A stretch of 64,000 bases of DNA from Moniliophthora roreri. Taxonomy: Eukaryota > Basidiomycota > Agaricomycetes > Agaricales > Marasmiaceae. The notes beneath the pieces are model-generated. The model was not told the DNA's origin and did not search any database. It saw only the letters and a program-made list of their open reading frames with translations. The stretch spans positions 496,001 through 560,000 of the forward strand of contig LATX02000193.1 of NCBI GenBank assembly GCA_001466705.2. Reading direction: 5' to 3'. Shown in pieces: positions 1 through 64,000 of the stretch (the stretch's first letter is position 1; each line of letters begins with the position of its first letter). A program made the position numbers and the translations under genes.

Positions 1-1
1 G

Positions 2-2275
2 TACTCGTCTAATTCAGTTGATCGAACCTTACAATCAACCAATGGAATCTTATCTATTCCTTTTACTGGTATTAATCGACCACGATCGGATAATGATGAT
101 GACGGTCATCAAAATCACGATCAAGGGGGAGGAAATGATGATGATGACGATCATCCTGATTTCCCTCAACCTAATAATCCCAACGGAGGTAATGATCCTG
201 TGGATCATCATTATAACCAGAATGATGGTGTGGATCAATCACGACCTAAAAATACTGCACCGCCGCAAAACCCAATAGACCCTGAAATAAATAATATAAA
301 CAGGAGAATGCAACGAAGGGTACAGATGTTTGACCCAAGTCAACATCAACAAAGTCATCCTAAAAGACAGACTCGTGTACCACAGCGGTATGGAGACGCA
401 ATGGGTCGTATGCCTATCCGAGATAGACTACGTCTACGTACATATAACAACTTACCTGATTCTAATGATCAAGGTGATAGTCCTGATCAAGAATTCATAC
501 AAGGTAGTAGTCGTGACCATGAGCAGGATATTCCACCTGCTGAACATCAAATACAACAGTCAAATGAGGATGAAATGGAACAAGATCATAATGATATAGA
601 AATTGATCGAACTCCACCTCAGACTGATGATGAAATGGTCAATTATGTACAAATTCTTTCTCAGGAAGGGGGAGTTCGTTACCTTGATTACATTATGGCA
701 TCAGCATTGTCGATTGACAACGTACGTCAATGGCAATACAAAGACATTCTAACTCTGTCAAAAGACGAACAGAAGAAATGGATGGCTGCATGTCATGACG
801 AACTCAAATCACTACAAGAACGTAACGTTTACAAACTTGTAGATTTACCTCAAGGTCGAAAAGCGATAAAATCCAGATGGGTTTTTGACGTCAAAACAGA
901 TGGCCGTTATAAGGCACGACTTGTAGCAAAAGGTTTCTCACAAGTCGAAGGAATAGATTATGACGAATTGTTCTCTCCTGTAGTACACTTTGAAACTGTT
1001 CGCGTATTACTTGCACTAGCCGCTCTTGAGGATTGGGATATCCAAGCGCTAGATGTCAAAACAGCCTTTCTCTATGGCGAACTTGACAAGGAGATTTACA
1101 TGGAACAACCACAAGGATTCGTCAAAGGTTCAAATAAAGTTTGGTTATTACGCCGTGCATTATATGGTTTAAAACAAGCCTCTTTATCATGGTGGTACCA
1201 ATGCACTAAATCCATGGCTAAGCTAGGATTTAAGCGCTGTATATCAGATGCTGGTGTATATTACTTTATATGTGGAAATGATATAATCATTGCCATTGTA
1301 TATGTAGATGATGCGATTTTCATGGGTTCAAATTCTAGCCTTCTTCATTCAAAGAAGAAAGAATTCATGAAAATATGGGAATGTAGAGATTTAGGCGAAC
1401 CAAGAGAATTCCTACAAATGCGGATTACTCGAGATCGAAAGTGACGTACTCTATCACTTGATCAAAGTGACTATCTCGAGAAAATCATTAAACGCTTTGG
1501 TATGGAAAACGCCAATCCTACCCGCACTCCATTACCTGCCGGTTACAAACCTACGGCTAATAAAGGAGAAGCGAACTCTACAATTAGATCCCAATTCCAA
1601 TCAGTGATCGGATTACTTTTATATCTATGCTTAGGTACCCGACCAGATATTACCTTCCCGGTAATCAAACTTTCGCAATATGGGACAAATCCTACTCAGG
1701 AGCATCTCAACAAAGCGAAGTACATCATTCGATACCTAATCGGAACCCGCAAATATTCTCTTACTTACAAAGATAAGCAAGGAGAACAAGGTTTCATAGC
1801 ATATGCCGATTCTGACTGGGCTACAGATTAAGATACTAGAGTCTCACAAACAGGTTATCTCATTAACTTCGCTTGTGCTCCAGTCTTCTGGGTTTCACAA
1901 AAACAGAAATCCGTAGCATTATCCAGTACTGAAGCCAAATACATGGCTCTATCTGACTGTGCTAGACAGATCAAATGGATAATAAACCTATTCTCTGAAA
2001 TCGAATATCCTATAGCAAAACTACCATTGCTTAGTGATAATCAAGGTGCTATATTCATCAGTAAAAATCAAGTTACTGAAAAACGAATAAAGCACATTGA
2101 TATTAAATATCACCATATTCGAGAATGCGTTGCCAAGAAGAAAGTAGAAGTATTCTTCATCCCCACAAATCAACAACCTGCGGATCTTATGACGAAGAAT
2201 CTACCTTGGGACAAATTTCAACGCCACAGAGAATTTCTCGGTCTTACATTCTTTAAGACCGATTCCTCCATATAG
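2..2275 (+). pseudogene. Ty1/copia Pol polyprotein remnant (RT and RNase H), 5' truncated by window
   Basis: The reading frame is open from base 2 and encodes the C-terminal part of a copia Pol. An Asn/Asp/Gln-rich spacer (to about 640) is followed by the copia reverse transcriptase, with KARLVAKGFSQ near 915, DVKTAFLYGEL near 1055, LYGLKQ near 1160 and the catalytic YVDD at about 1300. RNase H follows, with SSTEAKYMALSDCARQ near 1925 and HIDIKYHHIRE near 2095. Two in-frame stops, TGA at 1442-1444 and TAA at 1829-1831, interrupt the frame with no frameshift; homology continues across both, so the element cannot make an intact Pol. Gag, protease and integrase lie outside the window. The family assignment is secure; autonomy is excluded for this copy. 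Confidence 0.93.
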
Positions 2276-2317
2276 CTCAATCACTACAAAGTTTATCACA
2301 AACTTAGTGAGGGGGAG

Positions 2318-2563
2318 TGTTGAAGCACAGTACCTGTACTATACTANTGTATTGTGTCTCTCCAAGACACATTATTCTTGGATACTTCGTCTCACAAGTA
2401 TTCAGTAGCTTACATCCATAGCTTACTAGGTTTCTCCGTCTATCTACGGAACTTATCCTTTAGAGTAGTATAAAAGCAAGCATGTATGTAGCTACATTCC
2501 TTAGTTCAATTTACATTGACTACTCTGCACATCGCAACTCTACAACCCTCAAGGTTCTAAACA
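2318..2563 (+). repeat. 3' LTR of the copia element
   Basis: A purine tract (GAGGGGGAG, ending 2317) directly precedes TGTTGAAG, the expected polypurine-tract/LTR boundary. A TATAAAAG promoter box lies at 2469-2476. The end at 2563 (TCTAAACA) is chosen because TGTT and AACA are inverted termini; a few bases of uncertainty remain, since the 5' LTR is outside the window and no target duplication can be checked. The sequence has one ambiguous base (N) at 2347. Confidence 0.7.
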
Positions 2564-2633
2564 AGCTCTCGTACAAATGTGAGTTGAGCACACTCCACTG
2601 CGCTTTACGTCTCCATTCTGTCTCAACACATGA

Positions 2634-5600
2634 AGTTTGTATTCTGGAGGAAAAGCCATTGGTTTCAGGGTATATAGTGTTGTAGGCTTGCAGACAGGCC
2701 TAAAAACGAGTGTTTCGGCGCTCCGAGATCGACTCCCCATATTGTCGAGTTTCCGTCGTATGAAAATAGTTATCCTTTTGATATATCCCTCACAGTCAAA
2801 ATTATGCTTGGAAACACGTACGACTTCCCCAGACTTCTACGTCGACGTAGCGGACCTGCCGAGCTCTGAACCTGTGACCTTGGGTTGACTACGTGTGGAC
2901 CAAATTCAGCACAATGAATGAAGGAAGGTGTTGCGGATAACGGGAGATGTGGGACCGTCTCTTGTTGGTTTTGGAACCGTTATTGCACCACGTCTTGCCT
3001 ACGTACTAGTTCTGAGTAAGGTTATGTGAGGGAGAGTAGGAGCAAAGATATACCCAAAGAAATACGACTCTCAGCACCCCCGATACATCTTCCGGGCATG
3101 AAGCTCTTTCACAATGGCAGTCCAGTAGCATCCTCGACAGTTCCAAGGCCAGGATAACGTGCAAGCGCTCTTATAATAATGCAACTTTGACGCGTTCGTC
3201 ATATCCAAAAAGGTATCTTGAGGATATCGCAAAGGCCCAGGCGTGTCGATTCATAGCTGGATAGATTGCGATTCTGGACGATGGCTATGTCATATGGGTG
3301 GGTAAACGACGAGTGATGGGCGGAATGGCAGAATCGATAAGGAAGGATTCGAGAATACCTACAAGATACGACGTCAACCATGAGCCTCACTGGAAGCAAG
3401 GCGCACTCACCATGCTCAAATTCTTTAGCCAGATCGATGTGTTGGAGTCGCTATTGTGGTTTAGGGAACATTCGTTTCATTTGAAGGTGCGTGGATGTTG
3501 AGATTTCTGAGGCAGTCATAGAATAGAAGACCGACATGGTGATGAGTGAAACATTTTTGGCGTTTGCCACCATGCTAGAAAGACATCCACCATCTCTCAT
3601 TTCTGAGTCCAAACACTTTCTCTAACAACACTGAGCCTAAATGCCACGCGCTGCTCATATCCCAGAACCAAGTGATAGTCCCCTCATTCGTTCCTGTTAG
3701 ATTATCTGACTCTTCGCAGCCCCCACTCAATCAGAAAACCCGTGTCCAGTGCCTATCAACTCCCGAATCCATCTTGGCACGAAACGAACCCTGGAATCAG
3801 AAGCATACTCATCGGCAGTGGTCACGATGAACAGGGATTGGGTTGATTCAGAACGAGTGCGATGGGGACCCTGATTGGATGGTTAAGGGAGAAGATTCTC
3901 GCTTCCTTTGCCAAAACTACCATTGCGTACCTCATAGCCCTCTACGCAGCCTCAAACGTCTCGTCGTGCTCCTCTCTCCCTGATATTAGACATGCTTCCC
4001 TTCTCCCGTGGGCTCCCAAACCACCTTTACCAGACTACTCCCGCCTATACCAAGGCATCCTAAATGCGAGATGTTACGCCTTCCTTGGGAATACAATACG
4101 CCCGCAGAGAGGAGATTAACGAACGCAAGCCCCTGGAAAAATAGATTGCGAATTACAACGATGCAGGTAATCCATCGTGGATGGATGTAAGGTTACAGAG
4201 CGATGGAAGCAGCAATTGGGCATGTTCTTTTTTTTAGTCCTCTGCTAGCCATCTCAAACCCAAATTGCTCACAGGTATATACCGAGTCATGGATTGAAGA
4301 TCTTAGAGACTAGTTCCCGAGTCCACGATGATAGGGAATCGAACGCGAGATGGATTTCTGTTACCTCATCTCCTGTATTCAGCTTGGCATGAAACGAACT
4401 TATCGGCGGTGTTCACAATGAATAGGATTGGGTATAGGGCTGGGTTGATTCAGAACAAGTGTGACGAGGACCCGATATGGTCCAGTGGATGGAAAACAGG
4501 GGAGACTCTGACTTTTTTTGCCAAAACCACCGCTTCACACCTCGCAGTTCCCTACGCATCAGCCTCGAACGCCTCGTCGTACTCCTCTCTCCTGATTCCA
4601 GACGCCATTCTCTTCTCCCTCCGTCCCAAAACCACTTTTACCAGACTACTCCCACCTATACTAGGACATCCCGAATGTGAGACGTTACACCAGCCTTGGG
4701 AACACAACACCTATATGCCCGCGAAAAGGAGATTGTATAACGAACACAAGCCCCTGGAAAAGTAGATTGCGAATTACGATGATGTGGATAATATATCATG
4801 GATGATAACAAGTTATAGGATGACGAATGCAGCAATTAGGTATGTTATTCTCTTTTTTAGTCCTTCACTAGCCACCTCAGATTGCTCACAGGTATATACC
4901 GAGTCGTGGATTGAGACGATAGAAACTAGTTCCCGAGTCCGCGCTGATAGGAAATTGAACATGGGATGCATTTCCGTTACTTCCATACCCGCCATCTCGC
5001 CGCTACTAGGTCCATCGTACGAAACTCGCTTGAACCCACAAAACCTCGAGCCTCATGCGCTGGTTCGATCGTTCAAATACCAGAATGGAGTATCACGTAT
5101 TCAAAGTGAAGAGTTCTCGCTCCTCCTATTACTTATCTGACTTTTTTTCTTCAGAGCCATCATTATCGAATTGGAACAACCGCGTTCAGCGCCTCTCAGC
5201 ATCCGATGAGATCCGGGCATTTAGAGAGATCGCGACTACGAACCCTATGGACAGCGGCAACACTACTTTTGCCGATACCTTCCTTGCTAAAATCGCTATC
5301 GTCGCGTTGCCTCATTCCAACTCACCCAGATGGTGCCGTGGGTGTTCTGTGCACGGTGCGATTGAGAAGCACCGAGTTTCAGTAACGCAAGAAGAATGAA
5401 TGAGAGGTGCAGCTGCCAGGACCGGGCTACCGTTAGCCGACTTCCAAACTATGAAATACACCCTAGAATCCATAGCATTCACTTCCTTCCCTGCCGTCGT
5501 TATCACATTCAAGTCTGTATTTTCCTCGTGCGGACCATCAGAACGATTAGTGCCACAAAGTCCCGGCATCCTCAACACCATATCTTTTCCTGGCCTAACG

Positions 5601-5915
5601 TCGCCTCTGGAAGAGAGTCACCTAGAGGTGCTTTCGAAGATATGCACTGCGGCTTGGCGATTGAGGGATGCATCAGGTGGAGCGGAAGGAAATGGTCTTT
5701 CTTTCGGATGCCTGTGGAAGTGCATGGGCAATCTATTGCTAACACAACGTGTTTGTGCGTCTATGGCTGGTCCTCCCAGCCTCAGCCAAGGAGTCTCCAA
5801 GGCTGTCTGGTACATAGCTTGGGTCAAGGGAATATACGTCTGGGGCGGTGCTGTGACAGGCTCACTTACATTTTTAACATAGGGCATCATTTTGACCTTG
5901 ATGACTTTGCACACA
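2634..5915 (-). repeat. Repeat family copy A (unrecognised spliced unit, degenerate)
   Basis: This is one of five diverged copies of a long unit (the others begin near 11256, 14517, 17140 and 21633). Landmarks shared by all are GGCGCTCCGAG near 2718, the CAAATTCAGC block near 2899, the TTCCAAGGCCAGGATAA block near 3140 and the CTCACCATGCTCAA block near 3407. On the minus strand several segments end in good splice donors (for example the exon reading AEELEHG in other copies, followed by GTGAGT), and a frame containing LELSRxLLDCH stays open in every copy, which suggests an old multi-exon minus-strand gene. Copy A also carries a partial internal duplication (about 3780-4180 against 4370-4760). 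The strand of the 5150-5900 part is ambiguous. I do not recognise the product. Confidence 0.6.
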
Positions 5916-6827
5916 GGTCTTATTACACAAGATCAGGTTGGGCATTGAATGATTTATTATGTGTTTCGCTATTATCTACCTATACTTGTGTAGTAGGAGA
6001 CAGTTGCAATCAGTGTCTATCAAAGAACAAGTTTAGCCATTATCGTATTGTCAAGGGCAACAGGCAATGTCCTTTTCTGGGTATTTTGTTGTTTCACTCA
6101 TACGGAACCTAGGTGCCTCCTTCTGTGTGCTGCTGGACATACCAAGGCATGTGGGTGTAATCAAACATTCGAACATTTGGAAACTGAGGACTTGAACCTT
6201 TCTCCTGCATGCAATGGTTAATATCAAAGGAACTTGTGTACTTGCTGATATTGTTCATCCAATGAAAGCCGTTGCAGAGATGTACCACAAATTGAATTCT
6301 GCTTCATGGACATGAGTTGGTCAGAAATGGTGGTGAAAGAGAGAAGGGAACATACCATGCCTAGCGATGGAGATCCTCATCATTTGACCAATGCTTGCTA
6401 TCTTACTGAGGAAGCTACCAAGCTCGAGGCCTGAGGTCGAGTAGAATTGGTTGCATCATGTGCAGAGTCATTTATCTTGTTTTTAGCCAAGCCAAGTTGA
6501 GATCTCTGCAATTGTACCTGGAGTATTTGGGAGTGGACATGGAAAAATGTATATTGCAGTCATAGGTACACCTAATAAAAGTATGAGTGCTGCACAAAAA
6601 GCTGTGAAGAGGATGCACCAAACTATCACCCCAAGTTCTGACTATCCACAAATCTTTCTTCAGTCTCCTCAAGTTTTGCATCAAGATACTGGACAACAGA
6701 ATTGGGAGAGTTGGAAAAAGGGCCAAGTGACAGAACAATAAGTGCTCAACATCCAACATTCAATATTCAATGTCTGTGCTATACAGTGAGAAATGAGTGA
6801 TTGAGTCTGCTTACAGGAGACTAATTA
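5916..6827. other. AT-richer stretch without recognised gene
   Basis: Base composition shifts to AT-richer than the flanking repeat copies. No reading frame longer than about 95 codons looks protein-like and no repeat boundary is evident. It may be the distal flank of the NLR pseudogene further right. Confidence 0.5.
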
Positions 6828-7339
6828 AGGCTTTGTTCAGATACTCTGATGCAGCCTGTTTCTTATTGTTTCTGTAAAATATTTCTTAAATTAGAAGTAA
6901 CATTTCTTGCATTTCTCTGAGAGTCCTAGCACCTGTATTTGACATCCATGATGCCCTCAGAGGCAGTATCAAGGCTGATAGCCTTCTGCTAATTTATGGC
7001 AGCTGTCACAGCCTATTTTGTTCACATAACCATTATTATAATGGCACTCTATGCTTCACCATTTTACTGGAGGCACAACTTGGCTCTTACTGGTGAAACA
7101 TGGGTACAAGAACTCATTGATGGACACCCTGACCACATTAGAAATGAACTGGGGATGTGAGCACAGTTACAAGCTTTACAGTTTTCTGGGTGCCCATGAA
7201 CAGAAAATAGGCAACAGAGGTTCACAATTACAAGACAGTGCAGCTCTCATAGAAACACAAGAAATGCTACTTCTAATTTAGGAAATATTTTACAAAAACA
7301 CTGTGAAACAGGCCACACCAGAGTATCTGAACAAAGCCT
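6828..7339. mobile_element. MITE with long terminal inverted repeats (Tourist/PIF-Harbinger-like)
   Basis: The left end, GGCTTTGTTCAGATACTCTG (from 6829), is repeated inverted at the right end (to 7338). The inverted similarity continues inward for roughly 75 bp with a few mismatches (AAATATTT and TTAGAAGTA on both sides). No transposase frame lies inside the 510 bp. Flanks are TAA on the left and TAG on the right, near a 3-bp TAA-type duplication. The terminal sequence resembles Tourist-type MITEs, so I place it there tentatively. Confidence 0.7.
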
Positions 7340-7894
7340 AGCATCCATGGTTCTCATAGTCTTCTTTTTTTTTCTGGTCTGTACCTGCACCTCAGTTTCT
7401 TTTTTTAATATTGCACCCCTTTTTATTGTAGGTAGTAGTATTAAGGTACATGTAACATCGTTTGAGGGTAATGTCACATGTGATTCTGAACATTATTTCT
7501 CATTATTTCTCACTCCACTCAAAGGAGGAAAAAAACTGGCTCTGGGGATTTCCTGAGAACAGTATATTCTATCTATCCCCAGTTGCCTTTTTGCTCTAAA
7601 GTTGCTGTGGAAAGAGAAATAAAGCAAGAGGGTGCATGTGACATACTCCCAAACTGTTTTATGTGTACCTTATTTCTATCCTGCTGTGGTTATGTGCTTA
7701 GAATTGATCAGTCAAGTGCAAAAAGCCATTTTGAAAAGGTGCACCACAAGTACTTGAATAAATATTGATAGCCAGGTCCCCAGGACTTGAGATAGGCCCA
7801 ACACACTACTATGGCTACTTGCTCTGGCTCTTTAGATTTTTTTATCCTCTGCTATCTAAAATCTGAAAAATAACAGACTCTACTGGCTATATTT
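7340..7894. other. No gene recognised; 3' flank of the NLR pseudogene
   Basis: This AT-rich sequence has homopolymer T runs and no convincing reading frame. It lies downstream of the inferred stop of the minus-strand NLR pseudogene and may be its former 3' UTR. Confidence 0.4.
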
Positions 7895-10800
7895 TTACCA
7901 CCAACATTCTATTGCTTGCACCTGCTCAATAAGAGGAGCAGTTTGTGTTACAGTCGGACACGAACAGACTATCTTTTTCCTTCTCTATTTCTTGCTTTGA
8001 CACTTTAGCGCCTTCGAGCGCTAATATTCTCTTTTTACCTATGCTTCTCATTAACATCTGGACACTTCCACTTTCCCAGCCCCCTTTTCCGACTTCATGC
8101 CTTCCTCTCTATTTAAGATGTCATCACTATGTCATTCACGACATCAGTATGATATCATTATTCTATTCGATTCTTTCCCCTTCTATTTATGATCCGACAT
8201 CATCTGTGACATCGGTTATTGTATCATTATATCTATTTTCATTTCTTCGACATCATTTCTGATGTCATTCTCTTATTTACCATGTCATCAAAGGTACATT
8301 CTGTTTACTAAACAAACGATGTCGATCTAGCAGTTTGTATACAAACTAGTAGCTACAATCGTTGTATAAGTAGATAGTTTGAAGGTCTAAGCTACCTTAG
8401 CTTGACCTAGTTAAACCTTTGGACATCTTGCTCACTCTGACCGAACTCTGAGAACTTTAGCGCGAGCTGAAGAACTCAAAACTCGAACTTGGCCCTTTTG
8501 ACAACTTAGCGCCGCTACGTCATAGTGGTTGTTGAGTTGTTGTCGTTGCTGCGCAAGTAACGTAACAGTTTGAGAGGCATATTCTGATGGAAATGACTGG
8601 ATTGAAATGTCAGTACACAAGTAATGCCAAAGGTTTTGTGTAGTATTCAACATACCTGGAGCCATTTCAATAATCTATTTTGATACTGCTTGGCTTCAAT
8701 AAGAGAAAGAAGTGATAGAAGTGGCTCTAGGAGCTCTGGACAGGGACCAAGAATGTTGAACCATCTAAGGAGGTAGACATTGAAATACCCAGCTTCATTA
8801 TAATCCAATGGCCATCTTTCAACATTGTGCATTAAAATCCCCACTAGCTTCCTGGTTGCTACCAAGACTTGAACATGATATACATGATCACCAAAGCTTG
8901 AGTGAGAACATGGGAAAGCCAAGCATGAAGAGCCCTCCTTTGTTTCAGAACAACCACAACTAGTTCCAATAGAAACCAACTAGAAGTGTTTCTGGTGAAA
9001 GAAATCTGACATTTTGGTCAGAGTTTCTGGAGGGATGGAGAGCTCCTCAAAGAGGACATCCTCCTCAGTATCATCAAAGTAGACCAAACCCAATTTAAAA
9101 GCAGTAGCTTCCAGAACTTGTGAAGCTACTTCATCAGGAATGTCTGAATGTACACTGAAACTTAAACACCAAGCATTGGAGATGTAGTGTTTAATGTCAG
9201 CAGGCATGTTAGACTCTATCTACAAGACTGTTTTAAGTTGGGAGCCATCTATCATACTACTACAGAGCACACACCTCTAAGTGGTCCCATAGTTCTTTAT
9301 TGGCATGGAAGAACTGCTGTACTTCCTCATGGTTCTTCTGATTATTATGTAGATAGTTTGCAATATGTCTTCCAAGTTTTCCTGTGAAATTGACACTTTG
9401 AAGAGCCTCCAAAACACTGGCATTAAAGTTGCTTTCTGAGCAATGGTATTCCCATTGAAACCATGCATAATCAAGAACTGTGCTTCTGTGACAATCCTCA
9501 TCAGTATGCTATAATTTTTCTTCTGGTTGAATACATACTGTGCATCAGATAAACTATCTTCATCAATTTGAGAGTAGTGATCAATAACATGAAGGAGTTG
9601 GGTGGCAAGGAGACTATGCTGAGCACACTTATCTCCTGGAAAGAAATCCTTAGACTATGTAGGATCACATAGAAAATCACCAAATGATGCATGAAGGATG
9701 CAGATCTCCTGATCATGTTGACCAATTTTAAGAATGGAGTGCATTCCCCACAAGGTTGAGATGACCTCTCCATCATGTAGCATCAGCAGTGCTTCAATGT
9801 TTTCTGGAGTTGTGTCCAAGCCATATATAGTTGGTGGCAAGACAATGACCCAAATGACATTTTGAAGCTTTGAGTGCTGAGGGCAGGATGAAAGGATCTG
9901 ATGGTAAAGTGTATCTAGATCATGGAAGGGTGACCTTGACTCTGGATCTAGATCCAACTGGGGTTCAGGGTGGAGAATAGTCTCCAACTGTGCACAGGGA
10001 TTGCAGTATTCATTATCAATGAACTTGATGACTGTGGCAGCATAGATAAACTGCCCAGATGCCTTCTGTACAAGTTCACCAACAACACCAGGAGCAGGCC
10101 ATGGAACCGGAAATGGAATATGTTGAAAAGCATGCTTTGCATGGATCCGTTGGAACTCCTTGATAAGGAAGGTACTGATATCATGGCCAGGGCTGAATGT
10201 GTCATCCAGAACAATGTGATGCAGATATGGGCAAAGAGCATCAATGTTGAGGATTTCATGGATGGGTGGTTCTGGCCTGCTGCATATGAGGATACGTAGT
10301 CGGATTTTTTGTATGAGGGTTCCAAGAATAGAAAGGATACGTTGTTGTTCCCGACTGCCATCACATTCATCCAAGCCATCAATGACAATAAGCCACGGGA
10401 AACAAAGCAGTTCTGCAAGCAACCCGCAAGGTTCAGCAATGAGCTTCTCATACTGCTCCTCAAGTGATGCTTGCAGGATAGTTGGATTGCTCCTGAGAGC
10501 CTGCTCAATTAATGGCTGGAGTTCTGGAATAGAGGCTGCCAATGCATGGGAAATGGTCAAGAATAATGACTTGGGGTTGTTATGCTTTGGATCTCCTCGT
10601 GAAAAGAAGAAACTGGACAGCAGAAATCCTTCACGCTGCCCTGTTTCTGCAATGGTTTGGGCAATGGCTGATTTGCCTGCTCCAGCAGGACCATATAGCC
10701 ACAATATACCGTCCCACCAAGAAGTGCTATAGACCCATTTATGAATCATCCTCAAAACTTTTTGACGGGTGTTTGGATGGCATTTTGGGGGTGGATAGCG

Positions 10801-10976
10801 CATTTCTGAATTGTGACTGGCACCAACGTCTTTGATAGCGTCCCAAAGATCACGCAGAGCTGTAAAATGTCAACACTGAAACAACTGCACAAAAAAGGCC
10901 ACGTACGATCGCTGTTATGACCCGCGATATTGAACTGTCCACCGTCTATCCTAAAGCTATGGGAGTTTGCAAACAT
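7895..10976 (-). pseudogene. NACHT-domain NLR-like NTPase, inactivated
   Basis: This minus-strand gene resembles the NACHT/NLR proteins abundant in mushrooms. The start ATG at 10976 (in-frame stop just upstream) opens a short exon with the SFRIDGGQFN-type motif, then an intron at 10860-10906. The long exon carries Walker A GPAGAGKSAIAQ (about 10680), an SSFFFSRGD segment and Walker B LIVIDGLDECDG (about 10390). The NACHT part is open to 9658. The same frame then continues 1 kb further, broken by four in-frame TAG codons (9655-9657, 9277-9279, 9220-9222, 8980-8982) without any frameshift. An intron at 8597-8655 leads to a last exon reading SFPSEYASQT, which is split by a solo LTR (7946-8567) and resumes to a TAA at 7895-7897. 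NACHT proteins act as nucleotide-switch receptors in fungal non-self recognition. This copy is dead unless truncated at 9655. Confidence 0.88.
7946..8567. mobile_element. Solo LTR (622 bp) with 5-bp target duplication
   Basis: The element runs from TGTTAC to GTAACA and is flanked by a perfect direct repeat, GTTTG, at 7941-7945 and 8568-8572. It has no coding capacity. A TATA-like TTGTATAAG lies near 8363. Removing the element and one GTTTG restores a continuous exon of the NLR pseudogene, which independently confirms both boundaries. The 5-bp duplication and TG...CA ends fit an LTR retrotransposon reduced by LTR-LTR recombination; whether the parent was Ty3/gypsy or copia cannot be told. Confidence 0.9.
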
Positions 10977-11255
10977 TGATTCAAGCTGCTCGACTGGCAC
11001 TCAGATGTAGAGGTTGAGGGAGATGATGAGGGACGAGGGTAAAGATCTGTTAGCAGACTATTGAGTGCTTGTATGGGGATGTCAGTTCCACAAGAACAGC
11101 CTCATGGCGTTAATCTGGACAGATCCGTCCCATGGCCGTTGCCACTGGTGCACACAGAATGGAAGACGTGAATGTATCTCTCGTACTCAAATATAATGAA
11201 GTACTCCTATTCGGAACATAGAAAGCTAAAGTATTGTTAGCAAAAGATGTTCAGC

Positions 11256-14200
11256 GCGTGAAACTAGCTTGTCACTCGCCTTGTTATCCCGAATTCTCCG
11301 TCAAGTTCCTGAGCATAAGGACCATAAGCGCCTTTACACAAATCAAGCTTCTCTTCAACACAGTGTCAAACCGCATGGCGGAAAGGCGGGATCTTTGGTA
11401 TTTCAACATGATTGAGGAGGAAGTGTAGCAGATGCGCAGGTGGCTAGGGTTATGAACATTTAGTGACAAAGAGATAGAGTTTTTATGACTCACAGGTGTC
11501 GTCCCCGGGAGAGAGAATCGAGTATCGCATTTGTATAGAAAAGGTTCTGTTCATGTCAGTCGGGAAAAATTCATGAAAGCCGTTCACCGATAGGTATAAA
11601 TCTAGTGTCCCTATAGCGAGCTGCCCACATCCCATCACTCATTCTCTGGATCGAGAGTTCGTTTGTAGCACTGCAGAGGAAAATGACGTGCGATGTATAT
11701 GAGTGTCGCATCTAGTTTGAGACTGTCCGAACGAAATGCTTCCCACCTCTGTCGCATTTTATACTAGCCGAAAAACCTCCTCGGAGCCATTATAATAGCG
11801 TCACTCGTACCCAGAGCTAGGAACTCTCCATCGGTTGCGATACTTGGAGTTCGTACTCCGCCTGAGGATACCTAACTCGGACAGACTTGTAAGCGAATGA
11901 TTGAACTCGAATAACCAGTAGCCGACCGCTTTTGCCTGAGGTTGAGGTTCTAGGGAATCCTTATTCTTGACACCTGTTAAATATCGAAAAGAGCATTCCG
12001 AACGAAATATCAAGCGGACTCGAGCAGATTGTTGACAATGGCAAGGCTACATTATGGTGGAAGGCAAAACACGAATATGGGCGCTACCGGTAAGGTTTTT
12101 CAACCTGGCGACTGAATTATGGGTGCAGCAAAAAGAACAAATACAACTCGGATGAATACCACCAGAAATATTTTTCCAAGTGGGAAGCTAAACAGAAAAG
12201 GAGATGATTTTCCGTGTGTCCGTAGTATACAAGTCATGGATAGTATGAAATGGTATCAATACTCAACCACCCAACCATACGCTCGCCCCGTTGTGAACGA
12301 CAAACCTCAGCCTTTTTCGAGTTTCGGTTCTTCCCATGTGTCTTCGGAAGGTGTCATCAGCAAAATCCAAGTACACGTAAAACACGAAGAGATACACCTC
12401 GCAGCTCGAATCTCGACATTCAAAACTGTCTGGTGTACCTTTCCAACATCCTCTGCACGTCTTCGCACTCGCTAGATAAGTAAAAATGAGGTAGGTTGCC
12501 ATGAACCTGAGAAAGTAGTTGACCAGCAAGGGTTAACGAGGATATTCGCGGGAAGAGGGACGCTGTTGAGGTGCATGGCGTGCGTATTCTGGAGGAAAGG
12601 GGATTATAATCGGGTTATATAGCACTATAGGCTTGCAGACAGGTTTAAGAACGAGTTCTTCGGCGCTCCGAGACCGTGTTTTTGAGTTCCCGTCGTACAA
12701 GGCTAGTTGACGTTCTACATCCTATCTCTATCATCGGCTGCAGTCAAAACGATGTTTGAAAACACGCACGACCTCTCCAGTCTTCTGCGTTGACACGACA
12801 GACCTGCCGAACTCGTTAACTTGCGGCGTTTGGTTGACTACGCATGGGCCAAATTCAGTACAATGAATAAAGGAAGGCGTTGCGGATAACAGGAGCTGTG
12901 GGACCGTCTCTTGTTGATTTCGGAATCGATGTCGCACCAACCATTGCCTACGTACTAGTTCTGAGTAAGGTTATGTGAGGGAGAGTGGGAACGAAGACAT
13001 ACCCAAAAAATACGACTCTCAACGCCTCTGATACATCTTCCGGGCATGACAATTTTTCCCAATGGCAGTCTAGTAGCGTCCTCGAAAGTTCCAAGGTCAG
13101 GATAATATGCAAAGGGTCTTAAATCGACCTCGGCACACTCGTCATGAAAAGGAATCCTGATGGTATCGCAGGGACTCAGGCGTGTCGATACATAGCTAGA
13201 TGGAGTGCGGAGGACCATTGCTGTGTTACGGCGACGAGTGATGGGCAGAACGGCAGAAGGAGTCGAGAAGACCTACAAGATAAGACGTCAGCGACTCAGC
13301 CGTAAGCATCACTGGAAGCAAGGCATACTCACCATGCTCAAGTTCTTCAGCCAGCTCGTTGTGTCAGGCTATTGCGGATTCGAACGTGGTTCGTTTCATT
13401 CGAAGGCGTGTAGACGTTGAGATTTCTGAGGCAATCGTAGGATAGAAGACCGACGTGATGCAATAACGGCATTCCCGGCGTTTGCCATCGTCTCACCGCC
13501 AACACTTGATCTCTGAATCCAAAACTGAACCTAAATCTCATGCACGACAAACAAGTGAGGGTCCGCTCATTCGTTCCTATTTGATTATCTGACTCTTCGC
13601 AGCCTCCACTCAATCAGAAAACTCGTGTAGAGTACCTATCAACTCCCGAATCCACCTTGGCACGAAACGAACTTTGGAATCAGAAGCCTACTCGTCGGCA
13701 GTGGTCACGATGAACAGGGATTGGGATAGGATTGGGTTGATTCAGAACGAGTGCGACGAGGATCATGATTGGATGGTTAAGGGAGAAGATTCTCGCTTCC
13801 TCTGCCAAAACTACTATTGCGTACCTCATAGTCCTCCACGCAGCCTCGAACGTCTCGTCGTGCTCCTCTCTCCCTGATATTAGACACGCTTCCCTTCTCC
13901 CAAACCACTTTTATCAGACTATGCTAAGGCATCCCGAATCCGAGACCTTACACCTGCCCAATACGCATACGCAAGCGAAGGGGAGAGATCAACGAACACA
14001 ATCCCTCGGTAAAGTGAATTCCGAACTACGACGATGTGGGTAATCCATCGTGGACGGATGAGAAGGCTATGGGACGACGGATGTAGCAGTTGGGTATGTT
14101 CTCTTTCTTCAGTCCTCCACTAACTATCTCAAACTCAAATTGCTCACAGAGTACCGAATTGTGGATCGGAAATGATAGAAATCAGATCTCGAGTCTGCGA

Positions 14201-14515
14201 TGATAGGAAATTGAACTTCCGTTACCTCCATATCCACCATCTCACCACTAGTTCTATCGGTTGAACCCTGTCTCCAACTTGACTCCGAGTCTCATACACC
14301 GTTCAAATACCAGAATGAAGTATCGTATATTCAAAGTGAGGGTGTTCTCACTCGTCCTGTTACTTACCTGACCTTTTTCCCCCTCAGAGCCATCACTACC
14401 GAATTGAAACAACCGCGTTCAGTACCTCTCAGCATTCGACGAGATCGCGGCTACGAGCCTTATGAACAGCGGCAGTGCTACCTTCGCCAATACCTCCCTC
14501 GCCAAAACCACTTTC
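11256..14515 (-). repeat. Repeat family copy B
   Basis: This copy extends further left than copy A. The 11256-12570 part matches 17140-18350 of copy C, and its first 100 bp match 21633 of copy E. The shared landmarks fall near 12665 (GGCGCTCCGAG), 12849, 13086 and 13330. The segment from about 13880 to 14515 is nearly identical to 19300-19948 of copy C, indicating a recent duplication or gene conversion, whereas the rest is clearly diverged. Minus-strand segments keep open frames with splice-like ends but contain stops, so no gene is called. Confidence 0.6.
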
Positions 14516-14516
14516 N
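14516..14516. other. Single ambiguous base at a junction between two repeat types
   Basis: To the left the sequence follows copy C (ending at the CCACTTTC of 19948). To the right it follows copy E from about 21857 (GTGTGTATTC). The unresolved base lies exactly at the switch, as expected for an assembly join or a recombination point. Confidence 0.75.
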
Positions 14517-15480
14517 GTGTGTGTATTCCGCAGGAAAAGACGTCGGGTTCGGGGTTGTTGCAGGCTTCTTTGAAAGTGATTTCTTCGGCGCTCCGAGATC
14601 GTCTTTCTGTATTGTCGAGTTCTCGTCGTACGAAGCTAGTCGTCCTTTCGGTCTTTGCCACCAGTCGCAGTCGAAATAAGCTTGGCAAGTCGCACCATCT
14701 CTCCAAACTGCGTCGACATGGGAGACCTACCGAGCTCTAACAGTTGTGGTTTGGTTTGACTACGTGTGGACCAAATTCAGCAGAATGAACAAAGGAGGGG
14801 GTCACGAATGACAGGAACAGCGGGATCGTCTCTTGTTGGTTTCGAGATCGATGTCGCACCACCCCTTGCCTATGTACTAGTTCCGAGTAAGGTTGTGTGA
14901 GGGGGGAGTAGGAAGGAAGACATACCCCAAAAAAATACGATGTACTTTCAGCACCTCCAGTTTACCTTCCAGGCATGAAAGCCTTTCACGATGGCAGTCA
15001 AGGAGCGTCGTCGACAGTTCCAAGGCCAGGATAACGTGCAAGGGGCCTTAAATCAATTTTGGCGCATTCGTCATATCCAAAAAGATCTTGAAGGTATCGC
15101 GGAGGCCCAGGCATGTCGATACATAACTGGATAGACTTGCAGTGGACCATTGCTATGTGTTACGGGTTGGTAAACGACGAGTGATAAGTGGAATGCCAGA
15201 ATCAATAGGGAAGGAGTCGAGAATACCCACAAGATACGACGTCGGCCGTGAGCCTCACTGGAAGCAAGGTGTACTCACCATGCTCAAGTTCTTCAGCCAG
15301 CTCAATATTCCAAAGTCGCTATTGCGGTCTGCAGAGGGATTGTGTGCGTAAACGTTGAGACTTCTGAGGCAGTCGTAGGATGGAAGACCAACGCAATGAT
15401 GGGAAATGACAACAGTGAACATGACATTTCGGCATTTGCCACCAGGGCTAGAAAGACAACCATCCAAAACTTTTTTGTTG
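14517..15480 (-). repeat. Repeat family copy D (close relative of copy E)
   Basis: This short copy aligns almost end to end with 21857-22803 of copy E at high identity, apart from small indels. Landmarks are GGCGCTCCGAG near 14589, CAAATTCAGC near 14772, TTCCAAGGCCAGG near 15020 and CTCACCATGCTCAA near 15275. On the minus strand it retains the AEELEHG/GTGAGT exon end and an open LELSTTLLDCH frame. Confidence 0.6.
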
Positions 15481-15493
15481 AGGAATATGAGGT

Positions 15494-16046
<553 letters not shown>

Positions 16047-16118
16047 TCAATATCCCAATGCTCCTGCACACAAACAGGCAACTCACCTATTCTAACCCAC
16101 TCCTAGTATATATGCTCG

Positions 16119-16915
<797 letters not shown>

Positions 16916-17139
16916 ATTCGTGTGGGGTGAATTAGGAGAAGGTATAGGCACGCTGGTGAAGGGGTAAAGAGAGGATGAGAATAGGGGCTGTAGTACGACG
17001 AGGCAAGAAACGGAGTTCGAAATCCATCACACAAAATGTCCAAAGGCGATGACGGGTTATGGGCGGCTAAAACGCCGGAAACTCGTCTGCGCCTGGTAAT
17101 AGGTAGGTATAACTGTAGTCAACCCAGCCTCCTCTAACA

Positions 17140-20100
17140 GCTTTCAAAAAGCTTCTCTTCAACAGTGTCAAACCACATAGTGGAAAGGCGGGATCTTCGG
17201 AATTCCAAAATGATAGAGGAAGAGGGGTAGCAGATGAGCAGGTAGCTGAGGTTATGAACATTTATTAGTGGCAAGAAGACAGAATCCCCATGGCTCATGG
17301 TATCGTCTCGGGAGGGAAAGCCGAGTATCGTATTCATAGAGAAAAGAGTCAGGTCGTGATAATCGGAATCGTGCATGTCGTTCACCGGTGGGTGCAAGTC
17401 TGGGATTCCTATAATATGTTGTTCACATCCCACCAATCATTCTCTGGATCGAGTGTTGATTTGTGATGACGTGCGATGTATACGAGTGTCGTATCTAGTG
17501 TGAGGCTGTCCGAACGAAACGCCTCCCTCCCACCTCCGTCGCATTTTATACCAGCCGAAGAACTTCTTCGAGTCATTACATACCGTCCACTCATACCCAG
17601 AGCTAGGAATTCGCGATATTTGGAGGTTCATACTCTGCCTTAGTCTTGTTACAAGACTTTGTTGTCGACGCTCCAGGTATTCACTGATAACTCCGCCTGA
17701 GGATCCCTAGCTTGAAGCGAACGATCGAACTCAAATAACCAGTAGCCGGCCGTTTTTTGCCTGAGGTTCTAGAGAATTGCTGGCGCCTGTAGGGTATCGA
17801 GAAAGAGTATTCTGAACGATATCAAGCGGGCTCGGGCAGAATGTTGATAATGGCAAGGGTATGGTGGAAGGCAAAATGCGACGCGGCGAATATGAGTGCT
17901 ACCGGTAAAATTTTTCAGTTTGGCGACTAAATTGTGGGTACAGCAAAAGCAGGTGGGAAGCTAAACAGAAAAGGAAATGATTTTCCGTGTGCCGCGGTAT
18001 ACGAGCCATGGATCGTATGAAAAGGTATCAATGCACAACCACCCAACCATACGCTCGTCTCGTCATGAACGATGAACCTCAGCCTTCTTCGAGTTTTGCT
18101 TTCTTCCTGTGTGTCTTCGGAACGTGTCGTTAGCGAACACAAAGTACATGCAAAACGCGGAGGAATGCACCTTTCGGCTCGAGTCTTAACGTTTAAGACT
18201 ACCCGGTGGACTTTTCCAATGTTCTTTGTACGTCTTTGCAGTCGCCGGATAAGTAGAAAATGAGATAATCATGAATTTGAAGGAAACAGTTGGCCCAGCA
18301 AGCGTTAATGAGGATCTTCGCGGAATGGAGTACACTGTTGAGGCGCATGGAGTGTGTAATCAGGAAGAAAGGGCGTCAGATTCGGGGGCATATAGCGCTA
18401 TAGTCTTGTAGACAGGTTTGAAACGAGTTCTTCGGCGCTCCGAGATTGGCTTCCTCCGTAGTACGTTGACCTTGTACATCCCAGCGCTGCCATCAGACGG
18501 AGCCAAAACCATGTTTGGAAACACGCACGACTTCTCCAGTCTTCTACGTCGACGCAGCAGACCTGCCGAGCTCTAAACCTGTGGTCTTGGGCGCGTGGAC
18601 CAAATTCAGCGCAATGAATAAAGGAAGGTGTTGCAGATAACAGGAGCTGTGGGACCGTCTCTTGTTGGTTTCGGAATCAATGTTGCACCAACGATTGCCT
18701 ACGTACTAGTTCTGAGTAAGGTTATGTGAGGGAAAGTAGGAACGAAGACATACCGCAAAACAATACGATATACTCTCAGCACCTCCGATACGTCTTCCGG
18801 GCATGAAAATCTTTCACCATGGCAGTCAAGTAGCGTCCTCGACAGTTCCAAGGCCAGGATAACGTGCAAGGGGTCTTAAATCGACCTTGGCACACTCGTC
18901 ATGAAAAGGAATCCTGAGGGTATCGCAGGGACTCAGGCGTGTCGATACATAGCTGGATGGAGTGCAGAGGACCATTGCTGTGTTATGGCGACGAGTGATG
19001 GCAGAATCGATAGGGAAGGAGTCGAGGCAGTCATCGACGTGATGCAATAACAGTGAACACGGCATTCCCGGCGTTTGCCAAGACATCCACCAACACCTCT
19101 CCAACAAAATGTCATGCACGACAAACAAGTGAGGGTCCGCTCATTCATTCCTATTAGATTAGATTATCTGACCTTTCTTCTTCGCAACCTCCACCATCGA
19201 TCGGCCAGTTAACGAAGGAGACTCTCACTTCCTTTGCTAAAATCACAATTGCATACCTCACAGCTGCCCCCTACCCAGGCGATGGCATCAGTCTCGAACA
19301 CCTCGTCGTGTTCCTCTTCCTGATATCAGACACGCTTCCCTTCTCCCAAACCACTTTTGCCAGACTATGCTAAGGCATCCCGAACGCGAGAACTTACACC
19401 TGCCCAATACGCATACGCAAGCGAAGAGGAGATCAACGAACACAAGCCCTCGGTAAAATGAATTACGAACTACGACGATGTGGGTAATCCATCGTGGAGA
19501 AGGCTGTGGGACGACGGATGTAGCAGTTGGGTATGTTCTCTTTCTTCAGTCCTCCACTAACTATCTCAAACTCAAATTGCTCACAGAGTACCGAATTGTG
19601 GATCGGAAATGATAGAAATCAGATCTCGAGTCTGCGATGATAGGAAATTGAACTTCCGTTACCTCCATATCCACCATCTCACCACTAGTTCTATCGGTTG
19701 AACCCTGTCTCCAACTTGACTCCGAGTCTCATACACCGTTCAAATACCAGAATGAAGTATCGTATATTCAAAGTGAGGGTGTTCTCACTCGTCCTGTTAC
19801 TTACCTGACCTTTTTCCCCCTCAGAGCCATCACTACCGAATTGAAACAACCGCGTTCAGTACCTCTCAGCATTCGACGAGATCGCGGCTACGAGCCTTAT
19901 GAACAGCGGCAGTGCTATCTTCGTCAATACCTCGCTCGCCAAAACCACTTTCGTCGTGTTGTTTCATTCCAACTCATCCAGACGGTGCTGTGGTGTTCTA
20001 AGGACGGTGGGATGGAAAGGTGCCGAATTTCAGTAATGCGAGAAGATGAATGAGAGGTGCAGCTGCCAGGATCGGGCTACCGTTAGCCGATTTCCAAACT

Positions 20101-20600
20101 ACGAAACACACCCTTATAGTCATCACATTTACTTCCTTCTCCGCCAACGTCATCGTATTCGAGTCTGGATTTGTCTCGTCCAGACCACCAGAACCATTAG
20201 TGACACCAACTCCCAGCATCTTCGACGCCATAATTAGGTGCAACTTCTTTTCCTGGCCTAACGTTGCCTCTGTGGGAAGAGATTCACCTAGAGATGTCTT
20301 CGAAGATATGCGCTCCGGCTTGGCGATTTGGCGATTTGAAGAGTGCATCAGATGGAGGGGAAGAAGATGGCCTGTCGTTCGGATGCCTGTGAACGAGAAC
20401 GTGCATGGGGCAATCTATTACTGACACGTGTTGGTGCGTTCGCGGCTGGTCCTCCCTAGCCTCAGCCAAGCAGTCTCCAAGGCGGTTTTGGTACATAGTT
20501 TGGGTTAAGGGATCGTACGTTTGGGGTACTGGTGCTTTACATTTCTGACATAGGACATCACCTCGACCTCGATAACTTTGCACACACACGAGTCTTATTA
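17140..20600 (-). repeat. Repeat family copy C
   Basis: This long copy matches copy B from its left end and copy A at its right end. The 20046-20590 part corresponds to 5396-5914 of copy A, with similar reading on both strands: plus strand MRGAAARxGLPLADFQT, minus strand VWKSANGSP. Landmarks are GGCGCTCCGAG near 18435, CAAATTCAGC near 18600, TTCCAAGGCCAGG near 18844. The strand carrying any former gene is undecided here. Stops and small indels differ among copies, consistent with independent decay. Confidence 0.6.
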
Positions 20601-21026
20601 CACAAGTTCGGGTTGGGCATTGAGCAATATACCATGTATTTCGCTATTGTCTACCCATACTTATGTACGATCTAGTCGTACATATATCTGATGGTTATGG
20701 TCATATTGTACGTATCGGCCGCCAGGATAATCAGAATGTGAAGGAGCCCTTGAAGTTAATAGTGGATGCGAGTAATGCGTAGATGGCAATGGTGATACAT
20801 ATCTGGAGATCGGAAGATCAGGTACCACGATCATGAAGACGTGAATTGCTCGGACGTCAACAAAAATCTCTGGTGAGTCGTTCCAATGTTTGGCGCATTT
20901 GGCCCCTGTTTGACCCTGCTTGCTGCCTCACGATATGATTTAAGTTCTCAAACTTCAACCATTCACGCGTTACGACCTACGAACATCAACGACCTACTTA
21001 CATTGCCTTCCCAGACCACATTTCTC

Positions 21027-21497
21027 ATGTCCGACACGCCCTCACACTCATCTGTGGAGACTGCGGCACCATTGCAGGCTACCTCATCGAAAAGCCATGC
21101 CAACCGCAAACGTCGTACAGAAATCATTGCTGGCATCGTCATCTCCCCTTCCGAAGCGGTCAAATGGATATCCAGATTACTCGACAAGCAGCTCGCCGAT
21201 GATGGTAGTGACGACTTTACTGCCTTGCTCCACCTCAAAATGTTGGGGAAACGTAAACGTCTAGACGTCCTCATGATCGCGCAGAGCGAATGTATAACCC
21301 CGGATGGTGCTTTCATCCGTCAGCCGTTCATGGTTGTAACTCACCGAAAGATGGGCAAGTTCTATAACCGCGATGAGACTGGTAATGAGGAGGTCAAGGA
21401 AGAGAGCCTCAAAATGACACGGAGCAAGTTGGATGACGCGGTCCAGGCTTACTTGAAGGACAAAGGTGGGTTGCAGAAGTTAGAACGTATTGTCTGA
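21027..21497 (+). CDS. Hypothetical basic protein, intronless
   Basis: This is a 156-residue single-exon frame from ATG 21027 to TGA 21495-21497. The frame is open further upstream to 20886, but the Ser-rich start at 21027 looks more natural. The N-terminal 25 residues are polar and low-complexity, then comes a KRRTE basic patch and a compact domain with an EAVKWISRLLDKQL helix. The C-terminal helix is charged and ends in GLQKLERIV. It has no recognised motif and lies between repeat copies C and E. It looks like a genuine lineage-specific gene. Confidence 0.5.
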   Translation: MSDTPSHSSVETAAPLQATSSKSHANRKRRTEIIAGIVISPSEAVKWISRLLDKQLADDGSDDFTALLHLKMLGKRKRLDVLMIAQSECITPDGAFIRQPFMVVTHRKMGKFYNRDETGNEEVKEESLKMTRSKLDDAVQAYLKDKGGLQKLERIV

Positions 21498-21632
21498 TTG
21501 TGTGTTTGCTGATGTGCACCTGTAGGGGTCACTGATTTGGGCTTCTACACTTATTTCTATCAATAAATACAAAGGTCATTGGTCGCAGCCTGATTTCAAG
21601 AATGCTCTACATGACATGAAAATAATTAACCT

Positions 21633-22860
21633 GCGTGAAATTAGTTTGTCACTCACCTCGTTGCCCCGAATTCTCCGTCAAGTTCCTGAGCATGAGGACC
21701 ATAAGCGCCCTCATATGAACTCAGCATCCTTTTCAATATCTTCTGCACGTCTTCGCAATGTCCGAATAAGTGCAAAACGAGGTAGCCATGAATCTGAAGC
21801 AGTCGACCAGAAAGCGTGAACGAGGATTTGCGGGACTGAAGACGCTGTTGGGTGTATAGAGTGTGTATTCTGGAGGAAAAGACATTGGATTCGGGGTTGT
21901 TGCAGGCTTCTTTGAAAGTGATTTCTTCGGCGCTCCGAGATCGGCTTTCCGTATTGTTGAATTCTCGTCGTACGAAGCTCGTCCTTTCGGTCTTTGCCGC
22001 CAGTCGCAGTCGAAATAAGCTTGGCAAGTCGCTCCATCTCTCCAAACTGCGTCGACATGGGAGACCTACCGAGCTCTAACAATTGTGGCTTGGTTTGACT
22101 ACGTGTGGACCAAATTCAGCAGAATGAATAAAGGAGGGGGTCGCGAATGACAGGAACAGCGGGATCGTCTCTTGTTGGTTTCGAAATCGATGTCGCACCA
22201 CCCCTTGCCTAGTTCCGAGTAAGGTTGTGTGAGGGGGGAGTAGGAAGGAAGACATACCCCAAAAAAAGACGATATACTTTCAGTACCTCCAGTTTACCTT
22301 CCAGGCATGAAAGCTCTTCACGATGGCAGTCAAGGAGCGTCGTCGACAGTTCCAAGGCCAGGATAACGTGCAAGGGGCCTTAAATCAATTTTGGCGCATT
22401 CGTCATATCCAAAAAGGTATCTTGAGGGTATCGCGGAGGCCCAGGCGTGTCGATACATAACTGGATAGACTTGCAGTGGACCATTGCTATGTGTTACGGG
22501 TTGGTAAATGACGAGTGATGAGTGGAATGGCAGAATCGATGAGGAGGGAGTCGAGAATACCTACAAGATACGACGTCGGCCGTGAGCCTCACTGGAAGCA
22601 AGGCGTACTCACCATGCTCAAGTTCTTCAGCCAGCTCAATATTCCGAAGTCGCTATTGCGGTCTGCAGAGGGATCGTGTGCGTAAACGTTGAGACTTCTG
22701 AGGCAGTCGTAGGATGGAAGACTGATGCGATGATGGGAAATGACAACAGTGAACGCGACATTTCGGCGTTTGCCACCAGGGCTAGAAAGACAACCATCCA
22801 AAACTTTTTTGGTCTATTACTGAGGTGTTCATACATACAAATACACATCGTGATGTAGTA
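21633..22860 (-). repeat. Repeat family copy E
   Basis: This copy retains the longest uninterrupted minus-strand exon of the family. A frame from about 22045 down to 21654 ends in ...LDGEFGATR directly at a GTGAGT donor (minus strand), and contains HCEDVQKILKRM, which is recognisable in copy B as CEDVQRMLER. Other minus-strand exon-like segments carry AEELEHG and LELSTTLLDCH. It is probably the least decayed copy, so it is the best query for identifying the family. Confidence 0.6.
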
Positions 22861-22962
22861 CTACAGTTTTTTTGAGTATTTTGAATGGTCGTAGCATGAG
22901 ACGCACGAGGCATCCCACATTGTTATGTGTAAGCAGCGGAGATTTTCTCCCCTACTTACCAT

Positions 22963-23382
22963 GACGGTCACTGTGGACCGTGGCGCGTTACCTTATTCCT
23001 CTCTTTCCGGGTCTTGCGATGAAAGCCGAACGCAGTTAATTAGTCCACACTTGAAGGAGGAGGAACTTCGTAGCGCCTTTCTGTCCATGTCGCGTAACTA
23101 CCGTCGCCATCTCGATACACGCGCAAGTGCACGCGGGTTGCTGAGCTAGGAGTGGATAGGTGTGTTGCAAGTGACTCACGCCGCTGAAATTGTGTGCTAA
23201 TCATCTCATTTAGGTCGTTTCTTTCGGATGTAGAAGAATCTGGCAAGATTCGAGAACTCTTTATGACGGACCAGAAGAGTGGTGCATTCAAGTACATCAC
23301 TATGGGACTACATATCTCGACGTGATGGAGTGCGAGGAGTGCGTGTGCAAGTTGACGTAAAATCACCTCTCGAATCGGGCCA
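22963..23382 (+). other. Possible 5' exons of the PH-CH-kinase gene, unresolved
   Basis: An ATG at 22963 opens a 62-codon frame, and a second open segment (about 23215-23350, containing YDGPEEWCIQVHHYG) follows a plausible acceptor. I could not find a phase-consistent join from these to the exon at 23383. A long minus-strand frame also overlaps here and could be coincidental. Confidence 0.3.
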
Positions 23383-26300
23383 GGAAGAAAATTGTGGTTT
23401 GGTACTAGCCTCCGCGAAGGCATTGTTGTCATCTCGAAGGATATAGACAAGTCCGAGGATAACTTTTCCCTCCGATACACTCGGTCCCGAATCATTCGCC
23501 TCGATCTTTTCAAGTTAGCGCCCTCTACGCGTCGTCCTCAACAGCAACAGCAACGCGCTCAAGTAACCATAGTACCATGGTCACCTGCCTTGACTGACAG
23601 TATGTTCTCGACATTCCTCTCTTTGGACGATTTATATACATTGTTTAGCGCTCAGAGAAGAGGTCATGACGACGAGCGAGGCAGTATCTGTCCTTTCGCC
23701 TATCCCTGTCTGTCGCTTTTCCCTCTCCAACATCTTGGGTGCTAGCACCTCGTCCGGCTGGTCCTTCCTGGGATATGGTTTTAACAAACCGTTCATATTC
23801 GTATTCGCATGCAGCGATCTTACGCAGCGGGCGCGTAGAGGTCAAAAAGGCTGGAATCGGTTTGACAACTTGGAAAGGATGGAAAGAGAGATGGCTGGTC
23901 CTCAAGTCAAAAACTCTTATCGCGTATAAAGACGTGTGTTCTCTATACCCCTACCAATCCATTCCTCGAAACTAACAGCGGCGTTTGCAGTCGAACGAAG
24001 TTGAAATATCCTTCTACGTCCCCCTCGAAACTCTTAAACGTCTGGAACATCGTGGTCAACGATGCATCCTGCTTGTCGGCTCCAATGCACAATATTACCT
24101 CTCCTTTCCGAGTAACAATCAACTAGAAGGATGGTGTCGCGATATACGGGACTTGGTACCAAGCACAAATCCGAACCGTGGGTTGGAACTGATGTTGAAT
24201 ATTACGGCGCCTGTTGGTGATGCAAACGATGTGGTTGGGCAAATTATTGATGATTATGCGGTGCAGTGTTTAGCTTCTTTTTTTCTGATTGATCAACAAC
24301 TAAGCGAACTCTTCCTCTTATACAGTCTCCTGAAGAAGAAAGCCCGAATAATTCACCTGACCACTCGTTCTCCCCCTCTACCAACGAAACCTGCGTCGAT
24401 CAAGTTCAACTCCGAGTTGAAGCTACTGCCACAAAGGTTGTAAAACGCCAAGACCAACCTCCGCTCCAGCCAGACCAACGAACCATCATCCGACATGCCA
24501 TATCCATTCTCACGCATTCAATGGAACCACGTCTACTCCGGATCAGTGATCCAGGAGGTGGGAAAAGCTTCGACCTCGTAGACCTTCGTCTTCGACCACT
24601 CTTGAGGCTCAAGCGAAAATGGACCCATCTCCCAGAGGATCAACTTCAAGGGCACGATGAAAAGGAGATGCGAGCGTTCTCAGAAGCGCTACTTGATGGA
24701 TATGTTCTTTGCCAGTGCGTACTTATTGAAGCTGTTGAACAATGGCCTAGGCTTATACAGCTTTTTTTCCCTTCATTCAGATTTTACAACACTTTGCATT
24801 CGAATCCTGTGATACGACCCGATATACGGGATACGGTCAACGTAGCAAAGTTTCTCGCGCAATGTGTTGATTCGGGCCTCCCGGCGGACGATATTTTTCA
24901 GCTGAAAGATATCGAAGAAGCGTCGGCGGAATCACTCGCTCGTGTTGCTCGTACGATTGCTTCTCTGGTCAAAGTCGTCAGGGATAGCTCGAGTAGATCA
25001 AGAGCAAAGCGGGCTTTGATTAGTGGGAAGACGACGGATTGTGTTGAAGAGAAGTGGGCAGAGAAGTGGATCGAGACGAGGTTGGAGAAGAAGAGTTTGA
25101 GGTTTGATCCTGATTCCGAGTTTGTTCCTTCGGAGGGCATACATAGGATTGGGATCGAAGTGAAGGATGAGGGAGTAACATGTAAGATACCCAAGGTATG
25201 TTGTGTTATCGTTGAAGGGATTCGGTGCTGATGGGCATCTGAATAGGTCTATCAGAACCTACTCAACTTTTTAACTAATATATCACTACAGTATTCGTCC
25301 CAGCGGAGCGTAAGGTGCGTTGCATCTGCATCACCTTCCTTAAAGTATTCAAGCGAATTCATGCTCTTTAGCCTCCGACGTGCTCTCGACAACCTTTCTC
25401 GGTTTATTTGTTCTCTAGATCTTATATCCAGTCTTGTAGAGAGTCGAGGCTATCGACTCCGTTTACTCCAGGTTCGTCCCCCTTTTTCCGTCAGAACATG
25501 ACTAACGAGACACATGACAGATTTCCGCGGAATTCAAACTCAAACCTACAGAAAACCAAAGACTTCGCGATGCTTTACGCAAAGACGAAGAGGCTATCGC
25601 AAATCTACTAAATTCTGCTGTCGGGCCCGGAGAGAACGAGTTCAAGGAAGCGTTACTCAGCTTACAGGGCGAAGATGCGCAAAGTTGTGTTGACTTGATT
25701 CAAGATGTACATCCCTCTCTTTTTCATACCCCTTGCCAACTTACATCTTCATCTCATGATAGATCCTAGACAAATGCAATCCTGAGCACGACGAACTAAA
25801 ACATAAAGCGCAACGGCTGCTCGTCAAGCTATCCGAGGCTCAAGACATCTTACCTTCATCTCTCTTTATCAAAGGTGTTAAACGTCAGGACACCGATGCT
25901 CACTTTGGTGGTTCATTTGGAGATATCTACCGCGCGATGTATAGAAGCTCAGAGGTTGCGATCAAGCGGATACGTGTGTTCCAGGATACGGTGGCGAGAG
26001 ATCGTCGGAAGATCTTCAGAGTGCGTTACGCCTCGTAGTACATCATCTGTCATACTGACATGAACGTTCCTTTCACCAGGGTCTCTGTCGAGAGGCTATC
26101 CTCTGGCGAACACTAAAGCACCCGTTCGTCTTATCGTTCTTTGGCGTGGATTCAGATACTTTTCCTGGACTGTTCTGCTTGGTGTCACCTTGGATGGCAA
26201 ACGGAACGATCCTGAAACACTTGGGCGATACTGGTGGGCAGGACGTTGATTTACGGGTGCGTTATGTTCTCGAGTCCGAGTTTCCTGGACACTCACATGT

Positions 26301-27041
26301 AACCCAAAGCTATTCGAAATCGCACAAGGCTTAGCCTACCTCCACTCACAACACATTGTTCATGGAGATCTCCGCGGTTCCAACATTCTTGTAGACGCTG
26401 ACTGGCACGCGTGTATCGCTGACTTTGGCCTTGCCGTATTCTCCGATGTGACCGTAGGCACCAACTCGTCGCATCATGCCGGCTCTGTAAGATGGATGGC
26501 ACCAGAACTCCATCATCCGGGGACGTTTGGTCTCAAGTATTTCCGAAGGACGTTTGCGAGTGATGTGTATTCCTTTGCTTGTGTTTGTGTTGAGGTGCGT
26601 GTTGCGTCTTCTTTCTCTTTGTCGCACCCCGAATCGACCTTTTTTTGGTCAGCTATACACAGGAAAACCGCCATTCGAAGACGTTCCTCGTGATACAGCC
26701 GCGTTATTCAAGGTTATGGCGGGAGAAAGGCCCGCACGACCATCAAGAATGGGAGATTGGTTATGGAATATCGTGACAATGTGTTGGAGTCAGGAGAGGG
26801 CTGAGAGGCCGAGCATGTCAAGGGTGGTAGAGATGATGCAGAGTGGGTGTCCAGGAGGAGATTTGATACCTCTTGCAAGTTTCATGCCAAGGATGATAGG
26901 ATTGGATTCTAATTTCCTCCCTTGTAGATGCCTCCACCCGACGAAGCCTTTGATGAAGATATCTCGTTGCATGGTTTGGCGTCGCAAAGCCTTAGCCGAG
27001 GGAAGCCGGTGAGGAGGATCAAAGGCAGTCGGTCATTCTGA
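23383..27041 (+). CDS. PH + CH-like + TKL-type protein kinase, 5' end uncertain
   Basis: This multi-exon gene encodes in order: a PH domain (23815-24200, with GLTTWKGWKERWLVLKS and the terminal Trp in EGWCRDI); an acidic Ser-rich linker; a calponin-homology-like domain (24670-24990, LLDGYVLCQ...NVAKFLAQC...DIFQLKDIEE); a helical linker (25247-25890); and a protein kinase (25905-26870) with VAIKR, HGDLRGSNIL and DFGLA. Phase-checked introns are 23600-23648, 23934-23990, 24261-24325, 25196-25246, 25315-25371, 25472-25520, 25707-25762, 26021-26079, 26257-26309, 26595-26652 and a GC-AG intron at 26875-26927. One very short intron (about 23778-23814) is uncertain. The kinase residues needed for catalysis are present, although HRD is HGD, as often in mushroom kinases. 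The kinase and the linker are paralogous to those at 28781-30210 and 41528-43048. A membrane-recruited signalling kinase is inferred. Confidence 0.8.
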
Positions 27042-27569
27042 TTTTGTATTCTTTTTTTTGTACATTTCCTTTCTAGGACATTGGACATTGGACGATTGCA
27101 TTTCGATCATTCATTGCTATTTCATTCCTCTTTTTTCGCGTTTCCAGCATCTGCATTTGTTCTGCTAAGTCATTCTAGCTCACATCGGTTCACTTTCTTT
27201 TCATCTTTGTTCTCTTCGTTTCTTACATGATCATTTCGCAACCACCTGTACACTAACTGCATACGAATTTCACGTTTTGTAATGCCATTGTAATCTCGTT
27301 CATCCATTGAAGGCGTACCGTCAACGTATATCCCAGTCTTCCCACTATAATGCTATGTACTACCAAACGCGTACCCAGGTAAGAATGGGTCTCTTGGTCC
27401 TCCAGAGCATCCATTTGTACTCGCCCGCAGGGTAGATAAGTATCAGTACAAATCGAAAAACGTAGATTACGCGTTTCATGTTACTGCTCAAGTTCAATAG
27501 ACGCCGAACGTGAGCGTGACCATATGATGTATAATTATATGCAAACACCAATCTTTCGCTGGACTCTTC

Positions 27570-30210
27570 ATGAACCATACTCCTAAAGGAGTGATCTATG
27601 CTAACCTTCTCCTTCCCCTCCGACATGGTCATCCACTCTGGTTACCGGAACCTACTAAGCATAGCCTCCCTGAGGAATACTCAAGTAAAGGCGTACAAAT
27701 TGGGGATGTTGGTGTTTTCACTACAGACGGTGGTTTTGAGTTTCTCTTCAATGTCTGCCTTCCCGCAGACCATCCGATCAACCAATTCCGGGGTACGCCC
27801 AGTAATTTTATTCCCATTCGCTGGAATGGCCGGATTCTTGAAACGCCGAGTCGCTTTCGGCCTGGAGAGTTGATCTGTAGTCAGGATTCGGACAGACGTC
27901 GGTTATCCGTTGCGTACGTGAACGACCCCCTACGACGCTTCATTCCTTTCTGACTTTCTGTATCAAGAGGTTCTCCTGCTGGTGCTGGACAGGCGATCGC
28001 GCTCAGCTTCCGCAATCGCAGAGGTGCAGTACTGATGCTCCCGAACGGTGCTAGTCGATTTGACTGTGCGGACGTTGCTACTTTTCGCGAATATGCCAAT
28101 ATGAACGCCCCCGACTGGTATCGGTTCGTCCGCGTTACACTGGGCCGCGAACCTAAAAATGCTCCATTACGTCTCATCGTTGGCTTCGACAAGTCCGATT
28201 CTTGGGAAATGGCACTAGTTGACTCAAACCGTGCACCAACTCCGCCGCTGATCTTCTACAAAGACGTAGATGGCCGAATAAATTTGAAGAAACCGTCCCG
28301 GTCCTCTGCTCTGGATACATGGGTCACTACCAGAGACTCTACTAGTATTGGCATGAAGAACCAAACACTATTCATTCGTGCCCTCTCAATATCGTTTCGA
28401 GGATCGGTGCTGGTTTTGCAGCAGGATACTGATATTGCAAGAATTCAAAGCTATTTGTCGATAAGGAATGTCCTAGCTACCAACTATTCAACCTCCGGGA
28501 GTAGAATTGTCAATCTGAACGATTCAGATGGATATAGTTCTGATACTTCAGAGTACTATACCGCAAGAAACGCTAGTACAATTGACGAGGAACATGACGC
28601 CAACCTTTCACCTTCTCGGGTACATGTCCCATCTATTCAAATAAAGGGCAGACACTAATTTTGCGTACTGCTAGCCTTCACATCGTTCCCCGGGTGCTGT
28701 CGATGATTCTATCGTGCGAGATGTATGTTGTTTTTTCCTCGGTCATGGGGCTCAGCAGTTCATTTCATCTCCAGGGCCAGGAATCGGATATCATGGTTAT
28801 AAGCGATTCGGATATTACGTCGTTAATTGAAGAGCTCGTCAATTTGTTAAGGTCTGCCGTTGAATCGGGAGAGGAGGGCTTCAGAAGCGCAATGATTGGC
28901 CTGCAGGGTGCAGACGCTCAAAGTTGCGCTGACCTGATCCAAGATGTATGTTTCGCAGTCATTTGCTATTCTCCGCTTGATAGTACTCACAGTTCGTGTT
29001 TCTCGGAGGTTATCGACAAATGCACCAATGAACACCACGGGCCGCTAAGACACAAGACCCATCGTCTACTTGTGAAACTGTCTAGAAGTCGAGATATCCT
29101 GCCTTCCTCTCTCTTCATCAAAGATATTGTACTCCAGAACATGCACGCTCAGTCTGGTGGCGCATTCGGAGACATTTATAGAGCCATGTATAGAGACTCA
29201 GAAGTTGCAGTCAAGCGGATCCGCGTTTTTCCAAGCACTCCGGAAAGCGATCGGCAGAAGTTATTCAGGGTATGCTCGTCCTTCATTATTGTATATGACT
29301 TCCTCATTCATGTGAATACATGCAGAGCTTTTATCGAGAAGCTATCCTCTGGCGAGCACTGCAGCACCCCTACGTCCTGCCGTTCCTGGGCGTAGACTCT
29401 GATACCTTCCCCGGTTTCGTTTGTTTGGTTTCACCGTGGATGAAGAATGGTACGATTATACAGCACTTGAGGAAGGTGGACGGGCATGATGTTGACTTGA
29501 GGGTATGTGTCTGAGCTGTTATGGTAATTACTTGAGGCCCATAGATCTGGATTGAAAAGTTATTCGAGATCGCGCAAGCCCTAGCATATCTTCATTCACA
29601 GGATATCGTACACGGTGATCTCCGTGGTGTATGTCCTTTTGTTTTATTTTTCTTTCCATTTGACTGAATCCTACAGTCAAATATTCTTGTAGACCTGGAA
29701 TTCCATGCGTGTATCGCTGACTTTGGGCTTTCGGTCTTTTCAGACGGGACTCTACGCACTAATTCGTCACAACATGGCGGTTCCATGCGATGGATGGCTC
29801 CAGAGCTTCATCTTCCGCAAGGATTCGGTCTCAAGAGTCGTTGGCGAACGTTTGCGAGTGATGTCTATTCCTTTGCATGTGTCTGTGTAGAGGTTGATAT
29901 GAATTCGTTTCTCTTCTCCTTCAGATCTAGTCTAATCATTTTCAAGCAGCTTTACACAAGGGAACGACCATTCAAAGACGTTCATAATGATGCGGGTGTG
30001 TTACTCAAGGTGATCAAAGGAGAAAGGCCGAAACGGCCCTCTCGGATGAAGGGTTGGCTGTGGAATATCGTGGAGGCTTGTTGGGATCATGACAGAGTTA
30101 AGAGGCCAAGTATGTCAAGGGTGGTGGAGATAACACAGAGTGGGTGCCCTGGAGGAGTGTTGACACCTCTTGTGAGTTCAGCGTTGAGCATGCCGGAGCT
30201 GAAGCGCTGA
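27570..30210 (+). CDS. GHG-domain + TKL-type kinase fusion (paralogue 1)
   Basis: Nine exons give 735 residues: 27570-27913, 27968-28619, 28675-28722, 28781-28945, 29009-29269, 29326-29502, 29545-29628, 29677-29892, 29950-30210. Residues 1-330 are a basidiomycete domain of unknown function with GHGHPLWLPEP, GVQIGDVG, FEFLFNVCLPADHPIN, GAVLMLPNGASR and FDKSDSW. A 16-residue linker exon (AVDDSIVRD) joins it to a helical region (FRSAMIGLQGADAQSC) and a kinase with VAVKR, HGDLRGSNIL and DFGLS. The TGA at 27951-27953 is not a mutation: it lies in a 54-nt intron, and splicing it gives the same VxGS joint as the GTPase paralogue. An alternative last intron from 30172 is possible. A receptor- or adaptor-like kinase role is inferred. 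Confidence 0.85.
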
Positions 30211-31150
30211 AGCTTGGTCTCCTAGATGGTTCTGCCCGTTGAAATAATCAACCAAGTTTCATGCGCATAGTGTCTCCGAAACAAGCTCATCAAACTCGGT
30301 GTGCTAGAAAGGCACTTATATCGCACAGAATGACAAGTCTAGGGTGCATGCGTCATGAAAGGTATGCTCTTGGACATCAGACAGCTGCATATCGATCATT
30401 CATTGCTACCTAGTTTGCTCATTCCTCTTTCTCATGCTTTAGTCATTTGAACTTTGTTCCGCCACAGTCATTTTACCTCGCATCTGCTCGTTTTCTATGC
30501 ACGCTTGTTTTCCTTGTGTTCGCCATAATCATTTCGCGACTACCTGTACAATAGCTGTATACGAATCTCACATTCAGGAATGTTATTGTAATCTCGTTTA
30601 TTCACCCGACTTAGTTTCCGAGATTGCTCCCACCGGAGTCCTATCATATACATCAGTTAGGTAATGTTAATGGTTATCATCATATCATAGAGGGATTCCA
30701 ATCAAGGGGCTGGATGGATTACATGTATTTTTTCTCGACTCATCACCTTTCTTGAAGCGACGCATGTGCCCTAGGGTCAAAAAGGAAACACCTCAGGCCT
30801 CAGGCCTCAGTCGCGAGCACAGCACGTGGGTCGCGGAATGAGACCAGCACCGTACACGCGCCCGCTTCCTTTTATGACACACCTCCCTTTTTTGGGCTGC
30901 GCAGGTACAATCGCTCGAAGATGTAGCCACAGATGTTGCACAGAGGGCCCAAAAGAGATGTGTTACAATGTTGTGAGCTGAAGAGCTAAACTTGATTGCT
31001 TTGAGCTAGATTCAGGTTGCGAATGGTAAAGGAGTCACTCCTCGCTTCGTGACTACACATGAAATTTGAATGAGATAAATTGAAAAATTTCAGTGGTACA
31101 ATGAGTCCATGCCACAAATCACAAATTCTAAAGGGAAACTGTCCAAATGA
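30211..31150. other. Intergenic; 3' flank shared with the other kinase genes
   Basis: The stretch around 30372-30600 (TGATCATTCA-like, then CATCTGCTCG, CTACCTGTACA and AATCTCGTT) resembles 27075-27310 and 43186-43430, so the duplicated unit included the 3' flank. No gene is seen. A short CCTCAGG tandem lies near 30793. Confidence 0.5.
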
Positions 31151-31796
31151 CTAACAGACTTGGAACAACGCCATACAGTTGCCGGCGTTTGTGTTGACAA
31201 GTCCATCTATAGTACGAGGCAAGGTATGTCAGAATACTATTTCGACCGTGGTCAAAGACAAAGCTACTCTGGTCATTGTTGTTATTGCAGCAATAAACCC
31301 TTCCGTTACTGCAGACCCCACTGAGAATTGAGCAGCTTAACAGATCGGGGAATCGCACTCCAAGAGAGTTGCAGCAGTGCTGTACACCACCGTTACCACA
31401 GACATTTCCACCGTTCTGATCGGGAACAGAGGTAGTGAATGGCGGCTCCCAGGTGGTGGTAGGAGGTGGGGGAGGAGGGTGAGTAGTGGCAGGGGGGGGC
31501 TCTGATGTAGTAGGCGGGGGAGGAGGGTGAGTAGTCGTTAGGGGACGCTCCAACATGGTGGTAGTTGGGGGCTGAGTAGTGGTTGGGAGATGCTCCAATG
31601 TAGTAGTTGAAGGATTTCCTGACATGGTAGTGGTCGGGGGATTCCCAGACGTGGTGGTGATCAGCGGATCTGACCAAGTCATAGTGGGCAGAGGAGGATT
31701 GTCCATAGTTAAGCACTCAGATACAGTGACTGTGATGCTGATGGTGTCTCCACCAAGAACCAAGGACGTAGCAGCAAAGGTGATAAGAGCTACCAT
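31151..31796 (-). CDS. Hydrophobin-like secreted protein with Thr/Pro-rich mucin region
   Basis: Two exons on the minus strand (31268-31796 and 31151-31206, intron 31207-31267) give 194 residues. A hydrophobic N-terminus (MVALITFAATSLVLG) fits a signal peptide. It is followed by about 90 residues of TTT/PPP-rich repeats likely to be O-glycosylated. The C-terminal domain has the hydrophobin cysteine order: C, CC in HCCNSLG, C, C, CC in YCCNNN, C in GNC, plus one extra terminal Cys. Spacing between the third and fifth cysteines is shorter than in standard class I hydrophobins. Splicing restores the family-typical NGLVN after the last CC, which supports the intron. Hydrophobins coat aerial structures. 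The mucin-like extension is unusual and could place the domain away from the wall. Confidence 0.75.
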
Positions 31797-32414
31797 AACC
31801 TGCTTTTGAAGAGCATTTTGAGCGAGAGACTGTTGTTGTTGTTGTTGGGTAAAAAGGTGGAACTTGGACTTTGGAACTTGGACTTTAACAGCTTAGAATG
31901 TGCCAGCCCTTATACCTCTCTGGATATGCGTGGTCTGAGAGTCTCCACGGTGTCTATTCTTTCAACCAGGTCTCTCGGAAAGTGAAAACAACCTTGACTG
32001 AGAAGTCCAAACTGTATCAGCCGCTTCCAGAACGGAATGAGATGTATCGCTTGGTCCCATGAAGTGACGTTGAACCCTTCTGGCTTCATTCCTATCTGCA
32101 AGCCCATGTTTACAAGTTTTTAATGATGTCGAGCTTTTCAGTGTGTTTTCTGTGATGGTATGCATATGCCTATGCAAAACATTCTTTTATAGTGTGTACT
32201 TCATGTCTAGTTGATCTAATAATGCCTCCTTTAATCGACTCGTTGAATAGTCTCACAGCGGAAAAAGAAAAAAAAGAAAAAGACGGACCTGCGTTCTGAG
32301 ACTAATGACCCCACTTTTAGCAGCCTGAAAGATTCTGAATCGCTTCCCGTTCGACTCGCAATCTGTTTTTGACTTATACAGAGCATTCAGCATTGTGGTT
32401 GAGCCGGCAGTGGT

Positions 32415-32660
32415 CGTGATTAGAAGGAATGAGTGCTAAAACATCCCGAATCCCGAATCGCAGAACCTCGCTGCGTTGTGAACTACAATATATATACGGA
32501 GCGACGACTTTGGGACCAAGGGGATGCCATAGGTATAGCGTAAACTTAGAGTACCTGGAAAGTATCTGTGGTATGCACGTATTGCTTCTCCACCCCTCCT
32601 CGATATCTGAAAGATGCAGTCCATTGGCTGGGTGGGTGAGTATAGGACATGCTTTTTTCA
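32415..32660. repeat. Dispersed repeat, second copy at 43447-43700
   Basis: The sequences share AGAAGGAATGAG, AACCTCGCTGCGT, GACTTTGGGACCAAGGGGAT, GTATAGCGTAAAC, AAAGTATCTGTGGTA and TTGCTTCTCCACCCCTC in the same order, with local indels. On the minus strand both copies keep a short similar frame (LYLWHPLGPKV in this copy), but it is interrupted in the second. No termini or target duplications were identified. Confidence 0.65.
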
Positions 32661-32906
32661 GTTTTGTTCCCTTTGGATGGCCTCTCCTTGGCTCAATCAG
32701 ACTCGATCCCACTATCTCAAAAGTCTCGGTTCCAAGTTTTGGCACAAAAGCAAATCCATAAAATTATCAATCCGAGGAAGCCATGTCACATACTAACCAA
32801 ATTGCTTTCGACATTGTCTCTTTGTCTCTGACCACCACCATCTCACACGCAATGTCTTCCGAGATCCCCCAGGCGTTAGCGAGAGTCCATCAGTCCATAT
32901 TCTGGG

Positions 32907-33417
32907 ATGGGTAGAGGGAATTATCAGCTTGAGGTGCTAAAAGGGGCGGGGTTCTTGGTGAGTCTGCTCCAATCTTCTTACATGCGTGTCATTTCTGAAG
33001 AGATTGTCAATATGCAGGTCCCGTCTTTCGCTGATTTTAAATCACAGGTTATCACGAACACAGCCGAAACACCCCCAGCCAGAACCGCATTCATACAAGC
33101 AGTATGTCCCGCAGATCGTGATTTCTGTTCACGGATTGACTGACGCTACTGCAGAACAGATCTTACGTCGTCTTTCATCAGACAGGTACGCATAAGGAGC
33201 GTGTGTCACTAACAAGTCCTTGCATATATTCCTTCCGCAACTGGTTTCTCCATTATGGTATGTGCAACATATCTTGCGCTATGACGAATCTCGCATCTAT
33301 TGGACACAGCTTTTCGTTTATCTGGCCAATCGCATTATAAAGAGGCGGTCACTTGGGGAACAAGAGGTAGATGGCGTGTTGAGCGCAATCGAGTGCGAGC
33401 AAGCCGCGGGTAGCTGA
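32907..33417 (+). CDS. Small hypothetical protein, tentative multi-exon model
   Basis: An ATG at 32907 opens an exon ending at a GTGAGT donor (about 32957). Acceptor ATGCAG near 33017 resumes with VPSFADFKSQ. A second donor, GTATGT near 33102, and acceptor CTGCAG near 33154 join in phase, giving a roughly 105-residue product. Downstream two readings are possible, one with a hydrophobic segment (FSIMLFVYLAN) ending at 33417 and one basic. Neither resembles a family I know. The splice signals are good, but the length is small. Confidence 0.3.
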
Positions 33418-34205
33418 TTGGGTAAGTGGTTGTGCAGGTAACGAGCTCTAGTGGAATTGAGCGCCGTATAGATAATAGAGAATGTAATATAGTCGTATCT
33501 AGTGTACTCGAGCGTAATTGAGCGCCCTACTGCGGCGAAAAATCGTACGATTTGAATATTTTATTTTCCAGCTGCCGTTCATTTACCTGCTCAGGCTAGA
33601 TTTCACTAGATTTGGCTCTGACGCAAATCAAACGACTCGATTTCACTAGAAAATCCGACCTCCTTATCCTCAAAAATATAGTGAGATCGAGTCCATTCTA
33701 GCAGTATCGAGCCGCCGGCAAGACTCGTTTTCACAAGACTCGGCTAGATTCGGCTCGATCGACCTTTTCCTGGGGCTCACCTCGTCACCAACTTACTATC
33801 GCATACTGCATGCCTTTCGTTGGATGCAATCTACTATTAACTATGCCATAATACTTGTACATAGCAAAAGATACTCAGTCGAATGATCCGTTTTCGAGGC
33901 TAACGTTGGGCATTGTTAGCTGAACGCTGTGCTGAGTGCTCTGAGGAAAATATTCCGAATTGGAAGGCCGGAGGCGCCGCAACGTTCAATGTCTGCACCA
34001 ATCACCATAGATTCTTAAACGGTCAAAGCAACGTTTTCGTATTCGGCTTGAGCTTGAAGTTACTGGGGCAGTGCCGTGCCACTGCCTACAATTTTCAGAA
34101 TAGCTGTAGAGAATTGACAGAGCTCAATCAATATGTCGCTAACAGCCGCTGCATGCGACAACAGCTTTCAACATGTAAAGATCCAGCTCTCTATCCTCCC
34201 TCATC
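33418..34205. other. Intergenic upstream of the GHG-GTPase gene
   Basis: It contains scattered similar short motifs (CTCGATTTCACTAGA, GGCTCGATCGA, GAGCGCC twice near 33460 and 33515) suggesting old simple-repeat decay. No gene or clear promoter element is recognised. Confidence 0.4.
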
Positions 34206-37200
34206 ATGGACTCTGAAGGACAGCTCTATGCCCGACTTCTCCTTCCGCTCGGACACGGCTACGCACTCTGGCTACCAGAACCCAATGGTGACCTCCCTGT
34301 GGAATACTTGGATCAAGGTGTACGAATCGGGGACGTTGGCATCGTCACTCCCGATGGCGGATTCGACTTCCTCTTTAACGTCTGCCTTCCTGTAGACCAC
34401 CCAATCAACCAATCCCGTGGCACCCCCGATAATTTCGTCCACATTCCATGGAATGGTCAGACTTATCAAATACAAAACCGCTTCCGACCAGGAATTCCTA
34501 TATTTAGTCGGCGCGGAAGCCAACGTCAGCTAAGCATCGAGGGATCAGTAATCGTTCCGTACGTGAAGATCCCTTTCCTCCAGTTCATTCTGTTTATAAT
34601 TCTCCGCATTCAGTGGGTCACTAGTTGGCGTCGGGGGAGGAATCGAAATATCCTTCAACTATGATAGTGGTGCAGTATTGATGCCCCCAAACGGCGCCAG
34701 TAGACTCGACTGCTCCCATCGAGCTGTCTTTCGCGAATGTGCTCAAAAAAATGCACACAACTGGTATCAATTCGTCAACGGTACACTAGGCCGAGAAGCT
34801 GAAAACGGGTCGTTATATCTTGTCACTGGCTTTGATAAGACGGACTCTTGGGAAACCGCACTATTCGACTCGACCCATTCGAGTCGGTCGTGTGTGTTGA
34901 CTTTCAGCACGGGCGGGGTAGCCGATGGCCGAATGAGGTTATCACAATCCTCTATTATTCAATCATCAGTTGCCAGCAGGTGCTCTACGACTACCGGCAA
35001 ATACAACCAAGTATTGTTCATTCGTGGCTTTCGAATATCTCTACGACAGGGACTGCATGCTCGGCTTCTCGGAGGTATAAGGATTGCTGATACCTATACC
35101 TCATCAAGCCGGCAAATTCTTGGTGGTGTGGGTCGCTTTCAGTTCAATCTTCCGGCCTCCCATCCAGGCTCCCCTCCGAGAGGCGGTGGGAATGAAAGTC
35201 CGGAAGGAACCCGCCGTGGTGATGGTAGCTCTTCTCCGTTTGATTCCAGCACTGTCTTGGATTCAGATGAGTACATAAAGGAACAGGATTCTAATGCTTC
35301 GGACAGCGACACCAGTGCTGAGGAAAGTGACTTCCTGCCTTCTCAGGTCTGCCCTCGTCTACTCGTTCATTAAGGAGTGTAACGCATACTCAACCTAGCC
35401 TTATCATCCCTTGAGCATTATCAATGATTCGATTTTGCGGAATGTGAGTCATCTCACGATCGTCATGGTTCTAGTGACTCATTCCCAGGTCATCTACAGA
35501 ATCACGATGTGGATATCGTTGTCACCCATGACGACGATTGGATCATGTTACTGACTAAAGAGGTTTGTGAAAACTAATACATGTTTGCACGACTGAGGAT
35601 CAAACATGGGCATGCACAGGATTCTGTGATGCCAGATGATCAAGTGTTGGTGCAAAGATTTGAAGAGAAATTCCATGTGTCTGTGACAAATGGTGAGCAT
35701 TTTACATATCTGTTAGTATACAGCATTGATTGCATTTCCTAAGGGTTGGCTATTTTGGAACCAGTCTCTGACCAAGTTCGCGCTGACGGCCGGCCATCGG
35801 AGACAATGTCAGAGTCGGCGCAATATAATAGGTCTTCTCGTAGAATATCGGACGGCGCCGTACAAACGCCTCATTCCAGAATAATCATATCGCACGACGG
35901 AGAAGACGCCGTAAAGAAACACGTTCCACGATTTCGGGTTCTGGTGATGGGCAGAAGGAATGCGGGAAAGACGACGATTCTGCAGAAAATGACTCAGAGC
36001 TCGGATGGAGAGTTTATTGTTCGTGACTCAAATGGAAATCAAGTGAGTTAGACACTGATGATCTTATAATAATAATCCCAGTTGACGACCTTGGTTCTTC
36101 AGGTAGATCCCGGTTCCATACTGCAGCCATCCGTTGAAGTGAGTACTGCTGCTACTGGTTTACTTGTTCATGGATCTCAATTGTTCTTTCTAGCGTGGTA
36201 GAAGTCGCATTGATTGGGAAATAACTTATCCCAGGTCCTCTTTTCACTCACTCAAATGGGTCGTGTGATGACTCACACGACCGTTCATAGTAATGAGCGC
36301 TTTGTGTTTCACGACTCGCGTGGGATGGAAGCTGGGTCGCGAGACGAGCTGGAGACGTTGAAGGATTTCATAAAGCGGAGAATCCAAAGGGTACCATTGA
36401 GCGAGAAGTTGCATGTCATATGGTGAGCCCTCGAAGTGTTGGGTTAGCCATTCCTTTAACATCCATCTAAGGTATTGTTTGCCTACCGACACGAGTCGGC
36501 CTCTGTGTCACGAAGAGATGGCTTTTTTTGAGCAGGGTACCGGAGACGGTGAGTGACTTAGTTGCTTTCTACAGGGTTCGGTGGTAATCTGTTCTTCAGT
36601 CCCTGTCATTGCTGTATTCACCAAGTTTGAGGATCGTATCACCAAGGCGTTTAGTCAACTTCGCGACGGCGGTATGAGCCTGAGGGAAGCACGGAGACGT
36701 GCGCCAGAGAAAGCCTTTCGGGACTTTGAGGTGCTCTTTTCAGAACGGAGGCGACAGATGAGATACCCGCCTGCAGATTGCGTTTACTTGCAGAGCAAGT
36801 TGCACTATAACTTCAGTTGTCATACCACTCATCTACCCCAGATATGAACAAACCGGAAACAACGTGCGCCGACTTGACTTCAGCCACTCACAGAACCATC
36901 CAGACAGAGGTCATTTCGCGCCTTTTCGCCATGGTCCAACGAAATAGCGTGGAAGTCTCGATGGGAATCGCCTTGGTCTAGTATGTTCACCTGGTGTCAT
37001 CTCAGTTCTTTTGTCTCATCATGACTACTAGCGCCATGTCACTTGCGAACGAGAAACACGAACATGCACGACTGGAAAACAATAAAGTGTATGAATGGTC
37101 GATTCTGCTGCTTTCTCTATTTCCCCACTGGGTAAGTGGCAGTTGTCGATAATGATATAAGCTGAAGTCGACGTCACTCCCTAAATTTGGAACTTCAGAA

Positions 37201-39148
37201 AGTGTGTATCATAATCATTCCTTTGCTAGAAATTATGATCTAATCCTCTCTCTTAGGAAGTACGTCTAGACTCAAAAGACTGATGCATAAATTGTTTATT
37301 GACGAATTCTGAACGCCGACATAGTTTTTCGTAGGTATTTTCCCAAGTTCGAGAGCCGTTCGCTGAACCATTTGTCTAGAATGTGAGTGCTCAGCTTCAG
37401 TTATGAGATACCTCAAGGAACTCTGGTCAATTTTAGATGGTGAGGGTTTCGTGGCTCGCAGAGCCTTCTCTGTACTGAGTCTCCTTACTAGGAGGTGAAT
37501 CCGTTGCATTAGCGACATAAATCCCAACTCACCGTTAATACCTGTCCATGTGGCATGTCATATTAGGATGTTCGGTCGTTTCTTTGCATATCTCCGTTGA
37601 CAATTATTGACCTATTTTTACAGAATGTAAGATGCTTTGTATTGACCGTATCACGACATCTCATCCGCTATCACAGTGGGTGCGTGCGCCATCTTGGCTT
37701 GTTCAGGACTCGATTAAAAGCGGTTCGGGCATCGATTCAATTAGGAAGTAAGTTACACCTTTTTTTCCGGGGCCGTGTGTTGATTCATCGATTTTAGTGG
37801 GTACGTTCCGTGTAAAATACTTGGATTCATCGTCGCTAAACACTCTGTCTCGATTACGATTGTTAGCACGTAAGTCCAATCCATTGCGATGTCCGGTTAA
37901 CGCTCAATATCCGCCGTAGTGGGTTAGTTCTAGTACACTGAACCAAACGTTATCCATCTCACTAACGTGGCCCTCGCCAAATTGACAGAAAGTAAGAGTC
38001 TGCTTGATATCACCTTTCCGCCAATGCTAATCGACCACCATTGTCAGTGGGTGCGTATATTACTTCGTTATGGTCGAAAGGCTAAGTTCCAAGTACATGA
38101 TGGTGTTCAACGATAGGATGTACGTGCTCGATTTGTTCCTTAACGACGATCACTGATTCATTGCATCCAGGATGTATGTGGTCTTCGTACCTCTGGGAGA
38201 ATGATACTAACACACCGTTTGCGCCAAACAGGACGTGAGTCCCTCTATCCCTTACTTGCACCAACCCAGACGTCGGGACTTGGTTGTCTTCTGTAATAGC
38301 GGGTACGTGGTTCAGCGATTTCGGTGTGACGCTTCTATTAAAGAGACTATGGCAGGCTGTAAGTGAATCAAGTTGAACGAATCGTTGAGAAACTTAGAAG
38401 GTGTTTGGGATCTGTATAGCCGGTAAGCGTTGCTTGCCATCTACGCGTCAGACGTACATTGAAGCCTGTATATGTGTAGATTGTAGGCCATCTGCGTGAC
38501 TTCTTATATTCCGTCCTCACCAGGTTCTCCGTCATTGCCTTCGTCTAGTTTGTGAGTCTTACCTTCCCTTCATGAACTGTAAATAACTTTCAACAGACCT
38601 CCCAGGACCAGGAAGTTGTCCGTATCATCGTCCAGGCTGCGTTTTCTTGGGTACGCACGCACGCCTGTGGTCGCAAAGAAACAGGGCGTTGAACGATATT
38701 TAGAAGGATCCATCAGCAACGACAAAGCACCAACTGCTTGTATTCTTTATCGGTGAGGGCTACGGTGAGGATAAGTGACTTACTAAATATCCTCAACCTC
38801 CCAGATGTCCTGGTTATTGCCGAATGCTTATTTTGGAATGGGGGGAGCACACCATATAACATCGACCTCGTTCGCAATGTCATCTTCCAGTATGGTAATT
38901 CGCCAAAGTCTCGTGATCTGTTCCGTGCGATAGCGGGGAAGTTGTATACGGATATGGCAACGACGGTTTTGGGTAATGACGGGCATCTTTATCGCGACAA
39001 GTTGAGAGCCTTGGCAGTGAAGTATCAGAAGTTGTTGCTAGATAACCATTTTGAAGTGAGTGTGGCGGTCGGATTGTTGACTCGAGCTGATCATCGGCCT
39101 AGCTTCAGCGCTGAGCGCGGCGCTATATCATACCTTTCTAGGTGCTAG
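34206..39148 (+). CDS. GHG-domain + P-loop GTPase fusion with a microexon array (paralogue 2)
   Basis: My model has 39 exons and about 934 residues. Exons 34206-34558 and 34614-35346 encode the GHG domain (GHGYALWLPEP, GVRIGDVG, FDFLFNVCLP, GAVLMPPNGASR). Linker exon 35399-35443 ends NDSILRN, matching the kinase paralogues. Exons 35500-35562, 35620-35692, 35744-36042, 36103-36138, 36194-36234, 36291-36422, 36472-36548, 36600-36794, 36842-36980 and 37032-37131 encode the mushroom G domain: G1 GRRNAGKTT, G3 HDSRG, VIWYCLPTD, G4-like TKFED, and VYLQNMNK. Microexons follow (37199-38551), then 38597-38650, 38704-38752 and 38805-39148. All phases add up. The intron at 36795-36841 is GC-AG. G4 has Glu after TKF where TKxD is canonical, although Asp follows. 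The end may alternatively splice at 39055. A regulatory GTPase role is inferred. Confidence 0.8.
37132..38596 (+). other. Array of 23 phase-0 microexons (22 x 3 nt, 1 x 6 nt) separated by 24 short introns
   Basis: Between the exon ending in FPHW (37131) and the exon starting TSQDQE (38597), every intron-sized interval is bounded by a good donor and acceptor, and the pieces between them are exactly one codon. Microexons start at 37199, 37257, 37325 (6 nt), 37380, 37437, 37492, 37567, 37624, 37677, 37745, 37798, 37867, 37920, 37989, 38048, 38117, 38171, 38232, 38300, 38356, 38420, 38480 and 38549. Introns are 45-72 nt with donors such as GTAAGT, GTACGT, GTGCGT and GTGAGT, acceptors TAG or CAG, and branch-like motifs (TACTAAC in the intron at 38174-38231). 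None of the codons is a stop. The 24 residues are acidic/aromatic-rich, with four Trp at 37677, 37798, 37920 and 38048. Frame before and after agrees. Confidence 0.85.
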
Positions 39149-39346
39149 GTTCACGTTCTGCATAACTAGCGGTACATTGTGGGAAGGGACGATCATGGAG
39201 ATGGTTTTAACTTGTATTTTTACTGGTACACATACATCGTTACTGCAGAAAGATTATTTAATGGCAAAACAGCAGTCTCAACGTGAGTGAAAACATACCT
39301 TATAATCATGGTATCCTTCCCCCTCCCGTGACGTTCATGACGCGAA

Positions 39347-40090
39347 TCACAATTCCCCAGTCCACTGATCACTCTTTACGGTCGTGAGGTTCTCGTATCC
39401 GTCTTCAGTGATCACAACCACGTCTTCAATCCTAACACCACCAACACTTTCGCATTGCTTCAAAACCTCTTGGTGGATATGTTTGGAGTCGCGAATCGGG
39501 GCGATTAAATGAGGCGAGAAGTAGATTCCAGGTTCAACCGTCTAACCGAATGAACTTGAGCATAGAGACACAGAGAACTGACCACCACCATGCCCTTTTC
39601 CAGAGGTAACCGAAGTCTGAGGTAGGTGTAGCTTTCATGACCGAGCTTCACTCCTTTCCCAATCATGTCATTGACCGCCGGTTTGCTTGCGCTAGGCACA
39701 TCGTGCGTGTCCATGCCCAGACTATGTCCGAGACCGTGCAAGAAAAACGCCGAACTGATGCCTGAAGCGGGAATAGTCTCTTCGTCATCCTCAGGTCCTA
39801 CTGGAGATGTAGATGAATTGACGCCATTTGGTGACTTGAAGATGCCCAACTGCCCTCTTGACTAGGATTCGATGTCGAAGACGTTGGACTGCATCCCAAC
39901 AAGGGCTCGGCAGAAGAGTCCTAGATAGCGATTAGTCGTTGCCGAAAATTGGCTCCTCCAGAACAAGCCTTTGGAATGAATCTTCTGCTGTTCCCAACAG
40001 ACGTGGTTGTGGCAATGTCAGATGCGCTCGCATCGATGCCAAGTACAACTTGAGGAAGGAGTTTCTTGGGGCCATCATGAGCGGATTTGT
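39347..40090 (-). pseudogene. Xaa-Pro dipeptidase (prolidase, M24) remnant
   Basis: The minus strand carries the C-terminal half of a prolidase. It shows ASDIATTTSVGN (family ASDITRTxPVGN) near 40030, WDAVQRLRHRILVK near 39880, then after a frameshift SAFFLHGLGHSLGMDTHD near 39720. After a 41-nt intron (39542-39582) come TVEPGIYFSP and GGVRIEDVVVITEDG, with the stop TGA at 39347-39349. The metal-binding His of GLGHSLG and the Glu of VEPG and RIED are still present, but at least one frameshift near 39850-39870 separates the parts, and the N-terminal domain is absent. The frame appears truncated by the duplication that placed the third GHG gene to its right. Prolidases cleave X-Pro dipeptides; this copy is unlikely to work. 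Confidence 0.7.
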
Positions 40091-40287
40091 TCAGGTTGTA
40101 AGGACGGACCCGGATTGGACCCATGAGTTCGAGGCCTGTACAGTGTACGTGTCACCAGCTGATGCCGACAGCGGCGAATAACGGCTTGTGATGTTCCCGC
40201 GAACCCCCCCAGGTTCATACGCATGGCCAATCAAGTCCAAATAGGGCTGTTCAATCCTAAACATTCTAGTATTTCGCCGAATTCTCC

Positions 40288-43048
40288 ATGAACCATACAC
40301 CTAAAGGACAGATCTATGCTGACCTTCTCCTGCCTCTCCAACATGGTCACCCACTCTGGTTACCGAAACCTACTAAGCACAGCCCCCCCAAGGAATACCG
40401 ACGTCAAGGCGTACAAATTGGGGATGTTGGTGTTATCACTTCAGACGGTGGTTTTGAGTTTCTCTTTAATGTCTGCCTTCCTGCAGACCATCCCATTAAC
40501 CAATTCCGGGGTACGCCCAGTAATTTTACTCCCATTCGCTGGAATGGCCCAATTCATCAAACACCAAATTACTTTCGGCCAGGAGAGTTGATCTGTAGTC
40601 GGAGCTCGGAGAGGCTTCAGTTACCCATTCCGTACGTGAATGTCCTTCTACGACAATTCATTCCCTCTGACCTTCTGTATCGTTCTCCTGCCGGCACCGA
40701 GCGGCCGATCGTGCTCAGGTTCCGCAATCGCAGAGGTGCAGTACTGATGCTCCCAAACGGCGCTAGTCGATTTGACTGTGGGGATGTTGCTGTGTTTCGG
40801 AGATATGCCGATATGAACGCCCCCAACTGGTATCGGTTCTTCCGTGTTACACTGGGCCGTGAACCTGAAAATGGTTCACTGCGTCTCGTCACCGGTTTTG
40901 ACAAGTCCGATTCTTGGACAATGGCACTAGTTGACTCGGACCGTTCACCAAGTCCGTCGCTGATCTTCTACAAGAAAGACCATGGGCGGCTGAGCTTGGA
41001 GGAACTTTCCCGGTCCTCTGTTTCCCAGTCACCGATTACCATCAGATGCTCTACTAGTGTCATGAAGAACCAAACACTATTTCTTCGTGCCCACCCAATA
41101 CTTTTACGAGGATCAGAGCTGGTTTGGCGGCGGAACCCTGAAGCTACAGGAGCTCAAAGATATTCCTTACCATCCACCTTGCCTATAAGGAATGTTTACT
41201 ATTCTCGCTTCAACTATTTAACCCCCGGGAGCAGCAGAAATGGCTTTCTGAACGATTCAGACGGATATAGTTCAGACACGTCAGAGCACTATACCGCCAA
41301 AAACATTAACACAATTGACGAGGAACATGACTACGACCTTCCACCTTCTCGGGTACATGCCCACTTTACTTAAAGAAAGGAGCACACACTGATTCTGTAT
41401 ACTGCCAGTCTTCAAATCGTTCTTGGGGCGCTGTCGATGATTCCATCTTGCGAGATGTACGTGGTTTCTTTCCCGGTAATGAGGCTCAGCAGTTAATTTT
41501 ACGAATATGCAAACTTCTTTGGGACAGGAAATTGAATCGGATGTCACCGCTGTATTAGTAGTCACGGATGACTCGGACGTTGCGCCCTTAACCGAAACTG
41601 AAGAGTTTGTTAACTTGCTAAGATCGACCGTTGAACCAGGAGAAAACGGCTTTGAAGACGTGTTAATTGGTCTGCAGGATGCAGACGCTCAACGCTGTGT
41701 TGACCTGATTCAAGATGTAGGTCCTGCAGTCCTTCACTATTCTCCTCCTTCGTAGTACTCACAGCTCGTGTTTTCTTTCAAAGGTCATCGACAAATTCAC
41801 CACAGAGTATCCCGAGCTAAGGCAAAAAGCTCACCGTCTACTTGTAAAACTATCCAGGAGTCAAGATGTCCTACCCTCCACTCTCTTCATCAAAGGTATT
41901 GAACTCCGGGATACGAATGCCCAGTTTGGTGGCGCATTCGGAGACATTTATCGAGCCGTGTATAGAGATTTAGAGGTTGCAATCAAGCGGATGCGTGTTT
42001 TTCCGAGTACGCCGGAAAGCAACCGGCAGAAGTTGTACAAGGTATGCTCGTCTTTCGTCCTTATACATGATTCCTTGGTCATGTGAATGCTTACAGGGTT
42101 TTTGCCGAGAAGCTATACTTTGGCGAGCATTGAAGCATCCCTACGTCTTGCCGTTTTTAGGTGTAGATTCGGAAACATTCCCTGGTTCCTTCTGCTTGAT
42201 TTCACCATGGATGAAGAATGGTACGGTTTTAGACTACCTGGGAAAAACTGATGGGCAGGATATTGATTTGAGGGTATGTGACTGAGCTGTTACAGTCAAC
42301 TGCTTGGAACCCACAGGTCCCGATTGAAAAGCTATTTGAAATTGCGCAAGGTCTAGCATACCTCCATTCACAGGAAATTGTACACGGTGATCTTCGTGGC
42401 GTATGTCTCTTTGTTCAAGGTTTTCCAACCACTCATCTGAAAGCCACAGTCAAATATCCTCGTAGACTCGAAATGTCATGCATGTATCGCCGACTTTGGG
42501 CTTTCAGTCTTTTCAGACGGGACTGTACGCACCGATTCGTCACATCACGGTGGTTCAGTGCGATGGATGGCTCCAGAACTTCATGATCCGGCTAGATTCC
42601 GTCTGGAGTATGTTCGCCGAACATTCGCGAGTGATGTATATTCTTTTGCTTGCGTCTGTGTGGAGGTTTATATGCATTCTGTCTCTTCTCCTTGTCCTGG
42701 CCTAATCATTTTTGGCAGCTTTATACAGGAAAACGACCATTCGCAGGCATTCGACATGATACAGGTGCAATTCTCCAGGTAATCGTGGGAAAAAGACCAA
42801 AATGGCCACCTCATATGGAGGCTTGGTTGTGGAGTATCGTGGAGACCTGTTGGGATCACGACAGAGCCAAGAGACCAAGTGTATCGAGGGTGGTAGAGAT
42901 GATGCAGACTAGGTGCCCTGGAGGAACGTTGATACCTCTCGTGAGTTTAGGGTTGAATATGACGCAGCTGAGGCCTAATCGACGATTTCTTTCTAGCATG
43001 AGATGGTTTCGCTTAATGAAGCAGTCGACCAAGGATCACAACGCGTAA
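40288..43048 (+). CDS. GHG-domain + TKL-type kinase fusion (paralogue 3)
   Basis: Eight exons give about 788 residues: 40288-41352, 41409-41456, 41528-41716, 41784-42041, 42097-42273, 42317-42400, 42450-42665, 42719-43048. The N-terminal GHG domain (GHGHPLWLPKP, GVQIGDVG, FEFLFNVCLPADHPIN, GAVLMLPNGASRFDC) leads through the linker exon (GAVDDSILRD) to the helical linker and the kinase (VAIKR, HGDLRGSNIL, DFGLS). Its first exon is uninterrupted: the place where both paralogues have a 54-55 nt intron (40632 onward) has lost the acceptor and is read through in frame. Splice positions are otherwise identical to those of the gene at 27570. The last exon could instead splice at 42940 to a different tail. 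Its role is inferred as for paralogue 1. Confidence 0.85.
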
Positions 43049-43446
43049 GTATTCTGAAGACAAGCACACAAAACACGATTCGCCATATGAGCACTCGGAT
43101 CGCATAGATTTACGAGCATGTCCTGTGAAAATCATGGTACTGAGCACTAGGAATATGAAGGACAAAGGACGTTGAACGTCGGATATCGGACAACTGCATT
43201 TTGATCATTCAGTGCTGCCTAGCTTGCTCATTTCTCTTTTTTTAATGCTTTCGTCGTTTGAATTTGTTCTGCTCTAGTCATTTTACCCCACATCTGCTCG
43301 TTTTCTATGCAAGTTTGCTCTCCTTGTGTTCGCTACAATCATTCCGCGACTACCTGTACACTAGCTGTATACAAATCTCATGTCCGGGAATATCATTGTG
43401 TTCAGGAGTATAATCTCGTTCATTCACCCGACTTGGTGCCACCAGT

Positions 43447-43700
43447 GGTGTTAGAAGGAATGAGCCCTTAAAACACCACGCGAATCGCCGAACCTCGCTG
43501 CGTGGTGAACTACATTAGGGGCGGGGACTTTGGGACCAAGGGGATACCATATTACAACTTATTTGAGGTATAGCGTAAACGTACAAGTACATGAAAAGTA
43601 TCTGTGGTACGCACGTATTGCTTCTCCACCCCTCTTTTTCACTTGAAACATGCGGTCCAACCCCGTCACTAGCTGGGTGGGCGAGTATAGGACATGCCTC
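43447..43700. repeat. Dispersed repeat, second copy of 32415-32660
   Basis: Same block order as the first copy, including GACTTTGGGACCAAGGGGAT and the TTGCTTCTCCACCCCTC motif, plus an internal extra piece (ATATTACAACTTATTTGAG). Fragments of it recur at 43730-43800. Both copies lie in the flanks of the duplicated signalling genes, so they may have travelled with the duplication or seeded it. Confidence 0.6.
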
Positions 43701-43872
43701 ATTGCTCCACACCTAATCAGAATGAATCAAAGGGATATCATATTACAACACATCCAAAGTGTAGCATAAACGTAGAGTACATGAAAAGAATCCACTGCAA
43801 ACATAAAACAATAAAAGTACAAAATAGTAGTGTCCGATTCATCTTCGTGAAAAAAGTCATCGGTTGGCTGCC

Positions 43873-46800
43873 TTAGACAGTCGCAGTCTTGTGATGAGAG
43901 TCGTGGACAAGAACGTCAAACGCCTTGCTTCTCCATCCCTCAGGTCCATCACCCTTTTCGATCAACTTCTCCTTCTCGGCGGAGCGGTTCACCCATCCAG
44001 CCGGATTACCCTCCTTTGCAAGGATCGAATCTCTCTTGTTGGAAACCACCTTGAAGGTACTATGCGATGACGAAGAGGGCGACATGGATACAGAGGTTCC
44101 GGACGTGGAGGCAGTGTCGTCTCTCTTTCTCTTGAAGGCCTAGTAATTGAACATTTAGTGGTGAGGAAAAAAGAGAATCGTGCAAAACAAACATACCTCC
44201 TGCATCGCCTTGATCTTACCAATCTGCTCACCCTCACTCTCTTCACCAGAGACAGTCGACCTTCTGGCTTCTTCCATCCTACTCCTGACGGCAACGAGTT
44301 CTTCGCCAATCCAGCCCAGGCCACTCTCGACACCGTCAGAAACGGCTTTCTGGATTTGCTTCTTGACGAGACCCATCATGATAGGCTACAACCGGCATCG
44401 TCAATAAATCACAGATTGCAATAAAGAAAGAGTACAACGTACCTTCAAAGTCTTGTACAAAACATCGTGTTTGGAATCCCTGATCGAGAACTTGAGCGTA
44501 TCCAGCTTGACATTGACAGTCTTGACAGCAAAGAGCGTCGCAGGATCACTGGTGTTCGTCAAATGTACGGTGACAGTCATGCCCTCGCCGCCCAAGACGA
44601 CATCGGCAAGACCGGAATCCCTGATCTTGATAGCACCACTCTTCTTCCTAAAGTAAAATGCAACATCCCTCAAATCGGCCTGGATCTGGCCCATGGTGAG
44701 AATGAATTCGTGGCGGTTGGCTTCTAGAGCTGCGATGGGGTTCATTATTAACCTAAAGCCACATCTTGCAATAGAAACAAAAACAAAAGAACTCACTCTT
44801 ATTGATGTTCGGATAAGGGCTGAACTTGACCCAGTTATGTGTCTCTATCTCGACTGTGTTGGGGAACAAGTTACGTCCAGACAAGGTGAGGTTCTCGACA
44901 ACGAGGTCAAAGGATTCATCGGTGTATTCAATTCGTGGAATGGGGATGTATCCGACCTGCAAGAGCGAGTCAACAACACTAACACGGTGAGATAAAGTAA
45001 CTACCGACCTTCTCAATGAGTACGGGCAGAATGACACTTCGAACATCATTCCAAAGAGGCTTCTTGAATTTGAGATGTCCTTCACCATCATCAGAGAAGA
45101 GAAGATCCTTGGTGAAGCGTTGAACGTCTGTGCCCAATCTGTGCAGCGTCAAAGTCAGTACATCGATCATGACGAGCAAACTATGGTGCAAACCTGCGAT
45201 TGATATCATCTTCGGTGATACCCTTGAGCCAATCTCCAATTCCGTCAAAGACCAGGTCAAAATGGTCTCTGTACTTGCCACGCATTCCCTTGTTCTTCTC
45301 CTGAATCTTCCTTTTGTTCTCCTGAACCTCACCATCGGCACCAACAACTGCAGGTGTACCGAGGATAGTTGATCCTGGAACCTCATCCGTAGGCGAATCA
45401 GCTTTGCCAGATCCATAGAAAACTCGTCCTTCATCGATCAACTCCCTACCCCTTCTCTCGCACTGGTCCTCAAGGACATAACCTGGTTCCCTAACAATCT
45501 TCTCGGCCCAATCACCGACTTTCTTCCACCAAGCACGAAGCTCCTCGTCTCGTTTGCCGTCATCAATGAGAGCATTGATGGGATCCCAGACACATCGTTC
45601 GAGCGATTTACCATTGGCGAATCTCTCGAGGATAACTCCGAGTTGACTTAGGGTCTCTTGGAGCTTGGGGTTGCCACCGACGGAAGACCCGGCAGTATTA
45701 GCATGTGAAGATGCGATAGTACGGCCGTGAGAGGCGTATTCTTTTATATAGGAGATTAGCCATTCGAGGGCTTCTTGGTAATCGGGGTGCTTCTGGCATT
45801 CAACGACGACCTGCAGGTGATTTCAGCATACGTAAGGTGTCACACGACAAAAATAAGCGACCTTCTTCAAACGGAAGATGAACTGATCTCTTCGTTCCGA
45901 AGGGAAGTACTCCTCGGTCAAGAATTCCTTGCCTCGCGTGTAGTGTTGACGAGCCTTGTCTTGATGCTCTTGCGGGATATTCGAGTTGATGCCATCCTTC
46001 AACAAGATCAAGAATTGTTCCAATAACAGAAAAACAGGTGCCGCCAACCTTCATACCGCCAAACATCCTGCCTATCAAACCTTTCTTCTGAGCTTCTTCG
46101 CCGACTGTCTTTGCCTCTACCTTGGCTTCATCACTAGTCGCAACGTCGCCGGTAGCACCAGTCTCAGCCTTGGCCTGCTCCTTTAAACCAGCAACGCCCT
46201 CGGGCGAGGGGTCGGTCGCGACTGCTTGGGCTCGATCTTTAGCTGGATCGCCTGTCGGAGTTGGTTCCTCGCCTGGAAGGCGAGCTTTGACCATGCCAGT
46301 GGCACCTGATAAACTAACAGCTTTAGGTGTACCTTTAGGAATAGACAAGAAGGTCTTGCCTTTCGTATCCTTTTCTCTCTTCAGTTGCTCCTCCTTAGTC
46401 TCGCCAGGAACAAATTGATCACCTTTGTGGGCCTCATCGACTCCTCGCAACCTGTCCTCGCCTGGAGCGATGCCCTCGGAAGCCTTCACAAGCCCTCTGG
46501 AAAGGAGGTCACGACCGATAATTGAAAAGTCAGTGACAAGCTTGCGCGCTTCAGAGTTGGTGAGAAGAAGATGTAAAAGAGTTCGGACGTGCTGGATCGT
46601 CTGATCAGCGTCTGCTTTGGCCTTATCTTTCTCCACTGGTACTACAATCCAGAAGTTAATCCTTGATCGTAGAAAAGAACCTGGAAAAACTCACCGCCAT
46701 CCTTCGATACCACATCGCCTACTTCAACTTGTCTCGTAGACCAGATCCACTCCTGGATCAATTCATCGCTGTTCTTTCTCTTAACCATCAAACGGAGAGT

Positions 46801-47070
46801 TCCAAGGATATCCTTGACATCTTGAATCATCCGCTGTCCTTCCTTCGATAACTTTTCTGTTGGTACAGGTGAATGTGAAAGTGCATGGGAGAACCACGAA
46901 TCCAGCTGAGCGTTGGTGGGTAATTTTGAGGATCGCAAAGCGAGGATGGCGGTGTACAGATTGAGTTTGCGATCTACATCGGCGTCTTTGGCAGCTTTGT
47001 TCACCGGGTCGGTGACGCTGCCTTTAGCGGGATGCGCTGAAACGTCTTTGGGTGCAGGTGGGAGTGACAT
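43873..47070 (-). CDS. HAM1-like protein (DUF4449/HAM1_C family)
   Basis: This multi-exon minus-strand gene runs from ATG 47070 to TAA 43873-43875. The first intron is 46642-46694; others lie near 45990-46050, 45800-45865, 45140-45195, 44995-45010, 44750-44800, 44400-44440 and 44145-44195. The product of about 900 residues carries the family-typical IPQEHQDKARQHYTRGKEF and EYFPSERRDQFIFR near 45920. A long middle follows, with DGIGDWLKGITEDDINRRF near 45210, then lipid-binding-like beta segments (IPRIEYTDESFDLVVENL, near 44920) and a basic Ser-rich tail. HAM1-like proteins are fungal relatives of the BPI/SMP lipid-binding fold. A membrane-lipid role is inferred from the fold. There are no signs of damage. 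Confidence 0.82.
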
Positions 47071-48410
47071 GGCGGTTCGTGGGTAGGAATGGAAAGAAGA
47101 GAGTGTGGGTTATAAAGTCGTGTAGCTAGTCTATTCAACGCGGGTCGTCATACATGCGTCATTGGTCTGGTGCGTTCTCCGATCCCCTGACGTTTGGTGG
47201 TGTGTGGAAGGAATCCAGACTGTTCGCTTTACCTCCTATTCCTGTTCATCGTCAGTGAAAGCTTGGTGCATCGATCTGGGCTCGTCGCCTTGATTTTCTT
47301 GGTCGATAAGAGCACGGAAATCAACGACGAGAACAGAAAGATTCCTCGTAGCCTTGCCTTGGTGAAGAACGCGTCTGGCGCATTCGTTGACGTCGGATGG
47401 AGTTTGCGAACACGTGACGTCATACCGCCCAAAATAATTTTGCGTTCAGCAAGAGCGAGGGTCAACTAGTTACTATAGGTACTTAGAGCACTACTGCATC
47501 AATTTCAAGACCCCTGTTATCCTAGAGCAACTGTATTAGCTGTCGCTGGGCATATTCACCCAAAAACAGCCTTATTGATTGACACGGCTTGCTCCTCGCA
47601 ATGGTTGCAATGTCACCAAGAATCACGACTCTCGACTCCAAGCCGTCAAAAGAGGAGCTACCTGTCCTGGAGCAGTTGGTCACAATGAGCAGGACAGGAA
47701 GCGAATAACCATACTCACACTATATGAGCACACTCTTCTCGCTATCGAGCGTTCTTCTAGTCAAGCAAGCTCTTTTGGAGTTATGTATATCTTGAACTGT
47801 AGCGATAATTCAAAGATGGTCCCTCGCGCTGTCCATAGTATGTCCATATGACGCCCAAGTACTTGGTGAAGTCGTTTGTGTGGCTAGCTGCCGAATAACA
47901 TGCGTAAAGTATTCCCGCTGAAGCCGTTTTACTAGCGAATCAACTAAGCATCTGTCAGCACACCGACTCTGCGGGGGAGCCCATTGAGAAACTCACCTAA
48001 ATTTAACATTTTCATGATATTAAAACTAAATTTTGCGTGAAGCTCACAGCAGTATGAGCATCTTACACTACTTCCAGGTTCGAGGACATCATGGAACGAA
48101 GAAGGAATTTCGTTGTTTACGCGTTGTTTATCCCTCCTCAAATTCCCGTCCCGTCACCAGTCCTAGTCCACACTTCCGCTGGTATTCCGTCTTCCTGAAT
48201 CAACAGCCTGCTTGGAACGGTTGAAGGGGCTATTCTAAAGGGAGATATTGGGGACTTGGTGCGCCTGCAGTCATGTCGAAAATTGACCAAAAAATTTACT
48301 GGCTTTCATCAGGTTTAACGAGCTCTCGGACTTGTCATAGTCCAAAGCGTCAAATAGAGGCCATAACGAGTCAATACGACTACGGAGACCCATAAACTAA
48401 CTCCACCTGC
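47071..48410. other. Divergent intergenic region, no gene recognised
   Basis: It separates the minus-strand HAM1-like gene and the plus-strand RRM-like gene, so it should contain both promoters. Several short frames are present but none has protein character, and no known repeat ends are seen. Confidence 0.45.
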
Positions 48411-49811
48411 ATGTTCAGCCGCTCACTGCGATTGCGGCACACCCATTGGCATTGCATTCGAAGACGAATAGCAACAAATGCAGTCGCGGTAGAGGAACCA
48501 ACTACGACCAATGACTCGACCACTCGTCCGTCTCGTACCAAGATCAACCTTCGCCATCCGCTGGCCCGTAACGTTGTGATTTACAATGCTCCGACTACTT
48601 TTTCCATCAACAAACTCCTCCAACAGGTCATTTTCGACGGGCCTGTCGAACGTATTCAAACATACAAACGCAATGGCACCATGGATGTCATCTTTACTCT
48701 TCTAGACAACTACGCCCTCCGGAGGTTTCTCGATTCTCCCCTCCCCAACGCCATCCATTGGGACGGAAAACCATTAAAAGTCGAGCCAGCATACACAACT
48801 AAATTCCTCAGCGCACACCGAGTTGCCGAAATTGGTTTCGACCGAGTCACTACAGTCATCCAGTTTCGCGGATGCCCAAATGACCTCACAACCAACGCTT
48901 TTGACACACGAATACGCAAGTCCTTCCATCGTTTCTTGCCCGTGTCCATCACACGCAGAGTCCCAAACGTCGATGATGGAACAAGAGAGGTGTTGGTTAG
49001 GTGTAGGAACATGGGGCAGGCGAGAGGACTCATTCTAAAGGCGATGCAATCTGGCGACCCAATTTTCGGTACATTCGCCGTTCACTACCCCGACAACTTG
49101 GATGGTCGGTTCAATCAAGCCCCCTTCTGGGGCGAAGAAGCACTAGCTGCGAATATAAAGCTATGTTACCTCGATTGGGAAAGACAAGTACGACCAGGGT
49201 TTTTCAGACATATCGGCGGCGGTTATCTGGACCGGCTACCGATATTTGGATGGAAGCAAGAAGGAAGAGCGATTTATCTCAATGTGCTAAAACCCTCGGA
49301 CGCACAGATGCTTTTGGATAAGGGTATACCCGGGAGTCAATTCGAAGCTCTTCCCAACGCCAACGACAGCTTTACGGTACCCCATGAAGTTCTTATAGCC
49401 ATGCGGCTTGGGGCATCACGCAAAATTGTGTTGCGGAACCTTGATCCACAACGGCTCGGTGGATTGGACGCCGTAAAACTCAGGATGAAAACTCTCTTAC
49501 CCAAGTGGGCTATGATTCCATTCGTAGAACCTATATCCGAGTAAGTGTATTCTTTTTTCAGTCAATATACCCCGGCTAACTACATCCCCGGTCCTAGTGA
49601 CTCGGTAATCGTCTCATTCCAAAATGTGCTGGAAGGTCTGGAGATCATGTTGAGGTTGGGAGACGGGGTATTGCGTTATAATCCAAAGTGGGAGGGGTGC
49701 GAAGCAAACTTTTGGAACGATACAACTGCTAGCGATGCAGTACTATCCCCGGTTCTGATCACAACTACTCCTCCAAAGCATGGCGTGACAGACGACCTGG
49801 AAAGCGAGTAG
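48411..49811 (+). CDS. RRM-like RNA-binding protein, probably mitochondrial
   Basis: Two exons, 48411-49540 and 49598-49811, give about 447 residues; the GA|T junction is in phase. The N-terminal 30 residues are Arg-rich without acids (MFSRSLRLRHTHWHCIRRRI), like a mitochondrial presequence. A first RRM-like unit begins NVVIYNAPTTFSINKLLQQV and a last one begins KIVLRNLDPQRLGGLDAVKL, continuing across the intron into DSVIVSFQNVLEGLEIM. The aromatic RNP1 residues are weak, so RNA binding is inferred from the fold pattern. The gene looks intact. Confidence 0.65.
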
Positions 49812-50001
49812 AGACGGGTCAGGCGATAACCTTTTCCCCCCCAGACACACCTGCGCAGCAGCCTCCTGCGTGACGTCATTCTGGTCGTGTCCGGACGTGG
49901 CAGTGCTGCCATTCATGGCACCCACCACATATATAGCTTCGAGCTGTCTTATATACACTGCTATATACTTTCCAACGTCCATATCTTCTCAACTTCCGAC
50001 G

Positions 50002-50623
50002 ATGACTACAACCGCAGAACGCGACGCTCTAATTTCTGTACTATGTCAGTCTTGGCACTGGGACTCTAACGACGAGCATATGATCATTTTTGAAGCTGGA
50101 GGAACCGGTCAGGTACTATTCGTCTCCCACAAGATCCACATCGGTTATTGTATAACTAACTCTCTTTTTTCAGCTCATATCCCGCGCAGAGATGAACGTC
50201 TGGATAGCATCCCAGTTCATCTGGAAAGCACTCGATTCAACCTCTGCTCCAGTATCCCGCAACCAACTTTGCATCGAAATGCAGCTGACTGAAACCCGTG
50301 TTCCTCCTTGGGACTCTCCCTCCTTCACTGGTAGAATCAATGAGCAGGTTCTGACGAGAGAGGCTTTTGTGCCAAAGTTATACGTTATCACTTTGGAGCG
50401 GGGAACGTTCCTCACTTCGTTGGATACTCAGTATAAACACAAGGGAGGGCCAGAGTATTCGTTTCAGATGACGTTTGATCGTTCACCGTATCCGCCGAGA
50501 GAGGAATGGAGAGAACCTGAAGGCGGTCCTGAGACGTTGAAGATTTGGGAGAAGAAGACGTTTTGCGCTGGAAAGATCGAAGGCGGGGAGAAGAAGAGTT
50601 GGTTCAAGAATCTCTTTCAGTAA
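50002..50623 (+). CDS. Hypothetical protein, two exons
   Basis: Exons 50002-50112 and 50174-50623 (intron 61 nt with an extended TTTTTTCAG acceptor) give 186 residues. The segment CQSWHWDSNDEHMIIFEAGGTGQ followed by FIWK and YVITLERG suggests a small beta-rich domain. The C-terminus is Lys/Glu-rich (WEKKTFCAGK) and ends in SWFKNLFQ. It has no signal peptide or TM segment. The residue pattern resembles conserved basidiomycete proteins of unknown function; I cannot assign one. Confidence 0.65.
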
Positions 50624-51029
50624 TCCGACATCATGTATGGTCCTTGTATATACATATAAGAGACCTTCCTGTATATGACCAGGGTCACTTGTCCGGTTTG
50701 AACAGCTTCGATGCAAGCACAACTTCTTGAAGGTAATCCTAGCTCGCACTAGAGACGATACGTACATGGACCGGTCTCGACTCTGGATCTTAGTCTCGAT
50801 TCAAGACTCACCGGGCGGACCGGCCACGCGGAGAGTCTTGTACGAATGTCGAAGGCTGTTGTGACGTGAAATTTATCACGTTCCGCTTGCTGGAGCGCGG
50901 GAGGGATTGCTTGATTGAGCCTATCTGGATCTTGCTCAAAATCGGAGGCCTGTCTACAGTACCTTTTAGTACTCTATATATGCTCCGCTAGGTCTCTTAA
51001 AGTTGGTTACTTAACTTGGTTCACAGATA

Positions 51030-51211
51030 GGGCTGCTCAATTTTACAATGACCATCCGTCCAACCCGACGTCCGCAACATCAGTAAGCGCAATATTTTGA
51101 ACGTTTCACCGTTCAGTCTATTTGACCCCTTGGAAGTGGACTCTTGAATTACCGGTTTGATGGGGCTACCGTCGGTTTGGACGGTCGGTCGTACAGTAGA
51201 TTGAGCAGCCC
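51030..51211. mobile_element. MITE with TA target duplication (Tc1/mariner-like)
   Basis: Perfect 12-bp ends GGGCTGCTCAAT and ATTGAGCAGCCC are flanked by TA on both sides. The inverted similarity continues imperfectly for about 45 bp (CGTCCAACCCGACG against CGTCCAAACCGACGG). The element is 182 bp with no coding frame. A related end, TAGGGCTGTTCAAT, occurs alone at about 40240. Confidence 0.75.
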
Positions 51212-51782
51212 TATTGATGGGAACACCGTACAGGACCCTCTGCTACAGTGGATGACTTCCCGTAAGAGTTAATTGCAGGACAATTTTCTATAATTGTTCG
51301 TTTCAGAATCAGCTTTGCATCAACGAGTTTCAAATTCTACATCTAGACGACCCCTTCTGGAGGTCTGGATGGTCGCAACTTTCAACCTGATTTCAAATTT
51401 AGAGCGCTAAGCGAGGCCATCCCGCCTTATCTAGCTCCCCGAACATGTGCATCCTCGGATAATCCTTCTGACAACCTTATGGAAATTCATCCAGTACCCC
51501 AATCAACTTTAGAGTTATAGGGTAAAAGGTACTGTAGACAGGCCCAAAAAGGGCTCTAAATAGTCCATTTGGTGATATCAGGCTTGGCTTCGGGTTCCGT
51601 AGAGTTCTATTCGGTCAAAATCGCAGTTTAAGTTCCATTCAATGCGTAAATCAGGATGGGAAATTCATCCATAGCAGTCGTACTCCGGGGTTCATATCTG
51701 CGGTCGAGAAGTGTAACTAGTGTATGGATGGCATATAAAAGAGACAGGCAACGTACTCACACTCTCCCATCGCTTTACTAGG

Positions 51783-52561
51783 ATGTTCTACCCCAACTTC
51801 ATCCGTACTCTCGTATGCGCGTTCGTAGCGTGTTCGAACCTGTCTACTCCTCCCGTCGACTCTGACACACCAGTCACGCCGAGTGGTCAGAACATCATAG
51901 TCGGGTACCGGACAGTCAGTCAGGTAAGATCTCCCCATCGATCCTCTCGATGCACCATCCACTCACTTCACCCTCGCAGGCCCAAGCAGCAGAGTACAAC
52001 AAGGCCGGCACACCTGTTCTCAACAAACCAGTGGTCGGAATCCAGCTCGGAAACGGTGTTTACACTTCTCCAAAAGCAGGCGACTGGTTAGGCCCACCCG
52101 GCAGCTGGTACTGCATCATTTACGCCGATTCTGACAAGTTCAACGCCGCTGCCAAAGCATGGATCCCCAAAACGTCTGGAAGCATGAAATTATGGTGGAA
52201 CGAGAACAATATCAACAGCTATATCAAATCGCTGGGTATCAGTGATCCGTCCAAAACGTTGAGGTTCTCTCCGATCGATGGCGATGACCAGCATTACCAG
52301 ATGTTGATTCCACCGGCGTTATTGAGCGGGACGTTTAGTAAACCTTTGGGCTTGACGGCGAATTGTGTGGATAGTGTGGCCAAGTTGCCGACTAATAGGG
52401 TTGATTACTGGAGCATGGTCGGCATGAAGGGTGTAGCGCCGCCGAACCCTAATTGTGGGCCAAATTTGATGGAGGAAGAGGTAGAAGGAGTAGAGAAAGC
52501 TCCCGGGTGTTCGACCCACAGTACGGTAGAGCCAGGAGGGAATCCAAATAACCATTCTTGA
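51783..52561 (+). CDS. Secreted protein, possibly ADP-ribosyltransferase-like fold
   Basis: Exons 51783-51923 and 51980-52561 give 240 residues. A TATATAAAA box lies at 51732-51740, about 45 bp before the ATG. The N-terminus (MFYPNFIRTLVCAFVACS) resembles a short signal peptide. The core begins IIVGYRTVSQAQAAEY, followed by QLGNGVYTSP. This Y-R ... G-x-G-x-Y-x-S arrangement is reminiscent of ART-like enzymes, but the catalytic Glu motif is not identifiable, so activity is not claimed. Three Cys in the mature part could form disulfides. The C-terminal tail is acidic, then Pro/Asn-rich. Confidence 0.55.
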
Positions 52562-53048
52562 GCTTCATGTAGTATGTTATCTCAGCATACGTTCGAATTT
52601 CCTGTGTTCTGTGTATCGCGTAGGTGATGGTAAAAGACACGAAGAACTGTAAACCTCAAAGGAGTGGACGAATCAATGTTGTTGAGTGTTTGGTGTTGCT
52701 CATCCACGTGGCGCAGGCAAGAGAACGAGCTTGACATTGCTGGAACTGGGAGTGGAGATGGCCTTGATGGCTCCTCGGTGATGAAGAAACTAAACTGAGT
52801 CCCGGTCTCATTTAGGAGCGTTTTGCGCTGAGAACTTTTGGTGGTGTGTAGAAGAGCTGTTTCGTGAGCCGCTCCGACTCCCGTTGCCGAGTACTTCAAT
52901 TTGATTCATCGAATTCAATTCGATACGGTGTATGCACTATGTATTAAGGCTATTTTAGTACCTCTAACTTCTAAGCGAGTATGCAAAGGCTAGTATAATG
53001 ATACTCGATTCCCTAATTATTCTAAAACCTACATCCGGCATTTTTCAA

Positions 53049-54671
53049 TCATGAATCGAAGATGGCGCCGTAGGCAGGAACTCCCCGGCTTTCCATACCG
53101 AAGACGACCTTCCTCGTCATTTTGGGGTTGGAGATGATGAAAACGGCCTCCGCATTCGACTCCTTCACCAGCTTCCAGGTTTCTATCACCATATCGGGAC
53201 GACCTTCCTTGCGAGTATCCCAGACCCTGGCGTTCGGGTCAGCCTTCCTCACTGCGTTGAGAACATTCTCGCCGTAGGTAGTCTCGGGGGCAGGAGTTGA
53301 CCAGAAGATGCGACGAGGAGTTACGTCGGCATGGAACAAACTGCGAATGGGGCCATGTGTCAGAACAAATATCGATGCTGAGATAAATGATAACAAGTAC
53401 CTGAGAGTAGGACCAATACCGGAGCCGGTGGCGACCACGACAATCCTTTTGAACAACATTGAAGTGTAGAGCAAACCGTGCAGGGGCGCTCCACGGACCC
53501 AGAGCTTCTTCGGGGGATTCGTGATGGTCTCTCTGGTCCAATCACCGGCGTTGGATATCAAAACGGAGAAGCCATCAGGGTTTCCATTTGCATCTTCGTC
53601 GGGAATGGTTGCGAATGCGTGCCATTCGAGCAATGGACGACTGGAGACCTTGAGACCATAGAATGGTTTCATCTGACGGTACTTGAAGTGGAGACGAATG
53701 GCGTGGCTGGAAAGAACCTCGGGGTAGACATCGATGCGTCTGAGACGACCCCAAGAAAGGAGGGTGCAGCTGGTGGAGATGCACAGGGTCCAAAAGTTGG
53801 GTGTATTAATGAGGTAGATGCCCAGGGGTTTGACATCAGGCTCAAGAACACGGTATTGGTTGGCGGCGAAGATAGTGTGAGTCCAGAATGTGCAGACGGC
53901 TACCCATCCGGAGTAACGATGGATCGCCTCAAAGTAATCGTGGTAGAGAACACGGAACCGAGGATAGGCTCCTGCAAGAATGAGGCAGAACATGGTGACC
54001 AAGATGTAGGATGTGATAGTGTTGGCCAATCCTGCTGGGGAGCGGTTGGCGAGGTAGTCCTGAGTGACGAGAGCGGTATACAGGATGTACCACACAACGG
54101 CGGCTGTTCCAGCACCACTGTGAGCACCACCGTAATGGAAAACCTTCGCGAGCCTGCTACGCAACCAGAGAGGAGCACTGTGTGGGCAAGCGACTGCGAT
54201 CTCGTACACCAAGTTTACAAAGTTCTCTTGGCGGAAGAGAAGTGTAACCATCAAGTTTGCGGAAGCAGCACTACCAACATCCTGCGCCATAGGACGACCT
54301 CCTGCACGAACAACGATGGCAATGAAGACCGCGAGGTTTGCAAAGAAGATGATGGTGAAGGTCTTTCGGTAGTAAGAGAAAAAGATAACTAGAGATCGAT
54401 GTTAGAATTGTCAGACGTATTGGAAGGAATATAACTCACGATCGAGCCACCTGGTCAAGCTAGAACGACCTTTCTTAGGAGGCAAGGTTGCTTCGATCTC
54501 TTTTGGAGGTTCAACTTGCTGCTGGGCCACCGGGGTATCGACCTTCTCGTCTATGATAGAGCCAGCGGAAGAACTGGCTGAAGAGTCCGCCTCTGCAGCT
54601 TGCTTCTCCACGTCCGGAGTAGAAGCACGAGAGGGAATCTGAGAAGGGTGAGCGGGCTCGAGAGAAGACAT
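53049..54671 (-). CDS. TmpA-like integral membrane oxidoreductase
   Basis: Three minus-strand exons (54440-54671, 53401-54388, 53049-53340; introns 54389-54439 and 53341-53400) give 503 residues. A polar Ser/Glu-rich cytosolic N-terminus of about 75 residues precedes several TM helices (TIIFFANLAVFIAIVV, TAAVVWYILYTALV, YILVTMFCLILAGAY, and a helix with HRYSGWVAVCTFW). A soluble C-terminal half has GSGIGPTL, resembling the nucleotide-binding turn of ferric-reductase/FNR modules, and ends AYGAIFDS. The overall layout matches the TmpA family known from Aspergillus, where it affects conidiation, and relatives fused to adenylating enzymes. The electron-transfer chemistry is inferred. The gene is intact. 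Confidence 0.75.
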
Positions 54672-57278
54672 GTTGAACTAGCTCTGAGTCGATGGTTTCC
54701 ATAGATTGATTCTGGCATCCTTATATATCTTTGAACCTTGGAGTGAAAGGTGGCTCCGAGATATTAGCACAAAGAAGGAAGTCCGACGAGATGACCAGGA
54801 CCCTGGTATACCTGTCGCGCGGACATGGGAATAGCGATAACTAGATAGAGTATCATCAAAACATGTAGGAGGACTGATTTTTGACAATCGGGATGAATCC
54901 CCAAAACTCACCTTGCCGTCTCCCTAATGGCAATCAGAGAAGTGCCAAGCCAAGCAACGCTACCCTGGGCCTCGAGAATTCGAATCTATCCAGGCCTTGC
55001 ACATTAAACTCTACGGCACCTCTATGAGCAGAGTGGGATGGCATCAGAGGCGCCACTCAATGCGCACCAATGAACAACCAATGAACGCGAAATTCGAATG
55101 TCTAGACCTTGACATATGACGTGCGCCCTCGGTCGCAGCACTAGTGGCACCTTTGTCATCAGCGAGGCTCAATCAACGATTCTGAACGCCAAAAATAACT
55201 CACGTCTTAACGCCACGCAAGATTCATCCCCATTATAGTTGCGACATGCATGCAAGCGGAGCACGGAAGGAATGCCGTACATCGAGTAGACATTCCTATT
55301 TGTCCAAAAGATTCCATCTATCCACTAGCTGGATTCAACGAAATCGCCGCATCGCGTGAGTGAGGACCGACCCATGCCGCGATACAGCACATCTGTTCAG
55401 AATAGCCACGCGTCAAGGTGCATAGGCGATTTCAGTCTTGAATAGGTCCATTCTCTTCTACGTCGAAAGTACTGCATCCAAGAAAATTGGTTCTTGCTAT
55501 CGAGCCGTTGTTCCTGAGCTCAAATCTCTTCGGATGCCACCAGATGAGACTCGCGATTCAAAAAGACCCAGGTATACTCTTCTCTGTTTCAACGTTAAAG
55601 CGAAATAGGAGCCAATATGATTGACACTGGCAACCGTAACACTGTCTCGGTTTTCGGCGCTGAAGTGGTTCTGATGAAGACATGTAGCTAACCTGTCGAG
55701 ATAGAGTGTGATAGGCACTTGGACGTACGGGGCTCCATACTAAAAGCGCACAAAAACCGCCGGTATCTCAAACACACGGGTTGGTACGGAATAGAGAACC
55801 GAAACACGAAAATCCTTTGGTTCCTTGTTTCGGTGAACGCATCAAGGTACTGCAACTTTAGATTCCTCCGGATAGCAATTCCTGGTCGATCGTCAGCCAG
55901 AGCGCTAGTTGTTAAAGGATCCATACTCTACTTTTGCAGGGAAATTTAAGCCTGGTGTATACTTCAAGGCTGCGCACAGGCAGGTGCAGAGCTACAAAGT
56001 GTTAACCACCATTTCGGTATGTGTGGTGTCAGAGCTCGTCCTGACTCACAAGCACGTGCTTAGGGTCTCAACAACCTGTGTCACTCCGATGGCGGCAGGG
56101 AAATGCAACATCCTGCGAGACAACCAATTTCGGGTGCTGCAGGAACAACAAAAAGAGCCGAGATGTGGTGGTTATGAATCTGCCTTCAGGAGCGATGTAT
56201 GGGCTCGGACGTTTGCTTCATTGTTGAAGGTTCCGCGGATGAGGGTCAAGCTCGAATAAGCTGGAGCAAACCTAACCCGCAACGGCGATAAGCATGCAAT
56301 GCATTTGATGACAACCTTGGAAAATCCGGGGAGAGGAGTAACGGAATACGAAAATCTTCGTCACTTGAACAATGCCTATCGTCGAGAACATGAAATGGCA
56401 CCTGATTCACATTGGCCAATCCTAGTAGAGCCTAGTAGATTGAGTATCCTTGCGTGTAGAATTATCATTTGGAAGGTATGTGTCGGAAACAGTAGATGGG
56501 AGTAGATGGGAGTCGTCGCTTCAATTCTGTCAGGAACCGCGACGTAATCCACAGCATGCTGTGGGAAATTTTAGATGGTACACGGATATCGTCAAGCTTA
56601 CTTCATTGCAAGGCATCCCAGTACTCGCAAGATGGTGAGTTTTGCTATGCAATATATGATAGTTAGCGTCCTCACTGCCAGCTAGCATCAGAAGGAAAGA
56701 CGACATACCCGATAATTTAGAGTCGAGGGTGGTAAATGTAGTCGGGAAAGACAGGTTGCCACTAACCTCAGATACCATGTTCCACTATTTAGCCAAATAA
56801 GACCTTTCCATCCATCTCTTGCTCAATTCAACCATCCATGTCCAGACTCCAGATAGACCTGTCCACTACGAGAGACTTGTGATTGTTTCGGCCACGTGAC
56901 TCGTTCGAAACCACCTTCCGGCTTTTCTCACATCCGAGGTCCTTGAGCGCCTTGAAGGCATCACCTCGACGACTGTGGCCGGCTGTTCCCTCTTCATCAA
57001 AGCTAATTCTCTTGTTTTGCATCCACGAGGACACCTCTCCATGTCAAGACATTCTCTCTCATGCTCTCGGGTTGCATGCGCCCAATCCATCAAATATCTC
57101 CCACCAAGATCAGCCCCAGGAATCCGCATTCGGATGGAACCAATGAAGCCCAATCAGGACTATGTCCCACTTATTTTTGCTCTCTGCTCAGTAGACACTG
57201 CATGCCTTGATCTCACGTCAATACATAAAGGCCCACCAAAGTCGTGGGTAGCAATTTGTTCCTCTTACATGCCTGAAT
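54672..57278. other. Intergenic region, nothing recognised
   Basis: There are many short frames but none with domain-like content. A small tandem GTAGATGG(GA) repeat lies near 56492. The divergent neighbours imply that promoters lie at both ends. No repeat shared with the left half of the window was noticed. Confidence 0.4.
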
Positions 57279-58718
57279 ATGTCGACCCTACGTCTGGTTA
57301 CCTTCATTCTCATTGTCGTCAACTGGGGCATTCATGGCAGCCGAGGTCAGAACACCGTGCAGGTGGGATCCTCATACATATTACTTTATCCGATATTAAC
57401 GGCGTTTACAGGTGGTTATTGGTAAAAAGGGCAATTTTTACGATCCTCCTGCTGTCATTGCGAACAAAGGCGACACAGTTCAGTTCATCTTTGATGGAAA
57501 GTGAGTCAACCAACTATTCTTACGGTGAGCGCTGCCTGAGCATTTAACATTCTAGTGCACATGGTGTTGTGCAATCATCTTTCGAGAAACCCTGTGTCCC
57601 ATTACCAGGTGGCTTTAGTAGCGGCGTAACAGGGAGAGGGGACGACTTTACCAAGCCTATTAGCACTTGGAATTTGCAGATCACCAATGCGTCTATACGT
57701 GAGTAATGTGTCTACATATCCTCTAGCTTTCTCAGTGAAGCATTATAGCAATATGGTACTACTGTCCTGTGAGTAATCCTAGCTCGCATTGCGCCACTGG
57801 AATGGTTGGGTACGCCCATACCGTCGTCCCGTAATAGAGTCGATCCTAATAAACAATTTTAGGGTCATCAATCCCCCAAATTCCAGCATTATTGACTCTT
57901 ATATTGCGTCTGCAAAGCAGTTCACTGGTACTCAAGTGGTGAATATACTTTTCGTCTATCAGAATCGAGACCTGGCTAAATCTTTTATACAATAGCCGGC
58001 TAGTACTGCTCTTACCGGCATAGGTGCCTTTGCAACTGACACGCCTGTCCCAATGACAGCTTCCACTTCTTCTACGACATCTGTGTCCATGACGGAGTCG
58101 CCACCCTCTACTGCGACCTCTCAGTCGAGTTCCACTACCAATTCTACCGACTCCCGTCTACCAGCAATCATCGGCGGCTCTATAGCGGGAGCTGTAGCGG
58201 CGTTTGCATCCGTCCTCATCATCGTTCTGATCGTTCATAGGCGCCGTTCCCAACATGGCCAAAATACGACTGTCGAAGCTTACAGTTATCCCTACGGACC
58301 TGGTTCCCCGCCCATGACTGCTCGCTCCGACTTCTCCAAGATGTCAGACCCGAGGGCAACGACACCAATACCGGCAGCTCTTCTTTATCCAGCCAGGCGT
58401 CCTGAAACAGAATATACAAGTCCGCCTGGGTCTCCTCCTCCGACTTTGAGGCCCCAGGAAAGCAAGACCGGTATTCGAGGTATATCCTCTATTGAATACC
58501 CCGGGTCCGGCGGACAACATGAAGGTCATGACGAAGGTCGGGCGGACACCCTCAACACGCTTGCAAAGGAGGTTGCAGCCATTCTTCTGCGAACCGGATC
58601 GAATGACCGGCGGGCAGGAACCGAAGCGACGAGCAGTAATGGGGATGGTCATGGTACCAAAAACGAAGATGAAGCGCCGCCACGGTATAGGTCTAATTTG
58701 GGGCACACACCACCTTAA
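57279..58718 (+). CDS. Extracellular cupredoxin with Ser/Thr stalk and TM anchor
   Basis: Six exons: 57279-57362, 57412-57500, 57556-57698, 57749-57809, 57863-57935, 57996-58718. A signal peptide (RLVTFILIVVNWGIHG) is followed by a plastocyanin-like domain with the family pattern VVIGKKGNFYDPP, the His of AHGVV, and WYYCP followed by HCATGM, supplying His-Cys-His-Met copper ligands. Next come INPPNSS, a Ser/Thr-rich stalk, a TM helix (AAFASVLIIVLIV, near 58210) and a basic, then Pro/Ser-rich cytosolic tail. The layout matches the serine-rich cupredoxins of basidiomycetes; the TM-anchored form with a long tail suggests a wall-associated sensor or adhesion role (inference). The start at 57279 is preferred over the out-of-frame ATG at 57269. 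Confidence 0.8.
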
Positions 58719-58979
58719 ACGCATTTTATTACCATCGCCGAGTATCAGTTACTACTTTTAATGGTCAAGGAAACAATCTTACGGATTCTCGAATGATCGT
58801 GGCGAACGCGGGAAGAGACGGCAGTATTCATACGACAGAAAGAGCGTATACAGAAACCCAAGAACTTGAGAACGAATACAGATAGTACATGATACATACT
58901 CCCAGAGTGTTTAGACAATTCTACAACATGAAATTCCCGTTTTTTCGCTGTTATGTTCCTTGATAGATTACAGATACCT

Positions 58980-61668
58980 TCATTCCATTTTCCACGCCCA
59001 ACTCGGACCTTTGAAAATAGACCAGCCACAATCAGTCAATAGCAAAGATGTAGCAAGGGAAGGTCACACCTATAGGATCCCCAGACTCATGTGCAGCACC
59101 GGTCCACATCCCCACAACACCCATCATAGATCCTATTCCCCCCACTTGAATGCCTTCCATCACCCACTCATCATGATCAGGTGATGAAGCATCGCTTGTA
59201 ATCTCCATCTCAATCGTGAGCGTGAATAAACAAACACAAAACCCGGGAAGGAACATACCAAAGTCCATCGCACAGCTCGATCTCCAATCATCCTTACCGT
59301 GCCTCTACACCGCCTTTGAGCATGTTCATCTACATCACTCCCAACGTATTCTCCTGCTACGTGGATAATGGGGAGCGCGTATACGAGCGGATCGTAAGCC
59401 GGTTGAGAATCCTCCAATCCCAACATCAAGTCTGCTAAACTCTCGTCTGAATCTGAATCCAGATCGACATCCGACTCAGCCTTGGCTTTCCCTTTCCCTT
59501 TAGTATCTGATTTAGACGCTCTGTTGTTGGCCAACTCGGCTAACATTGTAGTAGTATCGCCATCTGTTGCTGTCGTTGATATTGGTGACATGAGTCCTTG
59601 GGCGCTAGCAGAGGAGGTAGATGGCGGTGCACGTGCGTAAGACACCTGAGGAGATCTTGAACTAGAAGCTGCCGATGGCGATCCTGGTGCTTCGGGTGGC
59701 GGGAGAGCCGGTGGAGGTGGTACACGCGAGTAGCCTGTCACTCGGATTTGCATTGGAAACACCCGTATTGTTTCTTGTATATCCGGATTGAGCCGCGAAT
59801 GAGAAATGTCATAGGCTGAAAGCTATAAACAGAACTCTGAACAGAGATTTGAGGTAGCGAGTGACGGACATACGTTATGAACTGAGAGATGTGGAGTCGT
59901 TAGCTAAGTACGGAGTATCATATTTGGGGCATGATACTCACACAACAGGTCTCGATAATCCATCCAGGACACGGCACGCCTAAGATGGCATGAGTAAACT
60001 CCCGAAGAAGTACAAGCTTGCACTTACATCCATTTACCAGCTGCCCCAGCCCAATCCCAGCCATCAACCTCCCCCTGTTCCTTAGAGCATCCATTTACCT
60101 TTGGCTGGTTTTCTTCTTCTTCCCCTTCCGGCACAGGCTCCGGTTTAACCCATCCATGTTCACTCTTCACACCATCTGCATTCCAGAATCCAGGTGCTCC
60201 GCCCATTCTCAGCCCGTCCAAATTTCGTGCTCTCTCCAAAATCACCCGAGTACTGTCCAAAGCCTCCATACTTGTAAACCAAGGCCAGAGAGGTTCATGG
60301 TCAAATTTGTGGCCATATCTTTCGCGTAAGTTTTCCTCGACGACCATACGCGCTGCCGAAAGGAACGCGTAGTCCGGGCGGAGAAGATGCGGCTGGGCAG
60401 GGTAGATAGGGACGTCCAATTCGGGGGGAACTTGAACCTCTAGACTGGAGGCACCACTCTCGTCCTCATCTTCTGAGGCGGTTTCAATCACAACCCCTTC
60501 GATGAGATGACTGTTGCTCTCCGTATCGTCGTCATCGTCATCTTCAGGGTCGTAATCGCCGTCCACTTCATCCTCGTCCTCATCCCCGGCTGCAAGGATG
60601 AGACTATGTCCTGTGAAGAACGCATCGCTCAAGTTGCTGATGACGTGTCGAATAAAAGTATTTGCGTCACTCGACACCGCCGGCTTGGTAAACTTGCCAA
60701 ACGGAAGGTACGGGCCCCAACATCTGTCCGCGGAAAGGTAGCGAAGGTTGTAGACTCTGTGGCGGGCGAGGACACGAGCCAGAGAGCGCTGCTTGGCCGC
60801 TGAGGGTGACGATGGAAATTCCTCTTCATTACTGTCCTGGTGCTTCCGTCTGGAAGTACTACGGAGGTTGTAGTGATGTTCGTTCTCCGATTGGTCTGAA
60901 TCCTCCTCCTCTTCACCGCCGTCGGAAGGACGGGCTTGAAATCCAGTTTGGAGGAGAAGGTGATGAAAAGCTCTTCCCGCCTTCGTATTTTCCCATTGTG
61001 CGTGTCTTATGATTCGTTCGTTCTTGTCGGGTTCTTCGAGAGGTCGACCAATGAGACGGTGCATCAGAGCATCGGGGTACCCATCAGCGAGTAGATGCGA
61101 TATCCATGAGGCATTGGATGATTCGGTTTCGAGATTAAGTGAAGGGGGTATACAAGCATCTCGGCGGCTAGTGGAAGTCGAGCCAACTTCGAACTGGTCA
61201 TCGGTAGGTGAATGTAACGGGGAAGTAGTGATACTAGACAAAAGAGCATTAAAGCTCTGCTCAAGATAGGCAGGCTGTAGGAATAGTAAGCCTCTACAGT
61301 ATAGATTGGAGTGAATCGCAACGTACCTCGAGTGATGCAGACCCATCACCCTGAAATAATCTGACAGCGCGTACCCTGTCCTGATACTGGGTCCTCCAAT
61401 CAAACTTATCGTCCAGTAGTTCCTCCTCTGGAACTGGAGTTTTCAAAGCTTTCAGAACTGGCCGAGGGTCGTCAAATGTGGTTAGATAAATCTCTCGCCA
61501 GAGATGGTTGTCTGAGGAATCATAAACGAGATCCCTAAAGTACCGGCAAGTTCGTGACAACGAAGCTATGGATGAGGGCGACTCGAGAAGAGCACATACA
61601 ACAACGATGTGCTCTACAAGCTCCGTCGGCAGTGAGAATATCGAATTTCGAGGATTCTGGGTGGACAT
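58980..61668 (-). CDS. F-box protein with large acidic middle region
   Basis: Seven minus-strand exons: 61327-61668, 60028-61274, 59942-59979, 59874-59881 (8 nt), 59259-59822, 59070-59208 and 58980-59008, about 788 residues. The N-terminus holds an F-box (SLPTELVEHIVVVCALL...LSRTCRYFRDLV...LWREIYL), implying SCF ubiquitin-ligase substrate recruitment. The middle contains acidic stretches (DPEDDDDDDTESN near 60530). The C-terminal domain has WMRAVSWMDYRDLL, then across the 8-nt exon HNLSAYDISHS, and RVTGYSRVP; it ends in GPSWAWKME, recovered only after the 61-nt intron 59009-59069. All phases agree. The C-terminal pattern is shared with a conserved fungal F-box family; the substrate is unknown. 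Confidence 0.8.
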
Positions 61669-61800
61669 TGTGGAGGTACAGCGTGAGAAGTGCTGCGAGA
61701 GCCTGGGTCCTCTTTTCACTCCGATGACCTCGAAGGGTAAATATACAGTAAGTGGACATCTATTGCTATTTCTGAGGGGGTACTGGAGCCAGCAGGTATA

Positions 61801-62353
61801 ATGGCACCCAAGAAGGCTTGGAGACCGGCAGAGGATGCAATACTACCAATGACAAACGATTACATGCAACAAATCGTTCGAAGAGAGAAGACATGAATTT
61901 CGTCGGTACATGATATCCGCAAAGCGCAATTGGTTCTATCTCACTTCTCTTCGTTCTGCCATCATGTATATTTGCGAGATTGATCCCGCGAGGACGCGTT
62001 ATTTAGGAGATGAGCCACTTCCAGAAGATGGTCTAGGAAATGCAGAATACAACGCGGACTGGGACAGATACGACTACGCGTCCAGAATACGGAGTGTGCG
62101 GAAGTTGACTGTTCCAATTAATCTGATGACGATGATGGAACGGTATGGCATGAAATGTGCACCTAGAGGTCTTGTGTACGTCCCATCGTCGATGCTTTAA
62201 GATGTGGTAGCACATGAGCAAACGCTTCTCTGGAGCACTGGAGAAGAGGGGTTGACGACGGCTGATCGGGGAAGTGACAGGCCGGTTTGGCTTGGGAAGA
62301 GGAGGGTCGAGGACATATCGAATGAGGTACCGGAGAAGCAGAGGAAGCTATAA
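61801..62353 (+). pseudogene. Disrupted hypothetical gene
   Basis: An ATG at 61801 starts a frame reading MAPKKAWRPAED, which shifts by one base near 61890 into a second frame (HEFRRYMISAKRNW) that runs to a TAA at 62198-62200. The same frame then continues for 50 more codons (DVVAHEQTLLWSTGEEGL) to a second TAA at 62351-62353. The amino-acid character on both sides of each break suggests one former protein of about 180 residues. The frameshift could instead be a missed short intron. Confidence 0.45.
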
Positions 62354-62606
62354 CACGAACATGTGCGCGCTTTCCCTTCAGTGAACCCTGAACTGGATTA
62401 TACCGTATTCACAGATATTTGCTAATGCTCAGCATAAATAGAATGTACAGTTTATGTTATAGCATGCTCGCAGCTTGTACCATCCTGTACTTCCCTGTCT
62501 TTCTCATGTATGTTCATCCGTTGTGGGAACACCGTCAGTATCTTCTTGACTTTTTGCGTGAATTTCAAATTAAATAAGGTTTGTTTCTATCCGGTTGTGA
62601 ACCACC

Positions 62607-64000
62607 ATGTCTCAGGCTCCTAGCAAAGAAGAAGCAAGGCTAAGGCTCGCAGAAAGACTCAAGGACGAAGGGAACGCGTTGTTTAGCAAGCAAAAATATG
62701 GGCCCGCGAGCAAAAAGTACACTGAAGCCATCGCTATTGACAATTCCAACCCCATTCTGTACGCTAACCGCTCAGCATGCCGATTGAGCTTGAAGCAGTA
62801 AGTTTTCTACCTCAAACTCACCTGGCACAGCCTCACAGAATACTTTCTTAAGATATCTCGATGCGGTGGCGGACGCAACGAGGGTGCGTGGTGCTGGCCT
62901 GAACCTTTGTCAAGATCACTGACAGATCAGTAGGCTGTCGAGCTCAATCCGATGTATGCCAAAGCATACGCTAGAGTTGCTACAGCGCGGGATGTGCGTA
63001 TTCATGTCTGATTCTAGCTACTTCATGACTGCTAAACATGGTAATCAGGCCCTGGGACAACCTTCGCTCAGCAAGGTGGCATGGCAGAAAGCTCTTGACG
63101 CTCTTCCTTCCGAAAACCTGACCGAGGCGGAAATGAAACAGAAGAAACAGTATGAGGATGGGCTTGCCGCTGCCCTGAAAGCCACTAAAGAGGAAGAAAC
63201 CAACGATCGGCAACACGTATCCAGGATGAAGGTTCCCCCAAAGGATGCAACACCATGGATGTGCGGTATGGAAATGTTACCTCAATTGCGACGTGAAGAG
63301 AACTACCACAGCAGTGTGCGTGGACTGTGTCTTTCACAGATGCGTGTCTTATGAACATTTTGGCAGGCATGGCTTATCGCGCAGGCCTATCACGAATTCC
63401 AGAGGGGGACCCAGATGATGATGGAAATCTATACCTATGGCGATAACATGGTCAACTTGAATCTGGGCGCTCTGGAAACAATCTCAAACGCAATGTTGTA
63501 CGACACGAGAGTATTCCATGTTCCGAGTCCTTCTTGGCTACCAAAGTTCAACCAGCAAGGTATGTCAGCAGTGCTTCTCATGGAATACTGAGTCAATGCC
63601 TCATTAGTGGTCGCGGAAAGCCAAATTCGAAACGCTTGGACAACCGCTGGACCAGACAAGGTCTTCCAAGAAGCAGAGAATCGACTGTTGCAAGAGGGCT
63701 GGGATAATGTTCGACCTGCGTTGAGTACCACCGTACGGTAAGGTGTACTTGACCTCTCAATGAGCTCGAACACTGATACAAGTCGTGGCAGTTGCTGGAT
63801 CTTACGTGCATTGTTGGAAGGTGGGCTTCGGTCAAATCATGTGTCTGAAGTTGAATACTTGGGTCGAGTGATCGAAGTCATCGAGTGGGGTCGAAAAGTA
63901 TGGAAAGATGTCGACTTCAGCTCCCGTGGTGCTATTTTCCGCGACACGTTCCTGCGTGGCGTCAAGAAGTTGCATATGGAAGCGTTGACGGAGGTTGGTA
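62607..64000 (+). CDS. TPR-containing protein, 3' end outside window
   Basis: The start ATG at 62607 opens a TPR co-chaperone-type unit: DEGNALFSKQKYGPASKKYTEAI, NPILYANRSACRLSLKQ, then across two introns YLDAVADATR and AVELNPMYAKAYARVATAR. Introns (about 62798-62853, 62885-62934, 62995-63048, 63315-63366, 63560-63606, 63737-63784) have canonical ends and keep phase. The region after the TPRs (PWMCGMEM, then AWLIAQAYHEFQRG) is less familiar. TPR modules of this SGT/STI1-like type bind chaperone or other C-terminal peptides; the specific partner is unknown. Confidence 0.75.

Follow-up and report, generated by a model that had tools for sequence, protein, structure and literature searches.

The window analysed here, a 64,000-nt stretch of the Moniliophthora roreri contig LATX02000193.1, carries on its forward strand a predicted GTPase gene at 35806-39145, whose 34 exons encode 495 amino acids without a stop. 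Eleven ordinary exons supply 471 of the 495 residues. Eight of these precede the features described below and are placed by the gene model together with homology to the related proteins P0001 and P0002 (35806-36042, 36103-36138, 36194-36234, 36291-36422, 36472-36548, 36600-36794, 36842-36980, and 37032-37131), the start codon at 35806 being taken from P0001. The other three follow at 38597-38650, 38704-38764, and 38805-39145 in the gene model. The exact C-terminus encoded by the last is uncertain, and a further intron may follow the HFE codons near 39057. An upstream gene at 34208-35373 was considered as the N-terminus of the GTPase and rejected, as P0001 homology and similarity to a second gene copy, on C113, that ends at 35835 favour a separate gene.

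Between the exons at 37032-37131 and 38597-38650, base-by-base reading resolves an array (37132-38596, forward strand) of 24 introns and 23 microexons, which also stands out in pattern counts, a splice-chain detector, and shuffles. The microexons are AAA (K) at 37199-37201, GAA (E) at 37257-37259, TTTTTC (FF) at 37325-37330, AAT (N) at 37380-37382, ATG (M) at 37437-37439, GAG (E) at 37492-37494, GAT (D) at 37567-37569, AAT (N) at 37624-37626, TGG (W) at 37677-37679, GAA (E) at 37745-37747, TGG (W) at 37798-37800, CAC (H) at 37867-37869, TGG (W) at 37920-37922, AAA (K) at 37989-37991, TGG (W) at 38048-38050, GAT (D) at 38117-38119, GAT (D) at 38171-38173, GAC (D) at 38232-38234, CGG (R) at 38300-38302, GCT (A) at 38356-38358, CCG (P) at 38420-38422, ATT (I) at 38480-38482, and TTT (F) at 38549-38551, all on the forward strand. 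Twenty-two are thus 3 nt long, the third alone has 6 nt, and every one is in phase 0. The introns measure 45-72 nt and are all GT...AG (24/24), with acceptors TAG (n = 15) or CAG (n = 9); the donors at 37570 (GTTCGG) and 37495 (GTGAAT) are weak. For 23 of the 24 array introns, retention of that intron alone introduces a stop or shifts the frame, and the frame survives skipping of the entire array. This reading bears out an earlier, sequence-only reading of the locus, which had described the same exon and intron sizes and a Trp/Asp-rich 24-residue peptide: the predicted peptide, KEFFNMEDNWEWHWKWDDDRAPIF, includes four W and four D. The agreement it had claimed between the frames of the flanking exons, free of stops, likewise holds in the intact 495-aa model.

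The encoded protein belongs with an Agaricomycete family annotated as "G domain-containing protein", to named members of which it is homologous from end to end; P0001, from Marasmius crinis-equi, aligns across 99% of the query at 52% (E 1.8e-132). The window protein has a P-loop, GRRNAGKT. For MMR_HSR1 (PF01926) it scores 18.0 bits, below the curated cut-off of 21.9, and P0002 scores 25.3 bits. A Pfam scan of 427 predicted residues at E up to 0.1 gave weak GTPase and P-loop matches only, with no NACHT and no ankyrin. The array lies within the helical C-terminal region of the GTPase, where structural-model confidence is low over the array segment (block means 50, 49, and 60). In Foldseek, the model of P0002, rather than that of the window protein, has as its top match the p47 immunity-related GTPase Irga6/IIGP1 (PDB 1tq6, E 8.4e-7), at 16% identity, a TM-score of 0.42, and an rmsd of 12.9. 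In the p47 GTPases, as in this model, a helical part comes after the G domain; we know of no codon exons in the p47 GTPases.

The chain of splice sites is far beyond chance expectation. The pattern YAG-N(3)-GTRNG[TA] occurs 16 times in the 1.5-kb array, three times elsewhere on the forward strand, and three times on the whole reverse strand. With the spacing changed to 0, 1, 2, 4, or 5 nt the pattern is absent from the array, and at 6 nt and 8 nt it occurs once each. A detector that allowed exons of 1-40 nt, with matrices trained on the same array introns, recovers exactly the 23 array exon lengths and scores 137.3, against a best of 32.5 and a mean of 12.0 in 300 dinucleotide-preserving shuffles. 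Matrices built from 11 donors and 11 acceptors, none from the array, still give 90.0 against a shuffle maximum of 51.2 (200 shuffles); in this weaker run, 19 of 23 exons are 3 nt, one is 6 nt, and the others are 26, 13, and 16 nt. The pattern counts single out the 3-nt spacing, and the dinucleotide shuffles reject chance as the source of the splice chain. Recursive exons of zero length were also rejected: under the donor pattern applied, no AG of the array runs straight into a GT, and exon length is 3 nt or 6 nt throughout. Rfam at gathering thresholds gave no match within 34000-40500.

Evidence that the array is coding sequence comes from P0002, a 372-aa protein of another species, translated from a 1,435-nt contig in one continuous reading frame across the intron positions covered. 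P0002 reads FPYW-NNFFHMERHYEVHWDWIEGWTPFLKL-SESDQE where the window protein reads FPHW-KEFFNMEDNWEWHWKWDDDRAPIF-TSQDQE. Its stretch of 26 residues, two more than the window's 24, aligns ungapped and in register with the array peptide, the two phenylalanines of the 6-nt exon included, with 9 of 24 residues identical and a BLOSUM62 score of 57; only one of 200,000 shuffled exon orders reached that score. The sequence-only reading had proposed family proteins as a check, lack of residues between FPHW and TSQDQ counting against it, and P0002 answers in its favour. A continuous frame that carries the array peptide in register indicates that splicing and translation of the array are very probable. 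A homologue search with residues 228-427 only returned P0001 alone, with a different residue string there; this search is weak, since it missed P0002 as well.

Other family members bear marks at the same point. Mycena capillaripes P0036 has WRTFWYYYDDDDDDDDAAFFWWADAAFYDAFYYYRN at the place of the array, as expected of repeated codon units. Among 125 homologues, V[SRCG], the translation of a read-through donor, lies within six residues after the FPx motif in 31 of 67 occurrences, against a background of 5.2%, and the protein ends within 60 residues of the motif in 54 of the 67. The gene models of relatives thus often stop short at the array point.

Two further copies of the gene retain the array to different degrees. 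The C113 copy (L003) has a 424-codon model without a stop and keeps all 24 GT and AG sites: none of the 48 donor GT bases or the 72 acceptor YAG bases differs from the window, and donor positions 3-6 carry two changes in 96 bases, against 34 in the 1,177 other intron bases. One synonymous and two nonsynonymous changes fall in the 24 array codons (GAC for GAT at 38117-38119, TGG (W) for CGG at 38300-38302, and ACT (T) for ATT at 38480-38482), compared with 12 synonymous and 14 nonsynonymous in the remaining 400 codons, so that the array is not clearly faster. The other copy, L024, is a decayed 79% copy from which most of the array is gone. A pseudogene reading was rejected, the window and C113 copies both being open. 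An array was also sought in the NACHT gene of the window and in three NACHT loci (L033-L035, 5 kb each), and none was found.

A likely origin for such arrays is visible in two distant GTPases of the same genome, L028 and L026, which carry arrays at the same protein position. These hold tandem 69-nt units (a 66-nt intron plus a 3-nt exon), in 5.5 copies in L028 and 2.5 in L026, with nearly identical introns and different predicted codons; the exon is the most variable of the 67 contiguous triplets in the unit. The frame of L026 after its array is not cleanly closed, as the top-scoring parse needs a 7-nt exon and other attempts were mixed. Repeats with like introns and unlike codons suggest that arrays grow by duplication of exon-plus-intron units, and this is the likely mechanism by which they arise, a point on which the sequence-only reading had offered nothing. 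In the window array, TRF found no recent unit duplication. Its introns are mutually dissimilar (z above 3 in 4 of 276 pairs), so unit duplication is not visible there.

The reading that best accounts for these observations, to which we assign a probability of about 0.77, joins serial splicing and translation of the 23 codon exons with construction of the array by exon-plus-intron duplication and with codon-wise variation. All one- and two-codon exons of the window array would be spliced in series and then translated. The introns are all short, each with a separate donor and acceptor, so that splicing would follow intron definition: every 3-nt exon would be attached to the end of the lengthening upstream exon before the donor next to it comes into use. 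Tandem duplication of one codon exon with one intron would build and enlarge the array, as seen in the 69-nt repeats and as presumed for the older, diverged window array. Since every unit is a multiple of three in phase 0, units could be added, lost, skipped, or recoded with the frame intact, and the arrangement would serve codon-by-codon variation of a short C-terminal helical segment of the GTPase.

Combinatorial alternative splicing, in which the codon exons are cassettes and each transcript takes a subset to yield a repertoire of peptides, would add to this reading and is a real possibility, if short of even odds. Any subset of the 23 phase-0 exons keeps the frame, and the codon-sized microexons of Tuber NACHT-ANK genes offer a precedent in passages of PMC4986451 and PMC3689799. 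However, uniform phase is expected anyway from unit duplication, and P0002, the only transcript-like relative in which the stretch is matched, holds the whole of it rather than a subset. A neutral ratchet, with introns inserted serially (introner-like or by other gain) into a once continuous 72-nt coding stretch and the array merely tolerated, functionless in itself, is unlikely. It would suit the dissimilarity of the window introns and the P0002 match, as if the peptide predates the introns, but it is difficult to believe in 24 independent insertions that each fell precisely between two codons, and in L028 and L026 exon and intron are visibly copied as one, in differing copy number.

That the whole interval is one 1.47-kb intron or a decoy, joining FPHW straight to TSQDQ, is very improbable: skipping the array does keep the frame, but P0002 has its 26 residues there in register with the codon exons, and the C113 copy keeps every GT and AG site. 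That the sites resemble splice sites by chance, in a gene undergoing decay, can practically be dismissed; the decay of the sister copy L024 would fit, yet the shuffles, the two open reading frames, and the P0002 register match all contradict it.

Comparison with known systems narrows what is new. The sequence-only reading had held that one-codon exons in a run were without known example among fungal genes. Here it fails, as the NACHT-ANK (nank) genes of Tuber melanosporum are credited with tens of codon-sized microexons (Iotti et al. 2012, as cited in PMC3689799) and with multiple codon-sized, alternatively spliced microexons (cited in PMC4986451), and 3-bp microexons in Tuber NLRs are mentioned in PMC10197012; its claim of such a run in a GTPase gene stands with the P0002 register match. 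In the passages on Tuber, as in the window gene, a fungal NTPase family has serial codon-sized exons of which any subset keeps the frame. The Tuber genes are described as Ascomycete NACHT-ankyrin receptors with reported alternative splicing, whereas the window gene is an Agaricomycete GTPase with no NACHT or ankyrin match. The window family differs further in having its array in the C-terminal helical part and in tandem exon-plus-intron duplication visible in homologues. A search of an open-access collection of papers found codon-exon arrays reported neither from Basidiomycota nor from GTPases.

Outside the fungi, passages of PMC8293314 describe Schistosoma micro-exon genes, made up for the most part of symmetric exons up to 36 bp that are, as in the window, removable with the frame kept, and proposed to vary proteins facing the immune system. 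All 23 window array exons are likewise symmetric and within 36 bp; they occupy a single stretch of a gene that is ordinary elsewhere, unlike the Schistosoma genes as described there. The exons of the aphid bicycle and megacycle genes exceed one codon. These fast-evolving genes for putative gall effectors, with more than 100 microexons in megacycle, resemble the window in having many microexons of a single phase, nearly all internal exons being phase 2 according to a passage of PMC9168663, whereas the window array is phase 0. Small plant microexons of a few nt, often misannotated (in part of PMC8831610), and the 2-10 aa microexons known from P450 genes of Phanerochaete (in part of PMC1184071) are, in those accounts, single or two adjacent, in contrast to the window's run of 23.

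A function in recognizing nonself or in immunity may be guessed at from the nearby NACHT genes, the structural match, and the resemblance to Tuber. A wider view, put forward tentatively, is that codon-exon arrays are a diversity device of two fungal phyla in nonself-recognition NTPases, keeping a hypervariable segment as a row of one-codon cassettes that multiply by tandem exon-plus-intron duplication, are recoded singly, and are mixed by alternative splicing. Such arrays may be hidden in many annotated Agaricomycete members of the GTPase family because gene predictors stop at the first array donor.

The 23 predicted serial exons of three or six nt raise the question of how a spliceosome would handle exons smaller than its own footprints. 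They also offer a concrete case of a protein segment in which single codons would be the genetic units that evolution adds and recodes. The sole fungal precedent found in the open-access papers searched, in Tuber, would thereby extend to a second phylum and another NTPase family, with the prediction that a large family of mushroom GTPases is often misannotated at one fixed point.

The array at 37132-38596 alternates 24 introns with 23 exons, all in phase 0; one exon is 6 nt long and the other 22 are 3 nt. This structure, proposed in the sequence-only reading, was confirmed base by base. The array supplies residues 320-343 of a GTPase gene model (35806-39145) of 34 exons and 495 residues, free of stop codons, in which placement of the start codon and of the final residues is provisional. 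Ordinary introns of the gene include a GC-AG intron (GCAAGT, 36795-36841) and one with the odd donor GTCCTC (36235-36290). The best named relatives of the protein in the protein search are GTPases from Marasmius, Paramarasmius, and Collybiopsis, pointing to a probable agaric close to Marasmiaceae. Related genes or fragments of one unnamed family surround the GTPase (25347-26856, 27954-28658, 34208-35373, 40270-41373, and 41827-42659); 34208-35373, the sole member tested, has no Pfam match. The genome comprises 59.4 Mb in 154 contigs, and the window lies on it at G000:C93:496001-560000.

Exon lengths that are all multiples of 3 were also said not to arise from random AG...GT spacing, and this holds. 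When YAG-N(k)-GTRNG[TA] is counted for k = 0 to 15, k = 3 alone is prominent in the array, with 16 sites compared with 3 elsewhere on the + strand and 3 on the entire − strand of the window. A chain detector trained on the array's own introns, with exon length free from 1 to 40 nt, recovers all 23 exon lengths exactly and deviates in the last part because the 54-nt exon following the array is above its length limit. The observed score of 137.3 lies far beyond the maximum of 32.5 in 300 dinucleotide shuffles. With matrices trained outside the array, the score is 90.0 against a shuffle maximum of 51.2 (n = 200), and 3 of the 23 exons receive other lengths. Across 157,007 bases scanned per strand, strong chains are confined to the window array, the array of its copy, and the two homologous arrays, which score 68 to 143; the highest chain reported after these scores 22.

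Evidence for splicing comes from P0002, a homologous protein of 372 residues encoded on a 1,435-nt contig. No break occurs in the P0002 reading frame at the array position or at the seven intron positions upstream of the array, and the sequence therefore very probably derives from spliced RNA; its source code, 'lgn', we take to denote assembled public reads. The sequence-only reading had looked to family proteins for residues between the counterparts of FPHW and TSQDQ, and P0002 carries 26 in register, NNFFHMERHYEVHWDWIEGWTPFLKL, between FPYW and SESDQE. The 24-residue window peptide, picked by splice sites alone, aligns to this stretch gapless from the left end, with 9/24 identities and a score of 57. 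That score is matched by 1 in 200,000 shuffled exon orders and that identity by 10 in 200,000, while a gapped version of the test gives 2 in 20,000. Counting against splicing, P0001, an annotated gene model from Marasmius crinis-equi, has a different residue string at the array position, which may be a gene-prediction error. A search limited to residues 228-427 returned only P0001 out of 459 candidates; it missed P0002 too, so its silence carries little weight. We infer both the splicing of the array in the window's organism and the splicing order.

A second gene copy, L003 (G000:C113:83000-92500, about 2540-5770, − strand), has the full 23-microexon array and is open over 424 codons. Relative to the window array, 0/48 GT bases and 0/72 acceptor bases (AG plus the preceding base) are changed, 2/96 further donor bases and 34/1,177 other intron bases differ, and the 3/72 differing exon bases amount to two residue replacements and one silent change. 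L003 appears to be a dispersed duplicate and not the second haplotype, because the similarity stops at 35835 and 39933 and a window test piece, 57000-60000, occurs once in the genome. The sequence upstream of the L003 gene is unrelated. A third copy (G000:C93:567000-576999, about 5450-6780), 79% alike and ~38 kb past the window's gene, passes from the pre-array exon straight into the middle of the array. Most of the array is lost, and the locus is a decayed copy.

Two distant GTPase loci of the same genome, L026 (C132) and L028 (C66), match the window GTPase at 39% over 61 residues and carry arrays at the corresponding point of the protein, following ...CLQWFCHVY (...LLSLFPHW in the window). 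The two loci are colinear over ~9 kb, where they are 83-92% alike. Of six parses of L028, the one with the highest score reads NY-D-Y-GET-E-E-Q-D-V-Y-Q-L, followed in frame by the C-terminal exon ALLICAEHSFW. TRF detects a 69-nt tandem unit, made up of a 66-nt intron and a 3-nt exon, in 5.5 copies in L028 (G000:C66:608000-617999, 5740-6117) and 2.5 copies in L026 (5796-5966). The introns of nine units are near-identical except at their outer ends, and the exon codons are AAG, GAT, and CAA in the three units of L026 and GAA, CAA, GAT, GTT, TAT, and CAA in the six of L028. Among these units, the exon triplet varies more than any other of the 67 contiguous triplets; of 52,394 arbitrary column triplets, 368 are equally variable. 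Near-alike introns with differing codons argue for growth by joint copying, in which exon and intron would be duplicated as one piece, a step that necessarily keeps the frame, and the codons would diverge afterwards. The window array presumably grew by unit duplication; mutual resemblance of its introns is no longer detectable by TRF or intron-pair comparison. A repeat at G000:C66:608999-610999, with 56 matches listed across contigs at 70-88% identity, mostly over the first 1.1 kb, probably represents transposable elements adjoining the GTPase pair.

The wider family was surveyed in 125 homologues (120 of 211 matches listed, plus five added). FPx-type motifs, the class at this position, occur 67 times with starts at residues 200 to 420, a count retaining some proteins counted twice and a few occurrences elsewhere in the protein. 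V[SRCG], the expected translation of a donor read in frame, follows within six residues in 31/67 (background 5.2%), and the protein ends within 60 residues in 54/67. The intron after FPx therefore appears to be old, and gene prediction seems to break down at this point. In P0036 (Mycena capillaripes), MPYWRT is followed at the array position by WRTFWYYYDDDDDDDDAAFFWWADAAFYDAFYYYRN, with runs of D, Y, F, W, and A; judged from the protein, a string of exactly this sort would be expected from multiplied codon units. The stretch is longer in P0039 and P0059, both from short jgi contigs. Adjoining another GTPase, which lacks an array, a segment is repeated in tandem (L025 on C88, 3355-3699 and 4289-4633); the L025 translation contains one unread letter.

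The remark that no fungal gene with a run of single-codon exons is known is contradicted by Tuber melanosporum. Passages in PMC3689799 and PMC4986451, citing Iotti et al. 2012, speak of codon-sized microexons under alternative splicing in its NACHT-ANK genes, "tens" in the former and "multiple" in the latter, and a passage in PMC10197012 describes 3-bp microexons in Tuber NLRs. Codon-exon arrays are therefore a kind already known in fungi. The Tuber hosts are NACHT-ANK genes, whereas the window array lies in a GTPase of another phylum; as far as the open-access literature searched shows, the host family, phylum, protein position, and visible unit duplication are new. The window also holds a NACHT-type reading frame (9655-10869, − strand), and the genome search lists 78 NACHT matches; no codon-exon array was seen in three further NACHT loci of 5 kb each.

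In an AlphaFold model of P0002, made with 82 relatives, the G domain is confident and the helical C-terminal part less so. The array segment (P0002 residues 294-319) falls within blocks of mean pLDDT 50, 49, and 60. Among solved structures, a p47 immunity-related GTPase matches the model best (E 8.4e-7), and because the TM-score is 0.42, this possible kinship is a lead only. A role of the array GTPase in recognition would be a guess.
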